Source of the DNA: Hirudo medicinalis
Lineage: Eukaryota > Annelida > Clitellata > Hirudinida > Hirudinidae
Assembly (NCBI GenBank): GCA_011800805.1
Contig: MPNW01000081.1
Location: forward strand, 87,398-151,397
DNA: 64,000 nucleotides
Reading direction: 5' to 3'
Below are positions 1 to 64,000 of this stretch, piece by piece. Under the pieces are notes generated by a model. It made no database searches. It was not told where the DNA came from and saw only the letters and a list, made by a program, of their open reading frames with translations. The stretch's first letter is position 1. Each line of letters starts with the position of its first letter. The position numbers and the translations under genes were made by a program.

Positions 1-126
1 ATACAACTACTTTATTCGCCAACGAATTCACACTACCTAACACACAACTAGGACTAGAACGAACAAAAGGGAAGTTGCCGCTCCTAGCTCCTACATTAGC
101 ATAGATAGTTCAGTGCACCCACAACA
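1..126 (-). mobile_element. LTR fragment, cut by the window edge
   Basis: Read on the minus strand this begins TGTTGTGGG at position 126 and runs off the left edge. It matches, with scattered differences, the intronic element at 44687-44859, including the shared block GAGCGGCAACTT and an AATAAAGT polyadenylation-like signal. TG...CA ends, short length and an internal poly(A) signal suit a solo LTR of a retrotransposon. No protease, integrase or reverse transcriptase of the element is visible. The family is not identified. Confidence 0.55.
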
Positions 127-193
127 TTATGCATGAGGTTGATGCTGCTAATGCTGAATTAAAATGCTAATAAATTAAATGGATCCTTGGCAG
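127..193 (+). repeat. Partial duplicate of a myosin exon plus short spacer
   Basis: Bases 128-157 repeat bases 210-239 of the adjacent myosin exon (key word GCATGAGGTTGATGCTGC). The first copy abuts the LTR fragment and soon runs into stops, so it is not a usable exon. Either a local duplication accompanied the LTR insertion or the assembly misjoined two copies here. Confidence 0.6.
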
Positions 194-3100
194 GCTCAAA
201 TCAAGGAGCTTATGCATGAGGTTGATGCTGCTAATGCTGCCAAAGATGAAATGACAAATGCCAGCAAAGACAGAGAAAAAAAGTATAAACAACAGGAAGC
301 TGAAATTCTTCAGCTTCAAGAGGATTTGGCAGCATCAGAGAGAGCAAGGAAGGTTATGCAATCTGAAAGGGATGATCTGCAAGATGAACTTGCAAGTGGT
401 GGAGCTGGAAAGTGAGATTGATTGTAGTACTTAGTCTTCAATCGCTTGATTGCTAGATGAAGATTTGTTGTTTTTTTTTAGGGCAGCATGGTTTGAAGAG
501 AAAAAGAGATTGGAGGCAAAGATAACAGAACTTGAAGAGGATGTGGAAGAGGCACAAGTGAATTATGAAACAGCCAATGAGAAAGCAAGAAGAGCTATTT
601 CTCAAGTATGGGTTAATGTTGTTACTTAATTAACTTGTCACTTCTTATCATTGGGTCTTTTTGCAAGGCTGAGCAAACAACAATAGAGTTGTCATCTGAG
701 AGATCACTTTCTCAGAAACTAGAAGGGGAAAAAGCTCAACTGGAAAGGCATAATAAAGATCTAAAGATGAAACTGTCTGAACTTGAAACTGAATTGAAAA
801 CAAAAGTTAAGGCAACACAGCTTACTTTGGAAACCAAGATCAAAAACTTAGAGGAGGCCCTTGATGTGGAGACAAGGTAAATGAATATTTGAAAAATGTT
901 TATTTCTATTATTACTGAATGACATCATAATTTTTATGACATCATAAAATGGTAAACCTTTCATTAGTTTTATTACTTTTATAGGGACAAGCAGACTTTG
1001 AACAAAATGCTTAGAAAACAGGAAAAGAGAATGAAGGAGTTGTTACTTCAAGTGGATGACGAAAGAAGGGTTGTTGATCAGTATAAGGAACAGGTAAAAG
1101 ATTGTTTGAAAAAGTTTTGTTGGATATAATAAATAGGCTTTATACTGTGTAGAAGTTCAGAATTCATAAATGTCCCTTTATCTTTGAGTTCTGATCTAGT
1201 TTTATTTAATGTCAATGTGATCTTATTTATATTAATTATATATTTATACAACTTGATGTTCAAGTTGAGTTAATAACTGAACATTAAACATGTTTTGTTA
1301 AAAGTAAGCTCACCATTTAGAAGAGATTATATTCTCAAACATCTGCTTGCAGTGTTATAAATGCATCCAAATGTCAATGCTAAATTTATACTTGTAATGT
1401 TTACTGTCAAATGACTGATCAGTTTCATCCTCTACAACCATCTTCAGGGTTATTCGCATGATCAAATATTTGCCAAATTTATTTGCCATGTTTATATTTA
1501 AACTTTAATTCTTTTTGTTATTCTTTTACTTTAAGTCATTTTGTCAGCATTGTTTTTTATATTTATAATAATCATAATTATATTAATTATAACACTTATT
1601 ATGTATCTTGCATAAGTTATTGAATAATAATCAGACATGAGGCCAAGCACTGAGATCCTAGTATGAGTACAAGTACCAAGTACCCCATGTCTGATAATAA
1701 TAGATAATATTATAAAAATTATTAGCAAACTATTATTACCATTCTAATATTGATTTAATGAATTATATCAAAAATAGATGTTAATATTTTACATGTAATT
1801 ATATGTAATCACCATTCCAAATAATGATAATATGGCTCCTTAAATAAACCTAAATATGTGTTGGATTTATTTCTGTAATATTCTTGAAAATGAATTACTT
1901 TTTCAATAGGTTGATAAGGCAAACAACAGAGTAAAGGTTCTAAAGAGACAATTGGAAGAAGCTGAAGAAGAAGTTGCAAGAGTAGCTGCTCAGAAGAGGA
2001 AGGTTCAAAGAGAACTTGATGATCAGATGGAGCAGGCAGTATCAACTCAAAGAGATTTGGATTCTATCAAAACCAAAATGAGAATGGGAGGTGCATCCGA
2101 CAAGCTCAGGTTGGACGGCATAAATTTTTTTTAACAAATTGAGTTGCAGCAATGACTGCACTATCATTGAACCAGATAAAAAGGCCTCAATTAGTTATTT
2201 CTATTGTGTTTCTTTGTGAGCACTGAAAAGCATTTCATCTGTCCCAATTCATTTCAGAGGCAGTTATTGAAAATGCACTGTGAGGCATTGGAATGCCAGT
2301 GGCTCTGAATGCCAAGATTCTTTTTTTTTTCTCAAATCAGTTTCCTTCCATGCAATGGAATAGTGCAAAGTTCATTTTGATCTTAGTATGATGAACATTA
2401 GATCACTTTTCATGTGAAAATACTGAATCTTGCCTGGACCAGAAGCTGGTCTAAATTGTTGCTTAGCCATCATTATGCAAATTTATTCTGTTTTGAAAAA
2501 TTCCTCTAAAGAGATATCTTTTCTAATTTCACCATGCAATTCTCCATTCTTGGTCTATTTCAAACATTAAGATGACTGCGCTCTGTAAATGGTTTAAGCA
2601 CCCCTGATGCTTATGGCACTATATAAATTCACTTAACTTACTTACTTATTTCTATGTAGTTTTTCATTATTTTTGTGTATGTATAGAATTCTGCTCAAAT
2701 TTGCTTCTGAATTCCAGCAAGGTTTAAGTTGAAAAGATATTTCAAGCATGAGTAGTTCTTGGTTGCACTCAAGACTTATATGAGGCTATCTCAGCCTCTT
2801 CAGTGGACTTAGTCTCATGTAGCAATTGTGTTTTCATATTCAGTTGCTGCCGTTTGATCTTGTGCAAATAACAAAATTTCACCATAACAAAATTACATCA
2901 TAACAAAAATTCAGGATCATGTGTCATTTTCCAAGGGCATTGTCATTGTCATAAAATAATGGAGTTTTTTGAACTGGGATCCTCAAGGGCATTTGCATTA
3001 CTTTCTTGTCTTTCACCAATCTATCTTTTATTTTTATTTTTTTATTTTTATTTTTAAAACAGTGCAAGCATATAACTGAGAAAGCTCTATCCTCCAAATG

Positions 3101-3410
3101 AAGAGCTTATTTTAACAAAACCTCTTTTATTTTGTGTGAATGTGTTCTATGCCTCAATGACCACACGACAGCAATCCTTATATAACCTTTTGAAAAGACT
3201 ATCATATTTTTCTCATTTTTTGCTGTCTGTAATGAACATGGTACTTGATTTTAATACACATTTTAAGCTTTTCTTAATCTGTTGAAAATTAAACAATTGC
3301 ACAGGTCTGCTCGCATTGGTGGGAGAAGTGCCTTCCTTTCATCAGCTGATGATGGCTCTTCTGAGAAAGATGAATCAAGTGAAGCCCCACCTCCTAATCC
3401 ATCCAGCTAA
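194..3410 (+). CDS. Non-muscle myosin II heavy chain, C-terminal exons (partial)
   Basis: Six exons: 194-411, 482-605, 668-876, 985-1093, 1910-2109, 3305-3410 (TAA). All junctions are AG/GT and phases agree. The product is the distal coiled-coil rod of a class II myosin, with heptads in motifs such as IKELMHEVDAAN, EILQLQEDLAASERA and ARVAAQKRKVQREL, followed by a short non-helical tail rich in Ser, Glu and Pro ending PPPNPSS. This tail type is found in non-muscle (zipper/MYH9-MYH10-like) rather than striated-muscle myosins. The rod drives bipolar filament assembly for cell contractility and cytokinesis. The motor head, neck and most of the rod lie left of the window. The acceptor of the first exon (GGCAG before 194) has a poor pyrimidine tract and lies near the duplicated sequence, so that boundary is the least certain. 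Confidence 0.9.
1285..1456 (-). repeat. Hammerhead-like repeat, copy A (intronic)
   Basis: Copy of an interspersed family recurring at 3055, 9741, 23969, 26775, 27178, 45845 and 61440. The outer end reads GTTTTGTTAAAAGTAAGCTC on the plus strand. On the minus strand the inner end reads CTGAAGA, a degenerate hairpin, then GATGAAACTGATCAGTC. It lies in the myosin intron between 1093 and 1910. Confidence 0.6.
2583..2645 (+). repeat. SINE 3' tail fragment
   Basis: The words GCACCCCTGATGCTTATGG and CACTATATAAAT match the 3' body of the tRNA-derived SINE best seen at 22959-23150. The tRNA-like head is absent. It lies inside the last myosin intron. Confidence 0.5.
3055..3123 (+). repeat. Hammerhead-like repeat, outer-end fragment (copy B)
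   Basis: The outer end of the same family in reverse orientation to copy A: ACAGTGCAAGCATATAACTG, then CTTATTTTAACAAAACC. The hammerhead-like core is missing. Confidence 0.55.
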
Positions 3411-4226
3411 AATGTTCATACTTTGCAGCATAACTTTCATTTTGTCTGCAACATGTATGCTTTTAGATTTTGTTCATGATTATGAAGGACTTTTACATGC
3501 TTTAGTTACCTAAAGGAATTTGACATTATAATTGGTTTATCTTGATTTTCATAGTGTGTAATCCAGTAAATTGATAATGAACATACATGATCTTTAAAAT
3601 TTTGTTTATGATTTTCAAATTAGCTTTATGCTTGTTAACCTGTGTTCTAACACAATTTCAGTTGATGACCATCATTGAAACTATAAATTGTTTCAATGTG
3701 AAATTTTATTTTTTTGCTAATTTGGATACAATTCCAGATATCTAGAATTCCATTTTTTATGCTACCATCTTATTAATTAATAGACTTCTACAGAAACACT
3801 TAATAAAGTTGATGCTTCTTCTATGCTTAATTGAGACAATGTCTTATATTGAATATATATATTTTTTAAATCTCTGAGCAGATGAACTAGTTATGATATT
3901 ATTAAAGCTGGCAAGGTGGCATTTGAAAAGGATTTAAAATTAACCCTGATTAATTGCTTCAGATGGTGATATTGGGAGTAGGCATCATTGACTAGCCAAG
4001 ATTCTGTTTAGTAAATGTGGGGAACAGAACCGACTTCTGATGGGGGCAAATTCAACAGACCTTCCTGTGACGCGAGGTCTGAGGGCAGACGACATAATAT
4101 TATCCATTCATTTTGGGATCTTTAGCTGCAATTCCCAGCGCTCGGGAGACTAGCTATCTCCCGACTACCGAAAGTATATGGCCTGCTGTGGGAATGTGTA
4201 AACTAGAAACTCCTACCACGGAGCGT
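3411..4226. other. Myosin 3' UTR and gene-free spacer
   Basis: AT-rich 3' UTR, then from about 3960 a more GC-rich block that leads into the foldback element. I recognise no gene. The 4020-4226 part looks like transposon-derived sequence but I could not place it. Confidence 0.5.
3802..3807 (+). promoter_or_regulatory. Candidate polyadenylation signal of the myosin gene
   Basis: AATAAA about 390 bases after the myosin stop codon, in AT-rich sequence. It is the first good match I noticed downstream. Confidence 0.4.
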
Positions 4227-4339
4227 ACCGACAGGGAATCATCAAAGGAGTTCCCCCTTCGCATAACGGTTCGACCCAAACTCTTTGTGTTCTCGGAGGT
4301 GGGCCATGACTGTTTTATCTGGCTGGTGTCCCTGTCGGT
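4227..4339. repeat. 113-bp foldback element, copy 1
   Basis: Perfect 11-base inverted ends ACCGACAGGGA and TCCCTGTCGGT flank 91 bases. A related copy lies at 7049-7144 and a left-half fragment at 56086-56140, all sharing CCGACAGGGA followed by a TCA- and AGGAG-containing stretch. Function unknown; it may be a miniature element or a piece of a larger retroelement. Confidence 0.6.
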
Positions 4340-4589
4340 TAATTCCCTACGTAAGCCATAAGTACATAAAATGTATCAAGGTCAGAGCTGCCGTCCTCTC
4401 AAACGATATGAGCGTCTCCAGGTCTCATCTATAGATAAAAACTAGGGCTGCGGAAATAATCGATTAATTAATAGATTAATCGGTAATTTTTAAATTTATT
4501 TTGTTAATAATTTTGTAATAGTCTTCTTTTTGGTTACTTTTCCTCCCGCATTATCATTGTTATTTACATTGTTCCAACTAAATAAGAGT

Positions 4590-4790
4590 ACTGAAAACAA
4601 CGTGGAAGTTAAGCATTTCAGTGGAAAGTTGAACAAGCATTTTGTTTATAAGCTAAATGCTCAATTTGCTTTCCGTGGTTCAAATATGTCGTTAACGTAT
4701 CACCTTCGGCACAAACATCCTCTCAAATATCAAGACCTTGCACTAACGAATTTCGACCTCGCTCAGGCGAGCCGGTTGAACTAAACCATT
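4590..4790 (+). pseudogene. BED zinc-finger remnant of a hAT transposase
   Basis: The reading frame here contains KLNAQFAFRGSNMSLTYHL followed by RHKHP. This is the second half of a BED-type finger (aromatic residues, then H-x-x-x-H in the LxxHLRxxHP pattern typical of hAT transposases). The Cys pair has degenerated: Ala-Gln-Phe replaces the usual CxxC region. Frame and position within the hAT-bounded block support a transposase N-terminus. Confidence 0.55.
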
Positions 4791-4882
4791 ATTAAAAGCC
4801 TATGAAATCATCGCTAGCCGGTTGAACTTCTAACGTCCTGAATGGAAAATTGAGCGAACCAAATTTAAAACAAAGAACATCN

Positions 4883-5048
4883 GTCATGAACATCGACGTC
4901 TGGTGCGACTGCAAGCTCAATTGGATTAAAACTCCTCGGAGGAAGAAGGAGGATATGGCTTCGTGCGACAACTGCCTCCGATGGTATCATCGCTACTGCC
5001 AGAGGATACTTCAATATGGAAGTGATTGAGTATGCAGCCATTGTAGAT
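4883..5048 (+). pseudogene. PHD-finger-like remnant
   Basis: One plus frame reads WCDCKLNW, then MASCDNCLRWYHRYCQ, and after an internal stop VCSHC. The spacing CxC...CxxC...(W)YHxxC...CxxC resembles a PHD finger. PHD modules occur in ORF1 proteins of some LINEs and in other transposons, so I read it as transposon-derived. It is interrupted by TGA before the last Cys pair and lies one base after an N at 4882. Confidence 0.4.
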
Positions 5049-5439
5049 GACAATAAATGTTCAATGACAATAAAAAATAAAATATTAAAAAACAAATGCC
5101 TTCAATTTAAACTCAAAAATAATGTATGAATAGCATATCTTACATATTATATCTTTGTTTTTGTTTATTTTTTCCTCACCGTGCTGGCGCATTTTGTTTA
5201 CATTTTCACACTGGTGAATTTCTTGTAGACCAGCTTCATAGGAGCACGGTTTCTTGTAGTGTCAGTCAAAGCCTGTAAGCGACAAACTTTCTGCAGACTT
5301 GAAAGTCGCTTTAGCTTACTGGATTGCTAGTTCAGATGATGGATTACGGACAGCTATTCAAAACTAGGCCTACAACTTGGCCAGTCAACGTACAATCGAC
5401 ACTGATTGCTGAGATAAAGATGCTTTGCCAACATTATAA

Positions 5440-5700
5440 ATGGCTGTGGCCTTAGATCCACGTTACCAGAAGCTCACATTTCTAAGAAGAGCGAAAAGAG
5501 AAGCAGTGTGGACAGCATTGTCAAATGCATTCAGAGCCTCCTATGATCGAAAACATCGAGCAAGACGTCCAAAAGAAGAAAAAGAGCGAGAAGAGACCGG
5601 CATAATAACCTTGTCCGCCAATTAGAAAAGAAGCCGACCAAGAAAGTCATCACCAAAGTTTAGCGGAGAATAAGTATTGAAGCTGGGAAGCTCAGAATTC
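5440..5700 (+). pseudogene. hAT transposase fragment
   Basis: The frame from 5440 reads MAVALDPRYQKLTFL, matching the LDPRxKxLxFL motif preceding the C-terminal part of hAT transposases, then a charged region to a stop at 5625. It is on the same strand as the BED remnant upstream. No catalytic triad can be assembled. Confidence 0.55.
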
Positions 5701-6489
5701 TATATCTAGTAACATGGGAGAAGGATCAGTCCATAGTCTGCGATGTCACCATCGTCTCTGACAATTCCCCATTAGAAGAACACATATCCAAAGTGCAAAA
5801 ATATGATGACAGACATTCATGTATGGATGGCAAGCAAAATTAAATTAAAATTGAGTAGAACAATTTTATAATGTAATGATTATATATTTCAAATCGCCTC
5901 AAAATTACCTTTTAAATATTTACAATTTATACCGTCAGCAATTTTAGAGTGCGTTTAAAATTAATTTTGAATATTTAAGTGACAAATATCAAAAATGGCA
6001 TAAAAATCTAATGAACTTCACCCGGTAAGGATTTAGGAAAAGTATAAAAAAATAATAAAAGTAAAAGAATAAAAAAGGGCACAGCAAATCAGGTAAATCC
6101 TCCCTTTCAAAACTATATCCACCCCAGAAGAAATTGCTTACAACCAGATAAGGACTTCCGGAGTACTTTTTTCCAGTTTCGATTCATCCCAATACTCCTA
6201 GCTTTCCAACTTTCTTTTATGAATCTAAGTTTGTGTTTTGAAAATTCCTTAACTCTCAAGCTTCTTCGGTCAAAACAACAATCCTCCATTCTGGTTCAAA
6301 ATATTCATGCTGACCACAGTCTAAAACTAGCACTAACATTAAAACAATAAACATTAACATTACTAACATTCTAACTAACATTAGAAGTTTTAATAATAAG
6401 ACCAACGAGCTTTATTTATTCCTTAAAAAATTCAACCCTCAAATTTTTTTGCTTAACTAAAACATGACTCTCAAATGATATTTTTACAA

Positions 6490-7020
6490 ACTTTGAGACA
6501 GTTGGAACGTTCTTGCTCAGGAGGCCCCAACCACATTCCTAATATTTTGCTAAAAAGCTGAGCTTTTAGCTTATCATATCCACTCAATCATATTTTCAAT
6601 CTTTCTCTTAGTAATGGACTTATGCCCAGAATCTGGAAAACAGCTCATGTTATTCCCATCCACAAGAAAGGTCCAACATCTAGCCCCTCGAATTACAGAC
6701 CAATCTCCTTCATATGTATCTGTTGTCGAGTCCTGGAAAAAATAATTAACAAAACGATTCTACACCATTTAATCTCTCTGGACTTAATATTTCCTCAACA
6801 ACATGGATTCAGACCACTTAAATCGACCACCACAAATTTACTGGAATGTTTTATGACTGGACCACTTCAAAGCAACGGCGTCAACAAACAGACATAATCT
6901 AATTCGACTTCCAAAAAGCCTTGTTCCAATGGCTATCCAACTTTCTGTACTATAGAAAACAGAACGTCCTCATAAATGAAACAACATCGGGTTCGATTGA
7001 CGTTACTAGTGCCTGCGGCA
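6490..7020 (+). pseudogene. LINE reverse-transcriptase fragment
   Basis: The main frame (6622-6897) contains WKTAHVIPIHKKG and NYRPISF, the N-terminal reverse-transcriptase motifs of jockey/CR1-type non-LTR elements, then FPQQHGFRPLKSTT. A shifted frame continues with FQWLSNFLYYRKQNVLIN. The segment with the catalytic YADD box is missing. It is nested within the hAT-bounded block. Confidence 0.75.
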
Positions 7021-7048
7021 CACTCATTTATATATACTCAGGCCACGG

Positions 7049-7144
7049 ACTGACAGGGAATCATCAGGAGTGCTCTCCTCACCGAAACTCCTTACCTTTT
7101 CCGGGGGTAGCGCACCCTTTGGTTAGGCAGATGTCCCTGTCGGC
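7049..7144. repeat. Foldback element, copy 2
   Basis: The ends ACTGACAGGGA and TCCCTGTCGGC differ from copy 1 by one base each. The left inner sequence matches copy 1; the centre differs. It abuts the LINE fragment. Confidence 0.55.
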
Positions 7145-7189
7145 TAAATACCTAGTCTAAAAAAACCTTACTTCCAATAACGTAAGGTC

Positions 7190-7245
7190 GTTTATTTATT
7201 TATTTCATTAAAGTCCGTTACTTAACTAAGATAACTAAGATGATT
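7190..7245 (-). mobile_element. LINE 3' tail fragment
   Basis: On the minus strand this reads TCATCTTAGTTA, then AACGGACTTTAATG and an AATAAATAAATA tail. It is the 3' end of the same LINE family as 57540-57592, 53748-53793 and 55514-55563. Confidence 0.6.
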
Positions 7246-7479
7246 TGGACTTAAATCGTCGGCTCATCGATTGAAAAAATTGCGGCAGCCTTTGAATATT
7301 GATATCACATAAGGGTCATCCATTTATGACGTCCACACGTAGAGGGGTAGGGGTCCGAACAAAGCGGATGCTTATGGACGGGGATTAGCAGAATGTTGAC
7401 GTTCCCGAAAACAATAAACGTAGTAAAAATATCGTGAAATAAAGCTACTTTTTTTTAACAATTCAACCCATAAATTGCG

Positions 7480-7650
7480 AGTGAGAACCTTTGAAATGAA
7501 ATTAAAAAAAAAACCGTTCAACCTTTCACATGGCACAGTCTCAGCTGGAGAAGCCAAGTATTTGAAGGCTAGCTTGGCAACAAGGCCATATGATGGCTCA
7601 CATTTCCAATTTCCGCCACCATTCCAATGGACACAAATCTTTATCAAATT
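7480..7650 (-). pseudogene. hAT dimerisation-domain remnant (minus strand)
   Basis: The minus frame reads LAFKYLASPAETVPCERL, matching the A-x-x-Y-L-x-x-P-A-x-S/T-x-P-x-E-R motif of the C-terminal hAT domain. Its strand is opposite to the BED and LDPRY pieces, so it belongs to a second, nested or rearranged hAT copy. Confidence 0.5.
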
Positions 7651-8356
7651 CTGGTTCTGCTCTATAATGAGCTAAAGCTTTTCTTCGCTGCTGACACATC
7701 ACAGGAACAACATCCTTGACAGATACCAAAGAAATCTGCCACCTAGATCCCACAAGCTTGATTGGATTCCGTCAGCACACCATCTTACATCCGGGAGAGG
7801 AGTTACACTAAGCCCTACGCTAACTGCTGAAACTTTTGAAGCCTTTGGGGGTATATCGGGGCAGGCCAATGGCAACCCTTATGCAATACCCAAAAGAAGA
7901 TCCACCCAAGTTGGATCAGAAAAAGTTGCTGATATCTTTGCTCATTCTTCCCTGGCCCAGAGTTATGTTGGGTATCGAACTCAGAACATCAAACCTCTTC
8001 CGGTGGCCACTCCCAGAATCCCCGATTCTGGAAAGTTCCAGCATTACCAATAACAGTCTATGTACTCCAAAATCGACTTACCTATGTTACTTGTGTCCAA
8101 CGTATGTTTTTGAGCACCATACAGTACGTTCGATCTATGTATCTATGTACAAAATAATAATATGGGAAGCCAAAGCAATAAGATATAACAAAAAAGGTTA
8201 AAATAAAAAAGTTGTTGAAAATATTTTATAAATTAATAGAATAATTTATTAAAAAAGTATACAATTTAACGAGTTAATAGTCGCGTTAATTATTTTAATT
8301 GCACGCAAATTAGCGCGTTAATCGCGTACGTTAACCCAGATCAATCTGCAGCCCTA

Positions 8357-9120
8357 ATAATAATAAAATAAAAATGTCATCCAGTGGCAGATTTTGGGAA
8401 AGGCAATGCCCCCTGATTTTTAAAATCCAAGATAAAAAAAAATTTATTTTATGTCAATAATTTACGACTTTTAATAATTTACTTTGGACGAAAGCATAAG
8501 TAGCTGTGATAAAGCCACTAGAAAAACGTGAATTGTTGTAGTCTTGTAACTTCTCAAAAATCTTTATCATTAAATGGGTAATGGTGGGTAAATGGTAAGA
8601 AGTTAATGATATTGGTCGAGCAATCTCAAATTTTGTAGATTCTACATATATTTGGCAGGCAATGATTTATATTCAAGGGTTAGAATGATTCTATTCATTT
8701 CGGCTATATGACTATAAACAGCTGGCAATGAAAAGTTTTTCGGCTCTCAAAAAGTTTAAAAAAATCATCTTCGGTCTACGAAGAGATTGATAGACAGAAA
8801 AAATATACCTTATGAACATACATCAAAATATTGAAATGAAGTGTCGTCATATCTTTAAGAACGCCACATTATTTCGCATAACTTTCTTAAATATGAATTT
8901 TACTTTATTATTTATTTATTTTTATTAAAATCCGTTGCATAACTGAGATGATTTAGACTCAATTTTTAACAGGAAATGCAAATTGATGTGCCAATTTGTT
9001 AAACATATCTTTAAGAGCAGTTTCACATATTTGCATAATTAATTATTTATTGGGGGTAAACTGGAGGAAGTGTGTAATATTTTATTAGATACATAAAAGT
9101 TCATCAAGTAGAACAAATTA
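8357..9120. other. AT-rich spacer without a recognised gene
   Basis: Apart from the LINE tail at about 8900-8965 I see no coding segment. A stretch near 8385-8430 resembles a decayed transposon end, but I could not pair it. Confidence 0.4.
8900..8965 (-). mobile_element. LINE 3' tail fragment
   Basis: On the minus strand: CATCTCAGTTATGCAACGGA, then TTTTAATAAAAATAAATAAAT. This is the same LINE terminus as elsewhere in the window, apparently another 5'-truncated insertion. I did not find a clear target duplication. Confidence 0.55.
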
Positions 9121-9129
9121 AGGAATTTT

Positions 9130-9735
9130 TTGACATCTAAGAACATGGAGAAGAAGGCAAGACTGAATGAGCAAAAAAAATGGATCAGATTTGAGCTTTC
9201 GAGAAGTCAAATTATTCATTTTCCGTCATTTCTAATGAACTCAATTGCTCTAAAACTGTCACGAGAAGCTTTCTGAGATGTCCAGAGGAATATGGAATGA
9301 AAAATCCTAGGGGAAGACCACCAAAACTCTCGGAGAAGGATCGACGAAATCTCATTCGAGAATGTTCAAAAGGAGGATTTTAACTTTTCTGAGAGGAAAA
9401 CAGGCCTCCGAAGACTATATCGAGACAATCTTCAGTATTCTCATTCTCTTTGCTAAGATTCACCATAAAATGACTTTGATTTCCACCAGGACACACCTCA
9501 AAGGAGGTGATAGAATGTCCAGCGTGTTTTGCGGACTTAAATCCCATAGAAAGAGTCTGGGAGACTTTGACAAGGCAGGTATAATACAATGAAAAACAAT
9601 ATTTAATTGTTAAGGAGTCGAAAAGGTGATAATTGAGGAGTGGAAAATATTACGAAATGAATACCTGGAACAATTGGTGGCATCAACGAAATCAAGATAT
9701 ATTGATATGCTTACAGTATAATACGTCTCAGTATT
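9130..9735 (+). pseudogene. Tc1-type transposase remnant
   Basis: Plus-strand frames give an N-terminal piece with NPRGRPPKLSEKDRRN (helix-turn-helix linker typical of Tc1 transposases), a later frame with PACFADLNPIERVWE (the DLNPIExxW block holding the second catalytic Asp), and a C-terminal LEQLVASTKSRYIDM resembling Tc1 C-termini. The central part is shortened and several frameshifts separate the blocks, so the element is dead. Confidence 0.7.
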
Positions 9736-9740
9736 TTCAT

Positions 9741-10260
9741 TTAAACATGTTTTGTTAAAATAAGCTCGCCATTTGGAGGAGACAGTTTTCTCAGTCATAT
9801 TGAGACAGCTTGCACTGTTTTAAGTACGAAAAAATTTTGTCACCAAATCTACATTTGTAGTTTTTAATATCCGAATGATCAGTTTCGGCCTATAAGGCCA
9901 TCGTCAGGGTAATAAGAAAATACGAAAATTTAAAGTAACAGTTTCAATATTATTTAATAGTGAAATTAAAATTTAAAATACAAATGTCAAATATTTGATT
10001 ATAGGAATGAAACTAAAATATAACATAAAAGATAAAATGTTGAAGAGCAATTCTAAAATTGCAACATAGGTAACAGATGTAGTTACAACGTATCACCGTT
10101 TTCTTCTGAGTGACAATGCTTTCATTGTCATTCAGGTGAGCAAACGAAGCAACGCCTTGAGTGACATCCAGATTAACATCAGAAACAAATCCATCAACTA
10201 TAACATCTGAGACTCCAGTTTTTCCAAGTGCTACACAAGTTTTGTCTCTCAATGCACTGT
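9741..10260 (-). repeat. Hammerhead-like repeat with unidentified coding segment (copy C)
   Basis: Read on the minus strand: a coding-like segment (about 10250-10060, containing DGFVSDVNLDVTQGVASF) comes first, then AT-rich DNA, then the core CTGACGA, a GGCC-based hairpin and GAAACTGATC at 9916-9872, then the outer end finishing near 9741 as TTTAAACATG. The order coding, core, outer end also holds for the copy at 45560-46015. The protein is not one I recognise. Confidence 0.6.
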
Positions 10261-10527
10261 CAAATGCACAATGTTAAAGAAGCTGAAAAATTAGCAAGTA
10301 CAAGGATTTAGAGATCGAAATTAACCAGATGTGGAATGTGAAAACCAAAGTAGTAGTAGGAGCACTCGGAACATTGAGAAAAGACATCGCGGAAGGTATG
10401 GAGTTGATACCAGGACGTCCTAAGGTTTCAGAGATCCAAAAAATCTCCCAGTTTGGGCATTTAGTGATTCATCCTTCATCGGCTGGAAAGCCGAGAGGAA
10501 TAATGTGACAATTCCATAATAATAACA

Positions 10528-10568
10528 ATAATGATAATGATGACGACGACGACGACGACGACGACGAC

Positions 10569-10644
<76 letters not shown>

Positions 10645-10698
10645 TTGCTCACTGCTGCTGCTGCTNATGATGACGACGACGACGACGACGACGACGAC

Positions 10699-10773
<75 letters not shown>

Positions 10774-10780
10774 ACTGCTG

Positions 10781-10866
<86 letters not shown>

Positions 10867-10909
10867 ACTGCTGCTGCTGCTGATGATGATGATGATAATA
10901 ATAATAATG
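10528..10909. repeat. Compound trinucleotide microsatellite
   Basis: About 380 bases of uninterrupted triplets in ordered blocks: (GAC)n, (GAT)n, a CTG-rich block, an N at 10666, then again (GAC)n, (GAT)n, (CTG)n, (GAT)n, (CTG)n, (GAT)n and ATA. All six frames are open, giving only homopolymers (Asp, Met, His, Ile, Ser, Leu and others), so none is a gene. The repeated GAC-GAT-CTG order suggests a segmental duplication of the tract. The N suggests the assembly may have mis-sized it. Confidence 0.95.
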
Positions 10910-11436
10910 TATTTGTACATGGTCCACGTTATTTGGTCCAGTGTCTAGTAATTATCACCACCAATTCAAAAGAAATATTGAAAAACGTAGAAAGATTGAC
11001 ATAGAAAAATTTAAGATAAAATTTTTAAAAAGTGAAAAAAAAAACTGTGTCTCGTCTTTAATATAATAAAATCGAGAGTTAAGTATACTTAAAATAAAGA
11101 CAAAGACGAGTCGAAATATTTTTCTCGATACGAGAAGACTTTGTCTCGAGACGTCATGGCCCTCTGGGGCATGCTGCCCTCGTGTCTATGCCATTGATTA
11201 TTATAGTATTAAAACAACAATTAATTTATTTAACAGAATAATTAGAATTCTGTTAATATGTTTGTGTGAATATGAATATCCATTATGAATATGCGCCTTT
11301 ACCTAACTAAAATAGAAGTGTTTTTGCTTTTGTTATTTTTTACTCTATGTCACGGTGATGCGTTGGCTTTAAGTATTTTGTTGCGATCTGAGTGATCCTG
11401 TATATAGTACATTTGGTGATCGGTTTTATTAAAAAG
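10910..11436. promoter_or_regulatory. Presumed promoter/5' region of the EDEM3 gene
   Basis: Bases between the microsatellite and the EDEM3 start codon. They hold a locally GC-richer patch at about 11100-11190 with repeated GTCTCG/CGAGA words. No TATA box stands out, and assignment as promoter rests on position only. Confidence 0.3.
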
Positions 11437-14400
11437 ATGAATAAAACAGCGAGTTTAAAATTAATATTGATATTGTTTCTTTTTGATTCGTGTCAATCCA
11501 TGTCAAGGGAAGAAAAACTGGCTCTAAAGTAATTTGTCCATCTCAAATAACGAATACTTTTAATTCTATTAATTTAAATGAAGTTGTTCAAATGATTTTT
11601 AATTATTATTTTAACCCATATTTTATTTGTTTATACATTTAGGGAACAAGCATTAGAGATGTTTCATCATGCTTTCAAGCATTATATGGTTTGAATTAAT
11701 TTCTTAAAATTTGTTTGCAAATCTCAAATGAATTATTTGTCACTTAGGATCATGCTTATCCAGCTGATGAGTTAATGCCTTTAAGTTGTAAAGGGAGATA
11801 CAGAGGAATTGAACCGAGTCGGGGAGATATTGATGATGTACTTGGAAAGTTTGTATATAGGATTATGTTTACTTGTTACGTAGATCGACTTTATCCTTTA
11901 CATATTTTCAGTTACTCTCTCTCATTGATTGATGCTTTAGATACGTTAGTGGTGAGTCTTAAACATTCATATTGTGGAACTAGTTAGAGAAACTAGTACT
12001 AGCAATTTATCAATTATAAATGGCAGGTTCTTGGAGAATTGGATGTCTTTGAAGATTCTGTAAAAAAAATTTTAAGAGATGTGAATTTTGATAATGATAT
12101 TGTTGTATCAGTTTTTGAGGCAAACATCAGGGTTGTTGGGTGAGACTTAATATTTATTTTCTGTTTGACAATCAAAATTTAATTTATTAACATAGAAAGT
12201 ACATAGGCAAACATTAAATGCAGAGGTTTACTCGGAGGACATATGATGGCTGACCACTTAAAGAAAAAGAAGATAAGAATGTCTTGGTATGAAGGCGAAC
12301 TTCTAAAACTAGCTGCAGACATTGGCAATCGGCTTCTACCAGCTTTTAACACTTCCACAGGGATGCCATATCCAAGAGTAATGTTTCAATTTTACTCTTA
12401 TTGATTTAATCATAGTCTGCAACTTGATGGTACTGTTTGTCTTTAGGTAAACTTGAGATATGGTGTGAATCCAGAAATGTCTCGAACAGGACAGGAAAAG
12501 GATACATGCACGGCCTGTGCAGGAACAATGCTTCTTGAATTTTCAGCTCTTAGTAGGCTGACTGGCAGTATGATTTTTGAGGTTAGAAATTAGCTTGTAC
12601 TGATGTCTTAAAATTGAAACAATACACCCTTTATTGAAATTGGGACAGTTATAAAATGTTCAAGCAAGTATTGTTCACTATATCACTATTCCTTCAAATT
12701 GCATGATAAAAAGTTTGAGGTTTATAAATTGAGGGTAAAAGTACTGGAATAAATTTTAACAATTTTGGATGTTATTGATAAGACAAAAGAGATAAGTTGT
12801 ATTGGATATTTTAATTTCCATTAAATACTTAGGAAAAAGCTTCAAAAGCGATGGATTACCTGTGGAAGTCACGTCATAGTGTGAGTGATCTTGTGGGAAC
12901 TGTTATTAATATTCAAAATGGAGATTGGATTCGTAAAGGTTAGAGGCTTTGCTATCTGCCATCATGTTTCATAAAAGAACATCAAAATAACATTTAGAAA
13001 GTGGTGTGGGTGCAGGGATAGACTCCTACTACGAATACCTTCTGAAAGCATACATCATGCTGGGTGATGATGTCTACCTTGAAAGATTCAATACAGTTTG
13101 CATTTCATTTGTATAATTCAAATTTCCCTTTACTGATAATGGATGAATTTTTTCAGCATTACAGGGCAGTCATGAAATACATTAATAATGGTCCGCTAAT
13201 GTTAGATGTTCACATGCACAGACCTCAAACCACTGCTCGCAATTTCATGGATTCTTTGTTTGCTTTCTGGCCTGGACTACAAGTAAATTCTAAATCATAA
13301 TTGCACAATTCATTATGTGAGTGGTCATCATATCTTTAAAAGAACTCTATTTTTATCTTTTTTTATAACTTGTGTAGAAAAATTTTTTAAATCTAAATTT
13401 GATTATTATTGAATATTATTTTGGTTGAAAATGTGATGAATTTTGATTTTTTTTTCGTATTTGTGAGTTTAGTTTTGTATTAAAATCCATTTACCTTTAT
13501 GCGACAATTTAGGAAAATTTGCATTAATGAGGGTCAAAAATATGTTGCTAAGTTTTTGTGATGATACATTTCCTTTCCTATCTTTCATTAGATTTTGTTG
13601 GTCCTTTTAGGGGAATATTGGCCATTTGCTCTCTCAGTCTGGCTGGCTCTTAAAGTCTCAACAAAACTTATGATTCGTTGAATTAGATGCATTTTTTCAT
13701 AGTTGGCATATAGTAAATATTTCCATTACATTTCTTATATCATTTTGCAAATGTTGAGCATCATTTACAGATGAATTTAGGTGCCTCTGATGCTATGCAA
13801 ATGGCACATTATAAATTTATTATTATTATTATTATTATGAATCAAATTTTTGCATGGATTTCCCATGAAAACTGATAATCAAATAGTAATGCACATAAAA
13901 TATAACATAAAATTATTACTGGATTTTTCCATCATTATTAGTTATTGCATAACCAAATTTTAAGCTTTTTTTTCATATTTTAATTAAATTATTTAAGAAA
14001 CATGGTTCTTTTAAAGAATGTGACCACTGTGATATTTATACATTGACTATGATAAGAAGATAGTTTATATTTTAATTTGTTTGTTAATGTTGAGGTACTG
14101 AAAGGTGATTTAAAGCCAGCAATTGAAATTCATGAGATGCTGTATCAAGTCATGTTGAGGCACAACTTTATTCCTGAGGTGATTTTTGTTAATGTTTCTG
14201 GATAAAAGACTTTGTAGCTAGGATAACTGTGACTAAAGTAACATTAAAATTTAAAGTCAAATCGGAGGAATTTGGTATCATTTAGCATTTAAATGCTCCT
14301 GGATTTTGAAAACATTAGCTTTTAATTTATTTGTGACATGTTAATTAAATGTGACGACTCGTGATATTTTAAAGTAACGTAGGTACAATTCTAAAAAAGA

Positions 14401-17400
14401 ATATTTGAAAGATCTTAAGGCAATATGTTTTACAGGCATTCACAAGTGACTTTAGAGTTCATTGGGCACAACATCCACTACGACCAGAATTTCTTGAGTC
14501 TACTTATTTTCTATTCAAGGTTAATAAGAATTTAATATGTTTACATGCTATAGTTTATATCAGGAGTTTGCAACAATTTTCATTGGTGGGCCACTTCTGA
14601 TCATTGGAACAACAATTAGAGCCATTCACCATCAAAAATATGTAATCTAATGATGACTAGTGTATTGAGTAATGAATACATTGTGAACACATTTTTAACA
14701 ATAAAGATAAATAAAATTAAAAATTAAACTTAATTTTATAAACTTAATAAATAAAATTAAAAATTAAACTTAATTTTATTTAAGCTAAAATTAAACTTAT
14801 TTTATTTAAGTTAAAATTAAACTTAATTTTATTAATGTGAGACTTTGTATTTTGTGTTTTTGCACATTTTATCAATGTCCACTCTGACTGATGTGTTGCA
14901 ACTTGAAGCTGACATCGATATATGTCTAGTAAATTTAATTCTTGAGAACTCACACAATATGTGCTGCAAAAAAGTGATGTAATTTTCCTAGCTTGTTGCT
15001 CCAAATTTGGATATTTTCTACATTTTGTAGAAAGTTACCAAGTCATTGGTATTAAATATTAAATATTGGTATTATCATATGTTCTTCTCAAGTCCATATC
15101 AGACTACAAATATATCAGCTTTATTTGATAATAATCAGGACTGTCCTAAGGTGCCATGTCAAATGGCTGAGAAAACAGCTTGAACTAAGTTTCACATTTC
15201 CTGAAATCAAATCTTCTGTTAAATTCAGCACAGAACTTGCCAGCACTTTCACCATATTTGGAGCAATCCGAATCTGGCATTTCTGCTTTTCTGACAGCTA
15301 GACTGGGAAAATTGTGAGTACTGTTCTATTCAGCTGAGTCTGAAAAAGCTGTAGTTACTTTTCAAATGAACAAATGTGTTCAAACTTCTCATTCACCTAC
15401 TGACTGAAGGAGGAAGTGGCAGATGGGGCAACTTACGAAAATCTTCAGTTGATTTGTGGATGGTTGATTCATCCAAATGAAGTAAGATGATTGGTAAGAG
15501 ATGAATGAAGTGCGTGGCAAAATAGTGAATAAGATAATGGAGATAGGGTGGATGAAAATGATTATGAAGATGGTGCAATAGTGGATGGCAGTTAGTATAG
15601 ATATTGGAGGAATTGATTTTGTTGGAATTGTTAAGGATCTTTGTCAGAATATTTTATATGCATTGGAACAAGGAGATATACCATAAAGAAGGGAGTTGAA
15701 ATAGTGCAAGAAGGAAAGGAAGAATGCAAGTCATGATGACTTGTAGACTTAACTTTTAACTTCTGCAGGTTTAGTTGGAGAAAAGTAACTAGATGCCACT
15801 TATTGATGGCATATGATCATTTCTAAAGATATTAAATTTGGAGATGGGCTGGAGAAGACAGAATAGAGGTCCTAACTATGTTTTAAAAAACTGAGACAAC
15901 ATAGAGTACCATGATTTAAATGCTTTATATATATATTTTTCTGAAATTGATTGGTGTTTCTTTAATGGCCCTTTGGTCCCTCATCCTTCAAAATAAATAT
16001 TGTTTAAATCAATCACTGATTCAAACTGAGTAATTGTCAAATTGAGATCCTAACATTATATTATTAACATTTTATTTATAAAACATTAACATCAAAATAT
16101 TCAATTCGTTTAAAAATTTTATTCTTAATGTATAATTTTAGTTTGCATTTTAATGAAATTCTTGAATGAATGAATCTCAGCTATAAATATTTTCAAAAGG
16201 CCACTGGAGACCATCATTATTTGGAAGTAGGGAAAAAAGTATTAGAAAATCTTAACAAAATAGCAAGAGTTGCATGTGGATTTGCTGCTATTAAAGATGT
16301 TACAACAGGGGACCATGAAGACCAGTAAGTCTTTTTATTTAGTTGAAATTTTAAACAGTTTTTGTTACACAATGAAGCTTCATTATAACCTTGTTAAAGT
16401 ATTTGTCTGGATGTGGTTGCTAGGCAAATCTGCTCTTTGACTCAATTTGGAAGCAATTTGTAGTTATTCTGCAAGATTTACGAATAGTTTCTGTAATAAG
16501 TAAACAAAATAATATTGTTTAATATTTATAAAAAGAAATTTCAGACAAAGCTGGTATGATTCTTCAGTATTTATGGTCTTGCACTCTCTTGGCTGTAATG
16601 TTACCTTGCCAACATAACCCAATATGTCAAGCTTGGCGATTACTTCTCCACTCCAGTTGAACTTCTTTGCTGCTCAGCTTCAGGGCTCTTTGCTGGGACC
16701 TTTACTTTTTGTCACCTACACCTCACCTTTGTTTAACATCATTAATGACTTCAGTGTGTCTTTTCATTAATATGCAGACATCATGAGTCTTTTTCTCTAT
16801 CCTCTGCAGCCACAGTATCTCTGATCAACTTGGAAATCTGTGGAAGTGCACGGATGCCATCAATGATTGTCTTCTCGTTAACTTTCTCCAATTTGATCCA
16901 CTGAAATCTGAAATAGTGTTTATCGGGGCACCTGCAGACTAGGGTGGCTCTTATTTTTGAAGTTTTAAAATCTCATTGCCTGATCTCCCAAATGAATTCT
17001 AACATATAAATAAATAATTCAGGCCAAATATGAGCAGGATTATACTTTATTTAGAGATAGCCTAACAAAGGTTTAGTTTCCCGAGAAAATCCAATTCGGC
17101 AAAAGAACCAAGACTCATCTAACTGTTTAATATTTTAGTTAAAAGCAGTTTTTCAATAACATAATAAATATAAATATCATTATGCACATTGAAACTAAGA
17201 ATTTTTGGTATATTTAATTAAATAATTTATAATTTCCTTCAGTAAGCGTGTAACATAACTCGTGGAGGGCACCTCTTGGGCAGCTTAACACAGCATTTAA
17301 ATAAATCTTGTTCTAGCACTTTGTAATCATCTCGCATTTTAAAATTTATTCTAGTGTCGCCTTGTTTTATATAAATCAAATTAAATTATTATACTTGATT

Positions 17401-20400
17401 ACAAATTGATTGTTAGCATGCTGATGGAATTGAAGGAAGTAAATTGCATCAGGGAAGCTGGTTCTAGATTACTTTATATATCTCCGCAAAGTTTTGAAAG
17501 AAGATATTCGAAAGGTTGCAATCTACACTATTGACGGAGTTGAGGATTTCAGGTTTCGAGATGAAATTCCAACTTGGCATCATCAAAATTCTATGAAAAA
17601 GAAAGGACGAATATGCAGCCTGGCATATTCTGAGTTGACAATGTTCTGATCCAACAACAAAAGAATCAAAATGAGAAAAATAAGATTGAAAAAAGACTAG
17701 GCTGATCTCAATTTGATAAAGAAAACTTGGCAGATAAGGCTATGTTAGAGGAGAGCAGCAGCTGGAAGAAAGCCACCAAATTGCAAGAAGTTTCGAGCTC
17801 CTGGGTCAATTTACAGCAATTACAACATCATGATTCTCTCGGTCACAGTTTAAGATGACGTTGCAAGAGTCGCAAGCATCAACAACTCCATGCAACTGCA
17901 TCATCATGCAAGATTGCAGGTCACCTTTGGCACTCGTCAGAAGATTTGATCCTTTTCTTCGATCCAGAAGTATATTCCATCACGAAGAGCAAAATCATCA
18001 AAAGGTTAACAAAAAAGAAGGAGAATAATAAGTACCTTTGAAATGTGTCCAAGTTAATTTGATAATGATACAGCAGAAGAGACTTCCTAATTTTGTCTTA
18101 AAGAGAAGCAGTTTCTGTTTTCTGGTTTGAGCATGCCAGTTGGATTTCTAGCTGAAGATCGTGATTCCTGGAACAGCAGGTATGACTTCAAGGTCATACA
18201 GGTAATCTTAACTTCACAGGCAATAACGAATGATCATGCAAAACGAGAGTTGGCCTTGATTCTAAATGCCACAAAGTCTGGTTGATTCAAGAGTGAAGAA
18301 CAGCTGCAATATGCTTTGCATGTTATGGAAAGAATCGGGCAAATTTTTGGATTGCAAAAAAATCCACCTAAATAGCTTAATTAACCTGGGGAAAATAGTC
18401 ATGATGTTTAAATGTTTGTGTTATGATTTTGTTTGTTTCTATGAATGAGAATTATTTTTAGCCATAAAAATTAATTTTCTTTACCTGTGACGATTGGGAA
18501 TTGACTTCAGTCACAGACACCTTATGAGAAAACTTTGATGGCATTGAGCGGCCTCTAAATATTAATATTTTTTTTATCAAACTTTGCACATAATATTTTT
18601 TTATGAAATGGTACCATTTGGGAGGGTGAGACCTAATATTTAAAAAAAAAATTTTTATCATATAAGGGCCACCATTCTGCACACTTCAAAACTCTGTCTA
18701 CTCCATCTTCCATAAATGTCATTAATGTTTGAGGTTGCTCAATGACCTAAAAGATGTCAAAATATTGGCCATTTCCCCAGTATGTTGAAGTGGCAAAGAA
18801 GGGTGTTTTTCGATTATTATGGAGATATTTTATAAATTAATGCTATTGATTATTAATGCTGTCGTTATGCACCTTTTGAGCTATTTTAATTAAATAACTT
18901 TTTTTTTTGTTCATGTGACATATTTCTTGAAGTTTTTTCAGATCCTAGCTCTGGGTCTTGTATGCTTTTTTTTTAATGTTTGGAGTCCTGACCAGCCATT
19001 AATCATAATTAATTAGCCAGTTTTCCCCTTTTAGATGATTCTCAGCTTGCTGAGCCACTTCTTCAGCAATTTAGATCTGTAGTCAGTTCATTTTTTGTCT
19101 TTCTTAATGGCAGAAATTTTATGCTTGCCACAAGAAGATTATGAAGAAATTATTTAACTGAGCCTTTTAATTTTGGGGTTTCCACTAGCATGAAATGCAA
19201 AGGCTAAACAGTACACTTCTGCATGCCTGGAGCTTATCACATGGCCAAGTGGATGACTAAAGTTGTCTGCTGTAAGACGATTAACCTCTTCAGAAATGAA
19301 TTCAAACTAACTGCAAAAGAACAGAAAAGCTGTTGTTGATTTGAAAATTATAACAGGATTCTGAGATCAACAAGACTGCTTTGAAGAAGAAATGGTTCCT
19401 CCATCACTTTTTTCAAACAGTGTTCCTGATGATGAAAGGAATTTTGTTGTCAAAGCCATGATTCTCAGTGACGGTTAAGAGAATTAAGAGAATAAAGTGC
19501 CCAGTTGCAGAAAAGGGCAAACTGGAGATGAAACAACTGAGCTTTTAACTTCACTTTGCAGTCACTTGGATTCAACATATTGTCTTGTTCAGAATAGATT
19601 TAAATGCCCATTAGGAATGTTGAGTTGCTTTTAAGAGCACATTCAACCAATCCATTATAAGGACAAAGTGTGAAGTGTGGCAGCTTAATGAGGTTGTCGA
19701 GAACAACAGAAAACCAATTCTCTTTAGACTTGGAAATTTTTTTATAAATATTAATTTGCTTGCATTTTACATATTTTGTTTATTAGTGGCAATAAATTGG
19801 AAATGAATTGGAAATTGTGTCATAATATATGCATGGTAAGTCTTTATGTTGATTGAACAACCTCTAAATATCATTCACAACATCTAAGAATTTGCATAAT
19901 CTGCTTTCCATAAAAGGAACAAAATTAAAACCTGTGAAACACAGAATTAAAAAACATTTTGTTTGATCACTCTAGCCTTCACAGCCAAATCCTCACCTCA
20001 TCTGGATAATTTGGCATATCCATTCCGCTTCTCTTCGATACAACTTCTGCCCTCGCATGTAGTCTAGTTCTCTCATGCCTGGACTTCTGCAACTCTCTTC
20101 TTTTGGTACATCTGCCACTTTGATCTATCCGCTTCATTGCATACAAAATAAACTTGCTAGACTTGCTCTCCTCAACCTCAGACTCAATTGTTCTGACTTC
20201 CTGAAGCAACTGCACTGGTTGCTGGTCCATAATTACATCGTTTTCAAAATTACTCTCATCCTTACTTCATTCGTTGCTTTCTTCGTTCATCTCCCACCAT
20301 TCATTTATGCCGACCAGTGCCTAGGTCATCCCTCATCAACAGAGGCTTTTCATATGCCTCATGCCCCCCCTGCTGTCTGGAATAAACTACCCCCTCATAA

Positions 20401-23400
20401 AAGCTCAACCATCCTTGGTGCTCTTCAAATGACAACGAAGACCTCATAAATTAACTCTTATTGTTAGTAGTAATATATTGAGTCTAAATGATTGCAAGGC
20501 AGTTGTTAGTGATAATGTCACAAGCTCATGGAGATGTACTTTCTTTTGGACATGGGTTTTTTTCTCAAACTGGACACTTTATTCTTCTGATACTCATCAA
20601 CTTTGATAATCACCTGGCCACATGCTCCAGGCAGGCAAGTGAATCTGCTTGACCTTTGCATTGTCTGATAGTGAAAAATAAAAAAATTAAATGGCACAAT
20701 AAAATAATTTCTTTGTAATCTTCTTGCAGCAAGTATGAAGTTTCAGCCAATAAGACATTTTTCATAGCAAATGGAGACAAGAACCTACCTGATGTAAAGC
20801 ATAATTTGAACAATTTTGTCTTCCTTTTAGAAAGGTTTCGAGCCTTTCAAAGAAATTCCAAACCACAATCAAGCTTACTCAGTTGTCTACTAAAATTTGA
20901 CTCAATTTCCTTATTGAAGTTGTGGAAGTTATTAGCCTTCAGTTTTATCCAGATTAAATTTTTGTTCAAACCTGAATATGACCATTTTCATTGGCCCCTG
21001 GTGCGTGCACTTTTTATGATCTATTTTTGTTACACAAGGCCTTCAAATTTCACTATTATTTAAGTAGTTAAAGACAGTCTACTTGCATATATTTAATTTA
21101 AAGCTTGTTATAATTTGATTTACTGAAATTTTCTCTGAAAGCTTCACAAAATAGTCTTTTTGCACATCTGATGTGAGTTTTTGAGATCTTCCACTCATTT
21201 ATTTAGTTCCCTAGCATTTTGAATCTTGTAAAAATGTAGAAGCAACATGGACATTTATATTCAATTACATTTTAAAACATTTTAAGGAAGAACATTTGTT
21301 TGTTGAAGGCTGAAATCTTCAGCTTTCTGTTCAGCTGACATTCCAGCTGCTTATACTAGTGACAAAAATAATATCTACTGAAATATTAAACCATATTACC
21401 ATTTATAAAGTTTTGCAATGCAACTATTATAATGTGGGTCTTTTAATGAAGCTTGAGGTTGAGAAAAAGTTTGCTGATGGACATATCATCAGAAAATGTA
21501 AATGTAATGTAAAAAATGTTTGTAACCTTTTTACACAGCCTAAATGACATATCTTAGTGAATATGCAAGCAATGATTGTTAAGTCAAATAGAAATTTGAC
21601 ACAAGAATGTTACATCATAACTTACATATTAATTCCAAATTTGGCTTTGATCTAATGACAAGAAGTTGAGAAGTTAGAATGTTCTACCCACAAAAGATAT
21701 ACAAATTATATAAAGGGAATGTTAAAAAAACATTCTTTGGTTTTAAATATGGGTTATTGCCTGGTGGTATTCTGTTTGAGTGATATGATTCAGCTTTTGG
21801 CTGTTACATATTAATTCAAAGGGAAGTTTGATTGAACCAATTTTTGCAGGATGGATTCATTTGTATTTGCTGAAACATTCAAATATCTGTTCCTATTATT
21901 TTCTGAAAAGGAGGATCTGAATGTTGACATAGATGATTTTATATTCACCACTGAAGCCCATCTTCTACCTCTTTTCCTCTCTATTCATGGACATAACAAG
22001 ACAGAAGTATTAATAATTTTTTTTTTAACTGCTATGTTATAATAAATGAATGTTACTAATGCATTGGACATAAGTTATGTTTTGTTCTGATAGTTAACAT
22101 GTTTGCAATTAAACCCTTTGGTGTTATATGCCATCAATGTTTGATGAGTTTTTTGTTTATGTAATTGGATTAGTAAGTGGCAATGTCACATTATCTTCTG
22201 ATTGATTTGGTCACCTTTAATCTTGTAAGCATTCAACTTCAATAATTAACTTAATGTTAATGACTGCTCAGCAATTGCAAAGTGTATTTCACAACTTTTA
22301 TGCCATTTAACAGGACATTCCCTCTCAAATTCTGAACAGTTTGACAGAGGAGGAAGAGGATGAGGCAGAAGATGATGAAGAATTTTCAAACACTTGCCCA
22401 AGTGCATCTCATCTCTTCAAGGGAACAATTAACTATGCACAAGATCTCAGAAATCCTCTGAAAAATATGGTTGAGAGATTATGTCCAAGGCCTTTTCAAA
22501 GGTTTAGAATTTATCGACCTTTGTAAAAGTTAAACTTTGACTATAATTAAATAAGTGATCTAATATATTAAGTAAAATAACGCACTTGTTAAACTTGCTT
22601 TGCTTGTTGTATTTTGTATTTAGCCAATTTATGAATGCCTTGGGTATCCAAATAGTTTAAATAACGGAGCTCCCTGGAAATGCAGACTGGGTTGAGAACT
22701 TGACACATTACAACTTACCATTACTTCCACGTGCAGGAACACTTGTTCAGCCAACCTGCACACTAATTGTACATTTTTATCAGAATGAACATCTTTCGAT
22801 TTGTGGAAATTTTCTGTTTTTTAAACTATCTTCTATAACACTTTTTGTAGTATATCTCAAAATTGAAAATTGACTAAGCTTTATTTATCTATATACTTAT
22901 TGCATCACAAGCATCTGGTGCCTATGAATGAAAAAAATGAGTTTTTCTGAATAATGATGCAGGTTGGCCGAATGGGTTACGTTCCTGCAAATGGCGGTAA
23001 TGGCAACAGTCGTAATGTGTCGTGTTCGAAACCCAGCCTGCAATGCAGCAAGCGCCCTTGGGAAGGAGCGCTATATAAATGGTTGACAAGAAGCGCCTCC
23101 GACGCTATGCATATGGCCCTATATAAATGAAGTACATTTACATTTACATGATGTAGTTAAACTTAGGAAGCATGGCTTACTTACCATGGCTACTGAACTG
23201 TGTATTACCATCTGTTCATAAGGATGCTGATACATTTCCTGACTACATACTGCCCTTCAATTTACAATTTTGTACGTGATGGAGAGTAATTAAATTAATT
23301 ATTTTAGGGGTTAAAACTGTTACACTGTCCAGTTAGTATCAAATATATCAGGAATCATAGATTCTTGAAACAGATTTTGTACTTCTCAAACCATCATTTA

Positions 23401-26400
23401 AAACCTTTATTTCTCTGATTTTGATGAGATACTGATCTAGCCTTTCAGCATTCTGGGCACTTAGAAATCTTGGAGACAATATAATTTGTTTGATAACTCA
23501 CTTTATAAAAGTATAATGAGTTCATTAGAGTATGATTTTTTTTGTTACCTCATTTTGTAAGATTCAAATTATATTGTTGTATTACATTAGTAGAACCTGT
23601 TGCAAAATTGCATTTTAGGGCCTCTTAACAATCAGTACATTTTTAAAAGTTGCTACTTTATTTTTTTAAACTACAATAAGGAAATATCATTTACAGTGAT
23701 TTTTATACTTGCCCTTCATCAGGTCTTTGGGAAACTCAGAATAATGTATTTTTAATTTTAAAGCAAAAAATGATGATGATGATGATAATGTTGTGATGAT
23801 TTCTTGAGTTTTCAGATAATATGTTGTCTTCAATATTTGTATAGTTTAGTAGTACATAAACTTATTATAAAGTAAGTATTGTGATACACACAATATTTTA
23901 ACATTTGTATTTTAAATTTTAATTTCACTTTTAAATGTTCTTGTAACTTTAAATTTTCGTATTTTCTTATTACCCAAACGATGGCCTTAGAGGCCGAAAC
24001 TGATCAATAGGTTATTTATATGATAAAAACTACAATTATAGATTTAGTGACAAAATTTTTTCATACTTAAAACAGTGCGAGCATATGACTGAGAAAGCAG
24101 TCTCCTAAATGGCGAACTTATTTTAACAAAATATTTTAACAATATATTTCTTTCTGAGAGCAGCTAATAGTTGTGTCTATAACAAGTTTTTCTGAATTAA
24201 ACAAAGCTGTAAAATTCAAAATAGTCATGAATTATTTTAGTACAAGTTGTTATACTCCTAGGAATAATATACAAATGTTAAATGTCAAATTCACATTGTA
24301 AAGGTTACAAAGAATACAATGTTGAATGTTTACCTTACATAACTACAGCATACATAGGAAGATGTACTTTCTGATTATGCTTGCCATTGTTTTAGAATTG
24401 GAGGTCGTCTAAGGGCCTTAGACTTCATAGCAGGCAATAAGGAACAGATGGAGCATCTTAATCAAATGGGAATTCGACTCATCACTATGAACGATGGAAG
24501 AGTCCAGCTAGTTCATATATCTTCTGAAGTATTTTCATTTTCTTGTAAAATGATTTAATTCCTCATTACGTGTTATATAATTTGACAAATAATTTCAATT
24601 TCAGGCCATTTCCCCTGAAGCAAGTCATGATGGCATGTTGTTTATGCAAGAAATGATTGAACTCTCCAAATCTCAATCCAAAGAAGGTTTTCAGAAGTTA
24701 TATATTTAGATTATGTTTATTACTTCTACTTCTGATGTGGGGCATATCCACAGGGAAACATTGTCACAAATCATCAACATTTCAGCACAAACTTCTCCTT
24801 ACTTTCTCAGGGAGGGTTCTGCACCTTTTGACTGGACAGAGCTCTTGCCCCTGTTTGTTAAATTACCCTTGCTTAGCCTTACCCATAGAATATGAAACTC
24901 CAGTAATGCGGAGCTCAGCAGAGATTCCTCAGAGGAGTGACCATGTCTTTAAGTGTTTCGGCCCTCATCTCCTTTTGTCCACAACCAATGGGAAGCCATT
25001 TCAGAAGCCTTCGACAATCGTTCCATAACTTTGCTTCTCTCTAAGTAAGGTGTAATGGGATCCATCCCCCAATCCTTGTGCTCCAACTTCAATGGCAAAG
25101 AAGTGAACTCTATACCCTTTGTCAGCGAGGTCCATCATGAGCTCAGAATACTTGTCTTCTTTAAGCACGTTGCTTTGCTCCATTCTCCAGACTCATGAGC
25201 GTTTGCCTTTGAACAGGCTGCCTCCATTGCTTCAACCAATATTTGCAATACTTGGTTGTGCCGCCTTGTGTTCCGACCTTGTGCTAAGGCATACTTACAA
25301 CTTGATAAAACATGCCGAAGCGTCTGGACCTCCCCATAGAGCACACACCTGGTATCTTCTACCATTCTCCATTTCCACAGGTTGTCATGAGAGGGTAGTG
25401 GGTCATACAAGGATCTTATCATAAAAGAAAAGCCGGAGTGGTGGCATGCTCCATATGTTGATCCATGAGATTGGGCCTCATCCCATGTTGTCCACTGTCC
25501 TTGTTGGCCTTGCTGCACTGCTTTTGTGATTCTGGCATTTTCTATATACCTTTTCCTCTCTTGGATGATTAATGCCGATCTTTGGGCATGTTTAGGGACG
25601 TGCACCCAAATTGGAACATGCAGCCAATATAGGCCCTGTTCTCGCTGACCTAACAGGAGACTGTTGGAAGCTCTCCTATTGGCTGATTAGTGAAGCCCCA
25701 CTATTGGCTGTTGAAATTAGCATGCTGGCTTGATAGGAGACTGTTGAAAGCTTTCCCATTGGCTGACTAACAAAGCCACGCAATTGGCTGTAACTAACTA
25801 GTCCAGCCAGACGTCATACTGCCTTGAAAACTTTCCTCTTCAACAAGAGCTTCCTCTAAGTTTACGATGTCATATTTTTCCTCTGGAACACATGCCACTC
25901 TTAATTATCAGATTATCAATCTCAAATTCATTATCATTAAATGCTTATTAGTGCTTGACATCATTCTGTGGATGCACACTCAGTGTCCTCACCAACCAGA
26001 CCAGCCTGTTTTCTGGCATGCCATTATCCATTCCAGTCTGAATTAAATTTATTTTGATTTTATTTAAAGCCAGAAGTGGGCTAATGTTGAAAAGGGGCAG
26101 AGGGGCATAAAAAATGAGCAGGTTTTTGTGGGTGTTCTTTATGGATGACCCCTTGAGTCTTTATTTGGCCACAATTAAAATTGCAAGCAATGGGTTTTTT
26201 ATGCGGTGGTTGGAGAAGTGATGGGCAAACTCACAGGGAGTTTGTCAGTTCTACTTAGATTTCCAGGGTCATGAAGTAGGGGTAGGGTAGGGTAAGGTTA
26301 GGGATGGAGTTAGGTACCAAAAGTGCCTGTGAGTTGCCTTTTGTCCATCATTTAACAATCTTTCATGTTAATGTGAAATTCATTCATGATGTCATTTTCA

Positions 26401-29400
26401 TTTTTGAGTTACTTTTGCTTTTTTCTTTATATTTTATCTTTTCTTGTCAATGATTTAATTATTTATTTTTTTGGTAAAATTCAGTGCCTTTAGAGCCAAG
26501 AGTGGTACAATTTTTATCATCCCCAATGTTTGGGTCTGTTGTGCTAAAGGCAGGACCTGCACAATTTGGTCTAAATCTAAAAAATCATCCTGGAGTAAGC
26601 TCATTCTATTCAATGATTAACCCTTTACTTGACTGGACAAATAAAGTATGATGTGAATCCTCAAAAATTTTGCTTATATGTGTATGAAATCTCAAGTCTC
26701 CTAAACTTTCTGGCATATTTCTCTGTATCATGTGTTCACATGTTTTTCATGCATATTAATTATGTTTTTGTTTAAACAAGTTTTGTTAAAGTAAGCTCAC
26801 CATTTAGAGGAGATTGATTTTTCAGCTATATGCTTGCACTGTTTTAAGCACATAAAAACTTTGTCACTAAATCAAATTAATATTTGATTAAGCAAATAAA
26901 ACTAAAATATCATAACATAGATAAAATGTTGATGAGCAATTCTAAAAGGCAGCAGTTGCAGTTTTGTAATAACTAATTGTTAGTTTTATTTGTTTAACCA
27001 ATTATTCGACATTCGTATATATATTTTTATGTGCGTGCGGGTTGGCCGAATGGGTTGAGTTCAAAACCCAGTCTGCACTGCCAGAAGCGCCCTTGGGAAG
27101 GAGCGCTATATAAATGGCTAACAAAAAGCACCTCTAATGCTTTGCATATGGTGCTATATAAATGAACTATATTTTCATGCTATCCTGACAATGGCCTTAG
27201 AGGCTGAAAGTGATCAGTTGGTTATTAAAAACTACAAATATAGATTTAGTGATAAAGTTTTTTGTACCTACTTTAACAAAACTTGTTTAATCAAAAGTAT
27301 TGATCCATTACATTGTAAACATATTAATAATATTATAAAGAGTTGTAAATCATTTATTACATAAATTATCAATTATGAACTTATTCAGACCCATTCAAAG
27401 AAATATTGATTACTATGTAAAGTGATTGAGTTGCTTGTTGAAGTCACAAAAATTGTCTTGAGTGGAAAAATGACAGACATAAAATTGGTGTTTAGTGATC
27501 ACAATTAGATTTGAGTTGACATTTTTTATATTTGGATGTTCATACAAATGTCTTAAAAAGTCCTCAATTTCTGAAACTTGGATTTTTTAGTACTAAAAAG
27601 TCCTTAAAAAAACGAGGGATGTCCTAAAAAGATTTAAAGAGTCCCAAAAATTTTTTATTGGGAAATCAAAAGGAGCGGGAATTCACTACCTCTTTGTTCT
27701 AGATCTACATGGGAATGCACTCAACTCACTCGCTTGTCTGTTTGATCTCTCAAAGTTTTGATAACACTGCCTGGAATTTGTTCTTTCAATAGTAACTCCA
27801 ACAGGCTACTTCTTAGTACCTGTAAAAGGGAGCAAAGAATTTATCTATTTTTAAGGAGCATAAGGGGAGTCATGATGATTACAAATTCCTGAGGAGAAAT
27901 AGTCAGAAGGTTGTTAACGTTAAGTAACATTAGTCAGACATCTTGTGAAAGGGGCTTTTCCATAAACAAGAGCTTGGTTTCTGAAAATCAAAAAGAGAAG
28001 CTTAACTGCAAGAAGGATAATGAGAGATCATGCCAACAGTGTTTGAAGTGTTAGTAATTTCAAAATTGATAAATCTGTTATTGGTCATCGCAAAGCATCA
28101 AGGCAGAGGCATTTTATTTGGACACTTTAGATCAGCAAGACAGGTAGCTAAAAATGAGAAGCAGCAGATGAAATGATGGAGTTGAGAAAGAAACTGAAAA
28201 CATTAAAGCATGACCGAGATTTATGAGACAAAGAATTTGGCAGATTAATGGTGGAAAGTAACCAGGAAAGGGATCCATTGGTCCAGTCCAACAGCCTAAG
28301 AAATGGATAGTGAGGCAAAAGCTGCAGAAATTGCATATCTAGAAAAGAGAGCTTAAGCATTGAATTTTGTGTTAATAAATTGATATTTTTAGCCCTCAAG
28401 TATTTCTATTTTGTATTACAAATCTAAAGTCTATAAAACAATCAATGAAGTCTAAATACCGGTATTTATGTTCATAATTTCCTAAAAACTGAGTAAAAAG
28501 TCCTAAATCTCAGTTTCCAATTTCCTGTACGAACCATGTATTCGGTTATTTGTTCACAAATTTCCAGATGCTGTTATGTTTTTGGTATGTAGACGCTGAG
28601 CATGGCAGACATTATTAAAGTGTGGCCTACCTTAAGAATTAAATCATAATTTGATGTTTTTAAAAGATTGAGGGTCAAATTGCAAAAGCTGAACCTTATG
28701 ATGGTTGTTCTCCACTGAAAAACAAATTGGAAGTCCAGACTAAGGTTGTTATTGTGGAAAGAGGGGGATGCATGTTTATTGAGAAGGTTTGTGATTGTAA
28801 ATGTTGTGAATTATTGCATAACACATACTTCGTACATTTATCTCTTATTTTATATCTAGCAAATATAACCATAAGCTAATTCCAGGTGTTTTTGATAAAT
28901 CGAGAATTGAATTACATTTTATTTTTGCAGGCTAGAAACATTCAAGATGCAGGAGGTTTGGCAGGGATCGTTTGTGGTAAGAAGTTGAGATTTTTTAATT
29001 CGTTCAAATTTTGATCAAAAGTAAAATTGTAGATAATAACTCAGAATCTTCAAGCTCTTCGTCTCAGTATTTTTCCATGTCTGGAGATGGAAGGACTGAT
29101 GTGAATATACCTGCAGTGTTTCTTTTTTCTGATGAAGCAAAAGTACTGAATAATGCAATTGCAACCATACCTGAACTGGTTGTCTATGTTGGCGAGAGCC
29201 TAGAAAACCAGGTTGATTGTTTTGACTTTGGAATTGTGTGTTGATATATATCTTAAATCTTTGTTGACTGAATAAAGTTTATTTGGGTCACCAGGGTATT
29301 AGAGGTTTGACTCTAAATCTTAAAATTTCAAAATATTTTTCCTCTTTAAATTTTAGTTCTCTTGCTTCCTTTTAAATATCTTCATGGGTTTCAAAATTTT

Positions 29401-31806
29401 TAACATTTTCTATGTCATTGGATGGAAGCATTATTCTGAGCCAGGTTAATAAGTTAATTTAAAGTCAATTTTCATGTAATTGAGAATATTGATAAATACA
29501 AATGATAAACATCATTCTAAATCGTGTTTGATTTTATTGAATTCATAGCTGAAAGATACCTTTATTTGATTTATAATTTGTGATTTTGTGATGCTCGAAG
29601 AAGCATCATTAATAATGAATTGAATTTTAGGCCACATAATTAAAGTGAAACATTGTCCATTCTTCATCCTTTTGTATTATGGACATGTTTTGTTTAGTCA
29701 TTTTATAACTCAATTCACTAACTCATCGGCCTTCAAGATGTAAAGGAAAATTGTTGTTTTAATGGTTCAGTTATCAAGCAGGTAGATGTTTCTAAAGTAA
29801 ATTGTAAATTTGTTATTCTGAGTTACCTCCATTATTTTTCTTAATACCAACTAACTTAGAACAACAGCAAATTCTTTTATTTTTCCATAAAGTATGGTGT
29901 GTTAATTTTAGCAAATTTTGATTCCTCATTTAAAAGTCTAGACCCCAAAAGGTTCATCAATATATGACCTCTAGGGAAATCAGTGTGAGGAAAGCTTTAC
30001 TTTTTCACAAAATTGTCCAGATGTTAGCCATGCATTTTCTTCTTATGATTTTCTAGGTTCCAATATTTCCTCAGACCATATAAATCTGCAATATTATTCT
30101 CCTCAAAAGTTTTATAGACAGTCCCTTGAAATTGCTTAACTTGCCTAATCTTCAAAGTGGCCTGGTATGGCAGAATGTCCATGCTCATTATTATGAAATC
30201 AGCATGCACATTTTTAAACTGGTTATGGATAATTCAAGAAAATTTTGATTTTGTAGTCTATCGGATTATGTTTTATCATACTATCTATGTGTATTTGTCT
30301 ACTTGTTTATATTTATGTAATTTCGGTTTAGAGGAAATTCTGCAAAAGTACACTGATGCAAAGAACACCATGGAGAGATTTGCAGAAGCTTTGGAACAAG
30401 TATCACAATCGGGCTTAGATGTTGGCTCTGAGAATAAGAGAGTATTTAATGAAGAAAGGGCTAAAGGACTTCGCTTTATTCTCACCTATCTTAATCTTCC
30501 TTCTCTCATACCACTTATTCAATCACGGGAATATAACCACATCAGTGAAGATCTCTTTGGAGCTTCTCAAATCAAAGTCATCAAACAATTATTTGGAGCT
30601 CAAGATAGCAATGAAATTAATAGAAAAGCAATTGAAGAAGGCAGCAGAAATTATAAAGAAAACGAAATTAAAGGAAGTGAACAAAAAGAGGCAAAGGATA
30701 TGTTCAAAGAGTTAATGATTTTATTGCAAAAATGTACTAATATTGGTCAATTACAAATGGCTTTGGAATTTGAGAATAAGAAGGTGAGTCCTCAAAAATT
30801 ATGCAATGTTATTAAAAAATTGCTTTAAAGGAAAATATTCCATACATTTGTATTATTGTTTTACACTCATGAGGATAAGAGTAATTCTTATTACTTAATA
30901 TTTTGTCCAGGTAACAAATGCTTTGGCACGCTTAACAGAATATGCATTTACTTCTGGAGTCATGAAATTTGGAGTTGAAACTGAAAATTTATTGGAAAGA
31001 TTGAAAAGCAGGATGGAGGTCAACGGGAATAATGCAGATTGCTTGCTAAGCCAATCAATAAAAGAAAAATCAGAACAGATCACAAATGAAGACAAATTTA
31101 AAAATGGTGTTGAAAATGATGCCATTAATTCTATAGCTAAATCTATAAACATAAACTCAAAAGATTTAGATCATATGTTGGATGTTTTTGTTGAGCAACA
31201 GATGACAGATCTTTTTCAAAAACTTTGGTCTGCTGAAAGTGAAGGGATATTTCAGTTCCAAGAAGGTTCAAATGAGGATTTGGTTAAAAACAAAGGCATA
31301 AACAGCAATGGAAATTTTGAAACATTGTCTGAAGGAGACAATGAAATTATTACCTGGGATTCCAGACTTCAACAAAACTGGGCTTCAATTACTTGCAATG
31401 AGGATGGATGCCTTGAATTTACTGTGGAGGAAAAGGTTTATCATTATAAATTTTATGATATTAGTAGTAAAATTAACTTCCTATTTGATATTTCATGTGG
31501 TATACCAAAGATACATAGCTATTGCTAGTAATTACCTCTATTTTCTTTTTCTTTAGTAATGCTTTATTGTTATTAATTTATTATTTTAAGGATAAGCACA
31601 TTAGAACGGACCCTAGAAATGAGGAAGTGAAAATAAAGGAAGCAAACCGTATAGGTGTTGAATTAAAAAAAAAATCCAACTGCGACATTCCTGACGAAGC
31701 ACAACGGAGAGATGGAGGGAGGGAGGATGATTCATTTCACAATGTGCCTTCACAATCTTCAGCTGAAGCCTCTGCCGACGAAACTAGGATTTCTGACGAC
31801 ACATAG
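11437..31806 (+). CDS. EDEM3: EDEM3-type ER degradation-enhancing alpha-mannosidase-like protein
   Basis: 24 exons: 11437-11528, 11643-11688, 11748-11848, 11912-11951, 12027-12139, 12224-12377, 12447-12581, 12833-12938, 12998-13095, 13157-13282, 14095-14178, 14436-14519, 16200-16324, 21850-22006, 22314-22501, 24396-24528, 24605-24686, 26485-26594, 28667-28786, 28931-28976, 29033-29211, 30334-30783, 30911-31435, 31591-31806; 3510 nt, 1169 aa. Residues 1-20 form a signal peptide. GH47 mannosidase domain about 31-490, with [57 protein letters not shown] and TTEAHLLPL, covering the expected acidic active-site residues and the Ca-binding TEAH. PA domain about 630-770 ([29 protein letters not shown]); GH47 plus PA distinguishes EDEM3 from EDEM1 and EDEM2. 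It should trim mannose from misfolded glycoproteins in the ER for degradation. Odd: residues 774-1169 are unlike vertebrate EDEM3, and the chain ends SDDT with no KDEL-type retrieval signal. Exons 1-21 are secure; 22-24 join in phase but could belong to another gene. Confidence 0.88.
13780..13825 (+). repeat. SINE 3' tail fragment
   Basis: GTGCCTCTGATGCTATGCAA followed by ATGGCACATTATAAAT matches the SINE 3' body; a short ATT repeat follows. It lies in the EDEM3 intron between 13282 and 14095. Confidence 0.6.
14640..15300 (-). pseudogene. hAT transposase C-terminal remnant in an EDEM3 intron
   Basis: The minus frame near 14995-14860 reads [13 protein letters not shown], then a region ending in [13 protein letters not shown]. 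This resembles the dimerisation region of ZBED/GTF2I-like hAT transposases (K-x-x-SLFGSTYxCE). Bases 14700-14830 form an AT-rich imperfect tandem repeat with the unit AAATTAAACTTAATTTTAT. The element is decayed. Confidence 0.45.
16640..16945 (+). pseudogene. L2/CR1-type LINE reverse-transcriptase fragment
   Basis: Plus frames contain [16 protein letters not shown], then a YAD (first half of the YADD active-site box) and, in a shifted frame, [17 protein letters not shown], all typical of the L2/CR1 palm region. Frameshifts and stops make it non-functional. It lies in the 5.5-kb EDEM3 intron. Confidence 0.7.
17000..19990. other. Intronic sequence of the large EDEM3 intron, unassigned
   Basis: AT-rich DNA between two LINE fragments. 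Short open frames occur but none has motifs I recognise. It is probably old transposon sequence. Confidence 0.4.
20020..20450 (+). pseudogene. L2/CR1-type LINE C-terminal fragment
   Basis: The open frame from 20075 carries LFGTSATLI in register with a shifted-in CLDFCNSL, then [29 protein letters not shown] and WNKLPPH near its end. This is the standard C-terminal pattern of L2/CR1 reverse transcriptases. It ends at a stop at 20449 and is on the same strand as the fragment at 16640. Confidence 0.8.
22655..22772 (-). repeat. Degenerate tRNA-derived SINE (head part)
   Basis: On the minus strand: TGCAGGTTGGCTGAACAAG near 22765, then sequence matching GGTAATGG and AATGTGTC, then TTCTCAACCCAG, the altered B box. 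About 15% or more differs from the intact copies. Confidence 0.55.
22959..23150 (+). mobile_element. tRNA-derived SINE, well-preserved copy
   Basis: The head (22959-23043) is tRNA-like: 5' GCAGGTT can pair with 3' AGCCTGC, A box TGGCCGAATGGG, B box GTGTTCGAAACCC, with an extended segment before the B box as in type II tRNAs. The body carries GCGCCCTTGGGAAGGAGCGC, TATATAAATGGTTGACAAG and a GCGCC...GGCCC pair, ending in ACATTTACATTTACATG. It presumably was transcribed by RNA polymerase III and spread by a LINE. It lies in the EDEM3 intron between 22501 and 24396. Confidence 0.85.
23880..24140 (+). repeat. Hammerhead-like repeat, copy D
   Basis: Plus-strand copy: CAAACGATGGCCTTAGAGGC, then CGAAACTGATCAATAGGTTA near 23977-24013, then the outer end ACAGTGCGAGCATATGACTG and CTTATTTTAACAAAAT. 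The GGCCT/AGGCC hairpin is perfect; the CTGA box has decayed to CAAA. Confidence 0.65.
24905..25625 (-). pseudogene. LINE C-terminal fragment (minus strand)
   Basis: A 156-codon minus frame (25605-25135) holds [38 protein letters not shown] and [19 protein letters not shown]. The Cys/His pattern (CxLC-like, HxxxxC) is that of the zinc-binding C-terminus after reverse transcriptase in many LINEs. A second frame, 25183-25001, continues with [17 protein letters not shown]. It lies in the EDEM3 intron 24687-26484, antisense to the gene. Confidence 0.7.
25646..25870 (+). repeat. Imperfect tandem duplication and LINE 3' end
   Basis: Two ~85-base units share AGGAGACTGTTGGAAGCT (second copy AGGAGACTGTTGAAAGCT) and CATTGGCTGA-like words. 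Bases about 25808-25860 then read like an L2/CR1 C-terminus (AACTTTCCTCTTCAACAAGA). Confidence 0.5.
26775..26995 (-). repeat. Hammerhead-like repeat, copy E (core deleted)
   Basis: The outer end GTTTTGTTAAAGTAAGCTCA at the left, then TTTTAAGCAC and CACTAAATC, then a jump to internal sequence also seen in copy C (AAATGTTGATGAGCAATTCT). The hammerhead-like core is missing. Confidence 0.55.
27036..27178 (+). mobile_element. tRNA-derived SINE copy with shortened head
   Basis: A box GGTTGGCCGAATGGGTT is followed directly by the B-box region GTTCAAAACCCAG, so the middle of the tRNA-like head is deleted. The body from GCGCCCTTGGGAAGGAGCGC to the TATATAAATGAACTA tail is intact. It is inserted between the two oppositely oriented hammerhead-like repeats E and F. 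Confidence 0.8.
27178..27300 (+). repeat. Hammerhead-like repeat, copy F
   Basis: Plus strand: CCTGACAATGGCCTTAGAGG, then CTGAAAGTGATCAGTTGGTT, then the conserved ACTACAAATATAGATTTAGT and the outer end ACTTTAACAAAACTTG. It has the best-preserved cleavage-side stem (GGTTATT). Confidence 0.65.
27526..28540 (+). mobile_element. Decayed hAT element in an EDEM3 intron
   Basis: The left end has GTTCATACAAATG and the right end its approximate complement (CCTGTACGAAC), each followed inward by AAAAAGTCCT-type words in inverted orientation. Internal frames read SCERGF, then [14 protein letters not shown] and later [10 protein letters not shown], the C-terminal block of hAT transposases. It ends about 130 bases upstream of EDEM3 exon 28667-28786. 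Confidence 0.6.
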
Positions 31807-31995
31807 CAAAAATCATTTGTCGTGGATTGTTAGCGCAATGATTTTTAAGCAAATGCATCGAATTATTTTAAACGTAGAAAGTTCGATAAAAATGTTCAAG
31901 ATCGTCGAAATCATGATAATGACAAGCAGCTTTCGCTTTTGTGAGCGTATTTTGTCTTTATCAAAAATTCATTCTATCATTTTCTTCAGGTTTGC

Positions 31996-32001
31996 AATAA
32001 A
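31996..32001 (+). promoter_or_regulatory. Candidate polyadenylation signal of EDEM3
   Basis: AATAAA 190 bases after the predicted stop codon at 31806. Confidence 0.5.
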
Positions 32002-32009
32002 GTAATCAT

Positions 32010-33211
32010 AAACACTAAATTGCAATTTAAACTGCAACTAATCGCTGATATATCATTTTAACGGTTTGTTTTGTTTTGTGTTAAGACTCTTGTAGGGTTT
32101 TCAATTATCGATAATTTCTGTGTGCCTGAAATTAAAGAATTGTGAGGAAGAAGTGGGATGTAGTCTGTTTTTAATTAAAAGACTACATGTGGACGTTTTC
32201 CCTCACACGACCTTCAGGACATGAGGCTTCACTCGCTCCTGTCGAAACCTGGTCGTGGATGACGGATGTTTCCCCAGTCATATTTCCAGCCTACTCGCGT
32301 TTGTTCGAGACGCCATATGCGATGACGTCAACGAAAAATGGTCTTCCAGAGGTCGCAATAAGTTGACCGTCTATTGGCGGGAATTAATAACAGAGCGGGG
32401 AAGGTGGGGGGCATGGGGAGTGCGTTCTCTCGTTTGAGTGGATTGAGGATATCTGGTGCTGGGAGGTAATTTGCTTCTAGTTGGTGTTATGTTTCTCAGT
32501 TCGGTTAGGTGGTGAATTTTTAGGAAGGGATTTATTAATGTTTTGTCTATCATTCTCCTAGAAAAGTGATTTTGTAAAAGTGTAAAGTTATTTAGCGATC
32601 ACGTTTTGAATTGGCGCTACCAGTGCTAGAGGTTCTTATAAAAACGTTGCTCCACTTGAATTAGGATGACTATAAGGAGCCAATAGGGATGTTCTGGTCA
32701 TTGTGATTGACATCTGAGCGACCAATGAATCGCATCAAGAATGTTTTAGCACCTCCCACGCATTCACTGATTAGTGTTTATTTCTTTTAAAGGCGACTTA
32801 CTTACAATGCTAGAAATTATTTGTTATTTAGATATGATTGAAATGCTAAATACTGTTCGAAATCCTTTGCAAAATATTAAAATTCATTGACACTGGAGAA
32901 TTTCATGTGACAAATTTTTAAAATGCGAAACTATTTAAGACCGAATAAAAGAACCATAGTCGACGATATTCTACTTCAAGAACTTTCGAGAATTGTGGTG
33001 GCCAGCCTTAATTTTATTATGAATTCTTGCAGCTAAGTTGTATTGCAGAAATTTACTGATGGGATGTTTTAGGATTAAATTATCTTAAGGTTTAGATCAT
33101 TGTCTAGATCATTTTGTGTTGAAGCATTTATTTGACAAATCTGAAAGGATTTATAATTATTATTGACCCCGTGATCCTGGAACCGCGACAACTGAAGAAA
33201 ATTTTAACATC
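32010..33211. other. Intergenic spacer between EDEM3 and the Lmx1 gene
   Basis: No convincing gene. Both neighbours are on the plus strand, so this stretch should contain the Lmx1 promoter. A GC-richer patch at about 32190-32420 is the likeliest regulatory part. I could not identify specific sites. Confidence 0.4.
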
Positions 33212-36200
33212 ATGCACAACAACAATTTCAGCAAGCTTGAACTCTTCAGGAACAATTTCCTTCCAAAAGCCGAACCAATAGACCATTGCAATTCTACAAC
33301 TCCAACGATCAGCAACAGCACTTCAACAAATTGCTCACACAGTAGGGAAGTTGGCGACAAAGAGATTTGTACCGGATGTAACAACCCAATAGAGGACAAG
33401 TTCCTCAAGAGAATAATGGAGGATAGCTGGCATGAAGCATGCCTCCGATGTAGTGCATGTCATGGCACCCTTGATGGGTCGTGTTTCCTTAGAGACAAAC
33501 AACTCCTGTGCAGAGCAGACTACGAAAAGTAAGACTCATTATATACTGATAACGATACAAGAGTTCTTAAAAATTTTAGATCTCTCGTGATAAGCGACCA
33601 GTATAATAACTTGTGAAAATGTTTAAAATTGCGACATTTCAAATTGAGGGGCGACTAAAAATGACTATTTACCTTGATAAGAAATTATTATTTACAAGAA
33701 AATCTGCAAACAAATGTCTTCTAGAGCGTGACCTTGTCACGTGTAACTCGAGCATCAAAACTGCTTCCTGTTACCTTGGCAACAATCCGCTGCCACAAGT
33801 ATTTCAGTTGCTGATAATCGAGATTAGGAGCTCTTTAGCTACTAGGTCTGTGTGGAAGTTGTGTGCGAGCGTTGAGATCAGTGATCATTGCATCATGATG
33901 ATGAAAATGATGAAGTTGACCTTAACGACGTTACGTCAGATGGTCGTGTTGTTGGTGTTTCTTGTTTTATGGTCATCGACACCCACATGAACTCAGAGCC
34001 TGCATGTTCGCGCGTGACTGTTAAACCCTCGTTGGTGACAAGACAAACAGTCAAGCTATTTGCTCAGCTCTCCACCTCGTCTGCATCAAAGGGTTTCTTG
34101 CCTGCGCTCACACCGACCACTCTTCAGCCTTGCTCAAGTCCCCTTCATTCTTTCAACTCCCTCGCATCACCTGATCGGACTAAAATTCTTTTTCAGTTTG
34201 TTGTTTGTGAGAGCATCCGAGGACATGCAATCTAAATCCCAACCACGGGGAGTTGTCAAGTCGAAAGAAGCCTTTTGTTGTCAAGAAACTCAAGAAGCAC
34301 TCCAGTGTCTCATAACCAAAAAAACTCTCGGCGCATGAATGTCTATTTACATTTTAATAACATGATCACGTGTCCTCCTGGAAATGTGCACTACAATCTC
34401 TGGGATGCTGAGGTGTCTTCCTGGTTGAGATAAGTCCTGCAGCCTCTTCAACGAGTACTCGAAAAATTGCCATTGTTTGGCTCCGTACTCGAACTCTTCA
34501 GGTGAATTTTATGATGTTGGCTCAGAAATGGTTGGTGAAAACTTTCCTCTTAATTCATTTTGAGGGTCTCTAACCTTCGTACGTGATGCAAAATGAAATG
34601 AAACGAAGGCTTGTTTGCTTACGTGACATAGTGCACAATTTCCGTGGGATTGAAGGAGTGAATCTTAACTGCCCATACTTGAATATGTACGACGCTTACC
34701 TTTTAAATAGTTAAAATCGACTTGGAAAATGTTGCGAAAACCATCACTAAACATTAAAAATGTTCGTCACTATTACTTAGAGCTTGTTTTCCATCCATGC
34801 TCATGCATTCCTACGAGCATCTCCGCAAACAAGTTGTCGACGTCAACAGAGTGACGTCAGATGTCACGCAGGTCGAGATTAACCACGTGACTTTTGAATA
34901 GCCTTCAATCGAATGCAACAATGCGGACGCCAATCTTGCCTGCAATATCGACAATAACTGCTGAGATGTTTCAACGCTCGTGTTTTTTCTTTTTATTTGT
35001 GTTCTAAACCCAACCGAACTCCCAAATAAATTTGTCATGGTAAAGCGAAGTGAAGTATCGACTGGTGATGATTGTGATGGCGAGAATGATATCGAGTTAA
35101 GATTTGAAGTGACATTGACACTTTGGAGGCTGCTTTTCCTTTGCATCCAATTAAGCGTGAATCTCTTCTTCTGTTCGATAAATCCCTAACCTTTCTAAAG
35201 TCTTTCTGTGTCATCAACTTAATTCCGCAAAAGTTTTGCATGGTGAGAATTTCTTGTTACCTGATTATTCCAAATATAAAAAATTCTAAAAGCGTAGAGA
35301 TTTTATGAAATATTTGATGAGCATCTTGGTAAAAATAAGCTGCACATTGCACAGATTATTTTCAGTCCGATGTTCGGGATGTGGTCAGATCGTCTTCAGT
35401 CAGGATTTGGTAATGAAGGTGATGAACAGCAACGTTTACCACGTGGAATGTTTTTCGTGCGCTGTCTGCAGACTTCCTCTTCAGAAGGGAGATCATTTCG
35501 TCATTTTCGAGTCTCAAGTCTATTGCAGAGCTGACTTTGAGAAAAAGATGTCCAATCCTGCTTATTTCTTTCATCAACTCAGTCCTGCACATCACTTTAT
35601 GAACGAATGGTACAGGCTTAAATGTTAGTATTATTAAGTTAGTATTAATGGCATAATCATTACTTTAATAAATCATTAACTAGGCAAAAATGTTTCAGAT
35701 ATTAAATGGTTCGCTTATCAACTAAATCGCCGCATGCCAGGAGTTTCTGGATGACTTACAATAATAATTATTATTAAAATATTGTTAGTTGTTGTTCTAG
35801 TAGTAATGATGATGTGTTGCGTTGATGTGCATGATTCTTATGGCACAACTTCATTACGAAGCTGAGGATGAGTGCAGCAGCATGGATGAACTGGAGGGAG
35901 AGCAAGGGAAAGGACCCAAACGTCCCAGAACGATCCTGACCACAAGTCAAAGAAAAAAATTCAAATCTTCTTTTGAGGTCAATCCAAAGCCTTGTCGCAA
36001 GGTAAGTTTCTTTAAAAATGTCTACTTACTTACGTTCGATCTAGGAACTTTATGTTCAAGGCCACTTTTATTTTTTAAATATCACTCCCAATAATGCACA
36101 TATCGAAAAGCTATGAAGATTTCGATACCTCAACTTAATTCTTAATAATTTCACTTAATGTGTATTTAATATGGAACAACTAAGATTTATCACGCTTTAT

Positions 36201-38468
36201 GCAGTTTTTACCTTGGTCTTCTTAACCGCTATCTGTCTCTCGAATTCTAGTCATCCTAATCAATCAGGTTCTGCAAACATGAAAAATATGAATCTGTAAA
36301 TAAAGAAATGCAACCAAATAAAAAATGGAAACTTGTCCGAGTACTGCTATCTCAGTAAGGAGTTCATATCATAACTCAATTTTGGGGCAATTTTTAAACA
36401 TCCTTAAATTTGTCAATTCTCGCAACGATGATCAGCCTCCATTCGTAGCTTCGGAAATTCAATCGATTCGGTTGACTGTTACTGCTTGCACTGACCTCAC
36501 ATATTTATCTACTACAAAACTTTGAATACTTTATCAGTAAAAATAGTTCCTGACATCATTGTAAATGAGAACATTGATTTTATTGAACAAGTCTGAGATG
36601 GCATTTTCATGAAGAAGTCAGTAAACGAATATTCCATGATCTTCTGAACTGAAATGCTTACAATCCTAATGCAACTCTCATTCGAAGATACTAGTTCTTT
36701 TGACTTTTTAAGATTTTTTCCCGTTGATAAATACAGATCTTAGTGTAATAAAAATAATAAAATAATTACGATTACCCATTTAAAACGTTAAAGAAATTTT
36801 GAAATATCTGAATCTCGATGTCCCTTCTCGAAACAATTTGACTTTAATTTAAATTTAATTTTGGTATTTAAATGATACAACATTCATATCGCGCATAAAA
36901 ATTATTCATTGGAAGCAACTTCTTAAGCCTTTAAAAGTCGTGGGCGACTTCTACGTTTTTATGATCATCCAGGTCTCAAGAAGAATAACAATCTTGTGTC
37001 ATTTCGATGTAGCTAAATAAATTAATTTCTTTACTCCAGGTAAGAGAAGCGCTGGCAGCTGAGACCGGATTAAGCGTCAGAGTGGTGCAAGTGTGGTTTC
37101 AGAACCAACGTGCCAAGGTTTGTTGGAAAATGTAAACACAAAAGGCACCGTTTTTTGATAGAAAATAAAAAAAATCAAAGGCAAGCGGAATTGCAAGTAA
37201 ATAATATGACCCAAATAAAATTTAATGCGACAAGAAACAGAATATTGTTTCGAAATAAATCAATCTTTAGCGGTAAAACAGACATTTATGTTAAAGAATA
37301 TCTACTAGAAAAATCTGTGGTTATCTGTAGAAAAATAAATTGCTAAGTTCTTGTCGGAAGCATTTGATAGCTAAACAACGTTATACGAATGGAATCTGGG
37401 GAATAACTGAAATAATTTCGCAGCATGCATCTCGTTTGAAAGACCGTGTTATTGCCATATCATTTGTTAGAAACTTTGAATGTTCTTAATTAGTTCTTAG
37501 TGAGGAAGTGGAGAAGTTTGCATTCAAGAATGTGACTCCACAAAATGAAAGAAAGGTTTAACCTTGATGAATGTTGATGCAATTACAAGGGGGCTTTAGT
37601 ACAAAATGAATTTTGCACAAAAAAACTGGCGAATATTGATGAAATATTGTGGGAATAATCAATCTTAAGTCATCGAAGTCCATGAGAAATCTTAAAATAC
37701 ATTGAGACGCTTTAAAAAAAAAAGGTGATAAAAAATACATTAGACTGAATAACAAACAATCGAATCTTAAAAATTTTAATGTTTAAATACAATTCGCTTA
37801 AATGTAAAATGTATTACTTAAATGTAATTCTGATATTTTGTTTTAACAAGTCAGCTCAGAGGGTTCCCGCATGCGACGCCGTAGGAACGGTTGTGTTGTC
37901 GCGTTCGCAACCCATCTTCTTACGTCGTCACAAGACTTATTCCTTTGGAATAAGCGCTAAATAAAAGGCTAAAAAAGCAACTCTAACCCTACTGCATGTA
38001 ACGCCATATAGATGGAACTATTCCTATTTTGAAGATGAAGAAACTTGCGAGAAGACAAAGTGATGAGGGTCAAACAAAAAAATCGAAGCCAAGGAAGGAA
38101 GATGAGGACGGCTCAGGTTGCATTGAAGTGCGCACAACAAACCGTCATTTATTTGTAATTCTTTTTTAACAGAAAAGTCTTCACCACCGAGTGAAGCGGC
38201 AGTTTCGGTACTCAATCCTGACAATATAACATCGCAAAATGCTGCAGACAGTAGCAATATTTTCAGTCATCAAGGTTTCATTTTATCGATGAAGCTTAGC
38301 CAATTGTTCGTGACAAGAAAATTTTTTCCAGAGTTGTTTGCCAACCCAGGCACTGATTATGGTGACTTGGATCATGTTGCCATGAAATCCGGCGTGACGT
38401 CAAGTTTTATTCTGAATCCCATCGACAAACTTTATTCTATGCAGAGTTCCTATTTCACCGTTGACTGA
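33212..38468 (+). CDS. Lmx1: LIM-homeodomain transcription factor, Lmx1 class
   Basis: Six exons: 33212-33528, 35355-35623, 35862-36001, 37040-37117, 38035-38116, 38173-38468 (TGA); 1182 nt, 393 aa, all phases agree. LIM1 about 51-103 ([21 protein letters not shown]), LIM2 about 112-165 ([27 protein letters not shown]), then an acidic linker and a 60-residue homeodomain near 214-273 ([30 protein letters not shown]) split over three exons. The C-terminus ends [17 protein letters not shown], the signature tail of LMX1A/LMX1B, which separates this gene from other LIM-homeobox classes. It should be a DNA-binding regulator of development (neurons and, in vertebrates, limb dorsal identity). Less certain: the 3' end of exon 2 and 5' end of exon 3, chosen because only that pair kept phase and a plausible linker. 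Introns are short except the first. A SINE abuts exon 5. Confidence 0.92.
33529..35354. other. First intron of the Lmx1 gene
   Basis: Holds open frames up to 125 codons (about 33613-34340) without recognisable motifs. They look like chance frames in a GC-richer intron. Confidence 0.5.
37850..38025 (+). mobile_element. Diverged SINE copy abutting an Lmx1 exon
   Basis: GTTGTGTTGTCGCGTTCGCA and CCCAT mark the B-box region, then GGAATAAGCGCTAAATAAAAG and GCCATATAGATGGAAC match the SINE body. The A box is badly decayed. The repeat ends about ten bases before the splice acceptor of the homeodomain exon at 38035. Confidence 0.55.
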
Positions 38469-39240
38469 AAAGTGATTATCTTGTTATATTAGAATTTCTT
38501 TTAGTAATCTGAAAAATTGGTTTTATTTCGCAGTTATTCTTTTACAAGAATTGCAAGAAAAATCTAAGGAAAGAAGCAGGAGTGTCAAGTTGTGTACAGT
38601 GCTTGCCGTAGGGATGCGACTGTTCTTTTACAACATAATTTTCCAGTTATGCTTTTTAAACCAAATAAAGCGTAATAAACCAAAATTTGTTATTAGAAAT
38701 GTTAATGTTTTTGGTCATGAACAAGAATTTGGTTATAAATTCAACGAAAACCGAAAATATGCCTCAAAAGATATTTATAAACATATTTATTATTAATGTT
38801 ATCATTATTATTTATAAAAAAAAAAATTAAAATTTTTTAAATCAACTAAGTCATGTGGCAGCGAAATTCATCATGCATCAAGCGTGCAGCAATGGCTAAA
38901 ATACAAAATAAAGTTAATTACGTGCCTTGTTCTTCTTGTCAAAACAACCTGAATCAGATTTTTAATTGAATCCGCGAAAGGTTTTGAGATTGTTTCCTTC
39001 TATTTTTTTGGGAGGGGTGAAAAGTGATGGCTTTATAATGGCTTAAAAGGTCCTTTTTCGGAGTCTTCAATTTTGGCTGTCAGAACATTATCTGCTTTTG
39101 CAACATACTTTTGCTGCAAGATTAGATCGAATTCACACCTCCGAGGAGGTAGCAAACAATATTCAAATATTCCTCCCAGAGAAAAGTTCATGCGGTTTTT
39201 AAAATGTTTTTCAACATCTTTTTAATTGCTGAGAATATCA
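38469..39240. other. Lmx1 3' UTR and spacer
   Basis: Contains AATAAA at about 38664 as a possible polyadenylation signal. An AT-rich open frame at 38551-38796 has no recognisable motif. Nothing else supported. Confidence 0.4.
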
Positions 39241-39247
39241 TCTCAAT

Positions 39248-39472
39248 ATGCTAATTTGTGTGGAGATAATCTTTAAAAATAGGTGGCTTTGCTCTGGGAA
39301 AGTCCCGGCTCAATTTTTTGAGCTTCGAACTGAGATTGAAATTTTCTTAAAGGAGAAGAATTGTCCACTGGTGTTGCTCACAGACACTGGATTACTCTGG
39401 AAATTGAAAGTGGTCTCTATGATCATCAACTTCTCCTATGGAAAATTTCATCTCCGCCCTCTCGTCACCTAA
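39248..39472 (+). pseudogene. hAT transposase fragment (ZBED/FAM200-like)
   Basis: The frame reads NRWLCSGKVPAQFFELRTEI then EIFLKEKNCPL. It matches the RWLSRGKVLxRxFELRxE(I)xxFL block of the hAT transposases that gave rise to vertebrate ZBED5/FAM200-type genes. It is short and isolated, so a remnant. Confidence 0.6.
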
Positions 39473-39599
39473 CGGATGCAAAACTTTTGTCAGGCAGTGG
39501 AGGAAACAAGCATCTTTGGTTTGGAATGCATGCATGAATGATGCCGCTCCGACTGAGAAATGTAGAGAAATGTAGCCAGGGAGAATATCAGGGCTCGCT

Positions 39600-39960
39600 C
39601 TTACACTGGAATTCAACACGCGAGGCTCATAAATGTATGGTGGAAGATCTTCTGACCACATCATTCCTCTCCTCAGAAACTTGCACTGGCTAAGAATTTC
39701 GGATAGAATCACCTTCAAAATCCTGCTTCTCGTCTACAGAGCCGCCACAGACAGCGCTCTTCAATACCTCACCGGACGTTTGACAAGCTCATCTACTACA
39801 CCCGGTATGGCATCCCTCCAGCAACAGGAGGAACTTGTTGTCCCTAGGTCCCGGACAGTCAGGCAGGGAGACCGGCCGTTCCATGTCTGCGGACTCAAGA
39901 TAAGAAAATTCTATTCCCACCAAAGTTCGTCTTGCTTCGACAATAGAACTTTTTAAACTT
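39600..39960 (+). pseudogene. CR1/L2-type LINE C-terminal fragment
   Basis: The frame 39633-39956 contains LHWLRISDRITFKILLLVYR, ATDSALQYL, EELVVPRSRTVRQGDRPFHV and CGLKI. A shifted frame continues with PTKVRLASTIELFK. This is the standard LINE C-terminus, with one frameshift near the end. Confidence 0.8.
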
Positions 39961-40119
39961 AATCTGTTCAGTCGATCGTCCTGAATTAACTTTGTTGTTA
40001 ATTGCTACTGCTTTTTCTTGGCAACATTTTTTTATTCCGCTCAGTCAATGGAAGAACTGAATTGTCGGTTATAGTGCCTGCACATCCATTTTTTTTTAAA
40101 TTGGATAAATAAATGTAAA

Positions 40120-41482
40120 TGTAATGTATTGCTGGTGCATCGAGTAAGGCTTATTCTACGAAATCCTTATGGGATCATCTAAAAGCTAAGCACAAGCAGG
40201 GATATTCATTGGCACAAGAGTTGCAATCTGATGGATTGCAGAAGAAAAAAGAAAGAAACTGATGAGAAAGAAGAGAAGGCTCAAATATGCGTTGTTAGAC
40301 CTGAGTCTTCTAACCAAGTGATTACCCTCTGTGATTTTATAACATTCTCAAGGCCTTGGTATGTAAATCACCCAGATCAGATCAAGGGAGAACAATTGAT
40401 CACATATTGGCTGTGTGACAAAATGAACTCATATAGAGAGGTGGAAAATAGTCAGTTTATTGAGCTCCTGAGACATATAAGTAAGAGATTTAAAGTTCCC
40501 CCAGAAAAGACTATAAAGACCAAATTAATTCCTGATTTATCCGGGAGAATCCAATATGTTTTGAAGGAATCTTTGGAGGGGAACAAGAATGGGGCATTTC
40601 GGTTACCTCTGATATCTGGACCACTGGAATCAAAATTTGGGGTCCCCTGTCGATTCCTAGATGGGGAAAGTGGCTACGCCTATAGGAAAAAGTGGGGTAA
40701 AATGGGGTACTTAATGGAGATCCTTTATACTCACAATTTCATTCACAATGATTGCAAATTGGAATGAAAACAACGCTTTGTTATATGAATAACAAAATGC
40801 AAAATGCAATAACAATTTTATTTCAATTTAATTATGGTTTTAAAAAACCAAGCTAAACTAAATTTCCCCATGCATGGGCAAAATTGGGTAAGTCTTAAAG
40901 CAAATGTTTTTAAGTGGTAAAGACTACCAAATTGCAATAAATTAAATAGAAAAGTTAAGTTAACAAATAAAAAAATTAAATGACTCATTCCATACAAAGG
41001 TAGGATTTTTATCTGCTTCATCCACTCCTGCACTTCTCCCTTTGTTAATTTAAAAGTGATATCTATAAAAACCTAAAAAAAGTATATTGTCAGAACATTG
41101 TTTTATCAGATATAACATAAATTTATGCCCGCAATAATTTAACTGGGGCCATTTTGCCCCACCAGAGGTAACCCATTCCTACTCCGTCGGCTCAAAATAG
41201 GCTAAATTCCGACTCCGGCTAATTGCGCAACCAAAACATTTCGAACAAACAAAGCACACTTTTGCAAAGGATAGAACTTTTCTACTCGTAAAATTGTTCA
41301 TCCCTAATGAAACTGAAGTAAAAATAAACTTGAAATAAATTAATTTAAGGACCCAAATCATCCGACTCCGGATATTTTATAAAGTACGACTCCGACTCCG
41401 GGATTTTAAAAATATCCGACCCTGACTGCGATGGCTCAAAAAAGACCAAACTCCGACTCTTCGACTACAACTCCACAGCCCT
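40120..41482 (+). mobile_element. hAT element remnant, second family
   Basis: A 178-codon frame (40231-40767) preceded in a shifted frame by STKSLWDHLKAKH (BED finger His pair) contains ENSQFIELLRHISKRFKVP and TIKTKLIPDL, the N-terminal half of a hAT transposase. At the right end, about 41160-41482, lie repeated CCGACTCCGG-type words and a terminal CCACAGCCCTG, the complement of a CAGGGCTGTGG terminus common in hAT elements. The matching left terminus was not found and the transposase C-terminal half is missing. Confidence 0.65.
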
Positions 41483-42733
41483 GTTATCAATTTCAAAACA
41501 CTTTCATTTTCCAATATTTCCTTTCAGATTCACTAGTAATAGCAAAAATAATGCAAGAGAGTGCATTACCCACCATAATCCAGTTCAAATGAAATCATTG
41601 GCAAATGTCAAGAACATTCAATCATTTAACTAGCCTTGGTTTTATTTTATTATTATTATTTCAATACTTCAGCTTTATTTTGTTAAAAAAAATTGACTTA
41701 TTGCAAAAAAATCAAAATGCAGGTCAAGCAATGCTTTATCACATACCGAAGCAGCATAACCTACTGTAATACAAAATGCATTGGTTTTGGTTAACTAGGT
41801 TTATTGGAAAACATACAGATCTATCAACAAAAGCATTAAAATTATCAAAATAATTTCTAAATTTGATTCCATTACTTGATCTAAGCTATCAGTACAAGCA
41901 ATTGCTATCATTCACATTTTGTCAGGACAAAGGGTATACATTGGATTTCCAAATTGACAATTTCGTTTGCTGGTTGAGTACACCATAGGAGGCCTTACTT
42001 GTCAAAGCTTGCCAACCAAATCAGAACAAGTGCATCAAACTTTAGTCACTGACATCATTACTGCAAGCAAAAGACACTGTTGATAATAAAATAGCCAGTT
42101 GTCAGCTGATGTGTACTGCTCACGAATATTTAAATACATTTTATTAAACCCAATAAAAATGCACTGTAATCAGCAGATAAAGGGAAATTGATAAAGTCAA
42201 AACAAATGGTCCTTAAAAGTAATTTTTTTCATTACTTTACAAAACATAAGTCAGGTTAACAAATACCAAAGATCCTGCACAATCACACAAGGTCTACTGG
42301 CACTAAACACAAACTCATTTAACATTTTGCAAGTCTGTATTGTCCATATATAATAATATATGGATATTTGAAGTTAAAAATGAACTCAAAGAAGGAGGTG
42401 AAAATTGAAATGTCCAAAATTGGCATAAATAAATCTCGGAACAACTTCTATTAACAAGTAGTAAACCATCCAAAAAACAGCTGATCTTTATGGCTTTACC
42501 AGAGTTTGCCATGTGACTAGAAAATTGCCCTGAAAATTTTGTCAGCTATTCAAGGCAACTTGACATAAAAATTTCCAAGAAAAGACAGGAGAGTGTTAGT
42601 TTCAAGTGTTGCAATTAGGAGAGGCTGACATATTGCAATATACTTAATGAAATTTTGTGTAATCAGTGACATAACACAAGAAAACAAATCAATATTCATA
42701 ACATTGTTAATAGTTCAAACATTTGCAGTTACA
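41483..42733. other. Spacer and presumed RasGAP 3' UTR
   Basis: AT-rich DNA downstream of the minus-strand RasGAP stop codon. The part next to 42733 is presumably 3' UTR. No other gene is recognised. Confidence 0.45.
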
Positions 42734-45700
42734 TTAATTCAAATGAGCCCCAACATTAGCTGGCACTGGGTTATGCCATTTCCTGGTGACTTTATTCATA
42801 GACTGAGGATGTGCACTATCAAAAGAGTTGAGTCCTGCATAAAGTTTCTTTTCAAGCTCTGCAGCTCTTTCCTGCTCCTCCCTCACTTGCCTTTGGAGAG
42901 CATCAATTCTGAAGAGACATTTGATAACAGAGATGAAAATAATGTTTATATGTATAAGAACACACACAAATTACAGTTTCTTGTCCTCAAAGGATTTAGC
43001 CTCCATTTTTTTTCTCTCTTGTTCAGAAATCCTTAATCTCCTTTCGTACTCTGATTCCATTCGAGACCTGGCCTCACGTTCCTGCTGCAGCATCCACTTA
43101 AGATCAGCCACTGAAGACTTTTGGATAGATGTATGCCCATCTTGATCCTAAGGATTATATTTTAGCAGCAATTGAAATACTTTAAGCCAACAAATAGCTC
43201 ATAAGGTTGCATTTGATGACAAATGGAATGACATTAAGTGATCAAAGAAAGAATAAATTATTGCAAAACTTTAACAAATTATGAAACATCACAAGATAAT
43301 GTATAGACATTTTATAAATATTTCATAAAACAGAGCAGATATAAATAAAAAATGAGTATAAGACTCAAAATATATTTAGATTCATATCGTATGTATTAAA
43401 TAAAGTTAGAACCTTAATCCCCTCTAATTTTTTTGGAATTGTTGGGACCTTGAACCAATTTTGAGCACCTGATTTCATATTAAAGCCAATGTCACCTCTT
43501 CCTGAAAATGATACTGAAGCATCTGCAGTATAAGGACATAACCTAACATCAGAGGAAATGCTACTTTTAGAATCATTTGATGTATGGGTGGGTCTTATGG
43601 CTGTGAATTCCATGCTTTTTGAGGCTTGAAACTTTATATCTTTTGGGGGCTGTGCCATACTTTCTTGAAATTCATTCAATACCAAACTATTTACTTGGGA
43701 CACAAATCTGTTATCATTATCTATGAAGGTCATGTCATCAAATACTTCTTTCTTGAAATTTATTAATTCAGTGCCAAGGGGCAATGAAGCTAATTTCTTG
43801 CATGGATTTGATGACTGACGACAGGTTGTGGGAGTTGCATCCACTTTTAAGCTACTTTGGGAAAGGGAACTTTTCAATCCAAACCCTGGATTTGAGAAAA
43901 TGAGGGGTTGCTGATCTTTATGTCTTTTAAGACTACTAACACTAAGGTATGGCTGCTGAACAGATGCATCATTCTGTGTAGGTATATTGAAGGTTATCTG
44001 CAGTTTTCCTGTGGAGTAATTGTTCAGATTACCTTGAGGTGTCAGCGGCTTCCATGATGTCGAAGTATTATCAGTGCAATCAATTTCAGTTTCAGCAGCA
44101 TAAACCAAAGTTGCCCTCTGAGGGCCTGACACATTATGCATTTCTCTCATAGTATTCTGCAGACTTCTATCCAGTTCACCGATGTTTTTGGACATACCTA
44201 AAGTTTGGATGTTACAAATCTTTGGAGCCATTTGAGAATCTGATGAGATAGTCCCTGGCCTCACATCAAGCCATGAAGATGAATTGTTGTTGTCGCTTGG
44301 TCTGCCAACTCTTGAAGAAACAGAGACTTTATCAAATGCCTCAACTTCAGGACTGTTCATTCTTTCACCAGTAATGGAAACATTGAAACCACTTCCTAGA
44401 AATGCCTGGTCTGAAATATTCTGTAAAGATGTAAACGATATATAAGATCCACTATCATGAATCTCCCTCATTGTTCTCCTTCTTCCCAGATTCCCTTCCT
44501 CATCTGCCATCAAATCATTGAGTGAATCTGCACTTCCTTCAAACTTCATTGAATTTTTCTGTTCACTCAGAGACTCATCAATCTCAGCTAAAAGTGGAGA
44601 GAGTTCTCTTGCTATATTGCTGAGCTTCATTTGCTGAAAAATTGAATGAAAATACACAATAAAAATAATAATTCAATACTGCCGTATGTTGTGGGCGACG
44701 TGTGCACTGAACTAGCTATGCCAATGTAAGAGCTAGGAGCGGCAACTTTCCCTTTGTTCGTTCTAGCCCTAGATGTGTGTTAGGCAGCATGGATACATGG
44801 TGAATAAAGTGGCTGTCCATTACTGTCTTGGTATAATCGATTAATTGCGAGTTACAACACCATCTCAAACTTGATGCCTTGTAGCTAACCTTTTTCGCCA
44901 ATAAATCTCTGAAAAAAACATGGAGAAGACTCAAATCACGGGCCAAATCCAAACCTATCTCTACATCAATATTGTCATCTTCATTCAGAGCTCCATTGAA
45001 ATTCTATATAAACAGAAATTAATTGTTAAGTTAGGCTTAATTAAAATAAATCAAGCATTTAATTAAATAATCTCTCATAGTTAGATGCATCAACTGGAAC
45101 TAACCGATATTTCATCAATAAATTTCTTTAATTTAGGTGTTTGAGATTCCACAAACTCATTTAAGAATATCATAGCTTCCTCTTTGCCTTCACCAAACCT
45201 TAGGAAAACATTAAACATTATCAATCTAAATAAATATAATGAGATAGTTCCTCAATTTTACAAAGTAAATAAAAAAAAATCAAATGAACAAATTTTACAA
45301 AAATTAATTCTCTGAAGATACACACATTACAAAGGCAAAAGGTTGTTGTAAGATCTGACATCATTCAGATTTAAATAATCAACCACTAATATAAATTTTT
45401 TTAAATTAAAAATTATTAATAAAATAAACCATAAAAATATAATTTAAGATTACGACTCCCAAAAACTAAGAATAAATTTAACCATTTAATCTCACCCTAG
45501 TCAAAGAATTTATTAGATATTATATTATTTATTAGATATTTTTCATATTTAAACTTTAAACAAAACAATGCTGGCAAGAAGGTTGATGATGCAAGTGCAA
45601 GGTGGCAGCATCAAGGAACAGTTGAACAGCTCCTTCAGAATAATCCATCTGCCAGATTATTCGTGATGGTGATGTTAAAGACATCTCCAATGCAGACAGT

Positions 45701-48700
45701 GCACTGACACATGAAAAATGTGAAGTCACTAGAAAAACTAGAAGAGTCTCAGATGTTGCAGGTGATAAGGCTCCAGAAAGACTGAGTGGGACTTTAGCCA
45801 AGGAATCTTGATATGTTACTGTCTCAAGTACAACTTAATTGTAGTAGGTCACTCTATGGCACTGCCGAAGCTGGTCAGCCACTCGATAATAAAAATTACA
45901 AATATAGATTTAGGATAGACATTTGGACATATTTAAAACACTTCAAGCAGGTGCTTGAAAAAACAATCTCTTGTAAATGGCAAGCTTATTTTAACAAAAC
46001 ATGTTTAAATGAAAACTTTAAATTGCAAACCACAAATTCTAAGCCTTATTTGACTTTCTCAACATACTTCTACTTTGAAAAATATAAACCTGGAAAAATT
46101 TGCCAGTCCTTGTATGGCTTTTGCCACAAGGGTGCAGTTCCTAGCTTCTTTTTCCTGGGGAAGAACTCTAGTGAGACCAAACAAACTTGGTGACATGATA
46201 GCTGGGCAGATAAATCTCAGGAAGAAACAAGAGCCTATCACTTGATTTATAGTGTCATCAGAGTGACCTTCCAATGACAGTCTCTTTTTCAAGTTTGTGA
46301 AAATTTTCTTCAATTCGCTAAGGACAGAAATCTAAACTTGTCTAAAAAAATCTAAAAACATAATACTGGAAACCAACAATATCTATTTTTAATGTAAACT
46401 CACACAGGAAAGCCAGTTTCATCGTTTGAATGACTTGAAGCAAATAAATGAGAGCATGCTACGTTGCAAAACTTGAGCAACCTTTCCTGCCTTCTTTGTA
46501 ATTCATTCCCATTCGAAACATGATCAACTTCAAGATTTAGATTTGGATCTAATAGAGGTGCAACAAAAGCTCCTAGCACACCTTTCAAGTACTTTTGAAA
46601 TATAAACATTAATTTATTTTTTAAATGATTTAATTTTAATTAAAAGTCATAACAAGTGTCATACTTTCTCAGACACAAGCTTCATAAAAGCATCAATGGA
46701 TTTTGATGCAATGCTATTGCTTCTCAATAATGTCTGAACATTTTCTGCAAAATAATTATTCTAAAATGAATTAAAACTAATTTTTAAATTGAGCTGAACT
46801 TTAAGAATTAAATTATTGTAATGCTGTATTCTTTAAAAAAGAAACATGAAATGGGAGAGTTGCAAGAAATATATTATTTGATACTCAATGCCAATATAAG
46901 ATGCCTTTCAAAATTGCCTAACTACCACAAATAAATAAAGGATGTAAAGTTTCAAACTTCAACAAGCATGGAATCCAGTCTAATATGTTATGTAAAGGAC
47001 AAATATCTGTTTGCCACACTGCGATTGGCCGAATATTCATCGAAATGGGTCGTGCAATAATGCCATGTAACCAATGTACAAATAAATACAAAACTATTCA
47101 ATTAATTTTTTTTAATTACTTATTATTTTTAATTAACCCCTGGATATCCAGGTTCTCCATAAGCAAAGAATTATTTTAACTACTTTATTGTGTTTATTAT
47201 TTATACTCATTATGTTATTCATATTATCATTTGTATTTGGGGCCTAAAGCAAAATGAAGAAAAAAGTTGAGGCCAAATGCAAGTTGGATGTTGTTTATTT
47301 TATGAGAATTACTGTAAAAGGAATTAGGGATGGCATGACATTTTTGTAACTGCAAGTTGTCATCCAATCACCCACCTTGCTTTTCAACTTCGGTAATAAC
47401 GGCATCGACGAGAAACATTTCAGATTTCTGAACATTCCTGAATACATTGACCATCAGGATGCTAAACTCTTCCTTCTCTTTAGCACTCAACAGCTGCTCC
47501 AACTCACCAATTATTGTCAAGTAATTATGTTCCAAGTGCTGATAATGAAATGATTTGTGAAATACTTCAAATGATAAGATAAAAGAGGTGCTAATGAACC
47601 TTCAAGAGAGGAGAATAAAATTTGAGTGGAAGAATGTCAAGTGACCGATATTTAACTTTTATTCTAACAGAGACATCTCCACTCTCTTTATTTGAACCGC
47701 TTTTGTCGCTCACAAGTCGAACTGGATACCATTTTTCCTGCGCAAGTCCGGGAATGAGATCGGGCAATTGAAATGAAATGCAGCCTACAAGCACCAATTA
47801 TAGTATTTAAATGAAGTCTCTAATGTTTCCTCTAAACCACGCTTCGGCACATTTATACAGCGCCACGTGCGTAGCGTCAGAGGTGCTTCTTGTTAACCAT
47901 TTATGTAGCGCTCCTTTCCGAGGACGCTTGCGGCAGTGCAGGCTGGGTTTTGAACTCGACACATTACGACCATTGCCATTACCACCATATGATGGAATGC
48001 AACCCATTCAGCCAACCTGCACGCCAAATGCAAAGTAATCTCATTTTAGCTTGAATTGAATTTTAGCAATTTTTTCCAAATTTTATTTATTTATGTAGTT
48101 ATTAAAAAATAAAACTTTTTAAAATGAAACATATTGAAAATCTAATGATGGCAAAAACTGAAATCTCAGAATGGCATAATGAAAGTGTTGATACAAGAAG
48201 AAACTCCTTAAAAGAATTTAATAAGATTTAACAGAATTTCTAAAGAGTAGAAAAGGTATTGTTGTGTTTAATAGAGCACAACGTCTACAAGTAAATATAT
48301 TATAAAATAAGAAAATAAATAAATAATGACTGAGGCAATAAATATAGCTTTCACATTACCTATGAGAATGCTCAGATCTTTTTTCTTCTTTTTGTCAATA
48401 TCTTGAAAAATATTGATCACTAATTTCTCCCCCTTCTCCACAGTTCGCAAATTCCTTATAAAAAGAAAATGGAAGAGTGGCATTCTCATGGACATGTGTA
48501 TCCCAGTTTCTGAATTATCATTTCTAATTAAATCTTATAAGTCATAAACCTGAAATGAAATTCTTCTCCCCAAAAGAGCATTTCGCCTTTGGCTTTAGTC
48601 GTTGTTCGTCCATAAACATGGCCATCTATGGTTAATTCACAAAAGTATCTGCAAATAAAATTAAATTTGATGCACTCCATCATATTTACTTTGTCTCAGT

Positions 48701-51177
48701 TTATCTAATTTGTAAATGTTGAAGATCTTTCACCTCGATTTACTTGATAAATTTTTTGCCTCAGAAATAAGAACACATAGTGACTTTATGTTCCGAAATT
48801 TCTTTGTTCTTAGGGGTTCTAAAGACCTTTTCAGACTAAAAAATATTTCAAATTGCAAGTCATATGGATACCAATATTGATAGTAATTAGTTGAAAATTG
48901 TTAAAATTGCATCAAGGACTTAAACACTTCTTACTGTTTCAGCCAAATGTGCATCTGAGAAGAGGAAGGACATGAATATAAACGAGAAAATTTATCACTG
49001 GAGATGAGAAAACAGTGTTCTTTGGAAAGAACTGATGAATAATGCAACACTCTGATGTCAGTATTTGGATTGAAGATAGTGAGATTGATGATTGGTTGGT
49101 GGCCTACAAGGGATTCATGTGACTGGGCTGTCCTTAGAGATTTACTGCAAAATAAGTATAAGTGCAAATGATGATCATCCATTTCAAATATCAAAAAGGT
49201 TTGAAAATCAAATTCGATAGGTATCTTTAAGATTAATAAATTATATCAATGTATAGTGACATAATAAAATCTAAGTCTCGAAGGGAAAAGCAGACAGAGA
49301 CATCTGACTGATCGCCTGACATGGCCCACCCAAAGTTAGCTCACTCTCTGCAGCAGTAATGGCAAAAATAGTAATGTGCACTGCAACATTTCCTCGGGAA
49401 CGACACTATATGAATGGTTAACAAAAATGCTTCTCACGTTTACTGCAAATGAACTGCAATTATCAACTGATTAAAGAACCCAGCTCTTTAAGAACTAATA
49501 TAACTTGGCAAAAGCTTATTGGGTCAATATCCTCTAGTAGGACAGGTGAAACAATATTTTACAGATGAAAAAAATTAAACTTTCAGTGCTACAGTCTCTT
49601 TTTTTGAAAAAGGAAGTGACAATTCTGTTATGAGTTTCAGGCAAAAGATTAAATGAGTCTAAATGAGGCTTTAACGATAGGCAGCATAGGTTTTTATGTA
49701 TTTCAAAATATGTTAAGGTTGCTTCATAGAAATTGTCAAAATCAGTAAAATTGCACTTATATTTAAAATTAATATTAAAATTATTAAATACTGATATATC
49801 TTAAACACTTGGAGTGTTGACATAAATATTCCATGAAAAACAAGCAATTAAGAAACAAAGAGCAGATCTCAAACATTATTATGACATTTCTTCTGAAGTG
49901 ATAATCAGTTGTGTTTAATTGTCTCTGCAATTACATACCAACAATATTCATAGCACCAAAACAATTTTATGAACACTAACTCTTTGATGGTTGAATCATT
50001 TCTGTCTTGAATTCCTCTCCACTTGCTCTGGATTCTTTTGGAAAGTCGACCAAAACTTCTTGTCCTTTTGAGGACTGTTGAAGCCCCTGAGCTGTTGCTG
50101 ATTAAATTCATAAAAGGATCAAAAGATAAAAAAGTTCTGATAACTAGTAATAATGGATCTGAACAAAAACATTTAGAAAATAAATAATGATTGCAAAATT
50201 GGAAACATATCATTAGTGTCTAACAAATTAGAAATGCAATAGCTTTGAAAAATAAATTGTTTGATTCACTAGTTTTTTTAATTTAATGATAGAAGTCAAT
50301 GTCATCAAAGTGGATCTGGATAATGCAAAAACAATTTACTATAATGCATCAACAAATCATAATTTAAAACTGAAAAATAACCCAGCATCAATGGATGCTT
50401 CATCAGCTTTTCTTCTATCCAGTTTACTTGAACTTCTTGTCCTTCTTAAATTGCCTTTTATGTGACTTGAAGTTCTATTGATGAAATTCTAAAACATTTG
50501 CAAGCTTCATTTGCAAGGAACAAAAATAATGGATAATTGAAATGTGATCCTATAATACTAACAATAAATCTGTTTGTAGGATTATCTTCTAATGAACTAC
50601 CCCCACCAAACGAAAACAAATTCCTTTCTTTTCCCTCCAGATCTAACAATATTCATTTTGCAGATATAGCTATGATTCTTGTGACTCAACTGTATCAACA
50701 TTAAACAAATTATAGTGCATCTATATTAATTTAATAGTTACCATCTTCCTTATGTGGCTGGTTCAATGCTTCAGTTGATTTTAAAAGCTCATCCAATGTC
50801 CCTTCAATCAACAGAACCGAAGGATTTTGAACTTTCTTTTGGAGACCCCTATCCTACAATTAGCTTTAGAATTACTATTCAAATGATCAAAAACTAAGGT
50901 CTAATGTAAAAGCTTACTTCATTTCTAGAATGACTCAATCTGTGACTTGAAATTCTTAATACACAATACATTGGACGCCATTGGAAATGACGACCTTTAT
51001 CTATTAATAGGCTAATATCTCCTGATGCCGGAACATCTGCTTAAAGAAAATAAATCTGAGTTTTGTTGGAAAAAGTAAACAAGTAGCACCATAAGCAAAC
51101 AAACCTAGTACATTGAGCCATCCTTCTACACGATCCGGCAAATTGTCTGATGCATTTGAATCCCCATTTAAATTCAT
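42734..51177 (-). CDS. SynGAP-family Ras GTPase-activating protein (DAB2IP/RASAL2-like)
   Basis: 19 exons on the minus strand, in transcript order: 51177-51105, 51039-50918, 50853-50742, 50642-50559, 50454-50382, 50097-49981, 49144-48935, 48648-48550, 48454-48360, 47784-47600, 47538-47376, 46744-46665, 46591-46404, 46317-46090, 45198-45105, 45003-44890, 44633-43413, 43147-42975, 42908-42734; 3606 nt, 1201 aa, near the length of DAB2IP and RASAL2. Domains: PH about 9-265 (VEGWLNVLG start; long Ser/Arg-rich insert with RTRSFGRLSKR), C2 about 265-390 (YFCELTIDGHVYGRT, MLFWGEEFHF), RasGAP about 400-680 with LLRSNSIASKSIDAF (Arg finger region) and the family signature FLRFICPAIMSPSLFGL, a long low-complexity region encoded mostly by one 1221-nt exon (about 680-1086), and a C-terminal coiled coil (DALQRQVREEQERAAELEKK). 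It should speed GTP hydrolysis on Ras/Rap at membranes. The start ATG at 51177 is the first in frame before the PH domain; upstream noncoding exons are possible. Confidence 0.93.
44687..44859 (+). mobile_element. Putative 173-bp solo LTR in a RasGAP intron
   Basis: Starts TGTTGTGGGCGAC and ends GTTACAACA, giving the inverted terminal words TGTTGT/ACAACA, with AATAAAGTGGCTG inside as a polyadenylation-like signal. It matches the fragment at the window's left edge (1-126, opposite strand). Flanking bases do not show a clean target duplication. It lies in the intron between exons 45003-44890 and 44633-43413. Confidence 0.6.
45556..46015 (+). repeat. Hammerhead-like repeat with coding segment (copy G)
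   Basis: Coding-like part at about 45655-45800 (IRDGDVKDISNADSALTHEK, then TRKTRRVSDVAGDKA), then a decayed core (GCCGAAGCTGGTCAG near 45860) and the outer end to ACAAAACATGTTTAAATG at about 46012. It is antisense to the RasGAP gene, in the intron 45199-46089. The coding part aligns with copies at about 61790-62055 and 10060-10250. Confidence 0.6.
47840..48031 (-). mobile_element. tRNA-derived SINE copy in a RasGAP intron
   Basis: On the minus strand: GTGCAGGTTGGCTGAATGGG (A box), GAGTTCAAAACCCAGCCTGC (B box and 3' acceptor half), then the GGAAAGGAGCGC and GCGCTGTATAAATG body. It is nearly full length, in sense orientation with the RasGAP gene. Confidence 0.8.
49340..49460 (+). repeat. Highly diverged SINE-like fragment
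   Basis: The words GGAACGACACTATATGAATG and GTTAACAAAAATGCTTCTC resemble the SINE body, and GCAGTAATGGCAA the end of its head. Divergence is high. Confidence 0.4.
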
Positions 51178-53736
51178 TTGACAACCGTACAATGTTTACG
51201 ATCTCTACCAAAAAGCTCTGTTTACAACCTACACAAAGTTTGTCACAGCAGGATGACCGAACTTCCGTCAACACAAAAATCGAGAGCTGGTATGTCTCCA
51301 GGAATGAAATGTTAGAATAATATATTAGTAGGAATAAATTTAATAATACCAAGCAATTCGCTAATATTCTAATTGCAATGGGAATTACCACGTCAAACAT
51401 TAGAGTTGCAAACAGAAAAGAAACCAATAAAATCCTGCTTTGTATTTTAATTTGAGCTAATTTAAAGTCGTTGCCTAATTTAAAATTCATAATAATTTGG
51501 CCAATAATCAATAAACAATGAATTTATAATTTTTATTCATTCTCTGTGACACTGCGATACACAATTCTGTTTTGATTATCGCTTCTAATTGCAGGTCGAT
51601 GTCACTTCAAATAATAAGATAAGAAATTACGACCTACATTCGCCTATCTCAACACAACGTCCGTTAACACTGACTTTACTAATAAAAATAACTATATATC
51701 TATAAAGCTTAGTGGTTGTTAACCCTAACTCCGACCTTAGCCCATAGTTTTGTGCGTAAAACTTACGTTGCTTGAACGAAAGCGTTTCTTTCTTTTTGTT
51801 GCTTAGACTTTTGTTGCTTAGGTTCTTCTCCGTTTTGGATTGACCCCGCTAAAAAGACATCTGTCTTTTTTTTTATCACCGACTGAAATAATCCTCTACC
51901 GCAACTTTTCAGATATATATCATGTTTATCCCCGACCCTCATGCATTAATTTTGAATCATGAAATTGGATTAGTTATAAAATATTGTTAGATAAAAATTA
52001 AAACTTTGTTTATTGCAATAAAATCAAACTTACGACGGAGTGCGGCTGCTATCGACTATTTTTGCTTATGCATAGGAACTGACACTTAAATATACAAACA
52101 TTTGTAATGGCAGCTGTCTCAACATCATTAAGAATTAACAAGAATATTAATATTTTTTATTTATAAAGACTGGGACCATAACAGACCTCCGCCTCAGACA
52201 ACCACCTGGAACCAGAGGCATCATGAAGCAAAATTGGCGGAAACCCATGCGATGACAGCAAGAAATATAAGCGCGCCCAGCAAGTAAATTAACTTACGAG
52301 ATAACTAGGGACAGACCACTTTAGTTTCCCTGGCCTCCCTGAGCGAGGCTGTAACCCAACAATAGTTTAAAGTGGTCAAAAGTGAAGTATTCCTTCATAA
52401 TTTGTCCTTAGGACGTAAGGGGTCATCCTCAAAAGATATCCATAAGAACTTTCTCGTTTTTATTCCCCCTTACGAAAATTCTAAATTTCCCAAGACATTT
52501 CTTTTAACAAGGGTTTACGAATGAGGTAATAATTAAAATAGAAAAGGTGTAATTTCAAAACAAATTGTAAATTTTGTAAGTAAAAAAATATTCAGTCGCA
52601 AAATCTGACTTGTAGCTATTCCATTAAGTCTGCAATCAATTGAACGCGAATGAGCATTTAATGCGACATATGTGCGCTGCCGGTGAGCGTAATTTTCAAA
52701 GTCAGGAAACCATGAGGACACCCCATAATTTCCTGATAACTCGTTAAATATAAGTTCAATATTACTCAATTTTATACATAACATCACTTTATTGTACACA
52801 AAACGACCCGTAAAATTGCAAATAAATTTTGCTGTAAATAAACCTGCAGCACCACTTTTATTTTCTGAAATACTGTATTTTTACGAATATAACACGCAGT
52901 TTTTACGATTTGTTTAAAAAAGACTTTGCAAAATACGCAGACGACAATAATACGCACCAATATATGCATTTTAAAAAATAAATATTCACTTAAATATATT
53001 CTTTAATTAATCATTACTTATTAATTTACTGAGAAATATTAATAAATTATGCAAATATAAAAGCAATTAAATATTAACAAAAAATAATCCATCTTCGAGA
53101 TTGGTTGATTGAATGTGCCTCTAGCTTTAAATACCGAAGTCGTTAACCTAACAAAATAGCTGATTAAGTCTTGCACTGCTGTTTGAAAGTTTCAGGATCA
53201 TCTCAAGAGCGAAGGAAATAAGCAAAAGAGCTGCAGCAGCGAGAACTGAGTTCAATAATAGCGAAGTATTGGTCCGAATAGGTAAACAAAAATGCGTGCT
53301 TGACCTAGAAATCGTGCTTGCTATGATGAAACTTAGAAGTAGCCCTATTTAAAATTATGGAAGTAAACGGAAACAACAGTTAATATTTTAATAAATAACT
53401 GAATATAACTGTCAACTTTAAGCAATTAAGGAACTTGAAGACAGTCTTTCTAAAACAGTTTTTATTGACAACTTCACCATGACAAGCTACTTCTCATCAA
53501 CTTCCGAGTGCCCCAGAACCACATAATATAGTTTTAGAACAAAACCATTTCAGCAAGCCCAAATTAGAATCAGATTTAAAGTAGTGGGTCTTGTTACAAA
53601 GGAAACAGGTCTAGGGATATCAATAACAATCCAGTTTAAAGCAAGGATGGTGGCATGAGAAAATGTCCGATTTAAATCAATTGAATTCAGGGGAGCTTCC
53701 TCGTTAGTCTCAACATTTATAAAGAGAAGAGGGTTG
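51178..53736. other. RasGAP 5' flank and gene-free spacer
   Basis: Presumed promoter region of the minus-strand RasGAP gene near 51178-51900, then unassigned DNA. Open frames here are short and without motifs. Confidence 0.4.
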
Positions 53737-53804
53737 TCCATGTCGCGTCTCATCTTAGTTATGCAACGGACTTTAATCAAATAAATAAATAAATCCATGT
53801 CGCG
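53737..53804 (+). mobile_element. 46-bp LINE 3' tail insertion with 11-bp target duplication
   Basis: The direct repeat TCCATGTCGCG at 53737-53747 and 53794-53804 flanks 46 bases, which include ATGCAACGGACTTTAATCAA and an AATAAATAAATAAA tail. The insert is the extreme 3' end of the LINE whose longer copy ends near 57592. Confidence 0.85.
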
Positions 53805-54297
53805 CAAAGTCTTCCTGGCAATTGACGATCAGCCAAAGAAATGTTAATCACAATGACTTCATAAATACTGAAGAAGTGCCTACAGCCTTCAACATTTCTC
53901 TGCGAGAACATTAGCACCAGTGGCAATGGCCACGAAATGTGGAAAAGGTCAACGAAAGGACATATTTCATAAAATCTTGAACCACTTTGAAGTTAATTTA
54001 TTTTAAAACTTCAAAGTCAACTGATTAACATTCGTGAGCGCGCTGTGATTGACCAGACAGATTGTACTTGTGTTATCTCCAATCTTCCTTAAAATTACTC
54101 TTCATTTGAAACTTTGCATCAAGTTCCTACTCTGTTTAGAGTTTAAACCAGAATCTAAACTTTAGATTCACCTTTCATGCATAATAATTTAAGATCTTTA
54201 AGAATTGGAAATCTACTCTTAGAGCAGATATTGAGGGCATGCAGATGTACAATGCTGTGAAAGCATGGAACAAATAAGATAGCAGACAAAATTGAGA

Positions 54298-54678
54298 TCA
54301 AACGGATTTTAAGCTACATATTATTTTTGTCATCCAATGGTCTTTGGTGATATACTCTTGGAGCAATGATGTGAGAATAAATTGACTCATCACCAAGAAA
54401 AGCCAGAGCCAGTGATAATAATTCCTTGTAGTTACCTCAGCTGGAGTTCTTAAAACTGATGCCAAAAGAAGTGGATATGTTTTTGTCCAAAATGGTCCAA
54501 CAATGATTGCAAAAGACTGACCAATGGCATTACTATCAAAATATTTAGCTCCATGCTTTCGAGAAGTGTTCAAAGACTTTATGTAGCAAAACCAGCCTAT
54601 TACAAGGTTGAAGATATTTGCACAAACAGGAAAAAACTGAAATCTTTCAATAGCAATAATAATAATTATGGATAACAT
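54298..54678 (-). other. Isolated open frame with weak RhoGAP-like motif
   Basis: A 126-codon minus frame. Its middle, about 54560-54440, reads FDSNAIGQSFAIIVGPFWTK and then LRTPAE followed by a possible GTAACT splice donor. The N-A-x-G-x-x-F-A-x-x-x-GP arrangement is reminiscent of the NxLAxxFGP segment of RhoGAP domains, but the essential helix context is not visible. The N-terminal part is Ile-rich and not convincing. It may be a lone exon of a gene remnant or chance. Confidence 0.25.
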
Positions 54679-54977
54679 AAATACATAAAACCACAGAGTA
54701 CCACATACTACTTTTTGCTATGGTTTCCATCAATAAATTTCAATAAATACAAGTTGTTGAGACACACTGATATGTCATTGAATTGATGACAAGACACTGA
54801 ATCTCGTTATTCACTAAAAAGCTTTGGGGTGGGGTGAAAACACAAAAATGTTGTATTTTAATTTTTACTATATATTTCACTAGAACCCTAGTGTTTATCT
54901 ATATCAAAAATATAATTTTTCCAAAAGTGCAAGTTCTCTAGTTGAATAATTTAGAGATAATGATCGCTTATCCATAG

Positions 54978-55173
54978 GCAGGTTAGCCGAATGGGTTACT
55001 TTCCTGGATACGGCGGTAATGGCAACAGTCGTAATGTGTCGTGTTCGAAACCCAGCCTGCACTGCCGCAAGCGCCCTTGGGAAGGAGCGCTATATAAATG
55101 GTTAACAAAAAGCGCCTCTGACGCTATGCATATGGCGCTATATAAATGAACTCCATTTACATTTTTATGCCGT
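54978..55173 (+). mobile_element. tRNA-derived SINE, full-length copy
   Basis: Head GCAGGTTAGCCGAATGGGTT (A box) through GTGTTCGAAACCCAGCCTGC, body GCGCCCTTGGGAAGGAGCGC, TATATAAATGGTTAACAAAA, GACGCTATGCATATGGCGC, and the ATGAACTCCATTTACATT end. With the copy at 22959 it defines the family consensus; they differ at only about a dozen positions. Confidence 0.88.
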
Positions 55174-55500
55174 AAAAGATAACGATAACGATACATAGTT
55201 TGATTAGAATGGCGTGTGTTCAACAGAACTTCAAGACCACTAACACAAACATATATCGGAAGTACTTTATATGAAGCTTGAATACTGCCAGCGCACAACC
55301 AGTCATAAAATTCAATCAAGAAACTGGTTTTCACTAACAATCTATAAAAATATTTGCTATCGATGAAATTCGTAATTTGATCGGAAGTAAAATTCATGTA
55401 AATTTAATTTTGTATAGCACGCATACGAATACATCACGCAGAGGATATATAAAATATATACGCGTGGTATATAAAATCGAATATAAAACGCGTATTATAC

Positions 55501-55576
55501 AGGTGAAAATACGGCAAGTCCAAGTCATCTTACTCATGCAACGGACTTTAATCAAATAAATTAAGGTGAAAATACG
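55501..55576 (+). mobile_element. 50-bp LINE 3' tail insertion with 13-bp target duplication
   Basis: The direct repeat AGGTGAAAATACG at 55501-55513 and 55564-55576 flanks 50 bases that include ATGCAACGGACTTTAATCAA and AATAAATTA. Same LINE terminus as at 53748-53793. Confidence 0.85.
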
Positions 55577-55813
55577 TAAACAACGAGTTAATCAGGTACT
55601 ATTTTGTTCGGAAGTTGATTGTGAAGGCACGAGATTAGAGCAACGCTATGTACCGATAGCACGTTCAGCATTTTTGAAATTTGTTTACAAAACGTAGCTC
55701 CTCCCTCACGCATCCTTGTGGTTTGGGGCTTTTAGAGTCAGCCTAACAAGATACATCATTGCATTCCACAACCTGCGGAAATTATTGTGGTTGTTGTACA
55801 TGTTGGTAACTAC

Positions 55814-55880
55814 CAGTGTTGATCGGTAACGAAGTAAAAGTAACGCGTTACTTAAGTAAAGCTGAAGTACTTTTTATTTA
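55814..55880 (+). mobile_element. DNA-transposon (hAT-type) terminal fragment
   Basis: CAGTGTTGATCGGTAACG followed by AAGTAACGCGTTACTTAAG resembles the CAGTGTTGGG...AACGCGTTAC termini of a widespread hAT group. I did not find the other end. Confidence 0.45.
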
Positions 55881-56085
55881 TTGTCTATTAGCATACATCA
55901 AATTTTTAGCTTATCAAATTTTATTATATCATTATTAATCTTGATCCCGATCCCTTATCCCTATCAGCATGACCCTTGATATTTTCTAAATCCCTATAAA
56001 TCGTAAATATTAATAATTCATAAATAATTTATGAATTTTTATTAATAAAACGGCACCAGTTTCTTAGTACTCCGCCTTGGAGTTC

Positions 56086-56192
56086 CGACAGGGATCCTCA
56101 CAGGAGTTTCCCCCGTCTTCCAACTTTTCGACCCTATGATTCTCCTTAAGATTTCGTAATGTGCTGTGTTCGCAATCCAGCCTGCACCGGCA
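56086..56192 (+). repeat. Foldback-element half and SINE B-box fragment
   Basis: 56086-56140 reads CCGACAGGGATCCTCACAGG and later TTTCGACCC, matching the left half of the foldback at 4227. Right after it, about 56158-56192 reads GTGTTCGCAATCCAGCCTGC, a piece of the SINE head. Confidence 0.5.
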
Positions 56193-56299
56193 TATAATGG
56201 TAGATCGATTAGATTAAAGAGTGCCTTCAGGGACCTAGTGCCTCGTGAGTGGAATGTGGTGAGCTTCCTCTCGACCTAAGTCGTAAGAAGCTCATGGTA

Positions 56300-57595
56300 A
56301 GCCACGCCCTCAGGTCCACGAAAAATGTCTCTTAAAAATAAATATTTTGTTTCTAATGGCAGGAAGTCCAAACCTCAAGCTAGGCTCCAGTTCAGGCTGC
56401 AGAAACGAGGTGAAATCACCCCACACGAGAAAGTCATATCCCGCTTCCCGTCAGACCTTCCAGGAGACATTGAAGAGGAAGCATCCACAATTTCTCCCTG
56501 GAGACTGCTGAACCCGATGAGGAAACACCTCGAACATCTTTTCAACCCCCCTGAGAATGAAACCCCCTGAAACTCCCCTAGCAGCAAGGGAGAAGATGGA
56601 TCTCCAGGATAATCTCATCTGTTATATGGATGCCTTGAAGACCACGGACAACAAAGCCAGGAAAGGGATATATATCCCAAACGAACAAGTGAACATCAGC
56701 CTCAGCACGTCAAGTCACAGCTGCATAAGTTCAACAGAATTGAGGACTGCCTAAATCACAGGACTCTTACCAGGGGGAGAACGTCGACATAGTTATTCTA
56801 AGTGATTCTCTTAGCACCCTAGAGGAGCTAAAGGATTGTGACATTCAGAAAACTCTTTCTCTGATTTCAGACATTCAATTAAATGGAAGAAAAGTAACAT
56901 TCGTCTGGGTGCATGCTCATATTGGTATCCCTGGCTCCTGGCAAACAAAAATGAGAAGGCTGATGCCTTAGCAAAAGCTGCTTCCACCAGGGAACAGATA
57001 GACTGCTGGATCCCAGCGTCTGTCAAGAATGTCAAAAGGTCTGCAGCCCAAAACATCATCCAACAGTGGCAAGCCAGATGGGATGAAGACCAGGAAGTCC
57101 ATACTACAAGGAAGTAGAGAAACTTGTGTCAGTGAAGAGCAAATTCCAATGTGCCTCAAGGAGAAAGGAGACCATGATCTTCAAACTCTGTGTTGGAAAA
57201 TGTGCTCTGAATCAATGCTTGTTTCTCATGAAGCAATATCCAGATGGAAATTTGTAGTATGCACTCAGGAGGATGAAACTGCCCAGCATTTCCTCATGGA
57301 ATGTCTGGCCCAGTCAGTCCTGAGAAGAGAATTAAAGCTTAAAACAAATCTGACCAAGATGAGTCCCATGCTTAGTAATCCAGCAAGCTTGGACCTAATT
57401 TTTAGATGGATTTGCAAAAAGCAGCATAATTTAACTAAATAGTAACAACTTCCTTAATATTATTACTAAGAATATTTTTATAATTTAGCCATTACACCTA
57501 TTATTACTTCTGATTTCATTACAATATTTAACACCAACTAACAAGTCCTAATTGTCTTAATTATGCAATGGACTTTAATCAAATAAATAAATATG
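56300..57595 (+). pseudogene. LINE 3' half with RNase H domain
   Basis: Several plus frames in order: YMDALKTTDNKARKGIYIP and CISSTELRTA (first RNase H block; the catalytic Asp lies in the YTDGSK-like start), VILSDSLSTLEELK (second Asp block), VTFVWVHAHIGIPG (HVxIPGNE block) and EKADALAKAAST (final Asp). Then comes an HxxxxC zinc-binding tail, ETAQHFLMECLAQS. Frameshifts separate them. The 3' end is TTATGCAATGGACTTTAATC plus AATAAATAAAT, defining the LINE whose tails recur at 7190, 8900, 53748 and 55514. It is a non-LTR retrotransposon with RNase H, jockey-like in style. Confidence 0.8.
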
Positions 57596-58313
57596 ATTAA
57601 AAAAAAATGCCTTCACATCCTGTTGGATAACTAAGGCACTCAAAAGATAGGATAAATACGAACAAAAATGAAAGCTCTCGCTGGCTTCTTCATGCCTTGT
57701 AATTAATATATGCAAACCAGGGTCTAAATTTTCTTTGTAAATTAGGAAAGCTTTTGAAATCAATATTTATTACATATTATAAGTTTCGATAATTAAATTA
57801 CAAGTGTTTGCTTTCCTTATGTGTCTATAGTGTAAAATTATTTGTTTGCCGCTAATCCAAAAGTACTACATTTTACTGTTGTAATATTTATGTACACATA
57901 AAAAAAATTTCCTGCCCCTGCCTGGATCGACTTTAAAATCCTGGCTACACACACCACTGCCAATAAATCATGTAAAGTCTACAACATTCTTGCTTAGATA
58001 GTTGCCATTTTTAATGAGTTTTTAATCTGTTATAAAATTAGGAGTGATCTATTAGAAAATGGCATATCCTTTAAAGACTGAGAGTATAAATAAAATGATG
58101 CACATGGCACCTATAACCCTGCATGTGCAAACACTGAAGATGTTAGAGATCAAAGCAGTTAATAAACCTCTCTCATCATGCTACGATAGGCAATTTATTC
58201 TTTTTTCATTGATAATTGCAGTGAATTCCCTAAATTTTAGGAAATTTAGTGATTGCATTGATCTTTTAGCTTTACTTCAGATTGTAGTTCCAATAAACAT
58301 GTCGCAAGATAAT
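57596..58313. other. Spacer and MNS1 3' flank
   Basis: No gene recognised. On the minus strand an AATAAA (plus TTTATT near 58195) could be the polyadenylation signal of MNS1. Confidence 0.4.
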
Positions 58314-61300
58314 TTATTTGAGCACTTTCAAATCTTTATCATCTCTGAGTACTCCCTGGAAGAGTTTCATAATAATTTGGGTCAATCACCAAATGTTTGA
58401 AAAAAACAATGTTTGAATTTAATTCACTCACCCTCGGAATAAAACCTTCAAGTTGTGGAAGGTGCAACTTTAGTAACCTCTCTCTTTCCTCCTCAATAAT
58501 TTTCCTTTCAACCTCTTGGATTCTTTCACCATATTGTTCTAATTCCTTGAATTCTTGTTCCTGGAAATTATACCTTAGTCAATTTCATTTGGAACACATT
58601 AATTATAATTTATCATACCAATAAAAATTCGTCCAACCAGGTGAAATTTGAATTTTAACAATTTTAAGATATGCCCAATGCCAACACATCCCCAAGCAAG
58701 TCTAATTCTTACATTACATTGATTTATCACATCACTATCTCACTATCTTATGTAATATAATTCACTTCATAATGCAGAGGGGCATTCAATTCAAAGGTAT
58801 TCATGTGTGTGCATGCATGTTTATATTAACATCCAGTTCATATTTGTATGATAATCCTTCATTGGCAGCCCGTGCAGCCAAAGGTAAAGGTGGAGTTATT
58901 AAACACCAGACCTTAATGGAGTCCAAGTGCAAAGGTTATTCAATCCAAAATTATTCAAATTATAATCTGAGAGAATTATGTAACTTTTACATGCTTAATT
59001 TAAAATTTAAATACTTTTTTAAAGCATTCATATAAATACTTAATGTAATACTTGAAGATTACAAATCACCAATACCCTTTTCAGTTTTTGCTGCTTTCTT
59101 TCTTCAATCAATTTTTCCACTTCTTTGAGATGCTCTTGTTGCTTTAATTTCCTGACCCTGGCATTTAATTGATCCAATCTGTCATCCTCTGCAAACTTTG
59201 CCATCATCTAAAAATCACAACACCAAACATGTGTGAATGTATTTAAAAGAATAAATGAAAAATTCACTTGTTTCCTGAGGAGATCCTCCTCTTCTTTCTC
59301 CAACCTTTTCCTCATTTCTTTCATCTGGATCATTTCGGATTGAATTTTCTGTAATTGCTCTCTTTGTTGAATCCTCCTCTCTTCAAACTCTGCTTCTTTG
59401 GCCCTCCATTTTATTTCCATTTCTTCCTTATGAATTTCCAGCATTAATTTCTCCATTTCTTCCTGCTTCTCCTTTTCTTGCTTCAATCTGTATGCAAGCT
59501 TTCAAGCAATTCAAAGAAATTTGATTAAAATTATTGAAATGATATATTCAACTATTCTATCACAACATTCAAATTGTGCACAGCAACACATTTTTATGCA
59601 AGTAACATAAGGGTTGTGGTGCGAATGATATTTAATATCCAAATTTCAAGTTTTTGGAGGATGTCTCAATAAAAATCAGAGGATAATTCTACTTGTTAAT
59701 TGGCTGCAATGAAAATTTAATTTCAATCAGGACATTTATTTTAGTTTGGGGTTGGAGCAGCTTATGCTTCTTCTTATGCTGCTATAAAAACCCTTCCCAA
59801 TTTTAAATCTCATAGCATGAAACTTGAGATAAACCTTAATTTTGAGATTGACAAGAAAAAAAGTTCCTTAGATAATTTTGATAACATTTTAGCAAAATTG
59901 ACAAAGATTTGCTCCCCTAAAACAATTTTGTTATTGACCTCGTTCAATAATTTTTCATGCCGATATTCACAACTAACCTGCTTCTGAACTTGTTCACGTG
60001 CTTCATCCTTTCCCCTCCTTTGAATCTTAAATATTTCATTCATTTTCTCTTTTTCCTCATTGTACTTTCTATTCAATTTTTCATCTTCTTCATCTTTCAT
60101 TCTTTCCATCATCAGTTGTTCTTGCTTCATTAAAACACTTGCTTCTACTTCTTTTTTAAATAAGCTTTTTTTCTCAACTTCCTCCTTTAGTTTCCTATCC
60201 AAAATGAATAATCATAACCCATTCTTACCAATCTAAAACAATTTCAAATTACCTTTGTTCTTCTTCATAAAGTTCATTAACCATTCCTTCAATAAGAAAT
60301 TTGTCTCTAAATTGTTGCTCTAGCTCTCTTCTTTTTTTCAGCTTTTCTTCCTTTAATTTTATTAACATTAAACATTAAACATGATGTCATTTAACTAATG
60401 AAGTAATATTGTTGCAAGTAAGCAAACATTTCTACCAGTACTACTTTCATCATATAGTTGTATCATGAAGTTGTAATGAAGTTATGACGAAAATGCAATG
60501 AATTTATAATGAAGTTATGATGAAGTTGTGAAAATCCTGTACAAACCTCCCTAATTCTCAGGAATTCAAGTCTGTTTGCAGCAACTTTCAGGGCTCTTTC
60601 TTTACCTTCCTTCTCCATTAATTCTTCATCTTCTTTTTTTCGTTCTTTCTCCAACCTCTTTTCAACTTCCAGCTGCTCCAACTTTTCATTCATTCTCTTA
60701 TCATCCCTTTCCAGCAATTGATTTTTCATATATTTCAAATTGTGTGCAGCTTCCAATTTTCTTTTCAGTTCCTTAATTTCAGGACTGCACGGAAACATAA
60801 AATTTGAAACAGATATTAACTAATTATTAACCAACTAGCTTTTTTGAACCGGCTTCACCAGTCATTCATTCTAACACATTTTTTATTAATTACAATCAAT
60901 TTCATTCATACCATTATTAATGGGAAAATGTAGTGCTTGGAAAAAGAACTGGATGATGAAGGCAGTACTCCCGCAAAGGGACTCGAATCCATGCTGTCAT
61001 CGCAAGAGGCAAACATTAGATCAAGTGTGAGCACAATGCTCCTTGCTTTCAATAGCTCTCGAACTTAAAGCTCGCATGCTATTTAGGAAAAGCTGATCAT
61101 TTCGGAGGAGTTTTTGGGACAGACAAACATATGCATTTTTTGTATTTTCTGTTTTATATTATAGATATGCGGATATTAGACATGCACCTATGCGGCTGAA
61201 TATTATAATTGTTATTAGGAATAATAAACAAGAGTTATTAAACATTTTTGTCATCTCTTATGAAATAATATTTTTATTTTTTATCTTAGGAAAGGTAAGA

Positions 61301-62283
61301 CGAGCAAGTAATGAACTACTATCTTCCCCTAAACATTACTCAATCATGCTGAATTTCTCTAGATTGAGTGAACCAATAGATCAGAGTATGAATACTTGTA
61401 CTTATTCATAATTTACAATATAACTGCTCAACATTTTCAATTTTAAAACTGTTTTGTTAAAATAATGAATGCCATTTGGAAGAGATTATTTTTTTCATTC
61501 ATCTGTTTGCAGTATTTTAAATACACACAAAGGTAGTCACTAAAGCTATATTTGTAATTGTTAATATTAGCCAACTAAGGCCATCATCAACGAACGTTGT
61601 CCTTCAAGGCTTAAACTGTATGAAGCCTTATTCATGTCGAGAAAAACCACTTATTAATATGCAGAAAGATTTCACAGTTGGCAACTAATCCTTGTTTAAT
61701 TTTGCTTGCATTCACATGAATGCCAATATGCTTGTACAAAAAACAAAGAATGGAGGCACCAGCAAAGTTGTGTCCACAACTGGTGATGGTCGTCCTACAT
61801 TCTGTGAAACAGTGGCTGTATGACCCCACCAAAATAATGTGTCTGTCCATGTTATTCATGATGGTGATATTAAAGGAACCTCCAACTCAGACAGTGCATT
61901 GACGCATGAAACTTGAAGTTGTTGGACAAACTAGAAGAGTCACAGATATTGCAAGTGATGGATTGATTCATGGAATTGATTTTGATGTCACTCAAGGAGT
62001 TACTTCACCCCTTCACGTGAATGAAGATGCTTTCATCACAATCAGGAGGAAATAGTGTAAGATTGTAACTACAATTGTTGAAATTTTTTTGCATTTTAGA
62101 ATTGCTCATGAACACATACCTTTTGTGTTAAGATAATTTAGTTTTACTTGTTGGCATTTAAGTAAGTGCATTTAAGTGCATCATCAAATATTTCACTAAC
62201 AAACATAATTTTTAACTTTGCTTTTAATTATTTATGTAACTCCATCACTGTAAGCTATTGTTTATTCATAATTGTGAACAATT

Positions 62284-62319
<36 letters not shown>

Positions 62320-63173
62320 TAAATATATATTCATCAAAAAACATCGTTTAATTTGAGCTAAATTTTAACCTATCAAACAATTTTCTTATGTATTTGGCCA
62401 ATACCAAAATATCAATTTCAAAAACTTCCTGTCTTATTACCATAATTTCCTCTTTAACACGCATTCCAATTTGACTTAGCTTTAGCTAGTTCTGATATTT
62501 GCTTCATTAGTAAAATCCCTTTGCATAATGAAGCTCTAACATAATTCTACTTTACATTTAGCTAAAGTTCATGCCTGAGAAAATATTTTGTTGTTAAAAA
62601 TAAATCAGAATTTTTATTGTGTAAGAATATTATTATTCAATGTTCTTCTCAAAACAATTTTCAACACTAAGGATAGTTTTTCAATCAGAATAAAATTTCA
62701 CCTGGAATTTAGGACTTTTTCTCTTATTTTTTGATCCCTTATTTTTTGCAATTCTTTTTGAAGCTGTTCTTCTTTCATTCTTTCTTCAATTTCCCAAAGC
62801 TCTGCATTTAACTTTTTTTCTTTCTAATTTCTTTAAGCAATTTATTATTATGAAGATCATTTTATTATTAATTTGGACAAGAAGTTGATAAGATAGAAAC
62901 ATATTCGAATTTTAGTCATGCAACGTCGGTAACATTCGAAAATTCAATCACGAAATTTACTTTCTCTGCCTTCACTTTGTTTTCTCTTTCTAATTGTTCT
63001 TGGAGTGTAATTTTGTAGTTTCGCTTAGCGTTCGCCTTATCGTCAATTTCTGAAAAGACTGCACTTGTACGATCCCTTTTTTGGTCTTCTTGCATTTTCT
63101 TTTGGGCTTCCTCGGCAGCCCTTTCTTGGTAAATCCTTTGAGCTTGAACTGCATGAGTCCTTCGGAGAGACAT
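58314..63173 (-). CDS. MNS1: Meiosis-specific nuclear structural protein 1 (axonemal coiled-coil protein)
   Basis: Nine exons on the minus strand in transcript order: 63173-62961, 62823-62702, 60784-60547, 60350-60253, 60194-59978, 59498-59268, 59207-59076, 58560-58432, 58355-58314; 1422 nt, 473 aa, close to vertebrate MNS1 at about 495. All phases agree. Almost the whole protein is a charged coiled coil of the trichohyalin-plectin-homology (TPH) type: SPEIKELKRKLEAAHNLKYM, KLNAELWEIEERMKEE, MMAKFAEDDRLDQLNAR, KEVEKLIEERKQQK. Its C-terminal EEERERLLKLHLPQLEGFI plus PRGVLRDDKDLKVLK matches the MNS1 end (LLKxHxxxLxGxxPKGV...DDxDLL). MNS1 is an inner protein of ciliary doublet microtubules, needed for motile cilia and sperm flagella. 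The start ATG at 63173 opens the only long frame. The tiny last exon (13 codons) and exon 59498 boundary were chosen by phase and similarity. Confidence 0.9.
61440..62120 (+). repeat. Hammerhead-like repeat element, copy H, in an MNS1 intron
   Basis: The left outer end (61445, CTGTTTTGTTAAAATAATG) is in inverted orientation, with the core deleted near 61570. A coding-like segment follows on the plus strand: SKVVSTTGDGRPTFCETVAV, VIHDGDIKGTSNSDSALTHE, then RRVTDIASDGLIHGIDFDVT and QGVTSPLHVNEDAFITIRRK. It then has the internal AT-rich tail matching copy C (TTTTAGAATTGCTCATGAAC). This is the longest copy. Frameshifts and stops break the frame. Confidence 0.6.
62286..62316. repeat. (TA)n microsatellite
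   Basis: About fifteen TA units in an MNS1 intron. Confidence 0.9.
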
Positions 63174-63900
63174 GTTTCAGCAACCTTATGGATTCAAGCT
63201 AAAAATTGTGCCTTCAAAATAACACAGCAAACCATAATTAGCGTTAAACAGCATCACCGGTTGCTAGGAAACGCTAGAGAACGTGCACCTGATAAATTTA
63301 CAAATCTTCAGATGCACATTTTAATCTATTTTTCTGGAGGTGATTTACAGTGTTTTCGTTGAACAGGTTATTACCTAAAAACTGCTTTATAAATCGTGCA
63401 ATCGCTCAATTTTCTACATTTTTGTTCGACATTCATTTTGCTATGTAATAAATCAGAATTTTGTATTATATCTTTATCTGCATATAACATATAACTTTAA
63501 TCAGTGACATTATCCAGGATTTTAAAATCGGTGGAGGTAGGAGAGGGGCAAATTTTGATGTACATAAATATTATGTACATAAATATTGCAACAGTAAAGA
63601 GGAATGGCGACAAACATTTAATTTCACACTAAAGACACGTAAGGAAAGCAAAGACACTTTGTAATTTAGTTATCAAAACTTATAAATAAAAAATGTTTTC
63701 CTAATTTACTAGAGCTTTATCATGATCAACAAATTATTTATGAATTTTAAGGATCTAGAAAAATATCAAGGGACAAACTGCCAGGGTTTCGGGGCAAATA
63801 TCAAATATATATGCGCAAGTAAATCCAAATGCCCCTCCCCCCCGTCACTTTAATACTTTAATACAAATCATCAACCTATGAAAATGAAAACTCCATCAAC
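63174..63900. promoter_or_regulatory. MNS1 5' flank
   Basis: Upstream region of the minus-strand MNS1 gene. The bases just above the start (63174-63360) are GC-richer and contain GGTTGCTAGGAAACGC at about 63259 on the plus strand. GTTGCTAGGAAAC-type X-box sites bind RFX factors that control ciliary genes, which fits MNS1. The rest is AT-rich without a recognised gene. Confidence 0.55.
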
Positions 63901-63907
63901 CGTTATG

Positions 63908-63971
63908 GTTGGCCGAATGGGTTGCGTTCCTGCATGCGGTCGTAATGGCAACAGTCGTGATATGTACAAAG
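63908..63971 (+). mobile_element. SINE head, damaged and cut near the window edge
   Basis: GGTTGGCCGAATGGGTTGCG (A box) and GTAATGGCAACAGTCGTGAT match the SINE head. The sequence diverges where the B box should be, and no body follows. Confidence 0.65.
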
Positions 63972-64000
63972 ACCGTCGCCAATGTCATAAACCAACCTTT

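Follow-up and report, generated by a model that had tools for sequence, protein, structure and literature searches.

Dispersed repeats in the medicinal leech read as truncated Penelope-like insertions with a small hammerhead-like RNA at the start of their reading frame

The dispersed repeats in a 64,000-nt stretch of the Hirudo medicinalis genome (contig MPNW01000081.1, positions 87,398 to 151,397; hereafter the window) are best read, with a probability of about 0.87, as truncated, no longer functional insertions of a Penelope-like element (PLE) with an endonuclease; the element's pseudo-LTR (pLTR) appears to end in a minimal type I hammerhead overlapping the start of the open reading frame (ORF). 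The element class, the overlap of ORF and hammerhead, pairing kept between two families, a palindrome, 3' ends in two classes and inverted partner pieces are legible in the letters themselves. PLEs with minimal type I hammerheads, possibly working as dimers, have already been reported, and the leech element adds another such case.

The repeat family in the window and the genome

Self-comparison of the window returned a single dispersed repeat family, some pieces of which show no recognisable hammerhead. In all, four hammerhead-like copies can be aligned, two more are decayed and three fragments have no hammerhead (Table 1). Inspection of the sequence confirmed that all six sites at which the initial annotation had described a hammerhead-like motif contain that motif or a decayed version of it. 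The span it had singled out, 9741-10260, is copy B, but the homology extends over about 9700-10261 in the self-comparison, in which 9741-9995 matches copy C and 10010-10261 matches 61890-62144. Copy B runs from an ORF C-terminal remnant through the untranslated region and the hammerhead to an ORF N-terminal piece ending with the tail, and its 3' end belongs to the long (tail) class described below; its reading frame is shut at codon four (TAG), as judged by eye.

Among the four alignable copies, two have core mutations and two have broken stems. In copy A the core letters and the GUC site are intact, stem I is broken and stem II is largely broken. The window copies look inactive, and none would be expected to cut. 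A covariance model finds copies A-D in the window with scores of 46-66 bits, which are circular, as all four belong to its training set; copies E (45845-45870, plus strand) and F (61555-61600, minus strand) were not recovered by this search of the window.

In the 133-Mb host genome, the most frequent form of the hammerhead is CTGACGATGGCCTTAGAGGCCGAAACTGATCAGTC. By itself, TGATCAGT occurs at about the chance level in the window (6 observed, 3.11 expected; 3 of 100 shuffles reach 6). The complete hammerhead pattern does exceed chance: it gave 38 genome matches, which include a few look-alikes, and the reversed-pattern control gave none on the forward strand and 1 on the reverse. A 37-nt piece downstream of the hammerhead, allowed up to 3 mismatches, gave 67 genome matches (control, 0).

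Table 1. Positions of the PLE pieces in the window and of a twister and a hammerhead candidate on a viral contig (L362)
Feature	Position	Strand	Remarks
Copy A	1284..1455	-	Hammerhead 1406-1455
ORF N-terminal piece of the same family	3045..3127	+	No hammerhead; from self-comparison
Copy B, truncated PLE insert	9700..10261	-	From self-comparison
Copy B, candidate hammerhead	9866..9915	-	Core letters intact; stem III C-G pair lost (CTGATCATT)
Copy B, AUG (A9, inserted U10, G10.1)	9899..9901	-	Partly by eye
Copy B, PLE ORF C-terminus remnant	10093..10261	-	Stop at end; matched at C81:97500-97658
Copy C	23892..24139	+	Hammerhead 23967-24016; mutated core CAAACGA
PLE piece	26765..26951	-	Hammerhead region absent between 26873 and 26879; head to head with copy D
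Copy D	27170..27330	+	Hammerhead 27177-27226; G8 to A, GAAAG replaces GAAAC
Copy E	45565..46016	+	ORF C-terminal remnant to about 45766; decayed hammerhead 45845-45870, then ORF N-terminal piece; region matched by the ORF C-terminal query at C81:133056-133166
Copy F, ORF N-terminal piece	61434..61600	-	Heavily decayed hammerhead 61555-61600
ORF C-terminal remnant and partial untranslated region	61830..62150	+	Faces copy F head to head; hammerhead not seen; C81:149167-149449
L362, twister and hammerhead candidate	1370-1423 and 1767-1797	-	

Other features of the window include SINE-like repeats at 22959-23155, 27049-27178, 47850-48021, 54978-55174 and 63907-63965, of which the second abuts hammerhead copy D and the third, at 47935-48022, was called as tRNA-Met. 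A long trinucleotide and nonamer array (GAT-type) lies just past copy B at 10484-10930, and LIM-domain exons, presumably of one host gene, lie on the plus strand at 33167-33532 and 35290-35628.

Hammerhead core, stems and predicted folding

In the hammerhead alignment, built from the sequences retrieved, family 1 contributes 28 and family 2 contributes 15 of the 43 distinct rows, and all share one gapless 50-nt frame: 5' stem I, CUGANGA, U, stem II, GAAA, stem III CUGAUCAGU (which includes A15.1-U16.1), H17 and 3' stem I. Family 2 retains the core and the stem positions with different letters in stems I and II. The full catalytic core (CUGANGA, GAAA, U16.1 and H17) is present in 23 of the 43 rows, including the commonest family-1 form. 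The initial annotation had cautioned that an extra U follows CUGANGA in every copy. This is nearly so, as U10 is present in 42 of the 43 distinct rows and missing from one, and the extra U is no defect, because together with A9 and G10.1 it forms the AUG at which the ORF starts and which is kept in 39 of 43 rows.

Over the 43 rows, 79.2% of stem cells pair (shuffled mean 70.7, reached by 0 of 500 shuffles), 72 cells are changed on both sides (shuffled 34.3; 0/500), and the covariation score is 0.305 (shuffled 0.186; 0/500). Pairs changed on both sides (9; shuffled 8.0; 164/500) and pair types (25; shuffled 24.3; 227/500) show no excess. Of the five measures, three show an excess and two do not; the signal is mostly a single contrast between two related families, and partners slid by +1 still give a score of 0.278. 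A 32-row subset gave 81.9% paired cells and a score of 0.352, which flatter the alignment relative to all 43 rows, as the 11 rows absent from it are near-duplicates or have broken stems.

Pairing amounts to 68.6% of cells in stem I (family 1, 60.1%; family 2, 84.4%), 87.4% in stem II (95.0% and 73.3%) and 86.8% in stem III (86.9% and 86.7%). Five of the seven stem I positions pair in family 1, and 17% of shuffles do as well, whereas in family 2 all seven register positions pair, matched by 0.23% of shuffles. Compensated stem II changes occur in single copies (C-G to A-U in L026, G-C to A-U in L023). With the core, three stems and a UH site in register, and with stems I and II varying yet still pairing across the families, the hammerhead reading is supported. 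The small hammerhead RNA carried by the Penelope-like element is probably self-cutting.

In stem III, CUGAUCAG forms a perfect palindrome, which is entire in 29 of 43 rows and keeps its central GATC in 41. The folding model hardly forms stem III in the monomer (family-1 monomer probability ~0.00). The stem III that the initial annotation had drawn within one molecule is therefore not predicted, but it is predicted in the dimer for the family-2 majority sequence and for 5 of 15 family-2 copies. The best fold of the family-2 majority homodimer is a double hammerhead at -42.6 kcal/mol, with stem III probabilities of 0.81-0.99; with shuffled arms, 10 of 300 family-2 dimers fold as a double hammerhead. 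For the family-1 dimer, the double hammerhead reaches -29.2 kcal/mol versus -33.0 kcal/mol for the best fold, so that another fold is favoured by 3.8 kcal/mol. Among natural copies, the mean probabilities of stems III and I both exceed 0.5 in 5/15 of family 2 and 0/28 of family 1; among the four family-2 copies with a complete core, this applies to L023 only. No hammerhead fold is predicted for family 1, the family represented in the window. The minimum free energies of four single copies, with z from -0.68 to -2.14, are weak evidence.

A 2017 paper by Lunse, Weinberg and Breaker reportedly deals, to go by its title, with small PLE-linked hammerhead variants that cleave as dimers, a set that the leech hammerhead would resemble in small size, PLE linkage and dimers. 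In the accessible part of a review, PLE hammerheads are described as minimal type I, arranged in tandem and possibly cutting as dimers (PMC7761336).

These letters may also be conserved only because they encode the start of the ORF, a 10-residue peptide, with the hammerhead likeness a relic that has no RNA function. The AUG in 39 of 43 rows agrees with this, as do the start peptide common to both families (BLASTP E=3e-5, where one side was a typed family-majority peptide) and a monomer RNA for which no hammerhead fold is predicted. However, CTGANG precedes the AUG and is non-coding, yet is common to both families, and the fully paired stem I of family 2 (7/7; 0.23% of shuffles) has its 5' arm in non-coding sequence. 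Within the coding part, the third positions of GAA ACT GAT CAG are identical in both family-majority sequences, and the stem II codons differ between the families while at least three stem II pairs persist. We consider purely protein-coding conservation unlikely, and prefer a hammerhead that overlaps the ORF start.

Coding order, 3' ends and element class

Among the element classes that the initial annotation had named, the Penelope-like one is supported by other copies, in which reverse transcriptase (RT) and putative GIY-YIG pieces lie upstream of the hammerhead. RVT_1 matches positions 896-1384 of locus L046 (E=1.5e-9, 38.4 bits; cut-off 29.6), and the linker follows the RT pieces; we take this RT to be of PLE type from its motifs and from its linkage to the nuclease part. 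The RT-to-nuclease linker has 11 genome matches, some within one copy, and 8 database relatives, five of which, one from Oratosquilla oratoria, carry a precomputed PF26215, presumably a marker of PLE-type proteins. Located after the RT linker, the GIY-YIG match in L041 (1189-1338) scores 18.0 bits, under the Pfam cut-off of 22.6, and the database relatives P0001 and P0006 score 15.8 and 19.6 bits against the same cut-off. In loci L037 and L041 a linker or nuclease part comes first and is followed by the ORF end, an untranslated stretch and finally the hammerhead region with the next ORF start, and a query with the ORF C-terminus, where the ORF ends upstream of the hammerhead, had 50 genome matches. 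No intact ORF was found. In viral contigs, no relatives of the RT pieces were found, and the strict family-1 hammerhead pattern had zero matches.

The initial annotation had seen no RT, which is right for the hammerhead family in the window, but a fragment of another RT family, whose LINE origin is our guess, lies outside the PLE repeats at 6562-6897 on the plus strand (RVT_1, 32.4 bits). A putative GIY-YIG nuclease remnant, however, adjoins copy E (45565-45624, by eye). A genome-wide search with the GIY-YIG model PF01541 missed the decayed PLE nucleases and returned one other frame and a frame that we take to be UvrC-like, on C762, a probable bacterial contig in the host assembly (G000). Contig C459 of the same assembly, which has an uninterrupted COX1 frame, is also probably bacterial, by our guess.

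The 3' ends were counted on 46 downstream pieces, 44 of them distinct, from that part of the genomic copies which was retrieved. Two classes, both inside the ORF start, account for 38 of the 44: 22 ends at ORF nt 151-165 (median 162) and 16 at 179-192 (median 188), the medians being 26 nt apart, slightly less than 30. Five of the remaining ends fall between the classes and one at 150 or less; four of the 44 are weakly anchored, and without them the counts become 19, 16, 5 and 0. Of the 17 copies examined, 6 have an inverted partner upstream and 2 have an extra direct piece, and an inverted 3' piece at C442:167831-167867 precedes the RT pieces of L046.

The two classes are like the optional tail that PLEs carry, which is 30-40 bp long and which the accessible text of one study places within the start of the ORF, flanked by two RT start sites (PMC11167929). 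Adineta Penelope, as far as the accessible sections of its description go, has a 31-bp tail; its pLTRs take in the ORF start and also occur inverted, mostly head to head (PMC3846280). The leech element is like that of Adineta vaga in a pLTR that reaches into the ORF, inverted head-to-head pLTRs and a tail; the ORF part in the repeats is 12 aa there, or 22 aa with the tail, whereas it is about 54 and 63 codons here. The word hammerhead is absent from those sections (PMC3846280).

Short hammerhead repeats could also be a non-autonomous retrozyme, spread as self-cleaved circular RNAs by the enzymes of another element. Metazoan retrozymes, according to the accessible text of one paper, consist of short repeats (~170-400 nt) arranged in tandem and equipped with type I hammerheads (PMC7229834), and most leech copies looked at match over only ~150-560 nt. 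However, no hammerhead tandem was found in the 17 copies examined, with their 6 inverted partners and 2 extra direct pieces, and in the copies the hammerhead is flanked by ORF pieces on either side, and the element they belong to has RT and GIY-YIG parts. A metazoan retrozyme, with short hammerhead monomers and no ORF, was rejected on the absence of tandems in these 17 copies and the presence of ORF pieces, and we regard the retrozyme explanation as quite improbable. Still more improbable is that the element is a DNA transposon or SINE that has a hammerhead by chance and whose terminal repeats make up the inverted pairs: the inverted pieces in 6 of 17 copies and the SINE-like copy abutting copy D would fit, but RT and putative GIY-YIG pieces stand in order with the hammerhead, and Penelope is known, from the sections cited, for head-to-head inverted pLTRs and a tail (PMC3846280). 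Retrozyme, SINE and DNA transposon were all set aside on the coding order, and the PLE reading is retained.

A second PLE-like family with a hammerhead of its own (stem I GAGGCU/AGCCUC) has 40 matches and sits on contigs C92, C312, C13, C258, C850 and others of the host assembly.

The inserted U, a possible switch and comparable hammerheads

Counted on the sequence, the distance from the AUG to the predicted cut (after GUC) is 26 nt. In the Poseidon PLE of Anolis carolinensis (PAc), according to the accessible text, the start codon comes after C3 and G8, with the cut 26 bp downstream of it (PMC11167929); since the distance is the same, the AUG of that element is very likely A9-U10-G10.1 too, as derived from the published distances. 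PAc further resembles the leech element in having the hammerhead at the pLTR/ORF junction, an optional tail and RT starts within the 5' ORF. These starts lie mostly 111-118 nt into the ORF, whereas the 3' ends here lie at 151-165 and 179-192, and the ORF is decayed here, unlike that of PAc. That the ORF begins inside the PLE hammerhead is a point made in the accessible text of PMC11167929 and not in that of PMC10085705; it may already be in print in the 2014/2017 PLE hammerhead papers.

The overlap of ORF and hammerhead suggests a switch between protein making and RNA cutting. Tandem intact copies would give an RNA that carries several hammerheads, and the palindrome would let two of them pair as a double hammerhead with a shared 10-bp stem III. 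This double hammerhead would cut the RNA within the tenth codon and separate the AUG from the ORF, so that one RNA could not be both cut there and fully translated. Ribosomes at work on the RNA would prevent the ribozyme from folding, and RNA withdrawn from translation would be the substrate of cutting. RNA cutting, dimer action and the translation/cutting switch are what we infer from the sequences. A general form of the idea is more doubtful and is offered tentatively: that U10 of PLE hammerheads builds the ORF AUG into the core, that initiation excludes cutting, that the palindromic stem III ties cutting to the pairing of two copies in one tandem RNA, and that this switch from messenger to processed RNA is shared from the leech to lizards. 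For the Anolis PLE, the accessible text reports that ribozyme mutants still insert in vitro, that cutting needed added protein and that the cut site coincided with neither the start nor the end of any read (PMC11167929), so the ribozyme may be dispensable. An AUG within the catalytic core yields a concrete hypothesis, for which a short RNA suffices as a test.

The plus-strand hammerhead of CChMVd has one extra nucleotide at the same position, between A9 and G10.1; in the accessible part of that work the natural base is A, A10U raises trans-cleavage 3-4 fold, and A10C and A10G are detrimental (PMC3705267). The two cases differ in the natural base and in that CChMVd is a viroid, not a retroelement.

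Viral contigs were scanned with the pattern CTGANGA, insert, GGC...GCC, GAAAC, and a match was counted as stem-supported when, in register, stem I reached 4 bp or more and stem III 3 bp or more. Among the matches listed, support was found for 85/125 with no insert and 65/127 with an inserted U; the figures for the other bases were 1/35 for A, 0/8 for C and 7/12 for G, the inserted G being readable alternatively as a shifted stem. A control with the upstream flank reversed gave 3 with no insert and 1 with U among the matches listed, and 0 for A, C and G. The distinct supported sequences number at least 76 with no insert, at least 57 with U, 1 with A, 0 with C and 6 with G. U is thus the commonest inserted base in the stem-supported hammerheads of viral contigs, among the matches listed. 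The doubt raised earlier over the extra U is largely removed, as an extra base is known at this position from the accessible text on the viroid hammerhead (PMC3705267), U is the commonest insert in viral contigs, and it supplies the U of the AUG. A preference for one inserted base was not found in the accessible text of PMC6155905, PMC3705267 and PMC3088659. The insertion count points to an extra U, placed after A9 and before stem II, as an ordinary variant of the hammerhead, and searches that require stem II directly behind CUGANGA could miss genuine ribozymes.

An Rfam search of the window, proposed with the initial annotation, lent it no support, with no hammerhead match at E up to 5. Nor did Rfam match a hammerhead in locus L033 (E up to 10), in 10 loci searched at gathering scores or in 5 loci searched with E up to 2; locus L010 matched Hammerhead_3 at 13.5 bits (E=1.3). 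Type I candidates without U10 (in L362, and one of two in L340) were also unmatched as hammerheads, so the Rfam miss is not decisive, and the idea that the extra U hides hammerheads from Rfam was dropped on the same grounds. In three of four loci with U10-free candidates, Rfam returned type III models below the cut-off.

In IMG/VR and GTDB contigs, 95 of 247 pattern hits with an extra U between A9 and stem II were stem-supported type I hammerhead candidates (control, 4), among the matches listed; examples from viral and bacterial contigs are L121 (3 copies), L124, L176, L193, L295 and L303. The viral contig L362 also carries a type-P5 twister scoring 57.4 bits, above the cut-off, about 350 nt from its type I hammerhead candidate.
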